Source: Actinoplanes sp. KI2 (GTDB lineage Bacteria > Actinomycetota > Actinomycetes > Mycobacteriales > Micromonosporaceae). From it: DNA of 64,000 nucleotides. Position numbers and translations under genes: made by a program. Shown here in pieces: positions 1 to 64,000 of the stretch. The notes under the pieces were generated by a model. That model saw nothing but the letters and a program-made list of their open reading frames with translations. It searched no databases and was not told where the DNA came from. The stretch covers positions 1-64,000 of the forward strand of contig NZ_JAOSZE010000027.1 in NCBI RefSeq assembly GCF_025630775.1. Direction: 5' to 3'. How positions within the stretch are numbered: position 1 is the stretch's first letter; the number at the start of each line of letters is the position of its first letter.

Positions 1-88
1 TGTCTTGGACGGCACCCATGACCGGACGATCGAGCCGGGCTGACGTAATCTCTCTCGCGGCAGGTCAGGGCACGCGACGGAGGCGGAG

Positions 89-916
89 TTGGCGCAGGGA
101 CTGCGGGTGAGCACCCGCAACGCGCGGTTCCAGCAGTGGGAGGCACTGCTCGGCAACCGGGCCAAGCGCCAGCGCCGCGGCGAGTTCCTCGTCCAGGGGG
201 TCCGGCCCATCACGATGGCCGTGACACACGGCTGGCAGATCCGGGAGCTGCTCTACGACGCGGGCGCCCGGCTGTCCGGCTGGGCCCGGGAGACCCTGAC
301 CGACGTCCCGGCCGAGAGGATCGCCGTCTCCCGCGAGCTGATGGCCGAGCTCGGCGGCAAGTCGGACACGGTTCCGGAGCTGCTGGCCGTGGTGGCGATG
401 CCCGAGGACAGCCTCGACCGCATCTCGGCCGGCCCGTCGATGCTGGTGGTCGTCTTCGACCGGCCGACCGGCCCGGGCAACATCGGCACGCTCGTCCGCT
501 CCGCGGACGCGTTCGGCGCGGACGGCGTCATCGTCACCGGCCACGCCGCCGACGTGTACGACCCCAAGGCGGTCCGGGCGAGCACGGGCTCGCTGTTCGG
601 GCTCCCGGTGGTGCGGGTGCCGTCGCACCAGGCGGTCCTCGCCTGGGTGCGGGAGGTGCGGGCCGGCGGCGTCGATCTGCGCGTGGTGGGCACCGACGAG
701 AACGGCGACCCGGACGCCGCGGCCCACGACTTCACCCGGCCCACACTGGCCCTCATCGGCAACGAGACGGCCGGCCTCAGCGCGGCCTGGCGCGACGCCT
801 GCGACGACCTGGTCCGGATCCCGATGTCCGGCACCGCCAGCTCCCTGAACGCGGCCGCGGCCGCCACCGTCGTGCTGTACGAAGCCGCCCGCCAGCGGAC
901 CGCCCACCACGCGTAG
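89..916 (+). CDS. TrmH/SpoU-family RNA 2'-O-ribose methyltransferase
   Basis: This 275-aa protein is a SpoU/TrmH methyltransferase, a family that transfers methyl from SAM to the 2'-OH of a ribose in tRNA or rRNA. The family motif 1 (RPTGPGNIGTLVRSADAFG, about residues 131-149) and motif 3 (GNETAGLSAAW, then MSGTASSLNAAAAATVVLYE-like C-terminus) are complete and form the trefoil-knot SAM site. An N-terminal substrate-binding region precedes them. I chose the TTG at 89 because GGAGG lies 5 nt upstream; a GTG at 107 (start of VSTRNARFQ) is the alternative. It is transcribed towards the converging esterase operon. The target nucleotide cannot be read from sequence. Confidence 0.9.
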   Translation: MAQGLRVSTRNARFQQWEALLGNRAKRQRRGEFLVQGVRPITMAVTHGWQIRELLYDAGARLSGWARETLTDVPAERIAVSRELMAELGGKSDTVPELLAVVAMPEDSLDRISAGPSMLVVVFDRPTGPGNIGTLVRSADAFGADGVIVTGHAADVYDPKAVRASTGSLFGLPVVRVPSHQAVLAWVREVRAGGVDLRVVGTDENGDPDAAAHDFTRPTLALIGNETAGLSAAWRDACDDLVRIPMSGTASSLNAAAAATVVLYEAARQRTAHHA

Positions 917-1014
917 CGGCGGCGTCGGCGGCGCTCATCGAGTCTTCCGTCGTCCGCGGCCCGGGAAAGCGGTCCGGATACGCCTGGGCCGCCCGCGCAG
1001 GTTACTGGACTACG

Positions 1015-2145
1015 TCAGGGGTGCCGGGCGCCGTCCGGGCCGGTGTGCGGGGCCGGACCGATGTGCGGGGCCGGGTAGTTGTGCGGGGCCGGGCGGGCCA
1101 GGTGGGCGGAGAGCCAGTCGAACGCCGGGCCCTCCATCTGCTTCCACACCTGGCCGCTGTGGCCGCCGCGCGGCACCTTGGCGGTCGCCACCGTGATCGG
1201 GGGCTTCGCCAGCGCGACGATGCTGCGCGAACCGTTGCGGGCGCTCCGGTCGTCGTCGGCCCAGCCGATCCAGAGGGCCACCGGCGGCGGCGCCAGGTGG
1301 CTGAGCCGCCACGCGATGTTGTTGGTCGTCGTCTCGCTGTGATCGCCGATCGTGATCCCCGGCCCGGCGAAGCCGGACAGGCTCGCCGCCGCGGCGTACT
1401 GATTCGGGTGTTTGAGCACGAGGTTCATCGCGCAGAACGCGCCGGCCGAGTAGCCGGTGAGCCCCCAGGCGGCGCGGTCGGTGCGGATCCTGAGGTGGCT
1501 GCGCGCCCAGGCGGGCACGTCCACGGTCAGGTACGTCTCGGCCTGCGGGCCGCCGGTCAGGTTCGTGCACTCGGTGTCGAGCAGCCGGTCGGTTGTCTGG
1601 TACGGCAGCAGGACCACGGTGGGCGCCATCCGGCCGGCCGCGATCTCCCGGTCGAGGTGGCCGGCGATGTCGAGCCGCTTGATCCACGCCTCCGGGGTGC
1701 CGGGGTAGCCGTGCAGCGCCTCGATCACCGGGAAGTCGAGGCTCTGGCCCTCCGGCGTGAAGTACGCGGCCGGCAGGTAGACGATCATCGGCATGGTCAT
1801 CTTGCTCGCCGGGCCGGGCACGAGATAGGTGGCGACTCGTCCGTTGCCCGGCCGGCCGATCGGCATCTCGGCGTCCACCCTGGTGTGGGACGAGGGCGTG
1901 GCGACCGGGGTGGGGCCCGGGTCCGCATAGGCCTTGTCGTCGGCCAGCGCGGCCCAGGTGGGGTAGGTCTCGGTCAGCCGGTTGAGCTCGAGCCCCGCGG
2001 TGGCCGCGATGCTCAGCACCATTGCCGCGATCAGGGTGCTCCGGCCGATGATGCGGATCCGGTCCCAGAGCAGCGCCAGCGCGCCGGTGACCGCCAGCGC
2101 CACGCACACGCCGGCGAGGATGGTGCCGAGCCCGTCGATGCTCAC
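1015..2145 (-). CDS. Membrane-anchored alpha/beta-hydrolase esterase
   Basis: The 376-aa product has two N-terminal hydrophobic segments (about residues 6-27 and 36-52) followed by an extracytoplasmic alpha/beta-hydrolase domain of the esterase-D/mycolyltransferase-like type. The nucleophile elbow is GYSAGA, preceded by the oxyanion-region HGYPGTPEAW, and a C-terminal GGHSGQVW segment probably carries the catalytic His. The GTG start at 2145 overlaps the stop of the upstream gene by 4 bp (GTGA), so the two are translationally coupled. It is the last gene of a three-gene operon behind an MprF-like enzyme, suggesting a role in the cell envelope. The substrate is not predictable. Confidence 0.8.
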   Translation of the reverse strand: MSIDGLGTILAGVCVALAVTGALALLWDRIRIIGRSTLIAAMVLSIAATAGLELNRLTETYPTWAALADDKAYADPGPTPVATPSSHTRVDAEMPIGRPGNGRVATYLVPGPASKMTMPMIVYLPAAYFTPEGQSLDFPVIEALHGYPGTPEAWIKRLDIAGHLDREIAAGRMAPTVVLLPYQTTDRLLDTECTNLTGGPQAETYLTVDVPAWARSHLRIRTDRAAWGLTGYSAGAFCAMNLVLKHPNQYAAAASLSGFAGPGITIGDHSETTTNNIAWRLSHLAPPPVALWIGWADDDRSARNGSRSIVALAKPPITVATAKVPRGGHSGQVWKQMEGPAFDWLSAHLARPAPHNYPAPHIGPAPHTGPDGARHP

Positions 2146-2852
2146 GACGGGAGCCGCTGCGGCGCGGCGAGCGACGGCGGGAGCGCCCGGACGGCCGAGT
2201 CGAAGTCGGCGGGCGCGTGCCCGGCGACGACCGGGGGATGGCCGGGCCAGGCGGCGGCCAGCGAGGTCCACCGCGGATCGGCCAGCAGCACCAGGCCGTC
2301 CCCGACCCGGGCGTCCCGACGCAGCAGCTCGGACAGGTCCGCCAGGGACGGCGCGGTGGTACCGGGGGTGGGCTGGAGAATGAGGGTCACCAGGCCGGTC
2401 GCCGCCGCGGCTCGCCGGCGGGTCTCGGGCACGCCGGGCCCGGAGGTCAGCGCTAGGACGACCGGGAAGGCGCGATCGGCGTGCGCGCCGTACTCGGACG
2501 CGGTGACCAGCAGCGGCGCCGCGGCCAGGTGCCAAGCCGCGGCCTCCGGCGGTGACCAGGCGATCGTGCCGTCGGCGTCGAGCTCGCCGTCGAGCCGGCC
2601 GGCCGGCGGCGCGGGGGCGACGACGGCGTTCTCCGCGCCACCGAGCACCCGCCAGGACGGGTAGAAGCACTCCTGCCGGTTCACCACCAGGCCGATCTCC
2701 GCGACCAGCAGCACCTCGATCGCCACCAGCCCGGCGATGCGGAACGGTAGCCGTTTGCGGCCCGGCAGCCGCCAGAAGCGCACCGTGGCCGCGCCGGCGG
2801 CCAGCACCAAGAAGCCGGTGAGCAGGATCAGCGGCAAGCCGGTCAGGCTCAT
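2142..2852 (-). CDS. Hypothetical membrane protein between LPG synthase and esterase
   Basis: The 236-aa protein begins with two membrane segments (about residues 4-24 and 37-55) followed by a soluble, Ala/Pro-rich domain that appears extracytoplasmic. The soluble part contains ATPLLVTASEYGA-like hydrolase-style strands but no recognisable catalytic motif, so I assign no function. Its ATG overlaps the stop of the MprF-like gene (ATGA) and its stop overlaps the esterase start (GTGA), which indicates a tightly coupled operon and perhaps a complex. It may be a degenerate hydrolase partner of the downstream esterase, but that is a guess. Confidence 0.7.
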   Translation of the reverse strand: MSLTGLPLILLTGFLVLAAGAATVRFWRLPGRKRLPFRIAGLVAIEVLLVAEIGLVVNRQECFYPSWRVLGGAENAVVAPAPPAGRLDGELDADGTIAWSPPEAAAWHLAAAPLLVTASEYGAHADRAFPVVLALTSGPGVPETRRRAAAATGLVTLILQPTPGTTAPSLADLSELLRRDARVGDGLVLLADPRWTSLAAAWPGHPPVVAGHAPADFDSAVRALPPSLAAPQRLPS

Positions 2853-4672
2853 TTGCCGGTCTCCACGCCGCCCGGGGACGGTGTTGCTGCCGGCGCCTGG
2901 TCCTTCGGCCCGCGCGGGGCAGCCGGGCCCCTCCGGGGCTCATGGGCCGGCAGGAACGCCTCGGCGCTGAGCGCGGCGACCGCGATCCGCGGCAGATCGC
3001 GGGCCGACGGGAAGCACAGGAACCGCGGCTGCCAGTCCGGCAGGTACTTCGCGTTGGCCCGGTAGAGCGACTCGATCTGCCACAGGCGCGAAGCCATCCG
3101 CAGGACGCGTGACCAGAGCCGGATCACCGGGCCCGCGCCCAGTTCCTCGGCGCGGGCGAACACCGAGCGCAGCACCGCGAAGTTGAGCGAGATCCGCTCG
3201 ACGCCGAGGTCCGGCGCCGCCTCGATCGCCGCGACGACCATCAGCTCGGTCAGCCCGTTCGGCGCGGTACGGTCGCCGCGCATCAGATCGAGCGACAACC
3301 CGCGGCGGCCCCACGGCACGAACTGCAGCAGCCCGCGCAGCCGCCCGTCCTCGTCGTGGCAGAGGACCAGCAGGCAGTCGCCGTCCTCCGGGTCGCCCAG
3401 CCGGGACAGCGCCATCGAGAAGCCACGCTCGACCTTGCCGTCGCGCAGCGCGTTCGCGCAGGCCACGGTCTCGGCGAAGCGCTCCTCCGGGAGGTCGCGC
3501 TGCCGCACCACCTGACACGAGTAGCCGGAGCGCCGCATCCGGGCGACGGCCTGGCGTACCCCGCGCATCGCCCGGCCCTCCAGCGTGAAGCCGCCGACGT
3601 CGACGATGGCCTCGTCACCCAGCTCGATGACATCGAGGCCGGCCTTCTGGTACGCCCGTCCGCCCGCGGTGCCGCAGGCCAGCACCCCCGGCGTCCACCC
3701 GTGCCGGGCACAGTCGGCCAGCCACTGCCCGATCGCGCGCGGCCACTCGGAGGGCAGGCCCAGCGGATCGCCCGAGGCCAGACTGACCCCATTGACGATC
3801 TTGTACGCCACGGCGGCCCTGCCCGAGGGCGACCAGAGCACCTGCTTGTCGTCGCGCAGGGCGAAGTAGCCGAGCGAGTCGCCGTCGCCGTGCTTGTCGA
3901 GCATCGCCCGCAGCCGGTCCCGGTCGCCGGCGTCCCGGGTCCGCGCGCCGGTGCAGGGACGCAGCAGCAGAATGCCGGCCGAGGCGAACGCGAGCAGGCC
4001 GAACGCGCCGGTCGTGACCGTCACGGTCAGGCCGCCCAGCGGGTGCTGGAAATGGATCGGGCCGGTGACGCCGATCAGGCCCAGCCCGGCGTGCTCCGCC
4101 CAGCGCAGCATGCCGGGCCGGCCGTCGAGCCGGTTGACCCGTACGGCGATCTCGAGGAACCCCAGGACGAAGCCGGCGGTCAGGAACATCGCGCAGGCCC
4201 GCGCGGCCCGCCACCGGTTGCCCGGGTCGGTCTCGGCGGTGAACTGATCGCGCTTGACCACCAGCAGTGCCGCGACCACACCGCAGAAGACCAACGGCGC
4301 CAGCCCACCCTTGACCAGGTGCAGGCCGACGCTGACCAGGGAGAGCACCAGCGCGAGCTGCCAGGCGCGGCGCTTGCCGCGGCGCAACCCGGCACCCAGA
4401 TAGATGAGCAGGACCCCGATGACCGCGGTGGCCGCGCGCGCGGTGAGCATGCCGGCGGTGGGCACCATGTCGGCGAGCAGCGCGAACCGGTGATGCCGCG
4501 GCGGTAGCACGGCGAACACGGTGCCGACCAGGCCGACGAACTGCACCAGCCGGGACACCGCGCGGCGGGACGACGGCGGCTGCTGCCACCGGCGGACCCC
4601 CGCGTCGCCGTCGTCCCGCGCCGCGCCCGGCGTCCGCTCCAGCACCGATGACCTACTCGGTTCCATCGACAT
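2849..4672 (-). CDS. MprF-like bifunctional LPG synthase/flippase (DUF2156)
   Basis: The roughly 607-aa protein has an N-terminal block of about six membrane helices (residues about 50-270) and a C-terminal DUF2156 domain typical of phosphatidylglycerol lysyltransferases (DPLGLPSEW, GDEAIVDVGGFTLEGRAMRGVRQAV, then LSLDLMRGD and the ISLNFAVLRS motif). Family members transfer an amino acid from aminoacyl-tRNA to phosphatidylglycerol, lowering surface negative charge and giving resistance to cationic peptides. I chose ATG 4672 or the second ATG at 4666, which has GGAG at better spacing; the open frame extends to 4720 without a ribosome site. It heads an operon with the membrane protein and esterase downstream. 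The membrane half is shorter than the 14-helix flippase of Staphylococcus MprF. Confidence 0.85.
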   Translation of the reverse strand: MSMEPSRSSVLERTPGAARDDGDAGVRRWQQPPSSRRAVSRLVQFVGLVGTVFAVLPPRHHRFALLADMVPTAGMLTARAATAVIGVLLIYLGAGLRRGKRRAWQLALVLSLVSVGLHLVKGGLAPLVFCGVVAALLVVKRDQFTAETDPGNRWRAARACAMFLTAGFVLGFLEIAVRVNRLDGRPGMLRWAEHAGLGLIGVTGPIHFQHPLGGLTVTVTTGAFGLLAFASAGILLLRPCTGARTRDAGDRDRLRAMLDKHGDGDSLGYFALRDDKQVLWSPSGRAAVAYKIVNGVSLASGDPLGLPSEWPRAIGQWLADCARHGWTPGVLACGTAGGRAYQKAGLDVIELGDEAIVDVGGFTLEGRAMRGVRQAVARMRRSGYSCQVVRQRDLPEERFAETVACANALRDGKVERGFSMALSRLGDPEDGDCLLVLCHDEDGRLRGLLQFVPWGRRGLSLDLMRGDRTAPNGLTELMVVAAIEAAPDLGVERISLNFAVLRSVFARAEELGAGPVIRLWSRVLRMASRLWQIESLYRANAKYLPDWQPRFLCFPSARDLPRIAVAALSAEAFLPAHEPRRGPAAPRGPKDQAPAATPSPGGVETGK

Positions 4673-4829
4673 TTCTCCGTCCCCCCGACGACCCACCGGA
4701 AGCATGACGCCTGCACGCAAGGGGCAATCTGCCCGATCGACCGCCCGCTGGACATCGGCCGGAAGTCAGCAACCTTTTCCGGGTCCTACGACTTTGGGCC
4801 GAGCCGATCGCGTTCCAGGTCGCGGGCGG

Positions 4830-5501
4830 TCACCAGGCGACGACTCCCTGGCGGCTCGGCTGGAGCGAGCCGAGCTGAAGCTTCGTCATCGTGATGGCAT
4901 TGGCCGCCGGGTTCGGGAAGCCCTCCAGCTCGGCGACGTCGCCGTCGGTCGATGCCTGGAGGTTGAACCGGAGGGTGTTGCCGACGCCGCAGGAGGCATC
5001 GGCCTTGTCGCAGGCGGTCCACTTGATGCCGGCGAAGGCGGTCGTGCCCGGCCTGAGGACGGTCCGCACCGGGGCGCCCGGCTGATCGACCCGGGTGGTC
5101 CGCACCGGCACCACCTCGTCGGCCGCGTTGACCAGCGAGATCGAGGCCCAGCCGTCGACGACGCAGGTGCTCTTCGTCTTGTTGGTCAGCGTGACCAGCG
5201 CCATGCGGGTCGTGCCGCTGTTGCGCTCGGGCTGCAACGTGACGACCGCGCCTACGTCGCCGGTCCGGCAGGCGGCGACTGTCGTGCCCCGGCTCCCGGA
5301 GCCCGGCGTGCTGGTTCCCGACGTACTGTTTCCCGGCGTGCTGATGCCCGTTCCGGCGGCATGTCCGCTCGGCGCCACGCTGATCGGGGCGATCGCCGAG
5401 CCGGTGGCCGGCGTGGCGGCGGGCCGGTCGGCCGCGCAGGCGGCGGAGGAGAGGAGCACGGCGGCGGCAATCGCGGGCACGGCCAGAACGGCGGGACGCA
5501 T
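4830..5501 (-). CDS. DUF4232 lipoprotein
   Basis: The 223-aa product has a signal peptide with a lipobox (LSSAAC, Cys about 22) and is predicted to be a cell-surface lipoprotein. After a Ser/Thr/Pro/Gly linker with several repeated NSTSGTSTPG-like residues, the C-terminal 140 residues form a DUF4232 domain: it begins with CRTGDVGAVV, has TKSTCVVDGWASISLV in the centre and two further Cys (ACDKADASC), a pattern common in actinobacterial exported proteins. The function of the domain is unknown. The next minus-strand gene upstream is another lipoprotein. Confidence 0.85.
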   Translation of the reverse strand: MRPAVLAVPAIAAAVLLSSAACAADRPAATPATGSAIAPISVAPSGHAAGTGISTPGNSTSGTSTPGSGSRGTTVAACRTGDVGAVVTLQPERNSGTTRMALVTLTNKTKSTCVVDGWASISLVNAADEVVPVRTTRVDQPGAPVRTVLRPGTTAFAGIKWTACDKADASCGVGNTLRFNLQASTDGDVAELEGFPNPAANAITMTKLQLGSLQPSRQGVVAW

Positions 5502-5613
5502 CAGTCGGATCCTTCGCGGAGTGGAAATCGGTGTCGCTCACTCTGCGGGGATCGACGTGCCGGTGGCCCGGACCGCCCACCGGATGGCACGAATGAAGTA
5601 GGTGTCCCGGCGG

Positions 5614-6072
5614 TTACAGCCCGCAGGCGGAGATCTGCCAGGTGCCGTCGATTTTGTCGAGCACCATGCCGTGTCCGTTGGTCATGTGGTAAGCGGCGAA
5701 GGACATGGTCCAGCTGCTCCTCGGCTTCGGCGTCCCGTTGACCTTGACGGTGACCGAGTCGACGGTGCCCACGTCCCGGGTGGCGATCCGCACCTCGGCC
5801 GAGCCGTGGCTCCTTCCGCTGTGGACCGTGACCTGGCCCAGCGTGCGCTGCTCGCCGACCGGGAGCTCTTCGTACCCGCGCTGCACCGCTCCGGCGCAGT
5901 CGCCGAGCCGGTTGCGCAGGTCGGCGCTGAACAGCCGGCAGGCGCCGGCGAAGTCGCGGGCGGCGGTGCGCCGGAAGTAGTTGGTCGCCACGCCGCTGGC
6001 CGCGCCGGACGGCACGTCGCCGCAGCCGGCCACCGCGAGCGCGACCGCCGCGAGCCACGCGGCCCGCCTCAT
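5614..6072 (-). CDS. Small secreted lipoprotein
   Basis: From ATG 6072 the protein is 152 aa (MRRAAWLAA...). It has a short Arg-rich start, a hydrophobic stretch and the lipobox AVAGC (Cys about 17), followed by a mixed domain with two Cys (ACRLFS and DCAGAV) that may pair, and ending in WQISACGL. The pattern ATNYFRRTAARDFAGACRLFSADLR resembles small NTF2-like lipoproteins of actinobacteria whose role is unknown. A GTG at 6087 is an alternative start. It is divergent from the large AfsR-type regulator, with about 120 bp between them. Confidence 0.7.
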   Translation of the reverse strand: MRRAAWLAAVALAVAGCGDVPSGAASGVATNYFRRTAARDFAGACRLFSADLRNRLGDCAGAVQRGYEELPVGEQRTLGQVTVHSGRSHGSAEVRIATRDVGTVDSVTVKVNGTPKPRSSWTMSFAAYHMTNGHGMVLDKIDGTWQISACGL

Positions 6073-6192
6073 CCGGATCCCGCTCACCGAGAGCACCCTT
6101 CCGCCGTCACGGTGCGATGATCTCATCGGCCATTCAGAGTCCGTTCATACCCCGCCGCGCGCACTACCATCGACGCGACGCGGAGGGACGGG

Positions 6193-9100
6193 ATGCAGCT
6201 GCGGTTACTGGGCACGGTCGAGGCGCAGGCGCGGGGCCGGCGGATCGTCCTCGGGCCGCGCAAGCAGCGGCTGGTGCTCGCGGTCCTGGCCCTGGAGGTG
6301 AACCGGCCCGTCTCGATCGAACGGCTGGTGGAGCTGGCCTGGCCGATCGCGCCGCCGCGCACCGCCGAGCACGCGATCCGGGTCTGCGTCTCGGGCCTGC
6401 GTACGGCGCTGGCCGGCGCCGGGGTCGGCGCCGCGGAAGCCGGCGTCCGTACCCATGGCACCGGCTATCTGCTGCGAACCGATGCACTGTCCATCGATGT
6501 CCACCGGTTCCGGGCGCTGCTCGACGAGGCCCGCCATGCGCCGGACGACCGGATCCGGGTGTCGATCCTCGACCGCGCGCTGGCCCTGTGGTCGGGGCCG
6601 CCGCTGGCCGGCACGGTGCCGATCGAGTCGTACGACCGGCTGTGCGCCGGGCTCGACGAGGTGCACCGCTCGGCGGTGGCCGACCAGATCGACGCCCGGC
6701 TGCGCCTGGGCCACCACCACGAGCTCGTCGCCGACCTGACCACCCTGGTGGCGGCCGACCCGCTCGACGAGCGGCGGCTGGGCCAGCTGATGCTCGCCCT
6801 GCACCGAGCCGGCCGGGCCGGTGAGGCGCTGGCCGCCTACCAGGTCGGCCGGCGGAGACTGGCCGAGCAGTTGGGCGCGGACCCCGGCGCGGAGTTGCGC
6901 CGACTGCACCTGGCCATCCTGCGCGACGAGCCGGCGCTTCGACCGGCCGCCTCCTTGATGGGCGCTCCGGGACCGGGCGGGCCGGCCGAGGTCGCCGCGG
7001 CGGCGGGCGCTGGTGAGCCGGTCGCGGCCCGCCCGGCCGAGGTCGCCGCGACGGCGGGCGCTGGTGAGCCGGTCGCGGCCCGCCCGGCCGAGGTCACCGC
7101 GACGGCGGGCGCTGGTGAGCCGGCCGCGGGCCGCCCGGCCGAGGTCGCCGCGACGGCGGGCGCCGGTGAGCTGGCTCCGGGCCGCCCGCCGGCGCCGGCG
7201 CAGCTGCCCGCGGCGGTGGCCGGCTTCACCGGCCGGGCGGCGGCCCTGGCCGAGCTGGACGCGCTGCTGGACGCGGCGGCCGGCGGCCTCGCCATGGCGA
7301 TCGCGGTGATCGGGGGCAGCGCCGGAGTCGGCAAGACCGCGCTTGCTGTGCGATGGGCGCTCCAGCGGCGCGACCGCTTCCCCGACGGCCAGCTCTACGT
7401 CGACCTCGGCGGCTACGCGCCCGGCGGCACACCCATGCGGCCGCACCAGGCGCTCGCGCGGATGCTGCGAGCGCTCGGTGTCGCACCGGAGGAGATTCCG
7501 CTCGACCCGGCGGAGGCCGGCGCCCACTACCGCAGCCTGCTCGCGGACCGGCGCACCCTGATCGTGCTGGACAACGCGAACACCCCCGATCAGGTACGCC
7601 CGCTGCTGCCCGCCGGCCCGGGCTGCCTGGTGCTCGTGACCAGCCGGGACAGGCTGACCGGCCTGACCGCCCGGGACGGCGCGCGACCGCTGACCCTGGG
7701 CGTGCTCACCCCCGGCGAGGCCCGGGCGCTGCTCGCCACCCTGATCGACGCCGACCGTGTCGCGGCCGAGCCGGACGCCACCGCCGAGCTGGCGCGACTG
7801 TGCGGCTACCTGCCGCTGGCGCTGCGCATCGCCGCGGCCAACCTGGCCGGTCAGCAGCGGCGGAGCGTCGCGCAGCAGGTCGCCGAGCTGCGCGCCGGCG
7901 ACCGCCTGGGCATGCTGCAGGTGGACGGCGACGAGCACGCGGCCGTACGCGCATCGTTCGACCTGTCCTATGCGGCCCTGGCGCCCGAGACGCGCCGCCT
8001 TTTCCGGCTCGCCAGCCTGGCGCCGGGCGCGGACTTCACCGCTCCGGCCGCCGCGGCGCTGTCCGCCGCCGACCTGGCGGACACTGCTGCCGCGCTGGGC
8101 CGGCTGGTGAACGCGCATCTGCTCGACGAGCCGAGGCCGGGCCGGTTCGCGATGCACGACCTGCTCCGCCTTTACGCCCGGCAACTGGCCGACGCCGAGG
8201 ACGGCGCGGAGCGCGACGCCGCTGCCGGCCGGCTGGAGGCCTTCTGTCTGGCCGGCGTCGACGCCGCGGCCCGGGTGCTGTACCCGCAGATGCAACGCCT
8301 GCCGCTGGACCCGCGGATGCAACGCCTGCCGCTGGACCCGCGGATGCAACGCCTGCCGCTGGACCCGCAGATGCAACGCCCGCCGCCGGACCCGCGGATG
8401 CAACGCCTGCCGCTGGACCCGCAGATGCAACGCCTGCCGCTGGACGTCGCGACGCCCGCCGAGCCGCTCGATCACGCCACGGCGCTGGCCTGGCTCGAGG
8501 ACGAGCGGCCCAACCTGGTCGCCGTGGTCGGCGCCGCGGCCGACGCCGGCCGGCCGGCCGCCTGGCTGCTCACCGACGCCCTGCGCGGGTATTTCTGGAT
8601 GCGGCGGTACGCCGACGACTGGCTGGCCGTGGGCGAGGCCGCCCTGGCCGCGGCGGTGGCCGCCGCCGATGCGCCCGGGCAGGCCGCCGCGCACCTCTGC
8701 CTGGCCCAGGCGAACCGCTGGCTCACCCGGCACGACGCCGCCGTCCACCACTTCGTCGAGGCCCGGGACCGGGCGCGGGCGGCAGGCTGGCCGGAGGGGG
8801 AGGCGGCGGCGGTAGGCAGCATCGCCAACCTCTACCGGGACCAGGGCCGGCTCGCCGAGTCCGCGGACCATCATCGCGCGGCGCTGGCCATCTTCGAACG
8901 TACCGGCGCCCTGGCCGGCCAGGCGGTGAGCCTGGGCAACCTCGGCAACGTCCTGTTCGAGTCGGGCCGGCTGGACGAGGCGATCGAGCATCTCCGTACC
9001 AGCCTGCGGGTGTACGAGCGGATCGGTGCCCGGAACGCTCGCGGCCACATCCTCAACAGTCTGGGCTGCACCTACCACGCCCTCGGCCGGCTCGACGACG

Positions 9101-9699
9101 CCCTCGCCCATCTCGACCAGGCGCTCGCCCTGCACCGCGAGGCGGGCAGCCGGGAGGGCGAGGCGGACACCCTGAACAACATCGCCCAGGTGCATTGCAG
9201 CGCGGGACGGTACGCCGAGGCCAGGCGTCTCGCCCAGGCCAGCGCGGCGATGGCGGCGGAGACGGGCGACGAGCGGGTCGAGGCGGACGCGCACAACACG
9301 ATGGGCGCGGTCGAGCGGGCCGGTGCGGACCTGGCCGCGGCCGTCGCCGAGCACTCGACGGCGCTGCGTCTGGCGCGGTCGGCCGGCTACCGGCAGGGCC
9401 AGGCCGACGCCCTGATCGGCCTCGCCGACGCGCGGCGCGGGCTCGGTCGCCGGGACGAGGCCCGGGCGACCGCCGAGGACGCCTTGGCCATCACCCGGCG
9501 TACCGGTTATCGGATCCTGGAGGCCGACGCGCTCGCCGCGCTCGCCGGGGTCGAGATGGCCGAGGGCGCCGTCGATGCCGCCAAGTCCCACGCCGCGGAG
9601 GCGTTGGCGATCTACCGGGCCGGCGGACATCGGCGCGGCGAGGCGGCCGTCGGTCCGTTGCTCGCGTCCCTCGCCGGTCCGTCGTCCGGGGGACTGTGA
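6193..9699 (+). CDS. AfsR/SARP-family transcriptional regulator with NB-ARC and TPR domains
   Basis: The 1168-aa protein has the full AfsR layout. An OmpR-type DNA-binding domain occupies residues about 1-95, followed by a bacterial transcriptional activation domain to about 250 (LDEARHAPDD...). An NB-ARC ATPase follows at about 340-640, with Walker A GGSAGVGKTA, Walker B RRTLIVLDNA and the SRDRLTGL sensor segment. C-terminal TPR repeats run from about 800 to 1150. Such regulators activate secondary metabolism in actinomycetes. GGAGG sits 6 nt before the ATG. Two in-frame tandem repeats (6985-7188 and 8284-8445) lengthen the linkers before and after the ATPase module. A lipoprotein gene follows 67 bp downstream. 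It is not adjacent to the biosynthetic clusters here, so its targets are unknown. Confidence 0.92.
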   Translation: MQLRLLGTVEAQARGRRIVLGPRKQRLVLAVLALEVNRPVSIERLVELAWPIAPPRTAEHAIRVCVSGLRTALAGAGVGAAEAGVRTHGTGYLLRTDALSIDVHRFRALLDEARHAPDDRIRVSILDRALALWSGPPLAGTVPIESYDRLCAGLDEVHRSAVADQIDARLRLGHHHELVADLTTLVAADPLDERRLGQLMLALHRAGRAGEALAAYQVGRRRLAEQLGADPGAELRRLHLAILRDEPALRPAASLMGAPGPGGPAEVAAAAGAGEPVAARPAEVAATAGAGEPVAARPAEVTATAGAGEPAAGRPAEVAATAGAGELAPGRPPAPAQLPAAVAGFTGRAAALAELDALLDAAAGGLAMAIAVIGGSAGVGKTALAVRWALQRRDRFPDGQLYVDLGGYAPGGTPMRPHQALARMLRALGVAPEEIPLDPAEAGAHYRSLLADRRTLIVLDNANTPDQVRPLLPAGPGCLVLVTSRDRLTGLTARDGARPLTLGVLTPGEARALLATLIDADRVAAEPDATAELARLCGYLPLALRIAAANLAGQQRRSVAQQVAELRAGDRLGMLQVDGDEHAAVRASFDLSYAALAPETRRLFRLASLAPGADFTAPAAAALSAADLADTAAALGRLVNAHLLDEPRPGRFAMHDLLRLYARQLADAEDGAERDAAAGRLEAFCLAGVDAAARVLYPQMQRLPLDPRMQRLPLDPRMQRLPLDPQMQRPPPDPRMQRLPLDPQMQRLPLDVATPAEPLDHATALAWLEDERPNLVAVVGAAADAGRPAAWLLTDALRGYFWMRRYADDWLAVGEAALAAAVAAADAPGQAAAHLCLAQANRWLTRHDAAVHHFVEARDRARAAGWPEGEAAAVGSIANLYRDQGRLAESADHHRAALAIFERTGALAGQAVSLGNLGNVLFESGRLDEAIEHLRTSLRVYERIGARNARGHILNSLGCTYHALGRLDDALAHLDQALALHREAGSREGEADTLNNIAQVHCSAGRYAEARRLAQASAAMAAETGDERVEADAHNTMGAVERAGADLAAAVAEHSTALRLARSAGYRQGQADALIGLADARRGLGRRDEARATAEDALAITRRTGYRILEADALAALAGVEMAEGAVDAAKSHAAEALAIYRAGGHRRGEAAVGPLLASLAGPSSGGL
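6985..7188 (+). repeat. Four 51-bp in-frame tandem repeats in the AfsR-type gene
   Basis: Four consecutive 51-bp units begin at 6985, 7036, 7087 and 7138, each encoding a 17-residue variant of AEVAATAGAGEPVAARP. They form an Ala/Gly/Pro-rich linker between the activation domain and the ATPase domain. The DNA identity between units is high, pointing to recent slippage or unequal recombination. Confidence 0.9.
8284..8445 (+). repeat. Six 27-bp in-frame tandem repeats in the AfsR-type gene
   Basis: Six 27-bp units run without interruption and encode the nonapeptide PxMQRLPLD six times (one unit reads PQMQRPPPD). The array lies between the ATPase module and the TPR region. Units differ by only one to three bases, so copy number is probably variable between strains. 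Confidence 0.9.
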
Positions 9700-9766
9700 A
9701 CCGACTCTGATCCCGGTCGTGCACCCTGGGTGCCCCGGAGTCGCCGGGAACCGAAAGGGGAGACTC

Positions 9767-10336
9767 GTGGCACCTCCGATCGCCGTGGCGCGATGTGCAC
9801 TGCTTGTGGTGGCGGCCGGAGGTCTCACCGCCTGCTCGACCGGATCGCCCGTGTCCGCGGCCACCGCCGCCGGCGCCACCGCCGCCGGTGCCGCCGCCGG
9901 ACCTTCCACCACCGCCCGGACCACCGACAAGGCGTGCTCGGGCGGATTGTCCGGGCAGGAGTCTGGCGTTGTGCGCATCACCTGTGGTGGCCCGGCGACG
10001 ATTCGCATCACCGTCGGTGACGTCAGCCGGGTTCTGCACGGCGGGGAATGCCATGCGGCCGGTGGCGTGTGGAGCGCAGCGGTGGGGGTGATCATCGACG
10101 CGACCGGCGTGCACGGCAAGTACGCCGGGCCGCCGGTGAGCAACGTCGTGGTCAACGACACGGCCACGCCGGGACGCGGGACGATCCAGTCCATGCTGGA
10201 CGGCAAGCTCTACTTCGTACTGGGCGATGCGGTCATGAAGGTCTCGGCCGACCGCAAGAGCGCCCATCTCGAGGGGAGGAGCGACCGTGCGTCCGACGCT
10301 CCCGGCGCCAAGCTCACCGTCAGCGTCACCTGTTGA
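9767..10336 (+). CDS. Hypothetical lipoprotein
   Basis: From GTG 9767 (AAAGGGGAGA upstream) the product is 189 aa. It has a signal peptide ending in the lipobox LTAC (Cys about 21), an Ala/Thr-rich linker, then a small domain with four further Cys (KACSGG, ITCGG, GGECHAAGG, SVTC end) that may form disulfides. It resembles small mycobacterial/actinomycete surface lipoproteins of the LpqH type in size and layout, but I could not assign a family with certainty. The gene follows the AfsR-type regulator on the same strand and converges on the MFS gene, with a 12-bp gap. Confidence 0.7.
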   Translation: MAPPIAVARCALLVVAAGGLTACSTGSPVSAATAAGATAAGAAAGPSTTARTTDKACSGGLSGQESGVVRITCGGPATIRITVGDVSRVLHGGECHAAGGVWSAAVGVIIDATGVHGKYAGPPVSNVVVNDTATPGRGTIQSMLDGKLYFVLGDAVMKVSADRKSAHLEGRSDRASDAPGAKLTVSVTC

Positions 10337-10348
10337 CGGGTCGAAGGG

Positions 10349-11692
10349 CTAGGCCGGTTCGGGCACGCTCTGGTCCGACGGCACCAGCACGGTGTCGTCG
10401 GTCCTCCGCTCTCGTCGAGTGGTCAGCGCCAGCACCGGCACCAGTGCGACTCCGAAGGCCGCCGCGCCGACGATCACGTAGTACGGCGCGAAGACGTTCT
10501 TGGTCGACTCCTCGATCAGCCCATACACGTAGGGGCCGACGAAGCCGCCGGTGATGCCCAGCATGTTGATGAAGGCGAGGCCGGCGGCCGCGACCAGCCC
10601 GGACATCCGCGACATGGCGACCGACCAGAACAGCGGTAGCGCGCCCAGGGCGAAGAAGCTGGACAGGAAGATCAGGAAGACGCTGAACAGGGCGTTGGTG
10701 GAGAACAGGAAGGTGGTCATGACGGCCAGCACGCCGGCCGTGCAAACACCGATCAGCGCGACCTCGTGGCCGAAACGGCGTTTCATCCAGGGGAAGAACA
10801 GGACCCCGACGAGGCCGGTGACTCCGCCGCCGCCCGCGACCAGCCCGATCACGAACGGGCTCTTCAGCCCGAGCTGCTGCAGCAGCGACGGGAAGTTGAA
10901 GCCCACACCGGAGCTGATCGCCTGGTTGATGAAGTAGATCGCGGCGAGCATGAGCACCACCGGGCGGCCGAACGCCAGGCGCAGTGTGGTGCGGAGCCGG
11001 GGCTTGTGCGGCGCGTCCGGGCCGACGGCCCGTTCGGTGAGGATCGCGGCTTCCGGTGCCGTGAGCCATTTCGCGTCGGCGGGCTTGTTCGGCAGGGTGA
11101 ACCAGACGAGGACGCCGACGAGAACCGTGAAGAGCCCCTCGACCAGGAACATGATCTGCCAGCCGTGCAGCCCGGCGAGGCCGTTCAACTCCATCAGTGC
11201 CCCGCCCAGCGGGGAGCCGATGAAGACGGCGACACAGGGCGCGACGTAGATCAGGCCCACCATCGTCACGCGGTGCTTCTGCGAGAACCACACCGTGATC
11301 ATGAACATCAGGGCGGGGAAGAGGCCCGCTTCCGTGGCGCCGAGCGCCAGCCGCAGCAGGTAGAACGACATTTCATTGTGTACGAACATCATGGCGGCCG
11401 AAACCAGGCCCCAGGTGATCGCGATCCGGGTGATCCAGATTCGCGGGCCGATCCGGTAGAGAATCATGTTGCTCGGCACTTCGAGCATGGCATAGCTCAG
11501 AAAGAAAAGACCCGCGCCCAACCCGTACGCCGCCACGCTGATCCCGACGTCGGCGCCCAATGCGGTTTTTGCCAGCGCGATGTTCGACCGGTCTATGTAG
11601 GACATGAAATAGGCGATACCGAGCACCGGCAGCAGCCGGGTCACCACTTTTCTGGTCGCCTGCTGGTGCAGGACGTCTGAGGCGTTCGTCAT
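10349..11692 (-). CDS. MFS transporter, ACS (anion:cation symporter) type
   Basis: The 447-aa protein has about 12 hydrophobic helices with the central loop near residues 195-245. The N-terminal GIAYFMSYIDRSNIALA segment is characteristic of the ACS family of MFS permeases (substrates such as organic acids, phthalate or 4-hydroxyphenylacetate). Start ATG 11692 has GGAGG 6 nt upstream. The gene is divergent from a TetR regulator, and its promoter abuts an operator palindrome that also occurs at the nearby carboxylesterase gene. It therefore probably imports an ester or the acid released from one. Confidence 0.88.
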   Translation of the reverse strand: MTNASDVLHQQATRKVVTRLLPVLGIAYFMSYIDRSNIALAKTALGADVGISVAAYGLGAGLFFLSYAMLEVPSNMILYRIGPRIWITRIAITWGLVSAAMMFVHNEMSFYLLRLALGATEAGLFPALMFMITVWFSQKHRVTMVGLIYVAPCVAVFIGSPLGGALMELNGLAGLHGWQIMFLVEGLFTVLVGVLVWFTLPNKPADAKWLTAPEAAILTERAVGPDAPHKPRLRTTLRLAFGRPVVLMLAAIYFINQAISSGVGFNFPSLLQQLGLKSPFVIGLVAGGGGVTGLVGVLFFPWMKRRFGHEVALIGVCTAGVLAVMTTFLFSTNALFSVFLIFLSSFFALGALPLFWSVAMSRMSGLVAAAGLAFINMLGITGGFVGPYVYGLIEESTKNVFAPYYVIVGAAAFGVALVPVLALTTRRERRTDDTVLVPSDQSVPEPA

Positions 11693-11766
11693 CGGGGTCC
11701 TCCGGGGAGTCGGTGATCTCCGCACTGGGGCGCCGCCAGTGCCTTGTAAGAAGGCCTCCTAGCTGC

Positions 11767-11812
11767 GATACTACGGAGTATCACGTTAAGCGTCATCGAT
11801 GTGGTGTGTCAA
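11767..11812 (-). promoter_or_regulatory. Promoter and TetR operator of the MFS gene
   Basis: On the minus strand a consensus -35 TTGACA (11812-11807) is followed after 18 bp by TAACGT (11788-11783). Directly downstream, at the expected transcription start, lies the perfect palindrome GATACT-ACGG-AGTATC (11767-11782). The same ATACT-N4-AGTAT core recurs at 12537-12550. A repressor bound here would block the MFS promoter. The adjacent TetR is the obvious candidate (inference). Confidence 0.75.
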
Positions 11813-11867
11813 CCGTCACAGCGCGACGGAGGCCAGCTAGCCTGGTTCGGACGAGCAGGAGGGTGCC

Positions 11868-12494
11868 GTGGACGCGAGCCCCGATGTGGTGGCCGATGCG
11901 AGGACCAGAATCCTCGACGCGGCGGCCGAGGCGTTCACCCGTGACGGGTTCGCCAGCACGACGATCGACGACATCGCCCGTGATGTCGGGGCCACCAAGG
12001 GCCTGGTCTACTACCATTTCCGCTCGAAGTTCGACATCCTCCTCGCGGTGTACGGGGAGGGTATGCGGCGAGTCCGCGAGCGGGTCGAGCCGCATGCCAC
12101 CGGGCCCGGGACCGGGCGCGAACGACTGACGGCGATGTCGATAGCCCACGAGCTCAACCTGATGGAGGGCCTCGCCTATCACAACGTCGTGCACCAGGCG
12201 GTGCGCGGCGAGGCGTCCACGGCGCTCAAGGCCCACCAGCGCGACACGCTGCACGGGCTGAACCGCCTGCGCAGCGACTACGAGGAGATGTTCCACCGCG
12301 TGGTCGTCGAGGGCATTGAGGACGGTTCGCTGCGCGGGGTCGACCCGGCGCTCGCCACCCGGACCCTGCTCAGCAACCTCAACGCGGTCGACATGTGGTT
12401 TCGGAGGATCGACGGTCAGGGCGCCGATGAGGTGCAGGATCTGGCCCGCCGGATTGTCGACCTATTGATCGGCGGCCTTGCCGCGCCTCTTTAA
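11868..12494 (+). CDS. TetR/AcrR-family repressor of the MFS/esterase regulon
   Basis: The 208-aa regulator has an N-terminal TetR helix-turn-helix (ARTRILDAAAEAFTRDGF...TTIDDIARDVGATKGLVYYHF, residues about 10-55) and a ligand-binding C-terminal domain of the TetR_C type seen in regulators of aromatic/ester catabolism. GTG 11868 has AGGAGG 7 nt upstream. It is divergent from the MFS gene and upstream of the carboxylesterase; matched palindromes sit at both promoters. It is probably autoregulated through the site at 11767-11782. Confidence 0.9.
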   Translation: MDASPDVVADARTRILDAAAEAFTRDGFASTTIDDIARDVGATKGLVYYHFRSKFDILLAVYGEGMRRVRERVEPHATGPGTGRERLTAMSIAHELNLMEGLAYHNVVHQAVRGEASTALKAHQRDTLHGLNRLRSDYEEMFHRVVVEGIEDGSLRGVDPALATRTLLSNLNAVDMWFRRIDGQGADEVQDLARRIVDLLIGGLAAPL

Positions 12495-12511
12495 AGATCG
12501 AAGATTATCAA

Positions 12512-12551
12512 TTGACTAACGGCGGATCCGAACTACATACTGCCGAGTATG
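12512..12551 (+). promoter_or_regulatory. Leaderless promoter with overlapping TetR operator for the carboxylesterase
   Basis: TTGACT (12512-12517) and TACATA (12534-12539) are spaced 16 bp apart, which places the transcription start at or next to the ATG at 12549. The palindrome CATACT-GCCG-AGTATG (12536-12551) overlaps the -10 element and includes the start codon. No ribosome-binding site precedes the ATG, consistent with leaderless translation. The surrounding 12490-12590 DNA is markedly richer in AT than its neighbours. Confidence 0.7.
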
Positions 12552-14165
12552 TCCAATGAAGAGGTGGTAAATTCAACGTATCGGCGGCGTATTCTTGCCC
12601 TCGCCGCGGGCATCTGCGCCATCGCGATCGCGTGGCCGGCCTCCGCGAGTACGGCCGCCGCGCGCCCACGGGCGGCCGACCCCGCCATCGTCACCACCGA
12701 CACCGGCCGGGTGCGCGGCGTGGTCACCACCGACCGGCGCACCTTCTCCGGTATCCCGTACGCCGCCCCACCGGTCGGCGCCCTGCGATGGAAGCCGCCC
12801 CAGCCCGCGACGGCCTGGAGCGGAATCCGGGACGCGAGCCGGCCGGGCGCCGCCTGTGCGCAGCCGAACCGGGCGGGCAGCAGCGAAGATTGCCTCTACC
12901 TGAACGTCACCACACCACCGGTCAGCAAAGGCTCCGGGCTCCCGGTGATGGTGTGGATCCACGGCGGATCCCTCACCACCGGCGCCGGCAGCGACTACCC
13001 GGCGACCCGGCTCCTGGCCGGCGGCCCCATGCTGCTCGTCAGCATCAACTACCGGCTCGGCGCGCTCGGTTTCCTCGCGCATCCCGCGCTGGACAACGGA
13101 ACGGCCAAGTCCGGCGCCTTCGGCTTCGCCGACCAGACGGCCGCCCTGCGCTGGGTGCACCGCAACATCGCCGCGTTCGGCGGGGACCCGGGCAACGTCA
13201 CGCTCGCCGGTGAGTCGGCCGGAGCCGGCAGCACCTGTGCCCAACTCGCCTCGCCCGCGGCGGCCGGCCTGTTCCAGCGGGCCATCATCGAGAGCTCGCC
13301 CTGCATCAACAACGCGAAGGCGTTCCCCTGGTGGAAGCCGCTCGCCGAGTCCGAGAGCCTCGGGTTGCAGGCGGCGGCGAAGTTCGGGTGCGCCAACGCC
13401 GCGGCCGCGGCCGCCTGCCTGCGGAAGGTCCCGGTCGCCACCCTGCTCGCCGCGGCCGTGCCCTCGTCGGAGGTCGCGTTCCCGCCGGGCTTCGGCGGCG
13501 ACGTCCTCCCGGAGGACCCCGGCGTGGCCGTGTCCTCCGGACGCTTCAACCGGGTGCCCGTGATCCACGGCGGGACCCGCGACGAGCACCGCCTCTTCAT
13601 CGCCATCCAGGAACTGACCACCGGCACGCCGATGACCGCCGCCGACTACACCACCGCGATCCGCACCTATTTCGGCGCCGACGCCGACGCGATCCTCGCG
13701 GAGTACCCGCTGTCCTCGTTCGGCTCACCGAGCCTGGCCACGGCAACCGTGTTCACCGACGGCGCCTGGTCCTGCCCGGCGCTGCGCACCGAGCAGGCGT
13801 TCGCGAGATGGGTGCCGACCTTCGTGTACGAGTTCGCCGACGAGAACGCGCCGGTCTTCGCGGGCACGGAGTCGGTGAGCTTCCCGCAGGGCGCCTACCA
13901 CGCCTCCGAACTGCAGTACCTGTTCTCCGGCGATGTCTTCCCCGACGTGCTCAGCCCTCAGCAGACCCAGCTGTCGCAACAGATGGTGCGCTACTGGGTG
14001 CGTTTCGCGACGATCGGAGTACCCGTCAGCGCGGGCTCACCGATGTGGCCGGCGTTCTTCCCGATGTCCACCCAGGTCCTGTCCCTCGCGCCGGGGGCGA
14101 ACGGCATCAAGGCGGCCGACCTGAGTGCGGAGCACAACTGCGCCTTCTGGGCGCAGCACTTCTGA
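12549..14165 (+). CDS. Secreted type-B carboxylesterase
   Basis: The 538-aa enzyme has an N-terminal signal sequence (hydrophobic residues about 15-33, AxA-like cleavage ASAST) and a type-B carboxylesterase domain. The signature SEDCLYLNV is at 112-120 and the nucleophile motif GESAGAG places the catalytic Ser at about 223. The oxyanion motif HGGS is at 138-141, and the GTRDEHRLF and QGAYHASELQYLF segments supply the expected acid and His. It should hydrolyse carboxylic esters outside the cytoplasm. The start coincides with a probable operator and transcription start (12512-12551). It is likely co-regulated with the MFS importer. Confidence 0.9.
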   Translation: MSNEEVVNSTYRRRILALAAGICAIAIAWPASASTAAARPRAADPAIVTTDTGRVRGVVTTDRRTFSGIPYAAPPVGALRWKPPQPATAWSGIRDASRPGAACAQPNRAGSSEDCLYLNVTTPPVSKGSGLPVMVWIHGGSLTTGAGSDYPATRLLAGGPMLLVSINYRLGALGFLAHPALDNGTAKSGAFGFADQTAALRWVHRNIAAFGGDPGNVTLAGESAGAGSTCAQLASPAAAGLFQRAIIESSPCINNAKAFPWWKPLAESESLGLQAAAKFGCANAAAAAACLRKVPVATLLAAAVPSSEVAFPPGFGGDVLPEDPGVAVSSGRFNRVPVIHGGTRDEHRLFIAIQELTTGTPMTAADYTTAIRTYFGADADAILAEYPLSSFGSPSLATATVFTDGAWSCPALRTEQAFARWVPTFVYEFADENAPVFAGTESVSFPQGAYHASELQYLFSGDVFPDVLSPQQTQLSQQMVRYWVRFATIGVPVSAGSPMWPAFFPMSTQVLSLAPGANGIKAADLSAEHNCAFWAQHF

Positions 14166-14301
14166 CGCGATAGGGGAGTGCCGGTCGTGGTGCTCCCCTA
14201 CCGAAAGCGCGGCCCGGCGGCGGTCTGGGCGCGGCCGATCGCCCGGCTCCGCCGCACCCCGGGGCATCCGCGCCGAGGCCGACGACACCGTCGTGGCTTG
14301 C

Positions 14302-15228
14302 CTAGCCCGCCGTCAGCACGATCTTTCCGCGCAGGCCGCCGGCCAGGACCCGCCGATGGGCGTCGGCCGCTTCGGTCAAGGGCATCGTGTCGGCCACGCG
14401 GGTGCGCAGCCCTCCGGCCGCCAGCTGCCCCACCAGGTCGGCCAGCAGGTCGCGGTCGAGCCGGATGAGTTGCAGGTCCTGGCGGATGCCGCGGGCCGGG
14501 ACGATGTCCGGCGTGGGCCGGGTGGCGACCACGACCCCCCTGTCCTTGACGGCGGCGGCCGCCGCGAGGCCGACCGGGACCGAGTCGAACACCGCGGGCA
14601 CCGGTCCCACCTTGGCCAGATCCGCCGAGCGAGAAATGATCTCGTGGGCGCCGAGGCTCCGCACCCATTCCTCATCCCCATCGCCGGCCTGCGCCAGGAC
14701 GCGGTAGCCGCCCTGAGCGGCGAGTTGGACGACGAAGCCGCCGACACCACCGCTGGCCCCGGTGACCAGGATGGGGCTGCCGGGCGGAAGCATGTCCAAT
14801 GCGATCAGTGCCAGCCCCTGCTGTGCGGTCTGGGCGTTGAGCGGAAGCGTGGACGCGGACACGAAGTCGACCCCGTCGGGCAACGGCACCAGCCAGCCGG
14901 CGTCGGCGGCGATGAGCTCGGCATAACCGCCGGGGGCACCCCGGGTCTGAAACCACGGGATCATCCCGACGACACGATCACCCACCCGGAACTCCGCCGC
15001 GCCGGGACCGACCGAGGCCACCTCGCCGGCAATATCCCACCCCGGCAGGAACGGCGGCATCACCGGACCGAGCGGGATCTCCCCGGTGGTGGCGGCGATA
15101 TCGGCCGGCTGCACACACACCGCGCGGACCCGGACGACCACCTGCCCGGGCCCCGCCTCGGGCTCGGGTAGTTCGGTCACCTGCAAGACTTCAGGGCCAC
15201 CAAGCGCGGCCGCAACGACCCCCAGCAC
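14302..15228 (-). CDS. Zinc-independent MDR-family NAD(P)H:quinone oxidoreductase
   Basis: The 308-aa protein is a medium-chain dehydrogenase/reductase of the quinone-oxidoreductase class. It begins with the GroES-like domain (GPEVLQVTELPEPEAGPGQVVVRVRA; PGWDIAGEV) and has the Rossmann motif VTGASGGVGGFVVQLA at about 153-168. The Cys/His zinc ligands of alcohol dehydrogenases are absent. The substrate is not predictable. It is followed by a short gap and a methyltransferase gene on the same strand. Confidence 0.88.
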   Translation of the reverse strand: MLGVVAAALGGPEVLQVTELPEPEAGPGQVVVRVRAVCVQPADIAATTGEIPLGPVMPPFLPGWDIAGEVASVGPGAAEFRVGDRVVGMIPWFQTRGAPGGYAELIAADAGWLVPLPDGVDFVSASTLPLNAQTAQQGLALIALDMLPPGSPILVTGASGGVGGFVVQLAAQGGYRVLAQAGDGDEEWVRSLGAHEIISRSADLAKVGPVPAVFDSVPVGLAAAAAVKDRGVVVATRPTPDIVPARGIRQDLQLIRLDRDLLADLVGQLAAGGLRTRVADTMPLTEAADAHRRVLAGGLRGKIVLTAG

Positions 15229-15267
15229 CCGTCCACTATAGACCCTGCCCCAGCGTTTGATCCCCCG

Positions 15268-16053
15268 TCACCGTTGCCGGCGGCGGGCGAGGAGCAAGGT
15301 CGTGACGATGGCGAGCGGCACCTCATCGCCGAACAGTTGCGTCAGGCCTTCCAGCAAGTCCCGGCGGGTCGAGGGCGGCAACATCCGGAATTGTGATCTG
15401 GTCTGGGCCAAGCCCAGGAAGTCGGCCGTCGGCACGCTCCGCTGACATTGGTAGTGGCGGCTCGCGCAACTCTCGAACGCGGCGTGCCCGGCCAGTTCGT
15501 CGCCCGGCCACTGGCGCCACACCTGCTCGGCGGTCACCGGCTCGTCGCTGATGACCACCGATGGCGCGTGCCGCGCGAACACCCGCAGCATGGCGGCTCG
15601 CAGGGCGGCCTCGGCGATCCGCTCGTTGTTCCAGAACAGGGCCAGCGTCGCGCCGCCCTCGAGCGCGTCCGCCGCCAGCGACCACCGCGTCTCGGGCACC
15701 GTCCAGTGCCAGGCCTCCCCGCTGAACAACAGGCCGAACCGCTCGGCCGGACGGAAATCCTCGAAGGTCGCCCGCACGACCTGGACGTCCGCGAACCGGG
15801 CAACGCGGCGGGCGAGAACGTCAGCCATGGCATCGTCCGGTTCCACGGCGACGACCGGCAGGCCTTTGGCGGCGAACGCCTCGGTGGCCCGGCCGGTACC
15901 CGCTCCGACATCCAGTGCCCGCAGGCCGCCGAGGCCGGGCCGGCCGTAGTTCACCACGTCATCGACCAGGGCGGCGGGGTACGCCGGGCGAACGCGATCG
16001 AACTCGCCGGCAACTTCGCCGAAGACCTGAGCGGGATTCCGGCGTTCCGTCAC
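15268..16053 (-). CDS. Class I SAM-dependent methyltransferase
   Basis: The roughly 261-aa protein has a methyltransferase fold with the SAM-binding motif ALDVGAGTGRATEAFA at about residue 48 and the acidic VVAVEPDDAM strand. The N-terminus (NPAQVFGEVAGEFDRVRPAYP) is typical of methyltransferase-11-type enzymes of actinobacteria. I prefer GTG 16053 (VTERRNP); an earlier GTG at 16077 adds eight residues. Neither has a convincing ribosome site. It lies 36 bp after the HEAT-repeat gene. The substrate is unknown. Confidence 0.82.
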   Translation of the reverse strand: MTERRNPAQVFGEVAGEFDRVRPAYPAALVDDVVNYGRPGLGGLRALDVGAGTGRATEAFAAKGLPVVAVEPDDAMADVLARRVARFADVQVVRATFEDFRPAERFGLLFSGEAWHWTVPETRWSLAADALEGGATLALFWNNERIAEAALRAAMLRVFARHAPSVVISDEPVTAEQVWRQWPGDELAGHAAFESCASRHYQCQRSVPTADFLGLAQTRSQFRMLPPSTRRDLLEGLTQLFGDEVPLAIVTTLLLARRRQR

Positions 16054-16089
16054 GGCAGCAGGATAGCCGGGATCCACATTGGTCAGCGG

Positions 16090-16989
16090 TCAGTCGGCGT
16101 GGTGTTCCCGCCACCAGGCGTGCAGGCGTCGGGCCATGCCGGAGGTGTCGGCGTGATCGGGCGACATGCCGAAGCGGTCGCGGATTTCGTCGTCGAGCAT
16201 GCAGCGCAGGTCCTCGGCCTCGGCCTCCTGGGCGAGGGCGGTCAGCAGCGAGCCGATCATGCTGTCGTACTCGCCGGGGTCCTTGCCGGGATCGGCGACG
16301 CCGCGGAAGTCCCAGTCGTTGAGCAGCCGCCGGGCTTGTCTGATTGCCGCCTGGTGTGCGGTGGCCATCGCCCGGATCTGCTCGTCCGGATCGGTCGCGA
16401 GCTGGGCGGTCAGCCGGGTCATCGCCTCCGTGTCGAGGGCCGGGACCTCGCGGGTGACCGCGTACAGCGCGTAATAGCGGGTGTCGGCGTCCTCGTCCCG
16501 GCAGAGCCGGAGCAGAGCGTCGGCGGCGTCCGGCGGCACGTCAGCCGGTTCGAGCAGGGCGGGCAGGGCCGCGGCGACGTGGAACCGGACCCGCCAGTCA
16601 GGGTGCCCGGCCAGGGCGAGCACCTCGGGCAGGGCCTCGCGGGCCTGGTGATAGCCCAGGGCGGAGACGATCCAGCGCAGCACGCCGGGCTCCGGCTCGC
16701 TCCGCAGAGCCGAGCGCAGCAGCGGGACCGTCTCGCCGCGGAACGGCCGGTGGCCGTCCGGCTGTTGTTCCGGGCCGAGCTCGCGCAGAATCCGTACGCC
16801 CAGCTCCCGCCGTACGGGGTCGCGGTCGCGCACGAGTGCGGCGGCGCTGTCGAACACCTGCCGAACCGGCCGGTTGTGCAACGCGCCCAGGGACGGCAGC
16901 GGCGTCTCCGGGTCGTCGTCCTCGACCTCCCGCAGCGCCAGGCCCAGCAGCACCTCGACCGGGAGTTCGACTCTACCCACCGTACCCAC
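16090..16989 (-). CDS. HEAT-repeat protein
   Basis: The 299-aa protein consists largely of HEAT-type helical repeats (for example RRELGVRILRELG, PGVLRWIVSALGYH, WRVRFHVAAALPALL, ADTRYYALYAVTREV), ending in a short DRFGMSPD tail. Such proteins are scaffolds, and no catalytic motif is visible. It is the middle of a minus-strand run between a kinase and a methyltransferase. No function can be assigned. Confidence 0.78.
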   Translation of the reverse strand: MGTVGRVELPVEVLLGLALREVEDDDPETPLPSLGALHNRPVRQVFDSAAALVRDRDPVRRELGVRILRELGPEQQPDGHRPFRGETVPLLRSALRSEPEPGVLRWIVSALGYHQAREALPEVLALAGHPDWRVRFHVAAALPALLEPADVPPDAADALLRLCRDEDADTRYYALYAVTREVPALDTEAMTRLTAQLATDPDEQIRAMATAHQAAIRQARRLLNDWDFRGVADPGKDPGEYDSMIGSLLTALAQEAEAEDLRCMLDDEIRDRFGMSPDHADTSGMARRLHAWWREHHAD

Positions 16990-17016
16990 CCCAAGTTTTG
17001 ATCTTGGAGGGCGAAT

Positions 17017-17940
17017 CTACGGCATGCGCGGCAGCAGCAGTCGGGCCACGTCGAGGGCGCGGCTGATCTGGGACCTGTCCGCGACGGAGGACCAGCCCTC
17101 GGCCGACCACACATCGGACAGGACCGCCTTGACGAACCCCCAGGCCAGCACCCGGTCGATCGGCATGGCGAGCTCGTCGGCGAGCTGCTCGGCCCGCGCG
17201 GGAGCCAACCCGGTCAGGGCCTCGTCGCGGTTGTCCGGATCGGGGTTGTAGAGCAGCGAGCCGACCTCGTAGCCGGGGTCGCCGACCAGGCCGTGCGGGT
17301 CGATCGCGAGCCACGGTTCGCGCGTCGCGCGCAGGATGTTGTCGTGGTGCAGGTCGCCGTGCAGCAGGACGTGGGCGGGTGCCGACGCGCACAGTTCACG
17401 CATCAACCCGCCGGCCCGGACGACGAGGTCGAGCGGCAGCGGACCGGCCTGGCCGTGGACGGCCCGGTAGTCGTCGAACGCCCGGGCCTGGCTCAGCAGG
17501 TCGGGCATCGTGCACCCGGGCGGTGGCGGCCGGTGCAGGCGCCGCATCACGTCGGCCGCGACCGAGGTCGCCTCGCTGTCCCGGCCGGGCACCAGATCGC
17601 GGGCACGCCCTCCGGGTGCGATGCGTTCCAGCAGGATGGCCCCGCGGTCGAGGTCGGCCCGGAGCAGCCGGACCGCGCCATGACCGTCGAACGCCGTCAG
17701 CGCGCGTGCCTCCTCGGCGAGCGAGGTGCCGGTCGGCACGCCGAGCTTGAGCACGGCCGGGGTGCCGTCCCCGAGCACCACCGCGGTGACGTAGTGGTAC
17801 GACAGGTCGAACGGCGCACCGACCGTGAGGTCCCAGTCGGTGGCCAGGCTCCGCAGAACGGCCGGCAACTCCGCGAGCCATCGAGCCCCGTCGCCACCCC
17901 AGGCGCCCACGACGTTGCGGGCCAGCTCATCGGTGATCAC
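17017..17940 (-). CDS. APH(6)-like aminoglycoside/hydroxyurea phosphotransferase
   Basis: From GTG 17940 the protein is 307 aa. It has the catalytic loop HGDLHHDNIL and the metal-binding WLAIDPHGLVGDPGYEVGSLL, both characteristic of the APH(6)/hydroxyurea phosphotransferase subfamily that phosphorylates streptomycin. The N-terminal VLKLGVP strand holds the ATP-binding Lys. The start overlaps the stop of the upstream monooxygenase gene by 4 bp (GTGA). Whether it confers resistance to an aminoglycoside or phosphorylates an endogenous compound cannot be decided from sequence. Confidence 0.88.
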   Translation of the reverse strand: MITDELARNVVGAWGGDGARWLAELPAVLRSLATDWDLTVGAPFDLSYHYVTAVVLGDGTPAVLKLGVPTGTSLAEEARALTAFDGHGAVRLLRADLDRGAILLERIAPGGRARDLVPGRDSEATSVAADVMRRLHRPPPPGCTMPDLLSQARAFDDYRAVHGQAGPLPLDLVVRAGGLMRELCASAPAHVLLHGDLHHDNILRATREPWLAIDPHGLVGDPGYEVGSLLYNPDPDNRDEALTGLAPARAEQLADELAMPIDRVLAWGFVKAVLSDVWSAEGWSSVADRSQISRALDVARLLLPRMP

Positions 17941-18254
17941 GCCGCCGCACGATCGTCGACGGGCGTCGATTCCAGCAGAAACACCTCGGCCGGACCCGCC
18001 CGGAACGCGCGGTTGGCGGCGTCGGCCTCGCGCATGTGCGGCGAGGCGTCGTGTGCCCGCAGCGCCTCCGCCGACGCCCATTCCTCGATCAGGACGAAGC
18101 GATCCGGGTCGTCCTCGACGGCGTGCATGTCGTAGCGCAGACAGCCGGGCTCGGCCCGGACCACCGGCGCCAATGCGGCGAACGCCGCCCGTTGGTCGAC
18201 GCCTCGTCCGGGTTGGGTCTTGATGAGCACGACGGCTCGCAGCGGCAATGACAT
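17937..18254 (-). CDS. Antibiotic-biosynthesis-monooxygenase-like (ABM) protein
   Basis: This 105-aa ferredoxin-fold dimeric ABM protein carries the pattern MSLPLRAVVLIKTQPG...GCLRYDMHAVEDDPDRFVLIEEWASAEAL...SPHM, close to YgiN-type quinol monooxygenases. The conserved EEWxS and xSxHM segments are present. The ATG at 18254 was chosen over an in-frame ATG at 18290. It is coupled to the APH-like kinase by a 4-bp overlap. Its substrate is unknown; the family includes small oxygenases and detoxifying enzymes. Confidence 0.8.
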   Translation of the reverse strand: MSLPLRAVVLIKTQPGRGVDQRAAFAALAPVVRAEPGCLRYDMHAVEDDPDRFVLIEEWASAEALRAHDASPHMREADAANRAFRAGPAEVFLLESTPVDDRAAA

Positions 18255-18264
18255 GGGACGCAGC

Positions 18265-19278
18265 CTAGGCAGGCTGGTCGTGGGCGCCACCGATTTCCCG
18301 TACGGGGGAACCGAGCAGCTCGCGTACCTCCTGCTCGGTTCCGTTCGTGATCGTTTCGCCGTCCTCGTATCGCTCGATCACGCGCGGATCGACGTACGAC
18401 CCCCGGGCCACCGCCGGGGTGTTGCCGAGCCGGTCGGCGACCTCCTTCATGGCGTGTGCGACGGCCTTCTTGCGCTTGGCCGCGGTCGGCTGCGGGCCGG
18501 CCTCGGCGAGCGAGCGGGCCGCCTGGACGGTGCCGTGCCAGGTCCGGAAGTCCTTGGCGGTCATCTGCTCGCCGCTGATCTCCCGCAGGTAGTCGTTGAT
18601 CATGCCGGCGTCGATCTCCCGCCAGGCGCGGGCGTGCGGATCCCAGTACCCGAACAGCCGCTGCTCGCCCCGGCGGCGCCGCTTGAGCGCGACGAGCACG
18701 GCGCACACCTCGCCGTCGTCGACCGTGCCGCTGTGCTCGACGCCCGACTTGCCGGGGAATCGCAGCAGTGCGCAACCGCTGCGGGTGCGCACATGCTCGG
18801 GGCGCAGCGTGGACAGGCCGAACGACGGATCCTCGTCCCGGGCGGCGTACTCGTCGCTGCCGATTCGGAAGGTGCCCAGGTCGAGCAGGCTGACAGTGGC
18901 CGCCAGCACCCGTTCCCTGGTCAGACCGCGACCACCGGTGAGGTCGGCCTGCAGGCGGCGGCGCACGCGGGGCAGGCGACCGGCCAGCTCCCGTACGCGA
19001 TCGAACTTCTTCGCGTCGCGACCGGTGCGCCAGTCCGGGTGGTAGACGTACTGCTTGCGCCCGGCCGCGTCGACGCCGGTGGCTTGGATGTGCCCGCGCG
19101 GGTCCGGCGAGATCCACACGTGCCGCCAGGCCGGCGGGATGACCAGGCTCTTGATCCGCTCGATCGTCGCGGCGTCCTCGATCGGATCGCCGGACGTGCC
19201 GAGGTAGCGAAACCCGCGACCCGATCGCTGCCGGGACAGACCCGGCTCGGCCAGTCTGCTGCGCCGCAACCGCACCAT
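18265..19278 (-). CDS. DNA topoisomerase IB (poxvirus type)
   Basis: The 337-aa protein matches bacterial type IB topoisomerases: an N-terminal domain with SRQRSGRGFRYLGTSG and IPPAWRHVWISPDPRGHIQATGVDAAGRKQYVYHPDWR, then the catalytic domain with RIGSDEYAARDEDPSFGLSTLR, FRTWHGTVQA and the terminal nucleophile region YVDPRVIERY. These give the Arg-Lys-Arg-His-Tyr set expected for transesterification of DNA. It relaxes supercoils without ATP. It follows the ABM gene with a 10-bp gap but is probably unrelated functionally. Confidence 0.92.
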   Translation of the reverse strand: MVRLRRSRLAEPGLSRQRSGRGFRYLGTSGDPIEDAATIERIKSLVIPPAWRHVWISPDPRGHIQATGVDAAGRKQYVYHPDWRTGRDAKKFDRVRELAGRLPRVRRRLQADLTGGRGLTRERVLAATVSLLDLGTFRIGSDEYAARDEDPSFGLSTLRPEHVRTRSGCALLRFPGKSGVEHSGTVDDGEVCAVLVALKRRRRGEQRLFGYWDPHARAWREIDAGMINDYLREISGEQMTAKDFRTWHGTVQAARSLAEAGPQPTAAKRKKAVAHAMKEVADRLGNTPAVARGSYVDPRVIERYEDGETITNGTEQEVRELLGSPVREIGGAHDQPA

Positions 19279-19406
19279 GCGCCGCCCTCCCCAAACGCTC
19301 GGGACGGCGGTTTCCCGGACATCGGTGCCGGTAAACCAGTGCCGGAATGACAGGGTGACCGGGCCGCGGGCGTCGAGATGGGACAGCGAACGGGGAACGT
19401 AGGGAT

Positions 19407-20981
19407 TCAGCGCCGGAAACCGTCGACGATCTGGCGGAGGTCGACGGACATCCGGGCGAGCCCGTCCGCCGCCTGCCGTGCCTGGTCCACTCCGGCCGTG
19501 GTGGCCTGCACCGAGGCGGCGACCTGGTTGATGGTGCCCGCGACGGCGCTGCCGGCGCCCGCTGCCTCGGCGACGTTGCGGCTCATCTCGTTGGTGGTCG
19601 CGCTCTGTTCCTCGACGGCCGAGGCGATCGTGTTCTGGAAGTCGTTGATGTGGCCGATGGTCTCGCTGATCTCCTCGATCGCGGACACCGCCCCCGCGGT
19701 GTCGGCCTGGATCGCTTCGACCCGGCGGGCGATGTCCTCGGTGGCCTTCGCGGTTTCCTGAGCCAGGTCCTTGACCTCGGACGCCACCACGGCGAATCCC
19801 TTGCCCGCTTCGCCGGCGCGCGCCGCTTCGATGGTGGCGTTGAGCGCCAGCAGGTTGGTCTGTCCCGCGATCGCCGTGATGACCTTGATGACGTCGCCGA
19901 TCTCCGCCGACGACTCGCCCAGCTTGGCCATCACGCCGCTGGTCGCGGCGGTGAGCTCGACGGCGCGCGTGGCCACCCCGGCCGCCTGGCCGGCGCTGTG
20001 GCTGATCTCCCGGATGGAGGCGCCCATCTGCTCGGCGCCGGCGGCCACGGTCTGAATGGTCGACGACATGAGCGCGGCCGACTCGGCGACCTCGGCGGCT
20101 TGCCGGGCGCCCTGCTCGGAGCTGGCGGAGCTGTGCTCGGTCGTGGCGGCAAGCTCGGCGGCGGCATCGCCGAGCGCGGTGGCGTGCGTCGCCAGGTCGC
20201 CTATCGCGCCGCGGAGCGTGGTGGTGGCCCGGTGCAGGCTGTCGGCCATCTGCCCGAGCTCGTCACGCTGCGTGACCTCGGCGTCGAGGGTGAGGTCCCC
20301 GCCGGCGACCGCCTCGAGGACGCCGGACACGCGGCCCAGCGGCCTCACGATCATGCGGGCCACCAGGAGCGCCAGCAGGACGGCCAGGACCACGCAGGCG
20401 GCAAAGACCACCAGCACCACCGCGCGGGTCGCGCGCACCGTGGCGTCGAAGGTCTTCCCGGCCACCAGGGTGCTCTCGGCGTTGGCGATCTCCGCGGACA
20501 TCAGCGACTCGTACGCCTTGCGCAGGTCCCGGTTGGCGTTCATCGCGGCCTTGATCGCGGCCGGCCGGTCGGTGCCGTAGGTGGCGAACTCGGTCTTGAG
20601 GGCGGCGAACCACGCGTCCGTGGCCGCCTTGATCTTGTCGATGGCGGCCTGCTCCGACGCGCTGCCCAGCGCCCGCGCCGCCGCCAGGCTGTTGTCGACG
20701 GCATCCTGCCGGCCGAGCGACTCGTCGCGGAACTTGGTGTCACCGGCGATCAGATAGCCACGCTCGTCGTTGGCCGCGGCCTTCGCGGTGAGCGCGGCGT
20801 TGTTCAAGTTGGTGATGTACGGAACGGCACGCTGCACCTCGCTCGCCCGCGTGCTTTGCAGATCGGCGATGCCGATCAGGCATACCGCCGCCGTGGCGAT
20901 GGTTCCCGCGACCGCGACCCCGGCCACCGTCAAGATCTTCGTAGCGACCTTCCGGTCGCGCATCCAGCGCCCTGCGCCCAC
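19407..20981 (-). CDS. Methyl-accepting chemotaxis protein
   Basis: The 524-aa receptor has a first membrane helix at about residues 15-36, a roughly 150-residue extracytoplasmic four-helix sensor, a second helix (about 190-212), a HAMP domain ([21 protein letters not shown]) and a long coiled-coil signalling domain. The conserved hairpin [35 protein letters not shown] is complete. It should signal to CheA/CheW, which are not in this window. The start codon is uncertain, since no clear ribosome site precedes 20981; an ATG at 20963 is an alternative. Motile spores (as in Actinoplanes) would explain a chemoreceptor here (inference). Confidence 0.9.
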
Positions 20982-21157
20982 CGCTGCCCGCTTCCCGTGC
21001 TGCTGTCGGCGGCATCAGGCACGTTCTGATCGGCCACAGCATCAGACCGGAGGCACTTCGCCCGACGTTCACCACGTTCGGTGCGATATTTCGCGCTCAA
21101 CGCTACCAAAAGCGACAACACCGCGCGGCCTGATGCGGGCTCGCGCCGTCGCCGCGA

Positions 21158-21943
21158 CTATGTGGCCGGGGGAGACGGCGGTGGGGTCGCACTCGGGGCG
21201 GTCAGCAGGCGGGGCATGGCCGCCAGCTGGCCGAGGTGAAACCAGAGGCTAAGGGCGTGCCGGAGCGAGGACTCGACGAGTTTCAGCAGGTCGGCGTCGT
21301 GGCGGCCGGTGTGCAGGGTGGTCGCGTAGGTCGTCGCCGCCTCGGCCTGGGCGGCGAGCTGTCGCAGGCGGTTGGCGGCCGGGCGGCGATCCTCCGGGGC
21401 GGGGGTTCTGGTCAGGGTGAAGACCGCTACCTCGGTGTGCTCGCGCACCGGGGGGATCGCCGCTCGCAGGGAGGCCAGGTATTCGGGCGGGCATTCCTGG
21501 GCCTCCGCCCACGGCGGCAGGGGAGCCGGCAGCGCCTGCTCCTTGCCGAGGTCGAAGTCCGGATTGACGCGCGCCTGGCGGGCCAGCGACACCCAGCCGA
21601 TGACCGAGCCCAGCCAGGACGCCGCCTGGTCGAACGTCACGGGTGGAACGAAGCCGACCGTCGCGGGTTTGGCGGCATAGTCGGTGTCGAGGAATGTCTC
21701 GCCGAGCTTCTGCAGCATGTACGCGTTGCCGGCGGCCAGGAGCTGGCTGGTCAGGGCGGACGGTGCGGTCCACGGCGAGGAACCGGCGGCGCGGAGGTGG
21801 TCGCGGGCCTGGTCGGCGGCCATCGACTCGGAATAGGCGGCCCGGCCCGCCGAACGCATGGCTTCCAGCAGGACCGCATCGCGTTCCCGGCCGAGCGTGG
21901 CTCGCAACCTCGTGATCAGCGTGGGATTCAACGGGTCGGCCAT
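21158..21943 (-). CDS. Hypothetical protein next to the biosynthetic cluster
   Basis: The 261-aa protein is helical and mostly soluble, with no signal peptide. It opens MADPLNPTLITRLRATLGRE, has a GFVPPVTFDQAASWLGSVIGW centre and ends in a Pro-rich tail. I recognise no family. It lies beyond the terminator at 22008-22042 that closes the cluster operon, so it is probably not part of that cluster. Confidence 0.55.
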   Translation of the reverse strand: MADPLNPTLITRLRATLGRERDAVLLEAMRSAGRAAYSESMAADQARDHLRAAGSSPWTAPSALTSQLLAAGNAYMLQKLGETFLDTDYAAKPATVGFVPPVTFDQAASWLGSVIGWVSLARQARVNPDFDLGKEQALPAPLPPWAEAQECPPEYLASLRAAIPPVREHTEVAVFTLTRTPAPEDRRPAANRLRQLAAQAEAATTYATTLHTGRHDADLLKLVESSLRHALSLWFHLGQLAAMPRLLTAPSATPPPSPPAT

Positions 21944-22007
21944 CGAAGCCCTCCGCTACTCGTGCGCCTCGATCTCTACGGTAGCGAATCTTCGCACCTT
22001 GGCCGGG

Positions 22008-22042
22008 CCCGGTGTTCCACCGCCGGGCGGCGGAACACCGGG
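22008..22042 (-). terminator. Strong hairpin terminator closing the cluster operon
   Basis: CCCGGTGTTCC (22008-22018) pairs perfectly with GGAACACCGGG (22032-22042), and the loop itself contains CCGCC/GGCGG that can extend the stem. It begins 7 bp after the stop codon of the hisC-like gene. It marks the left end of the 22-41 kb cluster. Confidence 0.85.
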
Positions 22043-22048
22043 TAGGTG

Positions 22049-23113
22049 TCAGGCGAACCCGTCCGGCCGGCGGGCCGGGCCGGCGACCTTCAGGAAGGCG
22101 TCGTTGTCGTCGGGGGTGCCGATCGTGATGCGGACGCCGGCGCCCGGGAAGGCCCGCACCACCACGCCGGCGGCGGCGCAGCGTACGGCGAGATCCGCGG
22201 CCCGATCGCCCAGCGGAAGCCAGACGAAGTTGGCCTCGCTCGGGGTGACCGGCCAGCCCTGCGCCACCAGCTCCGCGCTGACCCGGTCGCGTTCCGCGAT
22301 CGTCGCCGACACCCGGGCCATCAGCTCGTCCGCGCTGCGCAGCGCGGCGATCGCCGCCGCCTGCGCGATGCTGTTGACGCTGAACGGCAGGTACGCCGTG
22401 CGGATCGCGGCGATCGTCTCCGGGTGGCCGGCGACGAAGCCGACCCGGAGGCCGGCCAGTCCGTAGGCCTTGGAGAAGGTGCGCAGGACCAGCACGTTGC
22501 GGCGGCCGCGGGCCAGCGCGAGGCCGTCGCCGGTCCGGGCGTATTCGATGTACGCCTCGTCGAGCACCACCAGGCAGTCGGGCGGCACCTGCTCGACGAA
22601 ATCCTCGAGGCCGGCCACCACGGTCCCGGTCGGGTTGTTCGGGTTGCAGACGAAGACCAGCCTGGTCCGATCGGTGATCGCGGCGGCCATCGCCGGCAGG
22701 TCGTGCCCGCCGTCGCGCAGCGGGACCTCGACGGGGGTGGCACCGGACAACCGGGTGAGGATGCGGTACGCCTCGAAGGACGGGTCGGCGTAGACGATCT
22801 CGACGCCGGGCTCGGCGACCGCCGCCAGCAGCATCTGGGTGGCGCCGACCGAGCCGCAGCCGGCCGCCACCGAGTCGGCCGGCACGCCGAGGCGGGCGGA
22901 GATCTCGGCGAGCAGCGCGCCGCAGCCGTTGTCGGGGTAGCGGTTGATGCCGAGCGCCTGCTCGTGGATGGCGCGCACCACGGCGCCGGGCGGCGGGTAC
23001 GGCGACTCGTTCGCGGCGAGCAGCCGGACCAGCTCACCGGGCGGCGTGACCCGCCCGGTGGGCTGGAAGGCGCGGATCGCGTCGAGCGCCGGCCGGAATC
23101 TCGGGGCGGACAT
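22049..23113 (-). CDS. HisC-like PLP aminotransferase
   Basis: The 354-aa protein is a class I/II aminotransferase of the histidinol-phosphate aminotransferase type. It shows the substrate loop ANESPYPPPGAVVRAI, CNPNNPTG (156-163), DEAYIEY (185-191) and the PLP-binding Lys215 in RTFSKAYGLAG. Arg334 lies in the C-terminal RITIG segment. Its ATG directly abuts the stop of the MFS/ATP-grasp gene and a terminator follows, so it is the last gene of the cluster operon. In this context it more likely transaminates a pathway intermediate or supplies an amino acid than serves histidine biosynthesis (inference). Confidence 0.9.
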   Translation of the reverse strand: MSAPRFRPALDAIRAFQPTGRVTPPGELVRLLAANESPYPPPGAVVRAIHEQALGINRYPDNGCGALLAEISARLGVPADSVAAGCGSVGATQMLLAAVAEPGVEIVYADPSFEAYRILTRLSGATPVEVPLRDGGHDLPAMAAAITDRTRLVFVCNPNNPTGTVVAGLEDFVEQVPPDCLVVLDEAYIEYARTGDGLALARGRRNVLVLRTFSKAYGLAGLRVGFVAGHPETIAAIRTAYLPFSVNSIAQAAAIAALRSADELMARVSATIAERDRVSAELVAQGWPVTPSEANFVWLPLGDRAADLAVRCAAAGVVVRAFPGAGVRITIGTPDDNDAFLKVAGPARRPDGFA

Positions 23114-25762
23114 CTACGGCAGCTCGTAGAGCGAGGGGCCGGAGTAGGCGCCGTTGGCACCGTTCATCACGACGTGGCCGGCGGCCGCGGGGATGGCTCG
23201 GGCGTTGGCGCCGCCGTAGCCGTTGGCGACGGTGAACATTCCCCACAGGACGTTCCACGGCTGCAGCTCGCCGTCCTCGTCGGGGAACAGCTCGACGTTG
23301 GGGCGGATCCGGCGCTGCACGATGTACGGACCGCCGAGCGCCGCCTCGAGCTTCTCCCGCCACTGCTCGTCGGTCAGCTGGTCGTCCCAGCCGAGCACCA
23401 CACCCTTGCCGGCGGAGAGCAGGGTCGGCTTGATGACCAGCTCCTGCCGGTGCGCGAGGGTGTAGTCGACCAGGTCGACGCGCTCGCCGTTCTCCAGGGT
23501 GACCGGGCCGGGGCGGGCCATCCGGGTCCACGGGATCAGCCGGTCCAGGCTGTCCAGCACGTCGGGCGGGAACACGCCGCGGTTGGCCTCGTCGGAGAGC
23601 ATCGCGAGGGCACCCTTGCTGCCGTACGCCGCGGTGTCCAGCGGCGTGAAGATCTTGACCTCGCCGCGGCCCGCGGCGTCGAGCACCGGCTCGGCGATGG
23701 CCATCGACTCGGGCGTCTCGATCAGGTTGGCGATCAGGAAGGTACGCACGACGATGTCGACCGGGCGGTCGCCGAGCCAGACCCGGCCGTCCCGGGCCAC
23801 CAACTGGCCCGCGTGGCACGGGTGGGCGTCCAGGCCCAGCTCGCGCCAGCGACCGCAGAGCAGCGTCATGAACGGCAGCTCCTCGTCGAACGTGCTGGGC
23901 CAGTCGGTCAGCGCCACCACCGGCCGGTCGCCGGGCTCGAACCCGCTCTCCACCAGGATGTTGTTGACCTGCTCGCGCAGCGTGTCCACGTAGCCGAGGC
24001 CGCGGCTGTCGGCGAACTCCCGCAACACCGGGTGCTCCAGCAGGCCGCGGACCATGTCGGCGTTGTCCATGCCGCCGATGGTGCTGCCCATGTTGAGCTC
24101 CAGCAGCTTGAAGACGCCGTTGTCGAGATACAGGTCGGCGCGGGCCTGGCGGGTCATCGGGCCGCTGCGGCACCGCATGATTGCCGACACCTGGGCCTCG
24201 GTCATGCCGACCGCGCGGGCGAACGCGGCGAAGTCGCCGCCGAACACCCGCTCCGGCAGCATGCTCAGCGCGGTGAGCAGGTTTTCCAGATCGGTGTACG
24301 CGCGCAGCCGCTCGGCGTGCCCGAGGAACAGCGGGCGGGGCAGGTATGTGCCCTTGTAGAACGCGTTGAGCTGGGCCGACTCGGGGAGCCGGCCGATCAG
24401 CTCGCGGGACTTGAGACCGTTGCCGGTCACCACGTCCAGGTATTGCTTGGTCAGTGTCTGGCCGTCCATGACGGTGCTCCTCGGAGGTTGCGGTTCGGCG
24501 GGGGTGGGCTGGGCGCTACCGGACGCGCTGGTGTCCGGCGGCGGGACGACCGCCTCGGGCGGCAGGGTGCGCTCGAGGGCCAGCAGCAGCACGCCGCCGA
24601 GGAAGGCGGCGATCGCGAGGACCAGCCAGGGCAGCCGCCCGTCGAGCGTGACCAGCGAGGTGAACAGGTAGGGCGCGATCGCGTACGCGAGAGACCAGGA
24701 GATCTGGTACGCGGCCAGGTAGCGCCCGCGCAGCTGCTTGGGGGCCGCCGACTGGGACAGGGCGCCGGCGGCCGCGCTGTGCACCAGCTCGGCGACCGTC
24801 GCCACGATGACGACGGTGATCAGCGCGGTGGTGAGCACCGCGACGTTGCTCGGGCGCAGTGTGCCGAGCACGATCTGCCCGAGGAAGGAGATCACGAACA
24901 GTGCCGCGCCGACCGCCGCGGCCCGGTTGCGGGTACGGGTGTAGCGGCGGGACAGCGCGGCGGCCGGCACGCCGAGGGTGGCGCACAGCGCGGTGTTGAC
25001 GATGAACGCCGAGCCGATCAGCCCCTGCGGCAGGTGCAGCCAGCCGATCGCGTAGACCGGCAGCAGCACGCTGAGGCTGGTGTAGCCGAGCGCGAGCAGC
25101 AGGTTGGCGAAGGTGAGGCCGAGGTAGGGGCGGTCCTTGATCAGCAGCCGGTAGCCGCCGCCCTTCTCGGCGCGGCCGCGGATGGCATGCCTGCCGGCCG
25201 GGGTGCGGGCGGCCAGCACCGCCGCGATCAGGAAGCTCGCGGCGTTGAGGTACGCGGCCAGCAGGTAGCCGGTGTCGCCGCGGGTGGCGATCAGCAGCGA
25301 GGCGATCAGGGTGCCGGCGCCCAGGCCCGCGTTGGCCAGGCTGCGGGTGAGGGCCTGCATCTTGTCCCGGTCGGTGCCGTCGACCAGCTCGGCCAGCCGG
25401 GCCTGCATGGTGGCCGGGAACGCCCGCGTGCTCAGCGCGGTGACCAGGGCCAGCAGCACGAACAGCGGCAGCCCGTGCGCCAGCGGGAAGCAGGCGAAGC
25501 CGATGGCCCGCACGACGTAGAGCCAGAGCTGCATGCGTTTGGCGCCGAAGCGGTCGACGGCCGCGCCGGCCACCGGCACGATCGCCATGCCGGCCAGCCC
25601 GGTGACGCTGAGCACCAGGCCGATGGTGGCCAGCGGCAGCTTGGTGACGTGCCAGAAGAACACCAGCGTGAAGGGGACGTACATGCCGGAGCCGAGAGCG
25701 TCGATGGCGATTCCGGTGACCAGGGCGCGCTTTCCGGGAAAGCTGGGGCGCTGCGATGACAT
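23114..25762 (-). CDS. MFS exporter fused to a circularly permuted ATP-grasp ligase domain
   Basis: A single uninterrupted frame of 882 aa joins two modules. Residues about 1-400 form a 12-helix MFS exporter (GIAIDALGSGMYVPFTLVFFW start). A Pro-rich linker (about 410-430) leads into a C-terminal ATP-grasp domain of about 450 aa related to glutathionylspermidine-synthase-like/circularly permuted ATP-grasp enzymes (LYLDNGVFKLLELNMGS; VIKPTLLSAGKGVVLG; PYIVQRRIRPNVELF). The ATG at 25762 is preceded by GGGAG. An internal ATG at 24469 with its own GAGGAG could produce the ligase domain separately. The ligase probably forms an amide bond in the pathway; the MFS part would export the product. Confidence 0.8.
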   Translation of the reverse strand: MSSQRPSFPGKRALVTGIAIDALGSGMYVPFTLVFFWHVTKLPLATIGLVLSVTGLAGMAIVPVAGAAVDRFGAKRMQLWLYVVRAIGFACFPLAHGLPLFVLLALVTALSTRAFPATMQARLAELVDGTDRDKMQALTRSLANAGLGAGTLIASLLIATRGDTGYLLAAYLNAASFLIAAVLAARTPAGRHAIRGRAEKGGGYRLLIKDRPYLGLTFANLLLALGYTSLSVLLPVYAIGWLHLPQGLIGSAFIVNTALCATLGVPAAALSRRYTRTRNRAAAVGAALFVISFLGQIVLGTLRPSNVAVLTTALITVVIVATVAELVHSAAAGALSQSAAPKQLRGRYLAAYQISWSLAYAIAPYLFTSLVTLDGRLPWLVLAIAAFLGGVLLLALERTLPPEAVVPPPDTSASGSAQPTPAEPQPPRSTVMDGQTLTKQYLDVVTGNGLKSRELIGRLPESAQLNAFYKGTYLPRPLFLGHAERLRAYTDLENLLTALSMLPERVFGGDFAAFARAVGMTEAQVSAIMRCRSGPMTRQARADLYLDNGVFKLLELNMGSTIGGMDNADMVRGLLEHPVLREFADSRGLGYVDTLREQVNNILVESGFEPGDRPVVALTDWPSTFDEELPFMTLLCGRWRELGLDAHPCHAGQLVARDGRVWLGDRPVDIVVRTFLIANLIETPESMAIAEPVLDAAGRGEVKIFTPLDTAAYGSKGALAMLSDEANRGVFPPDVLDSLDRLIPWTRMARPGPVTLENGERVDLVDYTLAHRQELVIKPTLLSAGKGVVLGWDDQLTDEQWREKLEAALGGPYIVQRRIRPNVELFPDEDGELQPWNVLWGMFTVANGYGGANARAIPAAAGHVVMNGANGAYSGPSLYELP
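24469..24487 (-). promoter_or_regulatory. Internal ribosome-binding site and ATG within the MFS-ATP-grasp frame
   Basis: On the minus strand CCGAGGAGCACCGTC precedes an in-frame ATG (MDGQTLTKQ) at 24469. GAGGAG with a 7-nt spacer is a strong site and stands at the exact module boundary. The 451-aa ATP-grasp domain could therefore be translated alone as well as in the fusion. A frameshift or sequencing error in the linker that hides an MFS stop is a second explanation. Confidence 0.55.
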
Positions 25763-25794
25763 GGGTCTCCCAGGACGGGGGTGGGCGAGGGGCT

Positions 25795-27039
25795 TCAGTT
25801 TGATTTGTCGATGTCGATCCGGATGTCGCCGATCAGACGCTCGCACCGGGCGACCGCCGCCTCGGTGTCGTCCGCCCGGACGGCGACGAAGCCGAGCCGG
25901 TCCCAGTTGTCGCGCAGCGGGCGGACCCGGTCGCCGGGCTTCGCGGTGATCCGGGCGGCGAGCACCCCGGGCCGCTCGGCCAGCTCCTCGGTGCCGCCGA
26001 CCGCGGTGACCGTGCCCGGCTCGCCGGTCAGGAAGCGCACGCAGGCGGCGCCCAGCGGCTGCGGATCGGCCGGTAACGGCGTGCCGGTGCCGGCCGCCCA
26101 GGCCACGGCGTGACCGGTCAGGTCGATGCCGTACGCCGCGCGGACCAGCTCGCCGATGAAGTCGCCGCCGCCGCGGTTGTGCGACTCGATCACCACGGGG
26201 CCGCGCCCGCTGAGCCGGATCTCGGTGTGGCTGGGCCCGTCGCTCAGGCCCATCACGGTCAGGAACTCGGTGACCGTGGCGACGATCGCGTCCCGGTCCG
26301 CCGCGGGCAGCCGGGCCGGCAGCGCGTGCCCCAGCTCGGCGAAGTGCCGCTCGTCGACGAGCTTCTCGGTGATCGTCACGACGGTGTGCCGGCCGGCGTG
26401 GCTGAAGCCCTCCACGCTGAACTCGGGCCCGTCGATGTACGCCTCCATCAGGAACTCGTCGACCAGGAACAGGCTGGTGCCGTGGTCGGTGTGCCGGCCG
26501 CGCAGCCGTTCGACGTGCTGCCAGGCGGCGTCCAGCCCGTCCTCGTCGTCGACCCGGTGCACCCCGTAGCCGGCCGTGGTGCCGGTCGGCTTGACGATGA
26601 ACGGGTAGCCGGCGAGCTTGCCGAACGTGTCCAGCGAGGCACGGTCGACGACCGGCTCGCTCTCCACCGTGAACGGGCAGCCGTGCGCGGCCAGGTGGCG
26701 GCGCATGGCGGCCTTGTCGCGCAGCAGCCGGGCCGCCTCGGGCGGGGTGCCGCGCAGGCCGAAGAGCCGGCCGAGCCGCGCCGCGTTCTCCAGGCCGCCC
26801 TCGGTGAGCGACAGCACCGCGTCCACGCCCCAGATCTGCCGGGCGGCCTCGGCCAGCGGGCGCACCGTCGGCCAGTGGGTGTAGTCGGCCATCAGCAGCA
26901 CGTCGGCCAGGCCGGTCTGCAGCGGGTTGACCCGTTCCGGGTGCTGGATCAGCACGATCCGCAGGCCGGAAGCCTTGGCCCGCTCCAGGTGGGTGTCGGT
27001 CGCGCCGATCAGCAGCAGGGTGCGGTCATCGGAGCTCAT
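25795..27039 (-). CDS. ATP-grasp ligase (carboxylate-amine ligase), copy 2
   Basis: The 414-aa protein has the BacD-like ATP-grasp layout: an N-terminal Rossmann-like half (LLLIGATDTHLERAKA), the ATP-binding Lys strand GYPFIVKPTGTTAGYGV, and the metal-binding GPSHTEIRLSGRGPVVIESHNRGGGDF. These enzymes activate a carboxylate as an acyl phosphate and couple it to an amine. The start lies 14 bp inside the previous ATP-grasp gene. It resembles the neighbouring 418-aa protein in length and motif order, so the two probably arose by duplication and act on successive couplings (inference). Confidence 0.88.
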   Translation of the reverse strand: MSSDDRTLLLIGATDTHLERAKASGLRIVLIQHPERVNPLQTGLADVLLMADYTHWPTVRPLAEAARQIWGVDAVLSLTEGGLENAARLGRLFGLRGTPPEAARLLRDKAAMRRHLAAHGCPFTVESEPVVDRASLDTFGKLAGYPFIVKPTGTTAGYGVHRVDDEDGLDAAWQHVERLRGRHTDHGTSLFLVDEFLMEAYIDGPEFSVEGFSHAGRHTVVTITEKLVDERHFAELGHALPARLPAADRDAIVATVTEFLTVMGLSDGPSHTEIRLSGRGPVVIESHNRGGGDFIGELVRAAYGIDLTGHAVAWAAGTGTPLPADPQPLGAACVRFLTGEPGTVTAVGGTEELAERPGVLAARITAKPGDRVRPLRDNWDRLGFVAVRADDTEAAVARCERLIGDIRIDIDKSN

Positions 27040-28282
27040 AGAAGCCGTCCCCGTCCAGGTAGCGCACGGTGTTGGTGTCCCGGGCCACCACGCTCTCGTC
27101 CTCGTGCAGCAGATAGATCCGCCCCGGGAAGGTCCAGTCGTCCACGGTGCGGTGGATCGGGTCGCCCGGGTTGACCCGGAACCAGGTGCCGTGGAAGCTC
27201 GGCAGCTGCCGGACCAGGTCCATCCGGGGGTAGCCGGCGAGCACCCCCTCGACCGGCGACAAGAGGTTGATGATCCGGGCGTGCCGCTCGATCCGGTAGT
27301 CCTCCTGCCGGCGGCGGGCGAACTCGGCCGGGTCGGTGGCGGCCAGCACGGTCCAGTCCAGCTGGCTCTCGCCGAGGCCGCCGCCGCTGAGCACGTGCAG
27401 GTCGGCGCCGCAGACCCGGGCGCCGGTCTCGATCAGCCGGGGGCCGTCCGGGGTGAGCTTGAGCTCGGTGTGCGCCGGTCCGTTGCGGATGCCGAGGGCA
27501 TCCAGGACCCGCAGCGTGTACGCGACGATCTGCTCCTGCTCGGGCCCGTGCCGGGGGAGCAGCTCCGACCCGACCGCCTGCCCGGCAACCCCGTTGGCGT
27601 CCAGGTGGTGCATCTTCCACATGTCGCAGACGTGGTGCTCGCCGTCGACGCCGACGGTGTTGACGATGTATTCGAAGCCGGCCAGGTAGTCCTGCGCCAG
27701 CACGGCCCGGTTGGCCTGGCCGAGGGCGCTGGTGGTGCCGATCAGCGTCTCGAACGCCTTGCGAACCTCGGTGACGTCGTCGCACAGGTGGACGCCGTCG
27801 TTGCCGGCGCTGCTCACCGGCTTGAGGACCACCGGGCGAGCGGTGTCGCCGTACCACTGCAGCAGGGTGTCCAGGTCGCCGGCCAGGATCTGGCCGGCGC
27901 CCGGCACCCCGGCCGCCTTGATCGTTTCGACCATCTCGAACTTGTCCCGGCGGCAGGCGCTCAGCGCCGTGCCGTTGGTCGGCAGGCCGAGCCGCTCGCC
28001 GAGCTCATCGGCCAGGATGACCGCGCGTTCGATGCCGGCGATCAGCGCGATCGGGGCGTGCGCGGCGACCGCGGCGGCGGTCGCCACCGGGTCGCCGTCG
28101 TGCACGATGTTCGCGCTGAAGTCGGCGGGCCGGTAGAAGGCCCGGTAGTTCGGCGGGATCTCCGGGGTGGTCTGCACGTGCACGCAGTCGTAGCCGCGGG
28201 CCCGGAACAGCGGGGCCAGGCAGCGGGCGCTGGCGTACGCGTCCACGACGACCACCGTGCCGGCGCCGGTTCGTGTGCTCAT
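27026..28282 (-). CDS. ATP-grasp ligase (carboxylate-amine ligase), copy 1
   Basis: The 418-aa ATP-grasp ligase begins MSTRTGAGTVVVVDAYASARCLAPLFRARGYDCV. It has the ATP-binding RPVVLKPVSSAGNDGVHLC and the magnesium site GPAHTELKLTPDGPRLIETGARVCGADL. The ATG at 28282 overlaps the upstream stop (ATGA), and the downstream ATP-grasp gene starts inside its end, so expression is tightly coupled. Its amino-acid or aryl-acid substrates cannot be inferred. Confidence 0.88.
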   Translation of the reverse strand: MSTRTGAGTVVVVDAYASARCLAPLFRARGYDCVHVQTTPEIPPNYRAFYRPADFSANIVHDGDPVATAAAVAAHAPIALIAGIERAVILADELGERLGLPTNGTALSACRRDKFEMVETIKAAGVPGAGQILAGDLDTLLQWYGDTARPVVLKPVSSAGNDGVHLCDDVTEVRKAFETLIGTTSALGQANRAVLAQDYLAGFEYIVNTVGVDGEHHVCDMWKMHHLDANGVAGQAVGSELLPRHGPEQEQIVAYTLRVLDALGIRNGPAHTELKLTPDGPRLIETGARVCGADLHVLSGGGLGESQLDWTVLAATDPAEFARRRQEDYRIERHARIINLLSPVEGVLAGYPRMDLVRQLPSFHGTWFRVNPGDPIHRTVDDWTFPGRIYLLHEDESVVARDTNTVRYLDGDGFYELR

Positions 28283-29385
28283 CGCTGGCCGCCGACCAGG
28301 GCGATCGGGTCGCCGTAGCGCATCAGCGGGCGGTAGTCGACGGCCCGGGTGTGCCGCATCATCCGCAGCACCGCGGTGGCACTCTCGGCGCCCGGGTCGA
28401 CCCGGATGATCGAGTGGTCCTGGCCGACCAGGTTGGCGGCGACGATGACGTGCCGCTCGATGTCGATCAGGTCGGCCTCGAGCAGCAGGTCGCGGGCCAG
28501 GGCCAGCTCCGCGTCGGTCTCGGCCAGCTCGGTGAACGGCGTCGGGAACTCCCGGACGACCCGGCGCATCGCCTTGCGGTGTGCCTTGTGCTCGGGCAGG
28601 GTGCGCCCGGTCAGCGCGGCCGGAACGGCGGGCGGCTGCATGGTGGGCCGGACCGTGCCGCCGTAGCACGGCGCCGACATGTCACCCGAGTGCATCATCG
28701 CCGCGGTGAAGCCGAGGACGAACACCGCGGCCTCGCGGAATGCGTCGCAGGCCGTCACCCGGTCGCCGTCGCGGACCGCGTCGAGCGCCCTGGTGACCGC
28801 GCCGGCCGCGGCCAGGTCCAGGATGAAGTGGTACTGGTGGATGGTGATCCACCGGGTCAGCTCGTCGGAGCCCGGCTTGTAGGGCACCAGGCCGGCCGGC
28901 CGATCGGCGGGCTCGGCGGCGGGGGCGGCGTCCGGCGGGTTGAGCCCGCGGAACAGGTGGATCGTCGCGAGCACCGCGGCCGCCTGGTCGGGCAGCGCGA
29001 CCCGGGAGTGCTGCAGGTCGGCGAGCGCGCGGGCGGCGATCGTGGTGATCTCGCTGACCAGGTAGGCGTCGTCGAGCGGCGCGGTGCGGATGCCGAAGTA
29101 GTCGTGGTTCGGCACGATCGGCTTCAGCGCCGCGGTGTCCATCGGGGCGACCATCGCCTCGGTGGCCAGCTGGTCGGCCTGCTCGACGGCGGCGTCGAAG
29201 GCGGCCGTGATGCCGTCACCGGCGCCCTCGGGCCGCATCAGCTCGGTGTGCAGCCGGGTCAGGGCGTCGATCGTGGCCTTCATCGCTCCCTCGACGGCCG
29301 CGCTCGGGCGGGTCGTGCAGCGCACCACGTTGTTCGCCGGGAAGACGACGATGGGAATCTCCGGTCGGCCGGGGGCCATGTCCAT
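28279..29385 (-). CDS. Unknown 368-aa helical cluster protein
   Basis: The protein (about 366-368 aa) is predicted mainly alpha-helical and cytoplasmic. It has a central ITIHQYHFILDLAAAGAVTRALD helix, a DAFREAAVFVLGFTAAMMHSGDMSAPCYGGTVRPTM segment and a C-terminal LLEADLIDIERHVIVAANLVGQDHSIIRV stretch with several His. The layout loosely recalls heme-dependent aromatic oxygenases (TDO/PrnB-like), but I cannot show this from sequence alone. Two ATGs, 29385 and 29379, compete; GAGG is spaced better for 29379. It lies between aldehyde dehydrogenase and ATP-grasp genes, so it is probably a dedicated pathway enzyme. Confidence 0.6.
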   Translation of the reverse strand: MDMAPGRPEIPIVVFPANNVVRCTTRPSAAVEGAMKATIDALTRLHTELMRPEGAGDGITAAFDAAVEQADQLATEAMVAPMDTAALKPIVPNHDYFGIRTAPLDDAYLVSEITTIAARALADLQHSRVALPDQAAAVLATIHLFRGLNPPDAAPAAEPADRPAGLVPYKPGSDELTRWITIHQYHFILDLAAAGAVTRALDAVRDGDRVTACDAFREAAVFVLGFTAAMMHSGDMSAPCYGGTVRPTMQPPAVPAALTGRTLPEHKAHRKAMRRVVREFPTPFTELAETDAELALARDLLLEADLIDIERHVIVAANLVGQDHSIIRVDPGAESATAVLRMMRHTRAVDYRPLMRYGDPIALVGGQR

Positions 29386-29415
29386 TCACCTCATCTGTGT
29401 TCGGTACGTGTCTTG

Positions 29416-30753
29416 TCAGGCCGCGGCGAAGCCGCGTACCTCGCCGAGGAACTGGCCGAGGTATCCGTCGTGGGGGAGGTAGGGGTCCTTCCACCAGCCC
29501 GGGACCCGGCCCGCCAGGACGGTCCGGATGCCGGGGGTGCCGAGCGCGTCGGCGATCAGCGACGCGTTCTCGGTGAGCAGGGTGAGGGCAAGCGACCCGT
29601 CCAGCGGGGCGACACCGTCGGCCTCCCGCCACGGCGCCACCCAGACGCTGGGGAACGGGAGCTCGGTCGCCAGGCCCGGATGGTTGGCCGAGTCGGCACA
29701 GTGCACCGCCGGTCGCAGCGCCGCGGAGCCGTCGTCCAGCACCGGCAGCGGCTCGTCGAGGTAGGGCCGCATCATGTCCTCGGTGCCCTGCGCGACCCGG
29801 TCCAGCGCGGCCCGCAGGCCGTTGGCCTCGGCCGGTGGCCGGGCCGGCAGCGCCGCCCGATCGTCGGTGATCGGGTGGATCGGCAGGCCGGCCAGGCGCT
29901 GCGCCAGCGCGTCGGCGAGCGCCCGGTGGTCGCCGGAGGTGAGCACCGCGGTGGCGTTGGTGCAGCGCACGCCCCCGTCGGCCGCGATCTCGGCGACGAG
30001 GTGGTCGAGGGTGGCCTCGTCGAGCGGGCCGTCCAGCAGGATCTTGCTGCGGCCGGGGCCGCGGACCAGCACCCGGTCGTTGCCGCGCAGCCGGGCCACG
30101 GTCTGCTCGCCGCCGTAGACCAGGGCCAGGTCGACCGCGGCGACCAGGGCGTCGGCGGCGCTGTGCGGGCCCGGCAGGAAGCTGATCCAGGCCGGGTCGA
30201 GGCCGGCCGCCAGCAGCGCCCGGACCAGCCGCAGCGGGGTGATCGGGTCGCGGGTGCCGGGCCGCACCACGACCCGGTAGCCCATCGCGATCGCCTGCAG
30301 CCACGCCGCGTGGGTGGCCGGGTGGTTGCTCGGCGCCACCACGCCGAAGACCTCGCCGCGGCGCACCCAGCGGGCGGTGCGCCCGGCGCCGGCCGGCGAC
30401 TGCCTGGCGACCACCTCGCCGAGCACGGCGCAGATCTCCCGCATCCGGCTCAGCGTCTCGCGGGCCACCGAGACGGGTACGCCGGAGGCCAGGGCCTGCT
30501 GGTGGCAGTAGTCGTCGGGGCTCTGCCCGCCCAGCGTGGCCTCGGCGAACAGCCGCCCGGCCGCGGCCAGCACCGCCATCCGTTCCGCCTCGCCGACCGC
30601 CGGGGCGCGCCGCGCGGCCTGCGCGGTCAGCCGGGTGATCAGGGCGGGCGCCTCGTGCACGACGGCCAGCTCGGCGCCGTCCACACCGGACAGCACGCTG
30701 GTGTCGCGCGAGCCGCTCTCCTGGCCGCCGCGCAGCACCGGTATCGACAACAT
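29416..30753 (-). CDS. Aldehyde dehydrogenase/acyl reductase (EhpG/LuxC-like)
   Basis: The 445-aa protein belongs to the aldehyde dehydrogenase superfamily. The NAD-binding region reads VFGVVAPSNHPATH (136-148), and Cys264 in DGGVRCTNATAV is the expected catalytic thiol. The length and the PSNHP motif fit the acyl-reductase branch (LuxC or EhpG-like) better than typical 490-aa dehydrogenases. An EhpF-like adenylating enzyme occurs in the partner operon. In griseoluteic acid biosynthesis EhpF and EhpG together reduce an aromatic carboxylate to an aldehyde, and the same division of labour is likely here (inference). It is one base from the DUF362 stop. Confidence 0.82.
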   Translation of the reverse strand: MLSIPVLRGGQESGSRDTSVLSGVDGAELAVVHEAPALITRLTAQAARRAPAVGEAERMAVLAAAGRLFAEATLGGQSPDDYCHQQALASGVPVSVARETLSRMREICAVLGEVVARQSPAGAGRTARWVRRGEVFGVVAPSNHPATHAAWLQAIAMGYRVVVRPGTRDPITPLRLVRALLAAGLDPAWISFLPGPHSAADALVAAVDLALVYGGEQTVARLRGNDRVLVRGPGRSKILLDGPLDEATLDHLVAEIAADGGVRCTNATAVLTSGDHRALADALAQRLAGLPIHPITDDRAALPARPPAEANGLRAALDRVAQGTEDMMRPYLDEPLPVLDDGSAALRPAVHCADSANHPGLATELPFPSVWVAPWREADGVAPLDGSLALTLLTENASLIADALGTPGIRTVLAGRVPGWWKDPYLPHDGYLGQFLGEVRGFAAA

Positions 30754-30754
30754 C

Positions 30755-31960
30755 TCAGACCAACTCCTCGGCCGCCGGCCAGGCCGGTGCGGCGGTTTCC
30801 TGGGGTACGCGGAACTGGGTGCGCTCGGCGGCCGTGACGGGGTGGCCCATCGCGAACCGCAGGGCGGCCGTCTGAATCGCCCGGGGTGGGCAGCCCTCCA
30901 GGTAGACGCCGGCGTCGCGGTGCTCGTAGAGGGCGTTGCCGACCAGCACCACCGCGCCGCGCAGCTCGGGCAGCCGGCGCACCGGACCGGCCACGATGGT
31001 CAGCTCGCCGGGGTAGGCCAGCAGGTCGGCGCGCAGCAGGTGCAGGGCCGCGGCCAGCCAGCGGCGGCAGTCGGCGCAGGCGGTCTCGGCGTACAGGTGG
31101 ATGCCCGGGCGGGGCGGGGTGAGGTCGACCGGGGCGCGGTCGATGGTGAACGCGACATCGGCGATCGCGGCTCCGCGGACGTCGACGGCCGCGAGGTCAC
31201 CCGGACCGAGACCGCGCCGGTGCGCGTCGCGCAGGTAGGCCAGTTCGTCCGGCGCGACGCCGGCGACCGCGGCCATCGCGGTGTCCATGGCCACCGCGTT
31301 GCGCGACGCGCCGATCAGGCCGACTGCCCGGGAGCTGCCGGCCATCGGGTAGTTGCCCTCGATCACCGTCAGCGCGTCGCAGACCACCAGGTGCTGCGGG
31401 CGGAGCAGGTTGAGGTCGACGATGGACTCCTCGACGCCGGCCATGTGCACGATCCGGGTGGTGAAGCCGGGCAGCAGGCCGACCAGGTTCTTCATGGCGT
31501 TGGTGAGCACCACGCTGGAGTGCGTGCGCAGTTGGGGCGCGCCGATGAAGAAGTCGCACTCGGCGACGATGTCCGGCACCGCGATCGGCACCCGCAGCGA
31601 GGTCGCCTCGGGGATCTGCACCACCCGCAGCGGCCGGTCGTCGAAGCTGACCACCGTGGCGTAGCGGTGCACCTCGCTGCCGGCCAGGATCTCGGTCAGC
31701 ACCGCGGTGCGCTCGGCGACGAACACCTCGGCGCCCCGCGCGGCCGCCCGCCGGGCCACCGCGACCAGCAGCTCGGGGCTGGTGCGGAAGCCCGGTTTGC
31801 GCTGGAACATGTTGGGCTTGATCACCACCCGGTCGCCGCGGCCGACGTCCCGCAGCGGGTCACCGAGCAGGCCGAGGACCTGCTCGACGGCGGCGTCGAC
31901 GGCCGCGGCCGTCGACGCCGCGGCCCGGGTCAGGGCAACGATCTCGCGGCCGGTGGTCAT
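30755..31960 (-). CDS. DUF362 protein, candidate nickel-pincer-cofactor enzyme
   Basis: The 401-aa protein matches DUF362: VVIKPNMFQRK (45-55), the FIGAPQLRTHSSVVLTNAMKNLVG core (138-161) and CDALTVIEGNYPM (194-206). Three features stand out. First, His147, Lys157 and His172 form H-x9-K-x14-H, close to the H-x9-K-x15-H of lactate racemase LarA, where the Lys holds the nickel-pincer nucleotide and the His residues bind Ni or act in catalysis. Second, C295-x2-C298 and C357 (in EGCPPR) could bind a metal. Third, larB, larC and larE lie in the adjacent operon while larA is absent. The ATG at 31960 overlaps the stop of the cyclase gene (ATGA). The reaction is unknown; a racemase, dehydrogenase or hydride-transfer role is inferred. 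Confidence 0.75.
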   Translation of the reverse strand: MTTGREIVALTRAAASTAAAVDAAVEQVLGLLGDPLRDVGRGDRVVIKPNMFQRKPGFRTSPELLVAVARRAAARGAEVFVAERTAVLTEILAGSEVHRYATVVSFDDRPLRVVQIPEATSLRVPIAVPDIVAECDFFIGAPQLRTHSSVVLTNAMKNLVGLLPGFTTRIVHMAGVEESIVDLNLLRPQHLVVCDALTVIEGNYPMAGSSRAVGLIGASRNAVAMDTAMAAVAGVAPDELAYLRDAHRRGLGPGDLAAVDVRGAAIADVAFTIDRAPVDLTPPRPGIHLYAETACADCRRWLAAALHLLRADLLAYPGELTIVAGPVRRLPELRGAVVLVGNALYEHRDAGVYLEGCPPRAIQTAALRFAMGHPVTAAERTQFRVPQETAAPAWPAAEELV

Positions 31961-32637
31961 GACAGGTCGGGCCAGCCATCGAAGACGACCGCGCGCGAGG
32001 GCGCCGCCTCCACCCCGGCGACCTTGATGGGCAGCGCCATCAGCTGGACGACCGGGCTGGTGATCTGGTCGAGGTTCTGGATGTTCTCCAGGATCGGGAT
32101 GCCGGCCGCGAGCAGCCGCCGGTGCACCTGGCCGCTGCGGTCGTCGGGGCGTTCGGTGATGCAGTCCATACCGACCAGCCGGGCGCCGTTCTCCACCATC
32201 CAGTCGGCGGCGGAAAGGGTCAGGTATGGCGGGTTGTCCCAATAGTCGTCGCGGCCCAGATAACGGTTCGGGTGGTCGGTGCGAATGAGCAGACGGTCGC
32301 CCGGTCGCCAGGTTTCGTGGAGGGCCTTCTCCAGGTCTTCGCCGGTCACCGGGTCGAGGTCGCGCTTGTCGGAGAGGTCGGCCACGCAGGCCCGGCCCAC
32401 GAAGGTCTCCAGCGGCACCTCGTCGATCTTCTCCCGATCGGCGAAGAAATGGTAACCGGATTCCACGTGCGTGCCATTGTGCGGGAATATCTGAAGATCG
32501 GAGAAAGTGCGGCCGGTATTCGCCGGATCGGTCTGCGGGGTCATCGCCCGCCGGATGCCGAACTTCGGATACCAGGCGGCATTGTACGAGGGCATTCCCT
32601 CGTGCCAGCCCTGACTGATGTCGATGAGCTTCACCAT
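31957..32637 (-). CDS. Cyclase/kynurenine-formamidase-like metallohydrolase
   Basis: The 226-aa protein is in the cyclase family (KynB type). It carries FPHNGTHVESGYHF, the HxGTHxDxxxH metal motif with Glu in the Asp position, and WMVENGARLVGMDCIT and the LENIQNLDQI end motif. Family members hydrolyse formamides or lactones or dehydrate intermediates. It is the first gene of the left cluster operon, divergent from the LuxR-type regulator. An ATG at 32637 is followed by an in-frame GTG at 32634 with better spacing to GGAG. Confidence 0.85.
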   Translation of the reverse strand: MVKLIDISQGWHEGMPSYNAAWYPKFGIRRAMTPQTDPANTGRTFSDLQIFPHNGTHVESGYHFFADREKIDEVPLETFVGRACVADLSDKRDLDPVTGEDLEKALHETWRPGDRLLIRTDHPNRYLGRDDYWDNPPYLTLSAADWMVENGARLVGMDCITERPDDRSGQVHRRLLAAGIPILENIQNLDQITSPVVQLMALPIKVAGVEAAPSRAVVFDGWPDLS

Positions 32638-32813
32638 TTACTCCAAGGTTAAAACGTTAGTGTTTGGTCCGTTTTGGCGGTGTTCATGGGTCGAGTGTCG
32701 TTGTTACGACTTCGTACATTTCGATTGGCGGCCAGCGTCACACGTGCTGGTGGCGGCATGCCACAATGGCCACGGTTCGGGTTATCGCGTTGCCGAAAGG
32801 CGGGGGTTTACCG
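32638..32813. promoter_or_regulatory. Divergent intergenic region with first copy of a 43-bp repeat
   Basis: This AT-richer region separates the left operon from luxR. At 32772-32813 lies a copy of a 42/43-bp element (CGCGTTGCCGAAAGGCGGGG core, with a short GCC-GAAA-GGC hairpin). A second copy, about 86% identical and in the same orientation, lies at 41645-41687 ahead of the right operon's far end. In this copy its 3' part also supplies the likely ribosome site (GGCGGGGG) for the GTG at 32814. A regulator binding site or a remnant of a duplicated 5' gene end are both possible. Confidence 0.6.
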
Positions 32814-33662
32814 GTGGTATTCAGTAGGCACACGGGTGACGGCCACGTCGGGTCGTCGGCGATCGCAGCGCCCGCTGACCTGCGGAAAACCGTGGAGCCG
32901 GTGGTCCGACTCCATTTGACCAGTCTGATAGACGACATTGTCAAAATCGCGCAGGCGGCCCCCGAAAAGACATTGTCGACAATCTGTTCGCCGATCTCGT
33001 CGGCGGTCGGGATCGAATACGTGTACGGCCTGGAGTCCATCAACAAAAAGATCGCCCTCGCGGTCGACTCCTCCCGGGCCGAGATATTGACCGCCCAGCC
33101 CGGCGGTCCGCGGTCGCCCGCCGTGCTGGAGGCCGCGCTGAACACCGTGCGCGCCCGGCTGGCCGCCGGGGTCCGGATGCGCACGCTCTACCAGCACTCC
33201 ACCCGGTTCGACGAGCCGACGAAGAACTACGCGCGCGCCGTCATCGAGCTCGGCGTCGAACTGCGCACCCTCGACGAGTTCTTCGAGCGGCTGGTCATCG
33301 TCGACGCGGACACCGCGTTCCTGCCGGCCGCCGCCGACCGCACCACCGCCCTCCAGATCACCGAGCCGGCCCTGGTCCGCTTCCTGCGCGATCTGTTCGA
33401 CCGCACCTGGGAGCGGGCCGCGGCGTTCCCGTTCCGGCCCAACCGGGCCAGGGACGCGGCGCCCGAGATCATGCCGGAGATCCGGCAGGCGATCCGGCGG
33501 CTGCTCATCGAGGGCCACGCCGACAAGACGATCGGTCGCCGGCTGGGCATCAGCGAGCGGACCATCACGGCGCACGTGGCCAGCCTGCGGGAGGGTGTCG
33601 GGGCCACCAACCGCCTGCAGCTCGGCTACCGGCTGGCGCTCGAGGATCTGCGCACGAACTAG
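32814..33662 (+). CDS. LuxR-type cluster regulator with TrmB/PLD-like sensor domain
   Basis: The 282-aa protein (from GTG 32814) has a central domain of the TrmB/phospholipase-D-like type found in actinomycete LuxR regulators (RAEILTAQPGG, VRMRTLYQHS, ELRTLDEFFERLVIVD) and a C-terminal LuxR helix-turn-helix (LLIEGHADKTIGRRLGISERTITAHVASL). The frame is open further upstream to 32664, but GGCGGGGG 7 nt ahead supports 32814. It is the only regulator inside the cluster and sits between its two operons. Its stop codon overlaps the stop of the converging reductase gene (CTAG). It is probably the pathway-specific activator. Confidence 0.85.
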   Translation: MVFSRHTGDGHVGSSAIAAPADLRKTVEPVVRLHLTSLIDDIVKIAQAAPEKTLSTICSPISSAVGIEYVYGLESINKKIALAVDSSRAEILTAQPGGPRSPAVLEAALNTVRARLAAGVRMRTLYQHSTRFDEPTKNYARAVIELGVELRTLDEFFERLVIVDADTAFLPAAADRTTALQITEPALVRFLRDLFDRTWERAAAFPFRPNRARDAAPEIMPEIRQAIRRLLIEGHADKTIGRRLGISERTITAHVASLREGVGATNRLQLGYRLALEDLRTN

Positions 33663-34852
33663 CATCGGACACCCACGGCGTTGCGCAGCATCACCTGCGG
33701 GTCGGCGGCCCGGTCCGGGTCGAGCTCGGCGGCGTCGGCGATCAGCCGGCGGCCCTGCACCAGGTCGCGCGGGCGGTCCACGGCCAGGATCGCGTCCAGC
33801 CGGCTGCCGGTCAGCCACAGCGCCGCCCAGGACGGGTCGGCCGGGTCGCCGCGCAGCACCATCCGGTCGGCGCCGCGGTGGTGGCCGGCGTACTGGACCA
33901 TCCGGCCGAACTGCTCCGACCAGAAGTACGGCGGCGCGTCGTAGACCGCTTCCCGGCCGAGCAGGGTCGCGGCCGCCACCTCGGGCGCGTCCTTGGCCAG
34001 GGTCCAGTGCTCGGCCGGCAGCCGGCAGCCGAAGCGGCGGGACCACCAGGCCGCGCAGTCCCCGGCCGCGACCACCTCGGGCCGGCTGGTCCGCATCGCG
34101 CCGTCGACCAGCAGCCCGCGCTCGACCGCGAGGCCCGAGCCGGCCAGCCAGCCGACGTCGGGCCGTACCCCGACCGCGGCGATCACCACGTCGGCCGGCA
34201 TCTCGCCGCCGACCAGGGCGAGCCCGCCGTCCTCGACGGCCGCCACCCTGATGCCACAGCGCAGCTCGACGCCCGCCTCGGCATACCATCCGGTGGTCAG
34301 CGCTCCGGCCGCCGAGCCGAGTGCACCGGCCAGCGGCGCGTCGGCCGCCTCGACCACGGTCACCCGGCAGCCCCGGCCGGCGGCCACCGTCGCCACCTCG
34401 GCGCCGATGAAGCCGGCGCCGACGATCACCACCCGGGCGCCGGCGCGCAGCTCCGGCGCCAGCGCGCGGCAGTCGTCCAGGGTGCGCACCACGTGTTGCG
34501 CCCCGGGGCCGGGCAGGCGGATCGGGCTCGCGCCGGTGGCGACGGCCAGTCCGTCGAACGGCAGCGGGCCGCCGGTGGTGTGCAGCGTGCCGCCCGGCCG
34601 GTCGGCGTGCAGGGCCAGCGACTCGGCTCGCCGGCCAAGCAGGACCTCGCAGTCGAGCTGCGCCCAATCGGCCGGCAGCTCGACGGGGCCGGACTCACCG
34701 GCCAGCACGGCCTTGGAGAGCGGCGGCCGATCGTACGGCCGATGCGGCTCCGCCCCGACCAGCGTGAGCGTGCCCGCGAAGCCCTGGTTGCGCAGCTCCT
34801 GGACCGTGCGCAGGCCGGCCAGGCCGGCGCCGGCCACCACGATGTTCCGCAT
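33659..34852 (-). CDS. FAD-dependent ferredoxin-reductase-like oxidoreductase
   Basis: The 397-aa flavoprotein has two dinucleotide motifs, GAGLAGLRT (about 8-16, FAD) and VIVGAGFIGAEVA (about 149-161, NAD), plus the FAD-binding VVAAGDCAAW (about 275). This layout fits rhodocoxin/putidaredoxin reductases of the class I P450 electron chains. No ferredoxin or P450 is in the cluster, so it may reduce another partner such as the Fe-S enzyme LarE or act on the substrate itself (inference). It follows larC by 11 bp with AGAGG ahead of its ATG. Confidence 0.85.
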   Translation of the reverse strand: MRNIVVAGAGLAGLRTVQELRNQGFAGTLTLVGAEPHRPYDRPPLSKAVLAGESGPVELPADWAQLDCEVLLGRRAESLALHADRPGGTLHTTGGPLPFDGLAVATGASPIRLPGPGAQHVVRTLDDCRALAPELRAGARVVIVGAGFIGAEVATVAAGRGCRVTVVEAADAPLAGALGSAAGALTTGWYAEAGVELRCGIRVAAVEDGGLALVGGEMPADVVIAAVGVRPDVGWLAGSGLAVERGLLVDGAMRTSRPEVVAAGDCAAWWSRRFGCRLPAEHWTLAKDAPEVAAATLLGREAVYDAPPYFWSEQFGRMVQYAGHHRGADRMVLRGDPADPSWAALWLTGSRLDAILAVDRPRDLVQGRRLIADAAELDPDRAADPQVMLRNAVGVRC

Positions 34853-34863
34853 CGTCGATACCT

Positions 34864-36051
34864 CTACTCTCGTGCCAGGCCGTCGGCGGCGGCGATCGAC
34901 CGTGCCATGGCCACCTTCACCGGGGTGCCGAGGCGCTCGGCCGCGGCCACCACGTCCTCGTACTCGGGCTGGACGTTGACCACCCGCCGGCCGGACCGGG
35001 CGATCTTGACGCGGACCCCGGTGCCGTCCAGGTCGACCGTGCTGATCTCGCGGGCGAGCTCGCGCTTGGCGACCGGGTACTCGCGGGTGCCGATGGTCGA
35101 CGTCTCGGTGACGATCGTTTCCCGGACGGCCGGGACCAGCGACGCCGGGCACAGCGCGGAGAGGGTGTGCGCCGGACGGCCCTTCTTCATCAGGATCGGG
35201 GTGAGCCAGGCGTCGGACGCGCCGGCCTCCAGCAGCCGGGCCAGCACGTGCGGCCAGATCCGCGGGTCGAGATCGTCCACGTTGGCGTCGATCACCACGG
35301 CCGGCGACCCGGCGTCGGCACCGGGCAGCCCGGCGCCCAGCACGACGCGCACCACGTTGGCGATCGCCGGGTGATCGCGGGTGCCGGCGCCGACACCGAC
35401 ACCGCGCAGCTCCATCCGGGGCAGGTCGCCCCAGCCCGAGCAGAGGGACAGGATCAGCGCGGCCCCGGTCGGCGTGGTCATCTCCTGCCGGAAGCCGCCC
35501 GAGCCGGCCGGGGCGCCCTGATCGGCGAGCAGGCGCAGCACCGCGGGCGCCGGGACCGGCAGCTCGCCGTGTGCCGTGCGCACCCGGCCGGCGCCCAGTA
35601 CCAGTGGTGTCGCGGTGGCCGCGCCGATGGCCAGCTCGTGGTGGGCGGCGCAGACGCCGACCACGTCGGCGATGGCGTCCAGCGCGCCGACCTCGTGGAA
35701 GTGCACGTCGTCGACCGGCACCCCGTGCACGGCGGCCTCGGCCCGGGCCAGCCGGGTGAAGACCGCCAGCGCCCGATCGCGGACGGGATCGGGCAGGTCC
35801 GCCTCGACCAGCCGGGCGCGGATCGCCCGCCAGGTGCGGTGCGGCTGGTCGGCGACGGTGTCGACGTGCGCCTTGCGGGCGGACAGGCCGGCCCGCACCA
35901 CGGTGTCGACCCGGATGGTGACGCTGCCGGGGACGACCGCGTCGACCGCACGCTGCACCGCCGCCAGCGGCGCCCCGGCATCCAGCAGCGCGCCGAGCAG
36001 CATGTCGCCGGATGCGCCGGACGAACAGTCGAACCAGGCCATGGTGGTCAT
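34864..36051 (-). CDS. larC: LarC, nickel-pincer cofactor nickel insertase
   Basis: The 395-aa protein matches LarC throughout: MTTMAWFDCSSGASGDMLLGALLDAG start, HVDTVADQPHRTWRAI, HFHEVGALDAIADVVG, TPTGAALILSL and the C-terminal ETSTIGTREYPVAKREL and VNVQPEYEDVVAAAERLGTPVK. LarC is a CTP-dependent nickel insertase that makes the Ni-C bond of the nickel-pincer nucleotide. In Lactobacillus plantarum it is made by a frameshift from two frames; here it is one continuous gene. Its ATG overlaps the larB stop (ATGA). Confidence 0.95.
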   Translation of the reverse strand: MTTMAWFDCSSGASGDMLLGALLDAGAPLAAVQRAVDAVVPGSVTIRVDTVVRAGLSARKAHVDTVADQPHRTWRAIRARLVEADLPDPVRDRALAVFTRLARAEAAVHGVPVDDVHFHEVGALDAIADVVGVCAAHHELAIGAATATPLVLGAGRVRTAHGELPVPAPAVLRLLADQGAPAGSGGFRQEMTTPTGAALILSLCSGWGDLPRMELRGVGVGAGTRDHPAIANVVRVVLGAGLPGADAGSPAVVIDANVDDLDPRIWPHVLARLLEAGASDAWLTPILMKKGRPAHTLSALCPASLVPAVRETIVTETSTIGTREYPVAKRELAREISTVDLDGTGVRVKIARSGRRVVNVQPEYEDVVAAAERLGTPVKVAMARSIAAADGLARE

Positions 36052-36809
36052 GTGCGCGCCACCACCCGGCGGATCATCCGGGCCGCCGCCACGGCCGCGC
36101 CGAAGCCGTTGTCGATGTTGCACACGGTGACGCCGGGCCCGCACGAGTTGAGCATGGCGAGCAGCGCGGCCACGCCGCCGAAGCTGCTGCCGTAGCCGAC
36201 GCTGGTGGGCACCGCCAGTACCGGCGTGGCGACCAGGCCGGCGACCACGCTGGGCAGGGCGCCGTCCATGCCGGCCACCACGATCAGGCAGTCGGCGGCG
36301 TCCAGCTCGTCGCGCACGGCGAGGACCCGGTGGATGCCGGCCACCCCGACGTCGCGCACCATCGTGGTGTCGCAGCCGAACTCGGTGGCCACGAACGCGG
36401 CCTCCCGGGCGACCGGCTCGTCGGAGGTTCCGGCCGTGACCACCAGGACCCGGCCGGCCGGCTCGGCGGGGTCGCCGATCGCGACGCAGCGGGCGACCGG
36501 GTCGATCCGGCCGTCCGGGAAGGCGCGGGCCACGCTCTCCAGCGCCGCGTCGGGCAGCCGGGTGGCGACCGCGGAGCGCCGGCCGGGCTGCCGGGCGAGC
36601 GCGTCCAGCAGCGCCACCGTCTGCTCCGGGGTCTTGCCGGCCCCGAAGATCACCTCCGGGTCGCCGGTGCGCACGCCTCGGCCGGTGTCCAGGCGGGCGA
36701 AACCCAGATCCCGGGTCGCCGCGCCGGCCAGCGCGCCGAGCGCCCGGCCGGGGGTCAGCTCGCCGCCCGCGACCTGCCGCAGCAGGGCCAGGGTCTCGTC
36801 ACGATCCAT
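36048..36809 (-). CDS. larB: LarB, pyridinium-3,5-biscarboxylic acid mononucleotide synthase
   Basis: The 253-aa protein is LarB, a PurE-like enzyme that carboxylates and hydrolyses nicotinic acid adenine dinucleotide, the first step to the nickel-pincer cofactor. Diagnostic stretches are VVTAGTSDEPVAREAAFVA (124-142), DCLIVVAGMDGALPSVVAGLV (173-193) and TSVGYGSSFGGVAALLAMLNSC (202-223). Cys223 matches the position of the catalytic Cys221 of the L. plantarum enzyme. The gene starts 11 bp before the end of larE, so the two overlap. Confidence 0.95.
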   Translation of the reverse strand: MDRDETLALLRQVAGGELTPGRALGALAGAATRDLGFARLDTGRGVRTGDPEVIFGAGKTPEQTVALLDALARQPGRRSAVATRLPDAALESVARAFPDGRIDPVARCVAIGDPAEPAGRVLVVTAGTSDEPVAREAAFVATEFGCDTTMVRDVGVAGIHRVLAVRDELDAADCLIVVAGMDGALPSVVAGLVATPVLAVPTSVGYGSSFGGVAALLAMLNSCGPGVTVCNIDNGFGAAVAAARMIRRVVART

Positions 36810-37644
36810 CGGCCTGTGCCTTTCCGATCAGGTTGAGATAGCCGCTGCGGAAGCCCGCCGGGTCGACGTCGACCGCCTCGAAACCGGCCGCGCGCACCGC
36901 GTCCAGCGCCGCCGGGCAGGCCCGGACGGCGGCGACGACCGGCCCGTCGACCTGGATCAGGGCCTGCCGGCCGAGGTCGCGCACGCGCAGGTCGTACGAG
37001 TCGATGCCGGCCGACCGCAGGACGGCGCGCAGCGCGGTCTCGGCCGCGTCCACCCGGGCCAGTCGCTCCCGGGTGATCGGCACGCCGTACGCGACGCGGC
37101 TGGACAGGCACGGCGAGGCCGGCTTGTCCCAGAAGGTCAGTCCCCAGCCGCGGGCGGCCGCGCGCACCTGCTTCTTGGTCAGCCCCGCGTCGGCCAGCGG
37201 GGTGAGCGCGCCGAGCCGGGCCGCCGCCCGGATCCCGGGCCGGAACCGGTCGGCCAGGTCGTCGGCGTTGGTGCCGGTGGCGACGTGCGCCAGGCCGTGC
37301 CCGGTCGCGTGGTCGCGCAGCCGGGTGATCAGCTCGTCCTTGCAGAACCAGCACCGGGACCGGGAATTCTCCCGGTATCCGGCCGTGGCCAGCTCGTCGG
37401 TGTCCACGAAGACGTGCGGGGCGCCCAGCTCGGCGGCGATCCGGCGGACCGCCTCGCGCTCGTCGTTCGCCAGGCTCGGCGAGTTGCCGGTGGCGGCCAC
37501 GACCGCGGCCGGGCCGAGGGCACGGATCGCGGCCGCCACCAGCAGGGCGGAGTCGGCTCCGCCGGAGAAGGCGACCAGCACCGAGCCCAGACCGGCAAGC
37601 TGCCGATGCAGGGCGTCGAGGCGGTCCGCCAGCAGGTCGGTCAT
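36799..37644 (-). CDS. larE: LarE, ATP-dependent sulfur transferase of [4Fe-4S] type
   Basis: The 281-aa PP-loop protein (SGGADS, 27-32) adenylates the pincer carboxylates and inserts sulfur. It has three cysteines, C98 and C101 (SRCWFCKDEL) and C179 (SPCLSSR). The L. plantarum enzyme has only the last Cys, which is sacrificed once per turnover. Three-Cys LarE proteins are reported to bind a [4Fe-4S] cluster and act catalytically, so this one is likely of the latter kind. The ATG at 37644 overlaps the stop of the isochorismate synthase gene by 4 bp. Confidence 0.94.
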   Translation of the reverse strand: MTDLLADRLDALHRQLAGLGSVLVAFSGGADSALLVAAAIRALGPAAVVAATGNSPSLANDEREAVRRIAAELGAPHVFVDTDELATAGYRENSRSRCWFCKDELITRLRDHATGHGLAHVATGTNADDLADRFRPGIRAAARLGALTPLADAGLTKKQVRAAARGWGLTFWDKPASPCLSSRVAYGVPITRERLARVDAAETALRAVLRSAGIDSYDLRVRDLGRQALIQVDGPVVAAVRACPAALDAVRAAGFEAVDVDPAGFRSGYLNLIGKAQADGS

Positions 37645-39104
37645 TCCAGGTCCAGGGCGAGGGCGGTCGTCATGACGCGCAGCTTGGCGCAGGTCTCGGC
37701 GTACTCGGCGTCCGGATCCGAGCCGGCGACCAGGCCGCAGCCGGCGTAGAGCGTGGCCGCGTCGCCGTCCAGCAGCGCCGAGCGGATGGCCACCGCGAAC
37801 TGGCCCTGTCCGGCGCAGTCGGCCCAGCCGACCACGCCCGCGTACCAGCTGCGGTCCAGCCCCTCGTGGGCGGCCAGCCAGTTCAGCGCCGCCTCGCGCG
37901 GGTGGCCGCCGAGCGCCGGCGTCGGGTGCAGCCGGTCGACGAAGTCCAGCACCTGGGCCGTGGCGTGGTCGGCCAGCCGGCCGCGCACCTGGGTGGCCAG
38001 ATGCTGCACGTTCGCCAGCCGCAGCACCCGCGGGGACTCGACGGAGACGTCGGCGCACGCCTCGCGCAGCGCGTCGGCCAGCATCCGGACGACCACGTCG
38101 TGCTCGTGCCGCAGCTTCGGGCTGGCCGCCAGCTCGCGGGCCAGCGCTTCGTCCTGCTCCGGCGTCGCGCCGCGCGGCATGGTGCCGGCCAGGCCCAGGG
38201 CGTGCACGGTCCGGTCGCCGACCCGCACCAGATACTCCGGTGTGGACCCGAGGAACGTACGCCCGCCGTGGTCCACCGCGAACAGGGTGGTGCCCGGGCC
38301 GGCCTGGCGCAGCCGGCGCACCACCGCCGGCACGTCGAACGGCTCGGACGCGATCACCCGCAGCTCGCGGGCGAGCACGACCTTCTCGAAGTCGCCGGCG
38401 TCGATCCGGTCGGTCGCGTGCCGGACCAGCTTCTTCCAATCGTCGGCCGAGGGCAGCTCGGTCCGTGTGTACGTGCGCGGGCCGGCCACCGCGACCGGTT
38501 CTTCGCCCGCTACCGGCAGGCAGTCGTCGGCCAGGCGGGCCAGCTCGTCGGCCACCTGCTCGGCGTCGGCGTCCGGGGTGAGCAGCGCGTTGAGTGCCAG
38601 CCGGGCCGGCACCGGGAACTCGCCGGCGGCGGCGTCGGTGACCGTGCTGCGGATCTGCAGGGCGGGCACCCAGAGCAGGGCGTCCGGGAGTCGTCCGGCG
38701 CAGGCCGGGTCACCCGGGCGGAACGCGAACCCGCCGATCGCCAGCGGGCCGTCCCCGGCGCCGGTGCCGCCGCTGACCACCTCCCGGGCCAGCGCCGTCC
38801 AGTCGTCGCGGACCTTGGCGATCCGGCCGTCGCCGGTGGCCCGCAGGTCGTGCGCCGTGCCGAGGGCGACGATCGAACCCTGGTCCCAGGCCGACTGCCA
38901 GAGCATCGAGCGCTCGACCGCGCCCCGGGCCCGGCTCCAGACCGCGACCGGGTCGCCGACGTACAGCGGCTTCGCCCAGCTGGCCAGCACCGGCTTGCGC
39001 AGCCGGCGGGCCCGCTCGGCCGCCCGGCGGCAGGTGGCCACCAGGCTGTCCCGGTCGATCCGCCCGAGCAGCGGAATGAACAGCGGCGGCGCCGTCACCG
39101 TCAT
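37641..39104 (-). CDS. Isochorismate synthase (chorismate-utilising enzyme)
   Basis: The 487-aa protein belongs to the anthranilate-synthase-I/isochorismate-synthase family and converts chorismate to isochorismate. The C-terminal catalytic half holds DFEKVVLARELRV, FLGSTPEYLVRV, HALGLAGTMPRG, RHEHDVVVRML, LHPTPALGGHPREAAL and YAGCGLVAGSDPDAEYAETCAKL, with the Glu/His/Glu metal ligands. Neither an isochorismatase nor a pyruvate lyase is in the window, so the next step is open. It is 2 bp downstream of the adenylating enzyme gene. Confidence 0.93.
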   Translation of the reverse strand: MTVTAPPLFIPLLGRIDRDSLVATCRRAAERARRLRKPVLASWAKPLYVGDPVAVWSRARGAVERSMLWQSAWDQGSIVALGTAHDLRATGDGRIAKVRDDWTALAREVVSGGTGAGDGPLAIGGFAFRPGDPACAGRLPDALLWVPALQIRSTVTDAAAGEFPVPARLALNALLTPDADAEQVADELARLADDCLPVAGEEPVAVAGPRTYTRTELPSADDWKKLVRHATDRIDAGDFEKVVLARELRVIASEPFDVPAVVRRLRQAGPGTTLFAVDHGGRTFLGSTPEYLVRVGDRTVHALGLAGTMPRGATPEQDEALARELAASPKLRHEHDVVVRMLADALREACADVSVESPRVLRLANVQHLATQVRGRLADHATAQVLDFVDRLHPTPALGGHPREAALNWLAAHEGLDRSWYAGVVGWADCAGQGQFAVAIRSALLDGDAATLYAGCGLVAGSDPDAEYAETCAKLRVMTTALALDLE

Positions 39105-39106
39105 GG

Positions 39107-40198
39107 TCAGTACACCCCCTCGACCGCGGGCGCGCTGCCGGCGGCGTTCAGCGGCTGCACGTCGGCGAGGCCGTCCTGCGGGTACCTGCCGGCCGGCGGG
39201 ATCCGCACGACGGCGTCGCGCTCCAAGGTCCAGGGCAGGAACAGGTCACGGGAGACCAGGCTGACCTTGACCTGGCCGCGCTCGCCGTACGCAATCTCGG
39301 TGTCGGGCTTCTCCGGGTCGACGACGCGGACCCGGCTGAACGGGTGGAACGGGACGAAGACGCAGCTCTCGTCGGCGGTCTCGCGGGGGCGCTGCGGCGC
39401 GATGCCCATCATGGTGTTGCCGTAGAGGCCGACCACGGCCGCGTCCGGGAACACCTCCTGCTCGAACGCGCGCAGCGTCTCCGGGCTCACGCTGGTGCCG
39501 GCCCAGATGATGCCGCGCACCTTGCGCTGCACCAGATCGAGCAGCCGCGGGTCGGCGGCCAGCGCCTCCAGCACCGGCGGCGTGGCGAACATGACCGACA
39601 CCGGCTGCGTGGTCAGGACGTCCTCGGCCTGGGCCAGGATGTGCTTGACGTAGCGGCGGACCTCGTCCGTGCGGCCCTGCTTCGCGATCGACTTGACCCA
39701 GCGCGGGTCGAAGTCGAGGTAGTGGCAGAACGTGCCGCGCAGGTGGGCCAGGATGCCGATCGACCGGCCGACGATGTGCGGCCCGCTCGGGCCGATGTGC
39801 AGCCAGTGACCGCCGCCCTCGCCCGGGAACCGGTGCTCGGCGAGCACGTCGCTGACCCAGTGCACGCCGTTGCGCCGCGACCGCGACTCCACGATGCGCT
39901 TGGGCCGGCCGGTGGTGCCGCCGCTGTCGAACACCTGGAAATCCCAGCCCTCGCGGGAGATCCCGGCCGGCACCAGGGCGTCGACGGAGAGGTCCCGCCA
40001 TTCCTCGCCGACGTCCGGGAACAGGTCGAGGTCGTCCCAGGTGCGCACGTCGGTGAGCGGGTTGAAGTCGAGTTCGGCGGCGCGCTTCACCCAGTACGGC
40101 GACCCGGTCGACGGCGAGAAGTGCCACTGCATGGCGGCGGCCAGGAACTCGTCGGGTGGCAGGTCGGCGGTGAACGGCTCGGCGGTGGAGTCCAGCAT
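39107..40198 (-). CDS. EhpF-like adenylate-forming enzyme (PaaK-related)
   Basis: The 363-aa protein is a short adenylate-forming enzyme with the P-loop-like A3 motif DSGGTTGRPKRI at 91-102, later SVMFATPPVLEAL, RGIIWAGTSVSPETL, and VGLYGNTMMG. It lacks a complete C-terminal subdomain Lys motif. Phenazine-pathway EhpF has a similar make-up and activates phenazine dicarboxylic acid for reduction by EhpG. I infer that it activates an aromatic carboxylate. The start ATG 40198 follows GGAGGC-like bases (ATTCCGGAGGCAATCC). Confidence 0.82.
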   Translation of the reverse strand: MLDSTAEPFTADLPPDEFLAAAMQWHFSPSTGSPYWVKRAAELDFNPLTDVRTWDDLDLFPDVGEEWRDLSVDALVPAGISREGWDFQVFDSGGTTGRPKRIVESRSRRNGVHWVSDVLAEHRFPGEGGGHWLHIGPSGPHIVGRSIGILAHLRGTFCHYLDFDPRWVKSIAKQGRTDEVRRYVKHILAQAEDVLTTQPVSVMFATPPVLEALAADPRLLDLVQRKVRGIIWAGTSVSPETLRAFEQEVFPDAAVVGLYGNTMMGIAPQRPRETADESCVFVPFHPFSRVRVVDPEKPDTEIAYGERGQVKVSLVSRDLFLPWTLERDAVVRIPPAGRYPQDGLADVQPLNAAGSAPAVEGVY

Positions 40199-40236
40199 GG
40201 ATTGCCTCCGGAATCGGATCAGGCGGTGGTTTTGGG

Positions 40237-41295
40237 TCAGACCGTCGTCAGCGACGGCGCGAGCTTGGCCCCGGGCTTGGCCCCGAGCGACCGGCCGACC
40301 GCGTGGACGACCGGACGGAGCCGGCCCATCAGCGCCGCGAACTGCTCGCCGCTGAGCGCCTGGAATCCGTCGCACATCGCGTTCCGGGCGTCGGTGTGCA
40401 CGTCGATGATCAGGCCGTCGGCGCCGCAGGCGGCCGCGGCCAGCGACATCGGGCCGACCAGGTGCGGCTGGCCGGTGCTGTGGCTGGGGTCGACGATCAC
40501 CGGCAGGTGGGTCAGCCGCTTCACCTCGGCCACCGCGCTCAGGTCGAGCGTGAACCGGGTGCTGCGGTCGAAGCTGCGGATGCCGCGCTCACACAGGACG
40601 ACGTCGCCGTTGCCCATGTGCATGAGGTATTCGGCCGCGTGCAGCCACTCGTCGATGGTGGCGGCCATGCCCCGCTTGAGCAGCACCGGGCGCCCGGCCG
40701 CGCCGGCCGCCCGGAGCAGGTCGAAGTTCTGCATGTTGCGGGTGCCGATCTGGAGCATGTCGCACTCCTGCGCGACGACCTCCACGTCCTTCGGCGTGAC
40801 CACCTCGGTGACGACCTGCAGGCCGGTGCGGGTGCGCTGCTCGGCGAGCAGGGCCAGACCGGCCACGCCCAGGCCCTGGAAGCTGTACGGCGAGGTGCGC
40901 GGCTTGAACGCGCCACCGCGCAGCATGACCGCGCCGGCCTCGTGGACCGCGTCGGCGGCGGCGCTCATCTGGGCGCTGCTCTCCACGGCGCACGGGCCGG
41001 CGATCACCACGAACTCGGGGCCACCGAACGTGGCCGGGCCGACCGGGACGCGGGTGTCCTCGGCCCGGAAGGCGCGGGTGGTCAGGCGGTGCGACCCGGA
41101 GATCTGCACGACCCGGGCGACGTTCGGCGCGGCGGTGACGACGGCGACCGTTTCAGCGTCGGCGGACTCGGCGGTCACGAGCATGGTGGCGTCGCCGAGC
41201 GACACCGCCACCGGCGTCATGCCCCGGCCCCGGACGGCCTCGCTGACGGCGTCGATCTGGTTCCGGGTCGCGGACGGATGAAATACGACGATCAC
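40237..41295 (-). CDS. aroF: DAHP synthase (3-deoxy-7-phosphoheptulonate synthase), AroF/type I-beta
   Basis: From GTG 41295 (AAGG 8 nt upstream) the enzyme is 352 aa. An N-terminal ACT-like/FL domain (VIVVFHPSATRNQIDAVSEAVRGRGMTP) precedes the barrel with VIAGPCAVES, LRGGAFKPRTSPYSFQGLG, PVLLKRGMAATIDEW and VIVDPSHSTGQ motifs. It condenses PEP with erythrose 4-phosphate at the head of the shikimate pathway. A cluster-borne copy is commonly used to raise chorismate supply, here for the isochorismate synthase two genes on. The gene follows a 52-aa membrane peptide gene. Confidence 0.92.
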   Translation of the reverse strand: MIVVFHPSATRNQIDAVSEAVRGRGMTPVAVSLGDATMLVTAESADAETVAVVTAAPNVARVVQISGSHRLTTRAFRAEDTRVPVGPATFGGPEFVVIAGPCAVESSAQMSAAADAVHEAGAVMLRGGAFKPRTSPYSFQGLGVAGLALLAEQRTRTGLQVVTEVVTPKDVEVVAQECDMLQIGTRNMQNFDLLRAAGAAGRPVLLKRGMAATIDEWLHAAEYLMHMGNGDVVLCERGIRSFDRSTRFTLDLSAVAEVKRLTHLPVIVDPSHSTGQPHLVGPMSLAAAACGADGLIIDVHTDARNAMCDGFQALSGEQFAALMGRLRPVVHAVGRSLGAKPGAKLAPSLTTV

Positions 41296-41332
41296 TGCTG
41301 CACCTTCCGTTGGTGGGCGGCCGGCGTTCGCG

Positions 41333-41491
41333 TTACCGGGATCCGAGTGCGATGAAGTCCCAGCCGACATCGGCACGGACGCGCTGCGCGGCGGCCTGCT
41401 GGCCGGCCAGGAAACCGGCGACCGCGAGCGTGGCGATCAACCCGATACCGATCATGAGTAGCGATCCGACCCGAGTTCTGCGGATGTCCAT
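41333..41491 (-). CDS. 52-aa single-pass membrane peptide heading the cluster operon
   Basis: This small gene encodes 52 residues: MDIRRTRVGSL, a hydrophobic helix (about 11-30, LLMIGIGLIATLAVAGFLAG), then a short soluble tail QQAAAQRVRADVGWDFIALGSR. It has a GTG-free ATG start with GGGGG 7 nt upstream and an intact TAA stop, and is 37 bp upstream of the DAHP synthase start. Its position and ribosome site suggest it is the first gene of the right operon. No family is recognised; it might be a small membrane partner or regulator. Confidence 0.6.
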   Translation of the reverse strand: MDIRRTRVGSLLMIGIGLIATLAVAGFLAGQQAAAQRVRADVGWDFIALGSR

Positions 41492-41978
41492 TTTGTAACC
41501 CCCAGTTCATTCCGGCTGCATTTCGTGAAATGCGGTTGCGCGCTCTGTTTTGAAAAGCGTCGCCGCACGGCTTTCCCTCAAGACGATTACTTCGCCGTGA
41601 CCGCTTCAGGCTTGCAGGTGATTTATGGCGCTGCCACTGCGCGGACGGCTCGGGTTTCCGCGTTGCCGGAAGGCGGGCCGTTTACCGTTCTGCTTCACCA
41701 CTCTTTCGGCCAATAGTCCATTTTGTCCGGCCCGGTTTAGGGCTGTTCGCCCGCAGGTCACAGTGGCCACGCCCGCGCTATCGGCGGGGGCTGTCTATCG
41801 GCCGCCGCCGCAATAGCAAGTAAGTTTCCCGACACGCCGAGGCGTATTAACCGACAGCGCCCATCGATGTATCGACACTCCTGTATCGGTCTATCAGAAA
41901 ACCGGGCATCGGCCATTCGGCGGACGCCGGAGTCGCCGATCGTCCGCCATTTCGATACATCCATTTAGACGGTGTTCA
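41492..41978. promoter_or_regulatory. 487-bp intergenic region with inverted repeats and second 43-bp repeat
   Basis: No gene is supported here. From left to right it holds the palindrome GCATTTC-GT-GAAATGC (41518-41533), placed to act as an operator upstream of the right operon; the second copy of the 43-bp element (41645-41687, CGCGTTGCCGGAAGGCGGGC core); and a palindrome TCGAT-GT-ATCGA (41864-41875) followed by a further GTATCG copy. Short open frames cross it but lack ribosome sites and coding character. Base composition is more AT-rich than the flanks, as expected for promoters. Confidence 0.6.
41645..41687 (+). repeat. Second copy of the cluster's 43-bp direct repeat
   Basis: About 37 of 43 positions match 32772-32813, with one 1-bp gap. 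Both copies share TCGGGTT, CGCGTTGCCG, AAGGCGGG and TTTACCG in the same order and orientation. One copy is beside the regulator gene and the other just outside the right operon. Confidence 0.8.
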
Positions 41979-42416
41979 ATGGAACGGCTATCCGGCGCCG
42001 CGGGCGGTACTGTGTCGGATATCGAAGCAGCGAGAGGGGCGGGACGGGCGATGGCGATGTCCAGGCCGGGGCAACCGGTACGCGGATCGAGCACCGGGCG
42101 ACCCCTCATGGCCGCCCTCGATCTGTTCGGGCGCCGCTGGAACCTCCGCGTCATCTGGGAACTGCGGCACGGGCCGGTCGGCTTCCGCACGTTGCAGCAG
42201 CGCTGCGACAACATGTCCTCCAGCGTCCTGCGGCAGCGGCTGACCGAACTGCTCGACGCCCGCCTCGTGGCGCAGCAGCCGGACACCGCCTACGCGCTCA
42301 CCGACCTCGGCCGCGGCGCCTACCAGGCATTGCGCCCGCTCGTCCGCTGGTCCGACGGGTGGGCGTCCGCCCTGCGCGAGGACGACGAGGCCGGACCCCT
42401 CCGGCCGCCGGCCTGA
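41979..42416 (+). CDS. HxlR-family transcriptional regulator
   Basis: The 145-aa protein (121 aa if ATG 42051 is used) has an HxlR winged helix: MAALDLFGRRWNLRVIWELRHGPVGFRTLQQRC, then MSSSVLRQRLTELLDARLV and the wing. These regulators often sense reactive or aromatic compounds. The ATG at 42051 is preceded by a purine-rich GGGACGGG and may be the true start. It lies directly upstream of the CMD-like gene on the same strand, with a perfect inverted repeat between them. Confidence 0.82.
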   Translation: MERLSGAAGGTVSDIEAARGAGRAMAMSRPGQPVRGSSTGRPLMAALDLFGRRWNLRVIWELRHGPVGFRTLQQRCDNMSSSVLRQRLTELLDARLVAQQPDTAYALTDLGRGAYQALRPLVRWSDGWASALREDDEAGPLRPPA

Positions 42417-42461
42417 CCTCTCCGGTCGCGGCCCTGACCCCGCTCGTCGCCGCTATGGCGC

Positions 42462-42499
42462 TTCGGATTCAGAATCGGTAGGGTGCTTCTGAATCCGAA
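42462..42499 (+). promoter_or_regulatory. Perfect 13-bp inverted repeat operator of the CMD-like gene
   Basis: TTCGGATTCAGAA (42462-42474) and TTCTGAATCCGAA (42487-42499) are exact reverse complements separated by 12 nt. The spacer contains TAGGGT, a possible -10. The site lies 17 bp before the start codon of the CMD-like gene, so either an HxlR-binding site over the promoter or a 5'-UTR hairpin is implied. Confidence 0.7.
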
Positions 42500-42516
42500 T
42501 CACACGGAGGGTCGCC

Positions 42517-43083
42517 ATGGCTCGCATTCCAGCGCTCGAACCGCCCTTCACCTCCGACGTCGAAGCCCAGCTCGCCGCGATGATGCCGGCCGGCGTACCC
42601 CCCATCGGTCTGTTCCGGACGTTCGCGCGGAACCTGCCGATGACCGTCGCGATGAGCCACTGGGGCAGGTATGAACTCGGCCGCCAGCTGTCCCTGACGC
42701 TCCGCGAGCGGGAGATCGTCATCCTGCGCACCTGCGCGCGCTGCCGCTGCGAGTACGAATGGGGCGTCCACCTCATGGTGTTCGCCGACCGCGCCGGACT
42801 CACCCCGGACCAGGTCACCTCGCTCACCGGCGGATCCCCCGACGACCCGTGCTGGACGGCCGGCCGGGAAGTCCTGCTCATCCGGATGGTGGACGCCCTG
42901 CACGACTCGTCCGACGTCGGCGACGACCTGTGGCGGTCGGCGCAGGAGCTGCTCGACGAGAGGCAACTGCTCGACGTGACGCTGCTGTGCGGGTGGTACC
43001 ACGCGGTCTGCTTCGCCGCTCGCGCCGCCCGCGTCGATCTGGAGCCCGGCGCGCCCCGCTTCGCCGACGCGAAGGCCGCCTGA
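42517..43083 (+). CDS. Carboxymuconolactone decarboxylase/AhpD-like protein
   Basis: The 188-aa protein belongs to the CMD/AhpD-like family (LTLREREIVILRTCARCRCEYEWGVHLMVFADRAGL; ETREREIV-like motif with EW..H). The C-x-C pair in RCRCEYEW may form a redox disulfide as in AhpD. GGAGG is 7 nt upstream of the ATG. It is probably controlled by the adjacent HxlR regulator and serves in oxidative or aromatic stress (inference). It converges on the enolase gene with an 8-bp gap. Confidence 0.85.
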   Translation: MARIPALEPPFTSDVEAQLAAMMPAGVPPIGLFRTFARNLPMTVAMSHWGRYELGRQLSLTLREREIVILRTCARCRCEYEWGVHLMVFADRAGLTPDQVTSLTGGSPDDPCWTAGREVLLIRMVDALHDSSDVGDDLWRSAQELLDERQLLDVTLLCGWYHAVCFAARAARVDLEPGAPRFADAKAA

Positions 43084-43091
43084 GCTTCACC

Positions 43092-45289
<2,198 letters not shown>

Positions 45290-45362
45290 TTTCGACCCCC
45301 TTGACCTGGCCTGGAGTATCGCACTGCGCCCCGCGGGAGGTCCGTGGTCGAACGGTCAGTAG

Positions 45363-45391
45363 TGGACGGAAAACGTCCGGTTGGCTAGTCT
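45363..45391 (+). promoter_or_regulatory. P450 promoter with overlapping inverted repeat
   Basis: TGGACG (45363-45368) and TAGTCT (45386-45391) are spaced 17 bp apart. The inverted repeat GGACG-GAAAA-CGTCC (45364-45378) overlaps the -35 element, a position suited to repression by the divergent TetR protein. Confidence 0.6.
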
Positions 45392-45436
45392 CGGAGTAAG
45401 TGGAGGAATTCCGTCCGGATGTTCGGGGGAGTCGTC

Positions 45437-46732
45437 ATGACCGGAACCGTTCCTGCCGAATTCCCGCTCGCGCGCCGCTGCCCCTTCGCCGAGCCGATCA
45501 ACGCCGAGCCGTCCCTGCGCGGTGCCGAGTCGCGGCGCGGTGCCGAGCCGCGACTCGGCGCCAAAACCGAGCCCGATCAGGCTCTGCCGGGCGGGGCAAC
45601 GGGGCGAGCCCCGATCAGCCGAGTAAGACTCACCGGCGGCAGCGAGGCCTGGTGGGTCGCGGGCTGGCAGGAGGCCCGCTCGGTGCTGGCCGACCCCCGG
45701 TTCTCCTCGGACCGGCGACGGGAGGGCTTCCCGCTGTTCACCGCCGACCAGGAGGCCCGCAAGCGCCTCCGCAGCCAGCCGATCGCCATGATCGGCATGG
45801 ATGGCGCCGAACATGCCGAGTCCCGGCGCGCGGTGATCTCCGAGTTCACCGTCAAGCGGATCGCCGCGATGCGGCCACGGATCCAGGAGATCGTCGACGG
45901 ATTCATCGACGACCTGCTGGCCGCCGAGCAGCACCCGGTCGACCTCGTCCAGGCGCTGTCGCTGCCGGTGCCCTCGCTGGTGATCTGCGAGCTGCTCGGC
46001 GCGCCCTACACCGACCACGACTTCTTCCAGAGCCGCACCTCGGCGATGCTGCGCATGGGCACCGCTCCCGACGAGCGGCAGCGGCTCGCCGACGAGCTGC
46101 GGTCCTACATCGACGACCTGATCACCGCCAAGGAGAGCGAGCCCGCCGACGATCTGTTCAGCCGGCAGATCGCGCGGCAGCGCCAGGCCGGCGAGCTCGA
46201 CCACGACGGCCTGGTCGGCCTGGCGTTCCTGCTGCTGATCGCCGGCCACGAGACCACCGCGAACATGATCTCGCTGGGCGTCCTGGCCCTGCTGGAGCAT
46301 CCGGACCAGCTGGCGATGATCACGGCCGACCCGGCCCGGACCCCGATGGCGGTCGAGGAGCTGCTGCGCTATTTCAGCATCGCCGACGCGGTCACCGCCC
46401 GGGTCGCCACCGAGGACGTCTCCGTCGGCGGGGTGACCATCAAGGCCGACGACGGCGTCCTGGTCTCGGGCCTGTCGGCGGACTGGGATCCGGCCGTCTT
46501 CGACGACCCCGCCGCGCTCGCCGTCGAGCGCGGGGCACGGCACCACCTCGCCTTCGGCTACGGCCCGCACCAGTGCCTCGGCCAGAACCTGGCCCGGCTC
46601 GAGCTGGAGATCGTCTTCAACACCCTCTTCCGCCGCATCCCCGGCCTGCGCCTCGCCGTACCGGTCGACCAGGTCCCGCTCAAGACCGACGCCGGCATCT
46701 ACGGCGCGTACGAGCTGCCGGTCACCTGGTAG
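45437..46732 (+). CDS. Cytochrome P450 (CYP105-like)
   Basis: From ATG 45437 (GGGGGAG 5 nt upstream) the protein is 431 aa. The I-helix LLIAGHETTANM, the K-helix EELLRYF and the heme loop FGYGPHQCLGQNLARLE with the axial Cys are all present. The closest pattern is the CYP105-type class I P450s. Residues about 24-45 contain an unusual repetitive stretch (SLRGAESRRGAEPRLGA). A ferredoxin gene follows 12 bp downstream and probably supplies electrons. The substrate is unknown. Confidence 0.93.
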   Translation: MTGTVPAEFPLARRCPFAEPINAEPSLRGAESRRGAEPRLGAKTEPDQALPGGATGRAPISRVRLTGGSEAWWVAGWQEARSVLADPRFSSDRRREGFPLFTADQEARKRLRSQPIAMIGMDGAEHAESRRAVISEFTVKRIAAMRPRIQEIVDGFIDDLLAAEQHPVDLVQALSLPVPSLVICELLGAPYTDHDFFQSRTSAMLRMGTAPDERQRLADELRSYIDDLITAKESEPADDLFSRQIARQRQAGELDHDGLVGLAFLLLIAGHETTANMISLGVLALLEHPDQLAMITADPARTPMAVEELLRYFSIADAVTARVATEDVSVGGVTIKADDGVLVSGLSADWDPAVFDDPAALAVERGARHHLAFGYGPHQCLGQNLARLELEIVFNTLFRRIPGLRLAVPVDQVPLKTDAGIYGAYELPVTW

Positions 46733-46744
46733 GGGGAGGACACC

Positions 46745-46939
46745 GTGCGGATCAAGGCGGATCGGGATGTCTGCATCGGCGCCGGGCAGTGCGTGCTGAC
46801 CGAACCGGCCGTCTTCGAGCAGGACGACGACGGCATCGTCGTCCTGCTCACCGATCAGCCCGACGACCAGGTCGCCGAGGCCGTCCGCGACGCGGTCGAC
46901 CTCTGCCCGTCACACGCTCTCTCCATCGACCAGGAGTGA
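46745..46939 (+). CDS. [3Fe-4S] ferredoxin for the P450
   Basis: The 64-aa protein has the C-x5-C-x(n)-CP pattern of actinomycete [3Fe-4S] ferredoxins (VCIGAGQC, then LCPSHAL). GTG 46745 follows GGGGAGGA. It is co-transcribed with the P450 and acts as its electron donor. Its last 30 bp overlap the 3' end of the convergent HIT-family gene. Confidence 0.92.
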   Translation: MRIKADRDVCIGAGQCVLTEPAVFEQDDDGIVVLLTDQPDDQVAEAVRDAVDLCPSHALSIDQE

Positions 46940-47398
46940 GCTGACGATGCGCCGGCGGAGCTCGTCGTGGCGGGGCGCGAGCGCGGCCTCGGGTCCATAG
47001 AACTCGTCCGGGTCGTAGAGCCAGACCGGCCGGCCGACGTGCTCCGATCTCTCCCACTCATAGCGCGGGAACAGATGCGCGTGCAGGTACGCGTCGGTGT
47101 TGCCGAGGATCTCGTAGTTCATCCGCCGGAACCCGGCATCGGTGGCCCGGCAGGCCGCCTCCACCGCCTGGCCCAGCGTGTCCATGCTGTCGAGGAACTC
47201 CAGGCGCTGCCTTTTCGGCAGGTCGGTGAGCCGATCGATGCTCGGGTCGTCCACCAGCAGCACGCAGTAGCCCGGGAGGAACTGCGTGTCGCCCATGACG
47301 GCGAACGACTGCGGCAGCTTGGCCAGCAGCGTGGGGTTGGTCCCGGCGCGCGCGGACCCGATGCGGTCCGACTTCCATGTTTCGGTCACCTGAACCAT
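46910..47398 (-). CDS. HIT-family protein with Tyr replacing the first His
   Basis: The 162-aa protein is a HIT-superfamily member (TLLAKLPQSFAVMGDTQFLPGYCVLLVDDPSIDRLTDLP start and NYEILGNTDAYLHAHLFPRYEWE). In canonical HIT hydrolases the motif is HxHxHxx; here it reads YLHAHLF, so the first His is Tyr while the catalytic middle His is kept. The enzyme is probably a nucleotide hydrolase or transferase. The gene converges on the ferredoxin gene with a 30-bp overlap, and a hairpin (47406-47433) separates it from the rhamnosidase. Confidence 0.8.
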   Translation of the reverse strand: MVQVTETWKSDRIGSARAGTNPTLLAKLPQSFAVMGDTQFLPGYCVLLVDDPSIDRLTDLPKRQRLEFLDSMDTLGQAVEAACRATDAGFRRMNYEILGNTDAYLHAHLFPRYEWERSEHVGRPVWLYDPDEFYGPEAALAPRHDELRRRIVSSLLVDGESV

Positions 47399-47405
47399 CA
47401 AACAC

Positions 47406-47433
47406 GGCGCCGCGACCGGGTGGCCGCGGCGCC
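47406..47433 (-). terminator. Hairpin terminator after the rhamnosidase gene
   Basis: GGCGCCGCG (47406-47414) is the exact reverse complement of CGCGGCGCC (47425-47433), with a 10-nt loop. It lies 9 bp after the rhamnosidase stop and just before the HIT gene. Confidence 0.75.
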
Positions 47434-47442
47434 GCGAAATGG

Positions 47443-50400
47443 CTATGACGCCGTGAAGGTGTAGCTGCCCGAGCCGAGCGTGAACACCGCCGTCCCGTTG
47501 GTGTACCCCTGCGGGACGGCCTCCGCCGGGGCGGTCACCGCGGCCGCGGACGACGCCGGCACGCGGACCGTCGCGGTGGCGTTCGGCGGGACGACCAGCT
47601 GGAGTGTCAGTGTGGCTCCGCTCTTCGTCCAGTTCGCGCCGGTCCCGCCGTACGCGGTGGAAAGCGAGGACGACGCGGCCGTGAGCGAACCGCCCGGCCG
47701 GGGTGCGATGAGCACCTGGTGGTAGCCCGGCGTCGCCGGGGCGACGCCGCCGACGGTGCGGTAGAGCCAGTCGCCGACCGAGCCGAGCCCGTAGTGGTTG
47801 AAGGAGTTCATGCCCGGGTCCTGCAGCGTGCCGTCGGTCCTGATGCCGTCCCAGCGCTCCCAGATCGTGGTCGCGCCGCGCGAGATCATGTAGCCCCACC
47901 CGGGGTAGTCCGGTTGCTGCAGGATCCGGTACGCGGTGTCGGCGTGCCCGTGGTCGGCGAGCACCGGCAGCAGGTTCTCCACGCCCATGAAGCCGACCGT
48001 GAGGTGCCCGTTGCGGGCGTCGACCGCGGCCGCGAGCCTGTCCGCGACCGCCTGCTGCCGGCTCGCCGGCACCAGCCCGAACGCGAGCGCCAGCACATAG
48101 CCGGTCTGGCTGCCGGAGCCGACCGTCCCGTCCGCCGCCACGAACCTGGTGGTGAAGGCCGCCGCAATCTGGTCGGCGAGCGTCCCGTAGGTGCTCGCCT
48201 CGGCGGTGCGCCCGGTCGCCGCCGCCATCCGCGACAGCAGCCGTGCCGACCAGCCGAAGTAGGCGGTGCTGGTCAGGTCGTTGGCGGTGCCGTCGTTGAC
48301 GTTCAACCAGTCGCCGTAGGTGTCCTGGTTGCGGATCAGGTCGCTGCCGGCGGTGGACCTGAGGTAGTCGACGTACTTCTGCATCGCCGCGAAGTGGGTG
48401 TCCGCGACGGACAGATCGCCGTACCGCTGCCAGACGGTGTACGGCACGATGACGCCCGCGTCCGCCCAGCCGGCCTTGCCCGACCCGCTGATCACGGCCG
48501 GTGCGACGTCGGTGAACGCGCCGTTCGGCTGCTGCGCGTCGACCATGTCGTCGGCGAACTTGCTGAGCAGCCCGTGCGTGTCGAAGGCGAACGTCGAGGT
48601 CGCGCTGAACGCCGCGATGTCGCCGGTCCAGCCGAGCCGCTCGTCGCGCTGCGGGCAGTCGGTCGGGATCGACAGCAGGTTGGAGCGGGCGCCCCAGAGG
48701 ATGTTGCGCGCGAGCTGGTTGACCATCGCGTTGCTGCTGGTGAACGTGCCGGTGGCGGCGCCGTTGGTCCAGGCCGCCTCGCCGGTGATGCTGTCCGCGG
48801 CCGGTGTGCCGGGGAAGCCGGTCAGCTCGACGTACCGGTAACCGTGCACGGTGAAGTGCGGCTCGAACACCTCCGGCGCGCCCGTCCCGGCCAGCGTGAA
48901 CGTGTCGGTGGCCTGGGCGGCCCGCAGGTTCGCGGTATAGAGCGTGCCGTCCGCATTGAGGATCTCGCCGTGCCGCAGCGTGACCTTCGTGCCGGCCGGG
49001 CCGGTCACCTTCAGTCGGTCCCAGCCGGCGAAGTTCTGCCCGAGGTCGGCGATCCAGACGCCCGGGGTGGGCTGGGTGATCGCCACCGGGTGCAGCTCCT
49101 GCTGCACGGTGACACCCGGGTCGACCTGGGCGACCAGATTCGGCAGCGCGCCGGCGCGGACGGTCACCGGGGGGCCGGAGCCGGCCGGGATCCGGGCGTC
49201 CTGGTCCTCGCCCATGTACAGGTCGTCGGCGACGACCGTGCTCGCGGTCGCCGTCCACGTGCCGTCGGTGGTGACGCTGCCGCTCGTGCCGTCGGCGTAC
49301 TGGATCGACAGCCGCGCGGAGTACCAGGGCGAGGCGCCGTAGAGCCGGCTGCCGGCGAAGCCGACGTTGCCGGAGTACCAGCCGTTGCCGACCAGCGCGC
49401 CGACCGTGTTCGTGCCCTGCTTGAGCAGCGCGGTGACGTCGTACGTGCGGTATTGCAGGCGCTTGGTGTAGTCGGTCCAGCCCGGGGCGAGTCGCTCGGG
49501 GCCGACCTTCGTGCCGTTGAGGTAGGTCTCGTGCAGCCCGAGCGCGGTGGCGAACAGCCGGGCCCGGGCGATCGGCTTACCAATGCCGAAAACCTTGCTG
49601 AGGTACGGCGTGGGCTGCGGGACGCTGACCTGGCTGCCCCACGGCCCGGCGCCGAGCGCGGCGGTGACCTGGGCGGCGGGCCAGGCGTCGTCGTTGAAGC
49701 CGGGCTGTTGCCAGCCGGCGGGGGCGGTTTGCTGCGCCTTCCAGGATCCGTCGGTGACGACCGTGGTGCTGCCCTGGGTGAGCTTGGCGATCACGCTCGC
49801 CGGGCCCGCGCTGGTGTTGGTCGCGGCGATCGCGAGCGTGTTCGTGCCGGTGCGGGCCGCGGCGCTGACGTCCACGCTGGTCGCCCGCTTCCACGAGTCG
49901 GCGACCCGGCGGGAGCTGCTGACCTGCACCCCGTTGAGCCACACGTCCGCGGTGTCGTCCCCGGTCACCACCAGTCTCGTCGCGCTCGTGCCGGTCAGCG
50001 TGAAGCCGCGGCGGAAGTACCTGGTCGCGGCCGGCGCGGTGGTGGCCGGGTCGCCCTCGGGATACCAGATCCACTGGGCGCCGGTCAGGCTCGCGGTCAC
50101 CGGCGCGCCGATGAAGCTCGCCTGCCACTCGGCGGCCGGGTTGAACAGGCCGGTGTCGAAGGTGGCGTCGGCGCTCCACGGGCTCGGGCGGCCCTGCGCG
50201 TCCCAGATCCGGACCCGCCAGTGGTAGGTGTGGTCGCTCTGCAGACTCGGGCCGCCGTAGCCGACGTCGACGCTCTGGCCGCTCGCGACCTGGCCGCTGT
50301 CCCAGACGTCGGCCTGGTTCGCCGCGGTGCCGACGGCGATCTGGTAGCGGCCCTGCACCAGGCCGGGCGTCGGGCCGGCCAGCCGCCAGCCGAAGCGGGG

Positions 50401-51111
50401 TTTCGGCGCGTCGATGCCGACCGGCCCGGCCTGCCGCTCGGTGGTCAGGCCGGCCACCGTGGCCGGCGAGGCGGCGCCGGGATCGGGTGCGGCGACGTTG
50501 CCGGCCCACGGCCCGCTGCCGTACGCCGCGAGGTCCTTGGCGGTCACCCAGGTTTCCGGTACGCCGTTGGCCGCCTGCCACTGCCCGTCGGTGACCAGAT
50601 CGGTGGTGCCACCGGCGGCGGTGACGTGCAGGTGGCCGAGCAGACCGGCGGGGCCGGCGCTGGTGTTGCGCACGGCGATCCGCAGGGTGTTGTTGCCGGC
50701 CCTCAGCGCACCGGCGAGGTCGAGGTACCGGGCCTGCTTCCACGCGTCGGTCACGCGCGGGGAGCCGGCGAGATAGGTGTCGTTGAGCCAGACGTCGACC
50801 GTGTCGTCCCCGGTCACGACCAGCTGGGCGTCGGTGTAGGGCCCGGCCGGGGCAGTGAAATCCCGGCGTAGGTAGCGGGTGGCGGCCGGGGCGGCGGTGG
50901 TCGGGTCGCCCTCGGGATACCAGATCCAGTGCGCGGCATCGAGCGTCACCGGGGTGGTGACGAGGCTTTGCCGCGGGGCCGGCGGCGTGGCGCTGCTCTG
51001 CCGCAGGGCCGGCCCCGCGGCGCTTGCCGGGCCGGCGGTGGCGAGGACGGTGACGGTGGCGATGAGGGCGGCGAGCAGTTTTTGGGCGCGGGGGAGCGCA
51101 GATGCGGTCAT
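47443..51111 (-). CDS. Secreted GH78 alpha-L-rhamnosidase with duplicated N-terminal modules
   Basis: The 1222-aa protein starts with a signal peptide (residues about 1-32, ASAA cleavage). Two copies of an approximately 110-residue carbohydrate-binding-like module follow, at about 55-170 (WIWYPEGDP at 62-70) and 340-460 (WIWYPEGDP at 347-355), with a Fn3-like segment between them. The GH78 catalytic (alpha/alpha)6 domain has DCPQRDERLGWTGDIAAF, DLIRNQDTYGDWLNV and YPGWGYMISRGATTIWERW. It cleaves terminal L-rhamnose from plant-type glycosides or polysaccharides. It is secreted and probably catabolic. Confidence 0.94.
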   Translation of the reverse strand: MTASALPRAQKLLAALIATVTVLATAGPASAAGPALRQSSATPPAPRQSLVTTPVTLDAAHWIWYPEGDPTTAAPAATRYLRRDFTAPAGPYTDAQLVVTGDDTVDVWLNDTYLAGSPRVTDAWKQARYLDLAGALRAGNNTLRIAVRNTSAGPAGLLGHLHVTAAGGTTDLVTDGQWQAANGVPETWVTAKDLAAYGSGPWAGNVAAPDPGAASPATVAGLTTERQAGPVGIDAPKPRFGWRLAGPTPGLVQGRYQIAVGTAANQADVWDSGQVASGQSVDVGYGGPSLQSDHTYHWRVRIWDAQGRPSPWSADATFDTGLFNPAAEWQASFIGAPVTASLTGAQWIWYPEGDPATTAPAATRYFRRGFTLTGTSATRLVVTGDDTADVWLNGVQVSSSRRVADSWKRATSVDVSAAARTGTNTLAIAATNTSAGPASVIAKLTQGSTTVVTDGSWKAQQTAPAGWQQPGFNDDAWPAAQVTAALGAGPWGSQVSVPQPTPYLSKVFGIGKPIARARLFATALGLHETYLNGTKVGPERLAPGWTDYTKRLQYRTYDVTALLKQGTNTVGALVGNGWYSGNVGFAGSRLYGASPWYSARLSIQYADGTSGSVTTDGTWTATASTVVADDLYMGEDQDARIPAGSGPPVTVRAGALPNLVAQVDPGVTVQQELHPVAITQPTPGVWIADLGQNFAGWDRLKVTGPAGTKVTLRHGEILNADGTLYTANLRAAQATDTFTLAGTGAPEVFEPHFTVHGYRYVELTGFPGTPAADSITGEAAWTNGAATGTFTSSNAMVNQLARNILWGARSNLLSIPTDCPQRDERLGWTGDIAAFSATSTFAFDTHGLLSKFADDMVDAQQPNGAFTDVAPAVISGSGKAGWADAGVIVPYTVWQRYGDLSVADTHFAAMQKYVDYLRSTAGSDLIRNQDTYGDWLNVNDGTANDLTSTAYFGWSARLLSRMAAATGRTAEASTYGTLADQIAAAFTTRFVAADGTVGSGSQTGYVLALAFGLVPASRQQAVADRLAAAVDARNGHLTVGFMGVENLLPVLADHGHADTAYRILQQPDYPGWGYMISRGATTIWERWDGIRTDGTLQDPGMNSFNHYGLGSVGDWLYRTVGGVAPATPGYHQVLIAPRPGGSLTAASSSLSTAYGGTGANWTKSGATLTLQLVVPPNATATVRVPASSAAAVTAPAEAVPQGYTNGTAVFTLGSGSYTFTAS

Positions 51112-51310
51112 GCGTTTCTCCTGGGTCTCCTCGGTGAGCGAAAGGAGCTTCGGGCGGCGTCTCGGGGATTTAAACGTTTCAATCCGCCCTGCTCAAGAGC
51201 CTATGCCCGGTCCGAGATCCACTCAAGACACATCGACAACCGTGCACGTTCGTGCCGAGTTGACGGCCCGGTTTGCCGCTCGGTGTCAGCTTGCCGGGAA
51301 TGGGTAACTC

Positions 51311-52282
51311 GTGGGGATGCGGTGTGGTACTGCGCCTGGAGACGACGCTTCGCCCGGGATAACCCGGCGCATCGTCCGCCTGTTCGTGCTGCTCGGCGTC
51401 GCCGCCGCGGCGTATCTCGCGCTGAGCCTTTTCGATCATTCGGCGTGGGCCGACCCCGGGTCGAACGGTCAGTCTGTCGATCCGGTCGCCTCGGTGAAGG
51501 CCGCGGTCGCCGGTGCCGAGAAGGCCGCCCCGACATCGGAGTTGACCATTCCGAAGCCGACCGCTTCGCAGGCCCGACCGCATCGGATCCACCGGCCGAC
51601 GATCAAGAAGAAGGAGATCGCCCGGCAGGTGCGGCTCCGGACGTCGAAGCCCCGCCACCTCCCGTCCCATGCGGTGCGAGAGGTTGTCCGAGCCACCGCA
51701 TCCTCGGCTCAGACGGTCGTCGTCCGGCGGATGTTGCCGACCCCCGCCCGGCTCCCGTCCATGCCGAAGGTCGCCCCGCTGCCTCATCTGCCTCGGCCCG
51801 AGTTCCCCGCCTTGCCGCCGTCGGTCTCGTGGCCGCGGTCGCCTGGGCTGCCGCCGGTACCGACCCTGGCTATCGCGTCACCCAGCGCTTCGGTATCGCA
51901 CGTGCCGGGCATGCCGCCGGTGTGGCCGCAGTCGCCGGCCCTCGCGCAGACGCCGGGGCTGTCCCTCGCGCAGGCGCCAGTGCTGTCCCTCGCGCAGACG
52001 CCTGGGCTGTCCCTCGCGCGGACGCCTGGGCCGGCCGGACTGACCGAGCCGCCGACGGCATCGGCTCAACCGCGCACGGTGCCGCTTCCGGCACCTCCTC
52101 GGCAGCCGGCCGACCGGTCGACTCCCACCGAACAAGCACGCGACCCCGGTGGCGGCAACGGACCGGCGATGGCCACCGCGCCGTCGTCATGGCGGCCCGA
52201 GGTGGCGGCCGGCGGCCGTCGCGTGGTCACCGATCTCATCGCCCGTGGACGTACCGTCCGCTACGCGGGCCCTCCCAGCTGA
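51311..52282 (+). CDS. Pro-rich single-pass membrane/secreted protein, type A
   Basis: The 323-aa protein has one N-terminal hydrophobic segment (about residues 22-43, FVLLGVAAAAYLALSLF), then a long, disordered Pro/Ser/Ala/Arg-rich region with no folded domain visible. The region 51941-52030 contains 24-bp tandem repeats encoding LAQTPGLS. ATG 51317 or GTG 51311 may be the start. Its architecture parallels the gene at 54838-55992, and both are followed by a degenerate NarL-type regulator. Confidence 0.55.
   Translation: MGMRCGTAPGDDASPGITRRIVRLFVLLGVAAAAYLALSLFDHSAWADPGSNGQSVDPVASVKAAVAGAEKAAPTSELTIPKPTASQARPHRIHRPTIKKKEIARQVRLRTSKPRHLPSHAVREVVRATASSAQTVVVRRMLPTPARLPSMPKVAPLPHLPRPEFPALPPSVSWPRSPGLPPVPTLAIASPSASVSHVPGMPPVWPQSPALAQTPGLSLAQAPVLSLAQTPGLSLARTPGPAGLTEPPTASAQPRTVPLPAPPRQPADRSTPTEQARDPGGGNGPAMATAPSSWRPEVAAGGRRVVTDLIARGRTVRYAGPPS
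51941..52030 (+). repeat. 24-bp tandem repeats in the Pro-rich protein gene
   Basis: About four 24-bp units of the form CTCGCGCAGACGCCTGGGCTGTCC follow one another and encode LAQTPGLS-type octapeptides. Confidence 0.8.
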
Positions 52283-52363
52283 ACCAACTCCCGCAGGGAT
52301 CCGGAAAGCCGGCCGGCGCATCAGTCCGGCCGGAGAAGCTTTGACCCTGGCTGGGAGGCCATC

Positions 52364-52969
52364 GTGATCCGCGTACTGCTCGTCGAACCCATGAATCTGC
52401 TCCGCGGCGCCCTGACCGCGACGTTGTCTCTGGAAGAGGACTTCGAGGTGGTCGCCGACCTGGGCGCCCTCGACCCGGCGCCGGACATGGCCCGTGCGGT
52501 GTCGCCGGACGTGGCCGTGGTCAACGTCGCGCTGCTGACCGGCGACGGCCTGAACACGATCGCCCGGCTCACCGCCGAGCAGCCCGATTGCGCCGTCCTG
52601 GCGCTGGCCCGCCCGGACGAGTCGGCGCTGCTCAGCCGGGCGTTCGAGCTCGGCATCGGCGGCGTTGTCGGCACCCAGGCCGCCCCTTGTGAACTGGTCC
52701 GCGGCATCCGCCGGCTCGCCCGGGGCGAGCGGGTCATCGACGCGAGCCTGGCCGTGGCGATGGTCGCGGCGCCGCGCAGTCCACTGTCGCAGCGCGAGCT
52801 CAGCGTGTTGAGCGTGGCCGCGTCCGGCGTGCCCTCCACGGAGGTCGCCGCCGAGTTGCACCTGAGCACCGGCACCGTGCGCAACTACATCTCGGCGATC
52901 CTCCGCAAGACCGGCGCTCGTAATCGCCTGGAGGCGGTCCGCCTCGCCGAGGGCGCCGGCTGGCTCTGA
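52364..52969 (+). CDS. NarL/LuxR-type regulator with degenerate receiver, orphan 1
   Basis: The 201-aa protein has a receiver-like domain (1-125) and a LuxR helix-turn-helix (SPLSQRELSVLSVAASGVPSTEVAAELHLSTGTVRNYISAIL). The receiver lacks the usual acidic pair (VEPM in place of VDDH) and has Asn where the phosphorylated Asp is expected (DVAVVNVALL). It should not be controlled by phosphotransfer; no sensor kinase gene is adjacent. The ending GAGWL resembles RamR. It is related to the two regulators at 56216 and 56973. Confidence 0.88.
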   Translation: MIRVLLVEPMNLLRGALTATLSLEEDFEVVADLGALDPAPDMARAVSPDVAVVNVALLTGDGLNTIARLTAEQPDCAVLALARPDESALLSRAFELGIGGVVGTQAAPCELVRGIRRLARGERVIDASLAVAMVAAPRSPLSQRELSVLSVAASGVPSTEVAAELHLSTGTVRNYISAILRKTGARNRLEAVRLAEGAGWL

Positions 52970-53029
52970 CGGCCGGCTCCCGCGACGCCTACCTGGCCGG
53001 CGGGTCTCGTGACGCCGGCCCGACGAGGG

Positions 53030-53094
53030 CCGATCCATCACGGGCGACGCAGCCGCACCTGGCGGGGTGCGGCTGCGTCGCCGTGATGAATCGG
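53030..53094. terminator. Very long, near-perfect bidirectional terminator hairpin
   Basis: Arms of about 30 bp pair with one mismatch and one bulge. The core GGCGACGCAGCCGCACC (53043-53059) pairs with 53066-53082, and the outer CCGAT/CATCAC pairs with GTGATG/ATCGG. It separates the convergent LuxR-type gene and the secreted-protein gene. Confidence 0.85.
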
Positions 53095-53109
53095 CCGTCG
53101 CCGAACGTG

Positions 53110-53655
53110 TCAGAGCCCGCCGAGCAGAGCCAGGATGGCGTTGAGGAGCGCGGCCAGTCCACCCGCGGTGGGGGTGCCGTCGAGCAGGTGCGTGATCGCG
53201 CACAACAGGTTACCGAGCAGGTTGCCCGGCGCCTGCACCGCGGTGATCACCAGGTGCACCTGGTTCAGGTCGACCACCAGGCCGAGCAGGTCGAGGTGCA
53301 GCGGCCCGAGGACCAGGTTCAGCACCTGACACGTCGCTGCGGCGACCGCCACCGGCATGCTGACGGTCTGGGTGACGGTGCCGATGGCGGCGCCGGACGA
53401 GTCGCGGACCGTACCGGTCAGCACGCCGGTGGCCAGCAGGTTTCCGTTCCGCGACGAGAACGCCGTCGGGGTGAAGGTGCCGGCGAAGGAGCCGTTGTCG
53501 GCCGTGCCGGTGATCGGTGTGGCGAGCGCAGTCACGGGCGGCGCGGCCGCCGGGGCACTCGGCGCGGCACTGGCCACACCCGCACCCGCGAAGCTGAGTC
53601 CCATCGCCGCGAGCAATGCTACGACGATCATCGATAGCCGTTGCCGATGTGTCAT
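53110..53655 (-). CDS. Small secreted protein, unknown
   Basis: The 181-aa protein has a signal peptide (MTHRQRLSMIVVALLAAMGLSFAGAGVASA, cleavage about 31). The mature part contains a GTFTPTAFSSRNGNLLATGVLTGTV beta-rich stretch and a C-terminal hydrophobic segment with two Cys (about 110 and 159), which are probably paired. AGGAGG lies 4 nt before the ATG. Similar small secreted proteins are frequent in actinomycetes; I know no function. Confidence 0.7.
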   Translation of the reverse strand: MTHRQRLSMIVVALLAAMGLSFAGAGVASAAPSAPAAAPPVTALATPITGTADNGSFAGTFTPTAFSSRNGNLLATGVLTGTVRDSSGAAIGTVTQTVSMPVAVAAATCQVLNLVLGPLHLDLLGLVVDLNQVHLVITAVQAPGNLLGNLLCAITHLLDGTPTAGGLAALLNAILALLGGL

Positions 53656-53844
53656 TGTTCCTCCTGCCGATGATGTCCGTCTGGCTTCCGTTGTCATCGA
53701 CAAGCCTCGTTGCCGGCGCGAGCTCAACCCAGTGAGCGCTGTCATCGGCTGACGGTGAGTGGCGTCAGGGGGATCGCTGACAATAGTCATGTTCGGACCG
53801 AAACTTTGTCTCGCCGTCGGCCGGACCGGATAGATACTCGATTG

Positions 53845-54741
53845 GTGATACGGGAGAACTTCCGGGAGTACCTGGATCAACTGCTGCGCGAGGGCTACAG
53901 CGTGCGGCACGACGAACACCTGTCCGATCCTGACCTGATCGATCCCGGGGGCAATCCGGTGGAGACCTGGCGCGAGGACTACCCCTACGACGAGCGGCTC
54001 GACCGTGACCTCTACGAGCAGGAGAAATATCAACTGCAGATCGAGCTGCTGAAGTTCCAGAACTGGGCCCAGGACACCGGCACCAAGCACGTGATCCTGT
54101 TCGAGGGGCGCGACGCCGCCGGCAAGGGCGGCACCATCAAGCGGTTCATGGAGCATCTCAACCCGCGGGCCGCCCGGGTCGTCGCGCTGACCAAACCCAC
54201 CGAGACGGAGCTCGGCCAGTGGTATTTCCACCGGTACGTCGCGCAGCTGCCGACCGCCGGGGAGATCGTGCTGTTCGACCGATCCTGGTACAACCGGGCG
54301 GGCGTGGAGCGGGTGATGGGCTTCGTCACCGATCACGACTACGAGATCTTCCTCCGGCAGGCTCCGCTGTTCGAGCGCATGTTGATCGAAAGCGGCTTCA
54401 CCCTGACCAAGTTGTGGTTCTCCGTCGCACAGTCCGAGCAGCGCACCCGGTTCGCGATCCGGCAGATCGACCCGGTCCGCCGATGGAAACTCTCGGCGAT
54501 GGACATCGAGTCCCTCGACCGGTGGGACGACTACACCACCGCCAAGGAGGCGATGATCGAGCACACGGACACCGATCACGCGCCGTGGACCTCGATCAAG
54601 AGCAACGACAAGAAGCGTGCCCGGATCAACGCGATGCGATTCTTCCTGCACCAGCACGACTATGCGGACAAGGACCCGTCGGTGGTCTTCGCGCCGGATC
54701 CGTTGCTGGTCCAGCGCGGCCGCGACTCCATCAAGGACTGA
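53845..54741 (+). CDS. ppk2: Polyphosphate kinase 2 (PPK2)
   Basis: From GTG 53845 the protein is 298 aa, the usual size for class I PPK2. It has the Walker A GRDAAGKGGTIKR, the Walker B FDRSWYNRAGVERVMGF, and the lid module IRQIDPVRRWKLSAMDIESLDRWDDYTTAKE. It phosphorylates nucleotides with polyphosphate or the reverse. The start has no ribosome site, but a TAGATACT box 6 nt upstream suggests a leaderless transcript; the frame is open to 53710. Confidence 0.93.
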   Translation: MIRENFREYLDQLLREGYSVRHDEHLSDPDLIDPGGNPVETWREDYPYDERLDRDLYEQEKYQLQIELLKFQNWAQDTGTKHVILFEGRDAAGKGGTIKRFMEHLNPRAARVVALTKPTETELGQWYFHRYVAQLPTAGEIVLFDRSWYNRAGVERVMGFVTDHDYEIFLRQAPLFERMLIESGFTLTKLWFSVAQSEQRTRFAIRQIDPVRRWKLSAMDIESLDRWDDYTTAKEAMIEHTDTDHAPWTSIKSNDKKRARINAMRFFLHQHDYADKDPSVVFAPDPLLVQRGRDSIKD

Positions 54742-54837
54742 CCCGAGCGGGTGTGCCCGCGCACCGCGCCGACCTGCGATCATGCGGACCGGTTGTTACG
54801 GTCGGTTCGACCGATCGGCAGGCATCGGGAAGCGGGA

Positions 54838-55992
54838 ATGACGGAGACGGCTCGGCCGGCCACGCGGGACACCGGGGCAGCACCCACGGCGTCCGCCGGC
54901 TGGGCTGCCCGTACGCTGCTGCGGCTCGCGCTGGTGGCGGCCGCCGGAGTCGCGGGATACCTGCTCTTGGCCATGTTCTCGCCCGCCGCCCAGGCGTCGA
55001 CGGCCCAGGCCGGCGGACCGGCCGGCCCCGCTCGACCGTCGGACGCGCTCCCCGGCGTCCTGGCCGGCGCCGGTGTGCACGTCCCGTCCATCCGGGTCGG
55101 TGTGCACGCCCCGTCCATCCGGGTCGGTGTGCACGCCCCGTCCATCCGGGCTGGTGTGCACGCCCCGTCCATCCGGGCCCGGGTCGCCGACAGCGCGGCG
55201 GCCACGAACAACGCACACACAAGCAAGATGCGGCCCGTTGACGCCCATGACGAAAGGCCCGCAGCCCGCGTCGGAAAGACCGCTGCGCGCCAACTCCCTG
55301 CTGCCCGGCCGCCGGTCGGCATACTTCGGCGCCTCGTCGGCGCCGTCCCATCGCGGATCGACGCTCCGGCGGCGGTGGACGTCCCAGATGTGGTCGCCGT
55401 CGTCACCTCGCTGCCGGGCGACCTTGCACCCACCGTCGACGCCGTGACCCCCGTCGTGGCCGATCCGGCGCCGCCGCTGGGAATTCCCGGCGTCGGCAAG
55501 ATTCTTGCGGTCGGGGCCGCTCCGGAGCCGGCGGGGCCCGCGCCGGCCCCGCCGGCGCCTCTCCGTGCCGTGGCTGGCGTGCGGGATGCCGGACCCGCCG
55601 CGGCGAGCACCGCCGGTGCGGGACTGTCCGCGGCGGACCCTGTTCCGAGGTCCGGCCCGGCCCCGATGTCCGGCCTGGCTCCGATGTCCGGCCCGCCCCG
55701 GCTTGCGGGCGACACCGACCCGGCCCGGCCGGCCGGACACGGCGCGCAGGGCCGACGCGCCGCCGCCCGGGCCGGCGCCGGTCGGGATTCGCCCGGGCCG
55801 GTGGGGTCCTCCGGTGTCGGTGCGGCCGTGCCGGGCGGCGCGCTCGGCTCCCGCTCGCGCTCCGACGGGCCGCCGCCCGTCTCGCTCGCCCGGCAGAACC
55901 TGCTCCGGCCCGTCGGTGCCCGTCCCGTACCGCTGTCGGCCGACCGCATTCCTCCCGGCCGGTGGCCGGATGTCCGCCCACCGCCCGGCTAG
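54838..55992 (+). CDS. Pro-rich single-pass membrane/secreted protein, type B
   Basis: From ATG 54838 the protein is 384 aa. It has a hydrophobic segment (about 25-46, LALVAAAGVAGYLLLAMF) and then Pro/Ala-rich low-complexity sequence, with four tandem 9-residue units VHAPSIRVG at about 79-115. No fold or motif is recognised. Two degenerate LuxR-type regulators follow. It shares layout with the 51311-52282 protein, so the pair plus regulators may be paralogous sets. Confidence 0.5.
   Translation: MTETARPATRDTGAAPTASAGWAARTLLRLALVAAAGVAGYLLLAMFSPAAQASTAQAGGPAGPARPSDALPGVLAGAGVHVPSIRVGVHAPSIRVGVHAPSIRAGVHAPSIRARVADSAAATNNAHTSKMRPVDAHDERPAARVGKTAARQLPAARPPVGILRRLVGAVPSRIDAPAAVDVPDVVAVVTSLPGDLAPTVDAVTPVVADPAPPLGIPGVGKILAVGAAPEPAGPAPAPPAPLRAVAGVRDAGPAAASTAGAGLSAADPVPRSGPAPMSGLAPMSGPPRLAGDTDPARPAGHGAQGRRAAARAGAGRDSPGPVGSSGVGAAVPGGALGSRSRSDGPPPVSLARQNLLRPVGARPVPLSADRIPPGRWPDVRPPPG
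55072..55179 (+). repeat. Four 27-bp tandem repeats in the type-B Pro-rich gene
   Basis: Units start at 55072, 55099, 55126 and 55153 and encode GVHxPSIRV nonapeptides almost without change. The near-identity of the units implies recent expansion. Confidence 0.9.
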
Positions 55993-56215
55993 CGCCGTTG
56001 TCGACCCCGCGCGCCGGGCCGCCTCGGCCGCGGAGCAGCCGCTCCGGCGCGTCCTCGAGCCACAGCGCCGAGCCGTCCGCGCACCCCGCAGGGTCGATCC
56101 TCGCAGCACCTGTCATGTCCATCGGACGCCGTCGCGGCACGACCGCCGGCGGTGATCCCGGCATGCCCCGTCGGGTCACAGCGAACGCACCCGGACGGGA
56201 CGCGAGGGAGCAGCG

Positions 56216-56818
56216 GTGATTCGCACGATGATCGTGTCGAACCATGCCCTGATACGTGAAGCACTGTGTCTGATCTTGTCCTTGGACGGCTTGGAGGTGA
56301 GCGGCGCATCCGGCAGCGAGCAGGAGGTGCTGGTGGCCGCCCGGGCGGCCAACACCGAAGTCGCCGTGGTCGACCTGGATCCGCCTGGCCGGCACGGCCT
56401 GCGCACCGTTCGGCTGCTGGTCAAGGAACTGCCGGCGATCGCAACGGTGGCGCTGAGCGCGCAGCAGACGCCCGGCGTGCTCCGCGGGGCGCTGGCCGCG
56501 GGCGCACGTGGCTTCGCCAGCCGGGACGACGCACCGAACGAACTGGCCGAGACCGTGCGCCGGGTGGCCCGGGGTGACCTGGTGATCCACCCGGCGACGG
56601 CGATGGCCGCGCTGGCGGCCATCGAGAATCCCCTGTCGGCGCGGGAGCGTGAGGTGTTGCGCCTCGCCGGCCAAGGGCTGCCCTGCCGGGAGATCGCGGC
56701 CCGGCTGTTCCTGAGCAAGGGCACCGTCCGTAATTACCTTTCCGACGCGATACGCAAGATGGAGTGCACGAACCGGCTGCAGGCGGCCCGCCGTGCGGAA
56801 GAGGAGGGCTGGTTGTAG
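56216..56818 (+). CDS. NarL/LuxR-type regulator with degenerate receiver, orphan 2
   Basis: The 200-aa protein resembles the other two orphan regulators here. The receiver acidic pair is replaced (IVSNHALIR) while the phosphoacceptor-position Asp remains (VAVVDLDPPG). The LuxR helix-turn-helix is complete (NPLSAREREVLRLAGQGLPCREIAARLFLSKGTVRNYLSDAI), ending in EEGWL. A hairpin terminator follows immediately. It lies between the type-B Pro-rich gene and the third regulator. Confidence 0.88.
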   Translation: MIRTMIVSNHALIREALCLILSLDGLEVSGASGSEQEVLVAARAANTEVAVVDLDPPGRHGLRTVRLLVKELPAIATVALSAQQTPGVLRGALAAGARGFASRDDAPNELAETVRRVARGDLVIHPATAMAALAAIENPLSAREREVLRLAGQGLPCREIAARLFLSKGTVRNYLSDAIRKMECTNRLQAARRAEEEGWL

Positions 56819-56826
56819 GCCTGGCC

Positions 56827-56856
56827 GGCGGCCCGCGGCCTGGTCCGCGGGCCGCC
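56827..56856 (+). terminator. GC-rich terminator after orphan regulator 2
   Basis: GGCGGCCCGCGG (56827-56838) pairs perfectly with CCGCGGGCCGCC (56845-56856); CAGGCCTTTG just downstream supplies a short T run. It begins 9 bp after the stop codon. Confidence 0.8.
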
Positions 56857-56972
56857 GCAGGCCTTTGATCGACGAGCATTGCACCGATCGCTGTCATAGT
56901 GTGGCGTCCACATCGGATCACCCAGTGTTTAGACTTCGCAGCGCTGCGTATTCGCCAGATGGGGGTGACGGC

Positions 56973-57590
56973 GTGATTAGCGTGCTGCTGGCCATGCCGG
57001 GCGGTCTGTTACGTGGGGCACTCCGGTTCGTCCTGTCCGCAGAGCCGGACATCGACGTGATCGCCGAGTGTGACCAGGCGGAGCCCGCGTTCCGTGCGGT
57101 GCGCTCGACGCGGCCCGACATCACCGTCTTCGACCTCAGCCTGCTCGCCGGCGGCCAGGGGATCGACGCGCGCCGGGCCGCCCGGACAGCCCACGCCGAG
57201 ATGCCCGAAGTCCGGGCGCTGGTGCTGGTCGATCCGCGTCGGCCGGGCTTCGGCAGCCAGCTCGCCGGATTACCGCCGACGATCGGCTTTCTCGCTCATT
57301 CCGCGTCGCCCGAGCGGGTCGTCGACGCGGTGCGCCGGCTCGCCCGGGGCGAGACCGTCGTCGACGGTGACCTGCTGGTCGCCGCGCTCAACCCGAAGAT
57401 GCCGCTGTCCGGCAAGGAGCTACGGGTGTTGGAGGTCGCGGCGCAGGGCCTGCCGGTCAAGGACATCGCCCGCAAGTTGTCGATCTCGCCCGGCACCGTT
57501 CGCAACCATCTCTCCCGAGTCATCGCGAAGACCGGCGCCCGCAACCGCATCGAGGCCATCCACCTCGCCAAGGAGGCCGGCTGGATCTGA
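56973..57590 (+). CDS. NarL/LuxR-type regulator with degenerate receiver, orphan 3 (RamR-like position)
   Basis: From GTG 56973 (GGGGGTGA upstream) the protein is 205 aa. The acidic pair is lost (LLAMPGG) but the phosphorylation-position Asp remains (ITVFDLSLL). The helix-turn-helix is MPLSGKELRVLEVAAQGLPVKDIARKLSISPGTVRNHLSRVI, and it ends in EAGWI. It is convergent with the lanthipeptide operon; ramR of Streptomyces occupies an equivalent place, so it may regulate that operon (inference). Its last 171 bp overlap the ABC transporter frame on the other strand. Confidence 0.88.
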   Translation: MISVLLAMPGGLLRGALRFVLSAEPDIDVIAECDQAEPAFRAVRSTRPDITVFDLSLLAGGQGIDARRAARTAHAEMPEVRALVLVDPRRPGFGSQLAGLPPTIGFLAHSASPERVVDAVRRLARGETVVDGDLLVAALNPKMPLSGKELRVLEVAAQGLPVKDIARKLSISPGTVRNHLSRVIAKTGARNRIEAIHLAKEAGWI

Positions 57591-59267
57591 CGGGCCGCCG
57601 TCCCCGCCGGCCTCGGTCCAGCACCCGACGAGCTCCCGGTACGCCGCCGATCCGGCAAGCAGCTGCGCGTGGTCGCCCAGCGCCGGACCGGCCCCGTCGA
57701 ACAGCAGGATCCGCCGCGCTCGCCGGGCCGAGGTCATCCGGTGCGCGATGACGACCAGCGCGCCCGGCCGGCCGGCGAACGCGCGCTCGGCACGGGCCTC
57801 GGTCGCCGCGTCGAGGTGGCAGGTCGCTTCGTCCAGGATGGCCAGTCGCGCCGGCGCCAGGTACGCCCGGACCAGCGCGATCAGCTGCCGCTCCCCGGCC
57901 GACAGGGCCGCGGGGTCGAGCGGCGCGTGGTAGCCGCCGAGCCGGCCGACCAACGGCCGGGCGCCGAGCGCGTCGACCGCCGCCTCCACCCGGGCGGGCT
58001 CCGCGTCCGGCGCGAGATAGCGCAGGTTCTCGCCCACGGTGCCGGTGAAGACGTACGCCTCCTGCGGCAGCAGCACCGGCGCCTCGCCGATCCGCACGGC
58101 GCCGGACTGCGGGGTCAGCAGGCCCGCCATGAGCGCGGCGAGCGTCGACTTGCCGATCCCGCTGGCGCCGACGACGGCGAGGTGTTCACCCTCGTCCACG
58201 TCCAGGTCGAAGCGGTCCAGGACGGGTTCGGCGGCCGGACCGTACCGGAAGGTCACGCCGCGCATCCGCAGCACGCCGGGCGGCGCCGGCGGCTCGCGAC
58301 GCACCGCCGGTATCGCCGGGTCCGCGGTGGCGGCCAGCATGCGCGACAGCGTGACGCCGTACCGCAGGCCGCCGCCGGCCAGGCCCTGGACCAGCATGTT
58401 CAGGGCCGGCTGCAGGCCCTGCCGGGCGTACACGACGGCGCCCAGCACCGCGCCCGGACCGGCGCCGTGCCGGACCGCCCAGGACGCGCCGGCCAGCAAC
58501 GCGACGAGCGGCAGCCAGCCGCCGACCGCGAGGCTCACCCGCCGCAGCGCGCCCATCCGGGCCAGCGCCCGCTCGGCCCGCGCCTGCTCGTCGACCGGCT
58601 CGCCGACGGTGCGGACCGCCCAGTTGTGGGCGCGGGCGGCGGCGATGTCCCGGTGACCGCGCAGCATCGAGCCGGCGGTGCGGGCGAGCCGCTCGTCGGC
58701 GTACACGTAGCGGCGCTGGCGGGCCGCCATGGCCGGCAGCAGGCCGAGGAAGATCACGAGTCCGGCCGCGAGCGGCCCGGCGACGAGGGCGGCCAGCGCC
58801 GGGGCCAGCAGCGCGAGGCCGGCGAGCGCGGCCGCACCGCCGAAGACGAAGCCGCGCACGACCGTCAGCAGGCCGGCCAGGGTGTCCCGGACCACCTCGA
58901 CCTGGTGGGTCAGCCGGGCCACCGCGGCGCCGTCCGGGCGGCCACCGGGCGCCGTGGCCCGGCGCAGGTCGCCGGCGACCACCCGGGCGACGAGGGTGTC
59001 GCGGAACGGTTCCACCACGCCGGAGAGGCACCGGTACGCACCCCGGGAGCCGAGGGCGCCGACGACCGCGACCCCGGCGTAGCCGCCCAGCCACGCGAGC
59101 CCGACCGCCGGACGGCCGGCGAGGAAGCCGTGGTCGACCGCGCGAGCGGTGGCATATCCGGAGAACAGGGCGGGCAGCGCCTCGGCGAGCGACCAGCCGG
59201 CGAGCCGGGCGACGGCGCCGCGGTGCCGCCACAGCTCGACCCGGGTGAACCGGGTGGCGGCGCTCAC
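57420..59267 (-). CDS. ABC transporter (permease-ATPase), RamB-like
   Basis: The 615-aa protein combines six membrane helices (1-300) with an ATPase domain (340-560): Walker A GASGIGKST, signature LSAGERQL, Walker B LAILDEATCHLD. It is the second of two half-transporters downstream of the lanthipeptide precursor and should form a heterodimer with its partner to export the peptide. It starts by a 4-bp overlap with the first transporter gene. Its last 57 codons run antisense to orphan regulator 3; the ATPase domain ends before that, so the tail (DGGPSDPAGLLGE...) has no homology that I recognise. Confidence 0.88.
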   Translation of the reverse strand: MSAATRFTRVELWRHRGAVARLAGWSLAEALPALFSGYATARAVDHGFLAGRPAVGLAWLGGYAGVAVVGALGSRGAYRCLSGVVEPFRDTLVARVVAGDLRRATAPGGRPDGAAVARLTHQVEVVRDTLAGLLTVVRGFVFGGAAALAGLALLAPALAALVAGPLAAGLVIFLGLLPAMAARQRRYVYADERLARTAGSMLRGHRDIAAARAHNWAVRTVGEPVDEQARAERALARMGALRRVSLAVGGWLPLVALLAGASWAVRHGAGPGAVLGAVVYARQGLQPALNMLVQGLAGGGLRYGVTLSRMLAATADPAIPAVRREPPAPPGVLRMRGVTFRYGPAAEPVLDRFDLDVDEGEHLAVVGASGIGKSTLAALMAGLLTPQSGAVRIGEAPVLLPQEAYVFTGTVGENLRYLAPDAEPARVEAAVDALGARPLVGRLGGYHAPLDPAALSAGERQLIALVRAYLAPARLAILDEATCHLDAATEARAERAFAGRPGALVVIAHRMTSARRARRILLFDGAGPALGDHAQLLAGSAAYRELVGCWTEAGGDGGPSDPAGLLGEVDGLDAVAGAGLRDDSGEMVANGAGRDRQLAGDVLDRQALRRDLQHP

Positions 59268-61093
59268 CGCTCCACTCCGGAGGCGGCGGCGGAGGCGGTG
59301 GAGGCATCGGAGGTGGCGGGGGCGCCGGAGGCGGCGGAGGCGGCGGAGGCGGCGGAGGCATCGGAGGTGGCGGGGGCGCCGGAGGCGGCGGAGGCGGCGA
59401 AGGTAGCGCGGTAGTCGGGGTCGGCCCAGAGCGTCCGGTGCGGCGCGACCGCCCGCAGCCGGCCGCCGTCCAGCCAGGCGACGAGGTCGGCCCGGGCCGC
59501 GGTCGCCCGCCGGTGCGTCACCACCAGCCGGGTTCGGCCGGCGGTGTGCCGGGTCAGCGCGGCGGTGATCCGGGCCTCGGTCACGCTGTCCAGACTGGAC
59601 GCGGCATCGTCCAGGACGAGCAGGCGACCGCCGCCGTACAGGGCGCGGGCCAGGCCGAGCCGCTGCGCCTCGCCGCCGGACATCGGGGCGTCGGCCAGCG
59701 GTGTCCGGTAGCCGCCGGGCAGCCGGCCGATGTAGCCGTCGACCGCCGCCACCGCCGCGGCGGAGATCGCCGTGGCTTCCCCGCCGGGGCGGCCCACCGC
59801 GATGGCATCGCCCACGGTGGCGCCGACCAGCGTGGGCCGCTCGAAGCCGTAGCCGACGGCGTCGCCGAGGGCCTCGGCGGCACAGTCACCCAGCGGTACG
59901 CCGTCCAGCAGCACCCGTCCGACGTCGGGGTCCCGCAGCCGACCGGCGACCTCGGCGAGCGTCGACTTCCCGGAACCCGAGCGGCCGACCACGGCCAGTG
60001 TCGCGCCGCCGGGAACGCTCAGGTCCACGTCATCGAGCACGGTTCGGTCGCCCTCGCGCACGGTGACCCGCTCGAACCGCAGCTCTCCCGGGCCGGCCGG
60101 CAACGGCCGGGTGCCGTACCGGGCCGCCGTCTCGGCCAGCACCTCGGCCGCCCGCCCGGCCCCGGAGCGGGCTCGGACCAGGTGGTTCAGGGTGGCGAGC
60201 ACCGCGCCCAGCCCGGCGCCGAGGGCGGCGTACTGGGTGGCCGCGAGCAGTTCGCCGGGGGTCAGCCGGCCCTCGGCGAGCAGCACACCGCCGGCGGCGA
60301 TCACGGCGATCTGGGTCAGCGGCGCCACCAGGGCGGTACGACCCGCGGCGGTGGCCAGCGCCGCCCAGGTGCCGGTGCCGTGCGCGCTGAGCTGGGGGCG
60401 CAGGCGCAGGACCCGGCGGATCTCCCGGTCGACCGTCCCGGCCGCCGCGATGGTCCGGCTGCCGTCCAGGGCCTCCACCAGGTGCCCGGCGATCGCGCCC
60501 TGCACACGCTGGTAGCCGCGGGCCGCGGCGGAGGCGTCCACCGCGAAGCCGCGCAGCAGCAGGCCGAGCAGCAGCAGGCCGAGCACGAAGGCGGCGCCCA
60601 GCCAGGGGTCGAGCAGGGTCAGGGCGACGAGGCTGCCGACCGCCGGCACCGCCGAGAACGCGCCGCCGACGACCGCGGCCACGGCCGATCCGGCATCCGC
60701 CGACTGACTGGCCAGCCGGGCGACGAGGTCGCCGACCGGGTAGCGGGCGGCGGTGCGGTGCGGCATCGCGAAGACCCGGCGCAGCAGCCGGTGCCGCAAT
60801 CGGGCGGTGGCGCGGGCGGTGCCGGTGCCGCCCGCCAGTTCGCCGAGGATCTCGGTCGAGGCCGCGACGGCGATCAGGGTCACGGCGGCGGCCGGCCAGC
60901 CCGCGGCCGAGCCACCGAGGCCCGGCGCCGCGCCCGGGTCCGCCGTGCCGAGCAAGGCGTCGACGGCCCGGCCGAGCGTCACCGGAAGCAGCAGTTCGGC
61001 GGCCGCGCCGGCCAGGCAGGCGGCGCCGAGCAGCGCGGCGTGGCCGCCGGCGTCGCGGACGGCCCGGATCAGCACCCGGCTGGACGGCTGCAC
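59264..61093 (-). CDS. ABC transporter (permease-ATPase), RamA-like
   Basis: The 609-aa half-transporter has membrane helices to about residue 300 and an ATPase domain with Walker A GRSGSGKST, signature MSGGEAQR and Walker B LLVLDDAASSLD. Its last 40 residues are an Ala/Ser repeat tail encoded by a GGCGGA-type repeat (59279-59400) and are probably dispensable. GTG 61093 has GGAAGGAG upstream. It is separated from the precursor gene by an 84-bp gap with a hairpin and is coupled to the next transporter. Confidence 0.88.
   Translation of the reverse strand: MQPSSRVLIRAVRDAGGHAALLGAACLAGAAAELLLPVTLGRAVDALLGTADPGAAPGLGGSAAGWPAAAVTLIAVAASTEILGELAGGTGTARATARLRHRLLRRVFAMPHRTAARYPVGDLVARLASQSADAGSAVAAVVGGAFSAVPAVGSLVALTLLDPWLGAAFVLGLLLLGLLLRGFAVDASAAARGYQRVQGAIAGHLVEALDGSRTIAAAGTVDREIRRVLRLRPQLSAHGTGTWAALATAAGRTALVAPLTQIAVIAAGGVLLAEGRLTPGELLAATQYAALGAGLGAVLATLNHLVRARSGAGRAAEVLAETAARYGTRPLPAGPGELRFERVTVREGDRTVLDDVDLSVPGGATLAVVGRSGSGKSTLAEVAGRLRDPDVGRVLLDGVPLGDCAAEALGDAVGYGFERPTLVGATVGDAIAVGRPGGEATAISAAAVAAVDGYIGRLPGGYRTPLADAPMSGGEAQRLGLARALYGGGRLLVLDDAASSLDSVTEARITAALTRHTAGRTRLVVTHRRATAARADLVAWLDGGRLRAVAPHRTLWADPDYRATFAASAASGAPATSDASAASAASAASGAPATSDASTASAAASGVER
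59279..59400 (-). repeat. GGCGGA-type tandem repeat coding the RamA-like C-terminal tail
   Basis: Two imperfect copies of an approximately 57-bp unit, themselves built of GGAGGC/GGCGGA hexamers, encode SAASGAPATSDASAASA. The repeat lies at the very end of the gene. Confidence 0.8.
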
Positions 61094-61118
61094 AGCGACT
61101 CCTTCCCGAGCGGGGTCT

Positions 61119-61159
61119 GCCCCGCCCCCGGGCGGCTCGTGGCCGTCCGGGAGCGGGGC
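61119..61159 (-). terminator. Hairpin between precursor and exporter genes
   Basis: GCCCCGCCCCCGG (61119-61131) pairs with CCGGGAGCGGGGC (61147-61159) with a single A-C mismatch on this strand (a G-U pair on the transcript of the minus strand), leaving a 15-nt loop. It could partly stop transcription or stabilise the precursor mRNA so that more precursor than exporter is made. Confidence 0.7.
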
Positions 61160-61177
61160 ATGTGGCGTACCGTTCGG

Positions 61178-61297
61178 TCAGTTACAGGTGGTGACGCTCA
61201 GCGAGCTGTCGCCGCAGAGCAGCAGGCTGGCCCGGCTGCCGCCGCCGCCGCCGTTCTTCATCTCAACGTCCATGCCCTGAAGGTCGAGCAGCGTCAT
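61178..61297 (-). CDS. Class III lanthipeptide precursor, RamS/SapB-like
   Basis: The 39-aa precursor begins MTLLDLQ (the class III leader LxLQ motif), passes a Gly run and ends in the core SRASLLLCGDSSLSVTTCN. SapB of Streptomyces coelicolor ends TGSRASLLLCGDSSLSITTCN, so only an Ile-to-Val change separates them in that stretch. Two S-x2-S-x3-C motifs will form lanthionine (or labionin) rings. SapB-type peptides act as surfactants that help aerial hyphae rise. GGAGG is 8 nt before the ATG. The first 35 bp overlap the 3' end of the synthetase gene. Confidence 0.95.
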   Translation of the reverse strand: MTLLDLQGMDVEMKNGGGGGSRASLLLCGDSSLSVTTCN

Positions 61298-63956
61298 GCT
61301 CAACACCTCCCCTTTCGTGTTGGTGGATCTGGATGGGTTCTTCTTCTTCCGCGCGCCGGAAGTCGTCGGCCGGTGCCCCGGCGTGGATCTCCGCACCGCG
61401 CGCGCGGTGCTCCGGTGCGGAGGTGGTGAGGAACGGCAGCCCGATCCGCGGGTTCTCGGCCATCGCCAGCGCCAGCAGGACGCCGGCCGTGCCGGTCGCG
61501 AGGTCCATGGACAGCCGCAGCAGTTGCTCGCCGGGGAAGGCGAACCCGTCCCGGTACGGCAGAGCGTGCCAGGACAGGGCGTCGGCCTGCCGGGCCACCT
61601 CGGCGGCGTCGGCCGGGTCGGGGGAGCCGGCGGCCACCCGCGCCGCGAGGTACGCGATGATCCCGGCTCGCCCGGCGAACAGCCCGGACTGGGCGTAGAA
61701 CGGCGAGGCGGCGGCCCGGCGGATGGCCCGGGAGGCCTCGCTGAAGACGTCGTCGGGGGCGTGTCGCAGGTAGCGGTCGAGGACCAGCCCGATGCCGACG
61801 CTGCCGTGCGCCAGGTACGGCATGGTCCGCCAGCCCTCGTTGACCTCCATCCCGCCGTCCTCGCGGACCACGCAGGTGCGCAGATCGCGGCGCAGGGCGC
61901 GGGCGGCGAGATCGAGCAGGGCGGGATCGCCGGTGCGCTCGTAGCGGTGCAGGAAGAACAGTGCGGGCCCGGTCGCGCCGCGGGTCAGTCCGGCGTACGG
62001 GTGCCGGCCGCCGCTGATCTCCGCCGGTTCGGGTGCGCGATCGAGCCGGTCGGCGAGCAGCCGGGCCACCTCGTCGGCGGCTTCCGCGGCCCGCGGCTCG
62101 CCGGTGGCCTCGGCGAAGTAGATCAGGTTCAGGCCGACCCCGGCGAGCCCGCTGACCAGGTCGGTGCCGAGCTCGCGCCACGGTTCGGCGAGGCAGAGCC
62201 CGAGCAGCGCGGTCGCCTCGTCGCGGCGGCCGAGCCGATGCAGCGCGTACGCCACCCCGTGCAGCCCGTCGTAGAAGCCGAGCCGGCTGCCGGACGCCGG
62301 TTGCCGCACCCGGTCGACCAGCCATTGCTCGTGGTCGGCGCGGCGGCCCGCCCCGCAGATGTCGAGCGACCACAGCACGCCGGCCGCGCCGTACCCCAAA
62401 CTGAGCCCTCCGCTGTGGAACTGCTCGATGTCGCCGGGGAAGAGCCGGTCGTCGCGCCGGGGTGTCGCGGTGCGCAGGATGCCTTCGGTCAGCCGCCGGC
62501 GCAGGCCGGTGAAGTCGTTGCGGTCGAAGTTCAGCGGCTCGGCCGGTGCCGCGTCACCCTGGATCACCCGCACCGCTTCGTCCAGGTAGTCCCGGGGGAC
62601 ACCGAAGCGCTCGGCGATGATCTCGGCGAGGTGTGCCGCCTTGCCCGGCGCGAGTCGCAGCATCGAGGTCAGCGGCAGGAACAGGGCCAGCCGCAGGCAG
62701 GCGAGCGCGTACTCGTCGACGGCGAACCCGGTGCGGTCACGTGGCGCGGCGAACGCCTGGTTGCGCAGGGCGGGTGGGCCGGGCTCGCCGACCGGCCGGG
62801 CCACCTCGAAGTCGAGCAGGGTGATCCGGTCGTCGTCGCCGACCAGCACGTTGAACAGGTGCAGGTCGCCGTAGACGATGCCGCGCCGGTGGATCTCCCG
62901 CACCACCCGCTCCACCTGGGCGTGGATGGAAAGCGCCCAAGCGGTGAAGCCGGCCAGCCGCTCCTCGGAGGCGTCCGCATCGATCAGCGGGTAGCGCCGC
63001 ACCAGGACCCGGTTCAGCGGCTCGCCGGGGACGTGGTCGAGGACCAGGAACTCATGCTCGCCCAGGGTGAACATGTCGTGCGCGCGGACCACCTGCGGCA
63101 CGTCGGCCAGCGCGGTCAGCATGTCGTGCTCGCGGCGCAGCCGGGCGATCGCGTCGGCGCCGGTGGCGTCCAGACCGGCGTGCGGGCGGCCCTCCTTGAG
63201 GACGACGGCCTGCCCGGTGCGGGTGTCCTTGCCGGCGTAGAGGCCGCCGCCGTTGGAGAAGTGCAGCACGCTTTCGATCGCGTACGGGATCTGAGTGGTA
63301 CTGACCGCGTTGCGGGCCGCGAGATGGGGCGCGAGGAAGCCGGGCAGCGTCACCCACTCGGGAACGTGGAAGACCGGGTCGCGCCGGTCCGGCAGGAGCG
63401 TGCCGTCCGGGTTCGCCAGGGCCGGCACGACCAGGCCCTCGGCGGAGAGGCAGAAACGGTTGGCGAATCCGCCGTACCGGACGTACACCGGGCCGCGCCC
63501 GTAGCGCAGGTCGGAGAGGACGTACGGGCCGGGCTCGCCGTCGAGCAGCTCGTCGAGCTCCCGGCAGACCCGCTCCAGCTCGGCGTCGTCGTGCGGGTAG
63601 ACGGTGATGAACTTCCCGGCGGCGCCGCGGGACGCGTACTTGGCGTTGCGCATCAGCAGCATCTTGGGGCCGCGCAGGAACTTGAAGCCGAGGCCGTGGG
63701 CCACGCAGTAGTCCCATACGACGGTCAGGACGCGCTCCGCGTTGTCCAGGCAGGCGGAGACGTGGATCTTCCAGCCCTGCATCGGGAGCGGGTCGCCGAC
63801 CGGGCTGCAGATCAGCCAGTCGTCCTTGGCCAGGCGCTCCCAGCCGGCGGGTGGTTCCCGCCCGGCTAGGTAGCCGGCGACCTCGGCCCGGGTGTTGGTC
63901 AGCGAGTCGTAGAAGAGCGGATCAACCGCGCAGTACGAGTCGTAGCGCTCGTCCAT
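61263..63956 (-). CDS. Class III lanthionine synthetase LanKC (RamC-like)
   Basis: The 897-aa enzyme has the three RamC domains in order: a lyase-like N-terminal domain (1-220; KIHVSACLDNAERVL, FKFLRGPKMLLMRNAKYASRGAAGKF), a Ser/Thr-kinase domain (about 240-500; catalytic YGDLHLFNVLV and LLDFEVA) and a LanC-like cyclase domain (about 530-870) with seven GxxG helices but without the zinc ligands, as in class III. It dehydrates Ser/Thr and forms the rings of the precursor. The frame runs on through the start of the precursor gene to 61263, giving a charged tail EEEEPIQIHQHE. The upstream promoter lies beyond or near the window edge. Confidence 0.95.
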   Translation of the reverse strand: MDERYDSYCAVDPLFYDSLTNTRAEVAGYLAGREPPAGWERLAKDDWLICSPVGDPLPMQGWKIHVSACLDNAERVLTVVWDYCVAHGLGFKFLRGPKMLLMRNAKYASRGAAGKFITVYPHDDAELERVCRELDELLDGEPGPYVLSDLRYGRGPVYVRYGGFANRFCLSAEGLVVPALANPDGTLLPDRRDPVFHVPEWVTLPGFLAPHLAARNAVSTTQIPYAIESVLHFSNGGGLYAGKDTRTGQAVVLKEGRPHAGLDATGADAIARLRREHDMLTALADVPQVVRAHDMFTLGEHEFLVLDHVPGEPLNRVLVRRYPLIDADASEERLAGFTAWALSIHAQVERVVREIHRRGIVYGDLHLFNVLVGDDDRITLLDFEVARPVGEPGPPALRNQAFAAPRDRTGFAVDEYALACLRLALFLPLTSMLRLAPGKAAHLAEIIAERFGVPRDYLDEAVRVIQGDAAPAEPLNFDRNDFTGLRRRLTEGILRTATPRRDDRLFPGDIEQFHSGGLSLGYGAAGVLWSLDICGAGRRADHEQWLVDRVRQPASGSRLGFYDGLHGVAYALHRLGRRDEATALLGLCLAEPWRELGTDLVSGLAGVGLNLIYFAEATGEPRAAEAADEVARLLADRLDRAPEPAEISGGRHPYAGLTRGATGPALFFLHRYERTGDPALLDLAARALRRDLRTCVVREDGGMEVNEGWRTMPYLAHGSVGIGLVLDRYLRHAPDDVFSEASRAIRRAAASPFYAQSGLFAGRAGIIAYLAARVAAGSPDPADAAEVARQADALSWHALPYRDGFAFPGEQLLRLSMDLATGTAGVLLALAMAENPRIGLPFLTTSAPEHRARGAEIHAGAPADDFRRAEEEEPIQIHQHERGGVEHDAARPSGHGR

Positions 63957-64000
63957 CTGCCCCTCCCGGCGTCGTGCGTGTCCTATGCCGAAGAGGCTGC

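Follow-up and report, generated by a model that had tools for sequence, protein, structure and literature searches.

When larB, larC and larE occur together and no larA lies beside them, which protein uses the nickel-pincer cofactor (NPN)? The available part of PMC11796402 reports larB, larC and larE without larA in about 15% of the genomes analysed there and infers unknown NPN-binding proteins, and the accessible text of PMC8305020 suggests the possible presence of an NPN enzyme in Haloferax volcanii. The same question is raised by the window analysed here, a stretch of 64,000 nucleotides from Actinoplanes sp. KI2, taken at its full length, in which larBCE lie near the gene of a DUF362 protein. 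Genomic context and distant kinship to LarA suggest that this protein is probably an NPN-dependent hydride-transfer enzyme outside the LarA family, with an isochorismate-derived substrate. The DUF362 cluster forms a concrete candidate for the non-LarA NPN proteins. It also offers carriers whose genomes yielded no LarA that could use NPN, together with matched LarBCE proteins.

Gene content of the window

Judged from their profile matches, the neighbours of the DUF362 gene form a biosynthetic cluster (Table 1). The aldehyde dehydrogenase-family protein is a possible acyl reductase partner of the AMP-dependent ligase. The transporter and ATP-grasp-like halves of the reading frame at 23114-25768 match separate places in the related locus L041, about 1.3 kb apart.

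Table 1. Features of the window, in order of position
Feature	Position	Strand	Basis or remark
HisC-type aminotransferase	22049..23113	-	Profile match
MFS transporter, then in-frame region with weak circularly permuted ATP-grasp match	23114..25768	-	ATP-grasp match below cut-off
ATP-grasp L-amino acid ligase	25795..27039	-	LAL_C2
ATP-grasp ligase	27026..28318	-	Uncharacterised NF005543 over cut-off; dapdiamide A synthase model below cut-off
368-aa protein	28279..29385	-	No Pfam match; 59% identical in L041
Aldehyde dehydrogenase-family protein	29416..30753	-	PF00171
DUF362 protein, candidate NPN enzyme, 401 aa	30755..31960	-	Pfam match and profile alignment to LarA
C-terminal domain of the DUF362 protein, residues 281-388, C295-x2-C298 and C357-P-P; possible Fe-S domain	30797..31120	-	Comparison with relatives
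His172 codon, aligned with LarA His200 (presumed nickel ligand)	31445..31447	-	Profile alignment
Lys157 codon, aligned with LarA Lys184 (presumed cofactor tether)	31490..31492	-	Profile alignment
His147 codon, aligned with LarA catalytic His174	31520..31522	-	Profile alignment
Putative cyclase (metal hydrolase family)	31957..32637	-	PF04199 (Pfam)
LuxR-type regulator between two minus-strand gene groups	32664..33662	+	PF00196
FAD-dependent ferredoxin reductase-like protein, downstream of larC	33659..34927	-	PF07992 and PF14759; also beside larC in Streptomyces sp. DvalAA-43 (L064)
LarC, nickel insertion (cyclometallase)	34864..36051	-	TIGR00299 and NF052512 over cut-off
LarB, pyridinium carboxylase	36048..36809	-	NF033503 over cut-off
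LarE, sulfur transferase; Cys 93, 96, 174, 238	36799..37629	-	TIGR00268 over cut-off
Isochorismate synthase	37641..39104	-	TIGR00543, 298.8 bits (cut-off 224.75)
AMP-dependent ligase	39107..40282	-	PF00501
DAHP synthase	40237..41376	-	TIGR01361 over cut-off

The conserved Lys and His residues

At E <= 1, the sole Pfam match of the DUF362 protein was PF04015 (8.9e-34, 117.7 bits, cut-off 24). The protein contains 3 Lys and 9 His overall, and its Cys residues are at positions 135, 194, 295, 298 and 357. A preliminary description of the window had drawn attention to the pattern H147-x9-K157-x14-H172 in this protein, encoded near larBCE, and the spacings read from the sequence confirmed it. The resemblance to LarA, described there as near, is indeed close, as lactate racemase chain 6c1w has H-x9-K-x15-H, with the second gap one residue off. 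Some other DUF362 proteins match the LarA spacing exactly, for example L098 (GHELTGFGGALKNVGMGLGCRSAKQMMH; compare HYFAGFGGGRKSILPGIASFEAIQSNH of LarA L069). By chance, the exact spacing appeared in 26 of 20000 shuffles of the DUF362 protein, and in 73 of 20000 if a second gap of x13-15 was accepted.

An alignment of 58 DUF362 proteins, from which L007 and L058 (duplicates) and L008 (partial) had been removed, had Lys157 and His172 in all 58 sequences and His147 in 55, the position being occupied by Asn in the remaining three (L022, L025 and L027). In a 36-sequence subset, K48, H147, K157, N158 and G161 were invariant. Because of this conservation across the 58 aligned proteins, the motif is conserved by descent, a property of the DUF362 family that is not special to the window protein. 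The 10.06-Mb genome from which the window comes contains a single DUF362 match. In the family to which the genome of L044 belongs, 14 of 29 genomes gave a match, of which the known one alone is close (59%) and the others reach only 28-32%. Viral contigs were also searched for DUF362 proteins that might deepen the alignment, and no relative was found among them.

Kinship with LarA

In LarA, we take Lys184 to be the residue that tethers the cofactor and His200 to be the one that binds nickel. A profile-profile alignment of 36 DUF362 proteins with 12 LarAs (probability 86.5, E 4.6e-6 for this one comparison, 140 columns) placed H147, K157 and H172 on the catalytic His, the tether Lys and the nickel His of LarA, respectively. 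The three residues that the preliminary description had likened to those of LarA are thus their positional equivalents, by position only. The catalytic His residues of LarA carry the numbers 108 and 174 in the available text of PMC12611868. No equivalent of His108 was seen in the profile-profile alignment, where by our reading it falls in a gap. A His98-Arg99 pair is invariant in five subfamily sequences, and it is a guess that it may replace LarA His108.

Kinship was also detectable in one direct profile scan. LarA L069 scored 25.5 bits against the DUF362 profile, above the cut-off of 24, and the other of the two LarAs scanned, L055, gave no match. In the reverse direction, L098 was the only one of seven DUF362 proteins scanned that touched Lar_N (E 0.099, below cut-off), and the window protein had no Pfam match to Lar_N or LarA_C at E <= 1. 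A PDB sequence search with the window protein alone returned nothing relevant. When the 36-sequence profile was used, the best 60 of 310 PDB matches were made via the ferredoxin-like part, and LarA was not among them.

A structure model built from the single sequence was set aside (AlphaFold, pLDDT 39). The model built from five sequences has a mean pLDDT of 55, with residues 141-276 below 50. When 1000 chains were realigned with VIA to this weak model (pLDDT 55), the first seven entries were all of the LarA family, with Z values of 7.3 to 6.4, all below 8, over 155-172 residues; the first unrelated chain followed at Z 6.2 over 106 residues. This LarA-first ordering, unlike the Z values alone, is supportive of kinship, and of a LarA-like fold in the N-terminal half, in so far as the weak model can be relied on. 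A Foldseek search with the same model gave no match at E <= 0.001, and LarA was absent from its best 50 rows.

The relationship as such has been noted before. As the available part of PMC11770544 has it, DUF362 and DUF2088/LarA are both members of Pfam clan CL0471, and ten archaeal DUF362 sequences served there as an outgroup sharing the clan with DUF2088. The proposal of an unrecognised nickel-pincer family is therefore too strong as far as kinship is concerned. Its other half, NPN use by DUF362 proteins, was found in no paper; apart from the clan remark, we found nothing in the open-licence PMC literature that links DUF362 to NPN.

Recurrent linkage of larBCE with DUF362 genes

The strongest evidence for NPN use is genomic. 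A search of plasmids gave one close homologue of the window protein, in Streptomyces sp. NBC_01450, and, with both proteins as queries, a search through 84,980 species genomes added at least four more loci. Among the matches listed, larB, larC and larE occur in the same cluster or contig as the DUF362 gene in five of the six subfamily loci, the window included. They lie within the DUF362 cluster in the window, on plasmid NZ_CP109481.1, in Streptomyces sp. DvalAA-43 and in Kitasatospora sp. MAA4; in Catenulispora rubra they share a contig with the cluster, at a distance of about 15 kb and separated from it by an NRPS. The exception is Tengunoibacter tsumagoiensis, which has two LarC matches on another contig and two LarAs in its genome. 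LarC was present in all six records searched and in the window genome.

The linkage proposed earlier thus recurs in other genomes, among them those of Streptomyces sp. DvalAA-43 and Kitasatospora sp. MAA4. Whole-genome searches found no LarA in either at E <= 0.001, and each has one LarC and one DUF362 protein, the LarC gene being located in the DUF362 cluster. Plasmid NZ_CP109481.1 has no LarA on the plasmid sequence itself, and Catenulispora rubra has a second LarC beside a LarA, on another contig. In a distant locus on an 18-kb contig (G059:C597), two DUF362 genes flank larC, larB and larE, one product being 24-30% identical to the window protein, depending on the method. Neither of these flanking proteins has a ferredoxin or GCPP Cys pattern, and no LarA was found in this genome, which is 82% complete. 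At L038:12049-17718, the two DUF362 proteins encoded on either side of larC, larB and larE, neither with ferredoxin or GCPP Cys, have N-termini that look twin-arginine-like by eye, with Pfam TAT_signal at only E 0.43 for one of the two.

The description of the cluster as lacking LarA holds for the window, in which larBCE were confirmed and no LarA is present, and does not extend to the genome. A Lar_N search of the window genome gave one match, a LarA on contig C177. C177 ends with a part of LarC, about 9 kb from this LarA, and contig C159 starts with another LarC part, with LarB and LarE beside it; we infer that the two contig ends join. Since LarC parts, LarB and LarE are thus found on C177 and C159 as well, the window larBCE are a second set. 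The LarA on C177 is what could make this set a spare one that serves it and lies beside the DUF362 gene by chance. We regard this as very unlikely, as that LarA would have its own LarC, LarB and LarE if the contigs join, and as the linkage with DUF362 is repeated in five of the six loci among the matches listed and in LarA-free genomes.

The gene adjoining DUF362 in all six subfamily loci, window included and again among the matches listed, encodes the PF04199 cyclase. For this reason linkage alone cannot separate the DUF362 protein from another NPN host in the cluster, such as the cyclase or the 368-aa protein. That either of these carries the cofactor is nevertheless improbable: neither matches a LarA model in Pfam or NCBIfam, the 18-kb contig with larBCE and DUF362 genes has no cyclase match, and the 368-aa protein was seen in just one of the other five loci, within the sequence retrieved for each, among the matches listed. 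It can also be imagined that LarB, LarE and LarC make a pyridine dithiocarboxylate block or a nickel chelator that becomes part of a natural product, which would suit the ATP-grasp ligases of the cluster and the NRPS in Catenulispora. Such a pathway would require no LarA homologue, yet a DUF362 gene is present in every such locus, and LarC, the nickel inserter, is kept in five of the six among the matches listed, leaving this explanation with hardly any probability. The DUF362 protein remains the preferred NPN host.

Comparison of the LarB, LarC and LarE proteins gave only partial backing to a joint inheritance of larBCE and DUF362, because LarB and LarC fall in two groups (window, L064 and L040 versus L042 and L066) and the window LarE is nearer to the LarA-linked Catenulispora LarE (L065, 53.5%) than to the DUF362-linked one (L066, 48.3%).

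Co-occurrence of LarC and DUF362 across genomes

The wider association was examined in a sample of 396 genomes of the window's phylum, with genome lists compiled by hand and counts that ignore phylogeny. Dropped before counting were 35 genomes with a best DUF362 match weaker than E 1e-20, probably cross-matches because 30 of these 35 have a strong LarA, and 30 genomes with a best Lar_N match weaker than 1e-15, 25 of which have DUF362. LarC was present in 127 of 139 DUF362-positive and 121 of 257 DUF362-negative genomes, uncorrected for phylogeny. The difference was also seen among LarA-negative genomes, where LarC occurred in 60 of 69 with DUF362 versus 36 of 163 without it, likewise uncorrected. 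For LarA-positive genomes of the same set the count was 152 of 164. A DUF362-positive, LarC-bearing genome was found in 30 of the 32 families and 75 of the 80 genera with strong DUF362 matches; overall, 155 of 237 genera have LarC.

Some genomes have LarC and neither protein. In the 396-genome set, 36 contain LarC without a strong LarA or a strong DUF362 match, so other NPN users may exist. Four of 14 control genomes had LarC without LarA. Synechococcus elongatus and Haloferax volcanii, both controls, have LarC and DUF362 and no LarA, and the controls Corynebacterium glutamicum and Methanocaldococcus jannaschii have LarC with neither LarA nor DUF362.

Conversely, LarC is absent from 12 of the 139 DUF362-positive genomes, including all eight sampled from two families (f19 and f30). 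Loss of Lys157 was expected in LarC-negative genomes and was not found: all three motif residues persist in 11 of 11 DUF362 proteins, which come from 9 of the 12 genomes (G261, G326 and G549 left out). The motif residues must therefore be usable without NPN, or NPN is obtained otherwise. Being family-wide and kept in these genomes, the motif is not diagnostic by itself, and since the residues alone cannot prove NPN use, the claim for the family as a whole stays weak. Their retention, together with the control genome of Bacteroides ihuae, which has DUF362 and no LarC, would suit a protein of LarA fold in which Lys157 and the two His bind a ligand other than NPN, be it another nucleotide, a metal or the carbonyl of a substrate, and the larBCE genes have a different role. 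For the window protein we consider this unlikely in view of the repeated larBCE linkage, including the two LarA-free genomes that have a single LarC, encoded within the DUF362 cluster.

The C-terminal Cys domain

The additional Cys residues pointed out in the preliminary description as a potential metal site (C295, C298 and C357) are present, and they are not an isolated extra, as the C-terminal Cys of most sampled DUF362 proteins form ferredoxin or GCPP patterns. Among 58 proteins, 40 have a ferredoxin-like CxxCxxC, 14, with the window protein among them, are of the GCPP type, and 4 have neither. The GCPP pattern has four Cys (CxxC...GxC...GCPP) in L010, L012, L013, L028 and others. The third of these, at position 343, is Ala in the window protein, and Ala also in L040, L041 and L042; it is still Cys in L043 and L044.

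The structure model is confident over residues 281-380 (pLDDT about 75-92), and weak structural matches of the C-terminal part include the PSST subunit of complex I (Z 5.6). Nothing significant was obtained when a profile of the domain was compared with the PDB, and no Fe-S family of Pfam matched the window protein at E <= 1; the possible Fe-S role is therefore based on the Cys patterns of relatives and the weak fold match. By analogy with these relatives, it is possible that the domain binds a cluster, a role that may be degenerate in the window protein.

Proposed function

In the mechanism that we favour, the LarB, LarE and LarC of the cluster would make NPN, which would be attached to Lys157, with its nickel held by His172 and His147 acting as acid/base over the cofactor. 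A carbon in the ring of a chorismate- or isochorismate-derived intermediate, supplied by the DAHP synthase and isochorismate synthase of the cluster, would give up or receive a hydride, and the enzyme would work alongside the PF04199 hydrolase, the neighbour of DUF362 in all six loci. The net reaction could, as in LarA, be an epimerisation; alternatively, it could be a redox step whose electrons drain into the Cys-rich C-terminal domain. We lean towards isomerisation or epimerisation for the window protein, as the third of the four Cys is missing. The substrate may vary, since in the Catenulispora cluster an anthranilate/aminodeoxychorismate synthase-like enzyme (L043:4511-5866) takes the place of the isochorismate synthase; it scored best against models of anthranilate synthase, without reaching their cut-offs.

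If this assignment is true, natural-product biosynthesis would make use of NPN chemistry, and a large family without assigned function would gain a cofactor. A bolder proposal is that DUF362 as a whole is a second NPN family, accounting for the non-LarA NPN proteins expected in the roughly 15% of genomes with larBCE and no larA, and that its Cys domains link hydride transfer by NPN to carriers of single electrons. Cys domains of the ferredoxin-like or GCPP type occur in 54 of the 58 sampled proteins; we nonetheless hold this extension to be doubtful. If true, it would add redox catalysis to the role of NPN in racemases.

Comparison with known systems

The window protein shares with other DUF362 proteins (PF04015) a full match over the cut-off and the residues Lys157, His172 and His147. 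It differs from them by keeping three of the four GCPP-type Cys and by its location in a biosynthetic cluster. The Npun_F2552 family (NF052623) matches residues 7-277 of the window protein at 3.4e-21, but with only 75.9 bits the protein is far under the cut-off of 500 of that model.

With LarA/DUF2088 (PF09861), the protein has in common H-x9-K-x14/15-H at aligned positions, a weak but detectable profile similarity and linked larBCE. Unlike LarA, it has no His108 equivalent that could be seen, and its C-terminal domain is instead rich in Cys. The available part of PMC12611868 describes LarA-like enzymes that have a single catalytic His, and one of them, 9q3j, is the best VIA match of the model. 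As far as that text goes, the window protein resembles these enzymes in having one catalytic His; they replace His174, whereas the DUF362 protein keeps the equivalent of His174 and it is the equivalent of His108 that is not seen.
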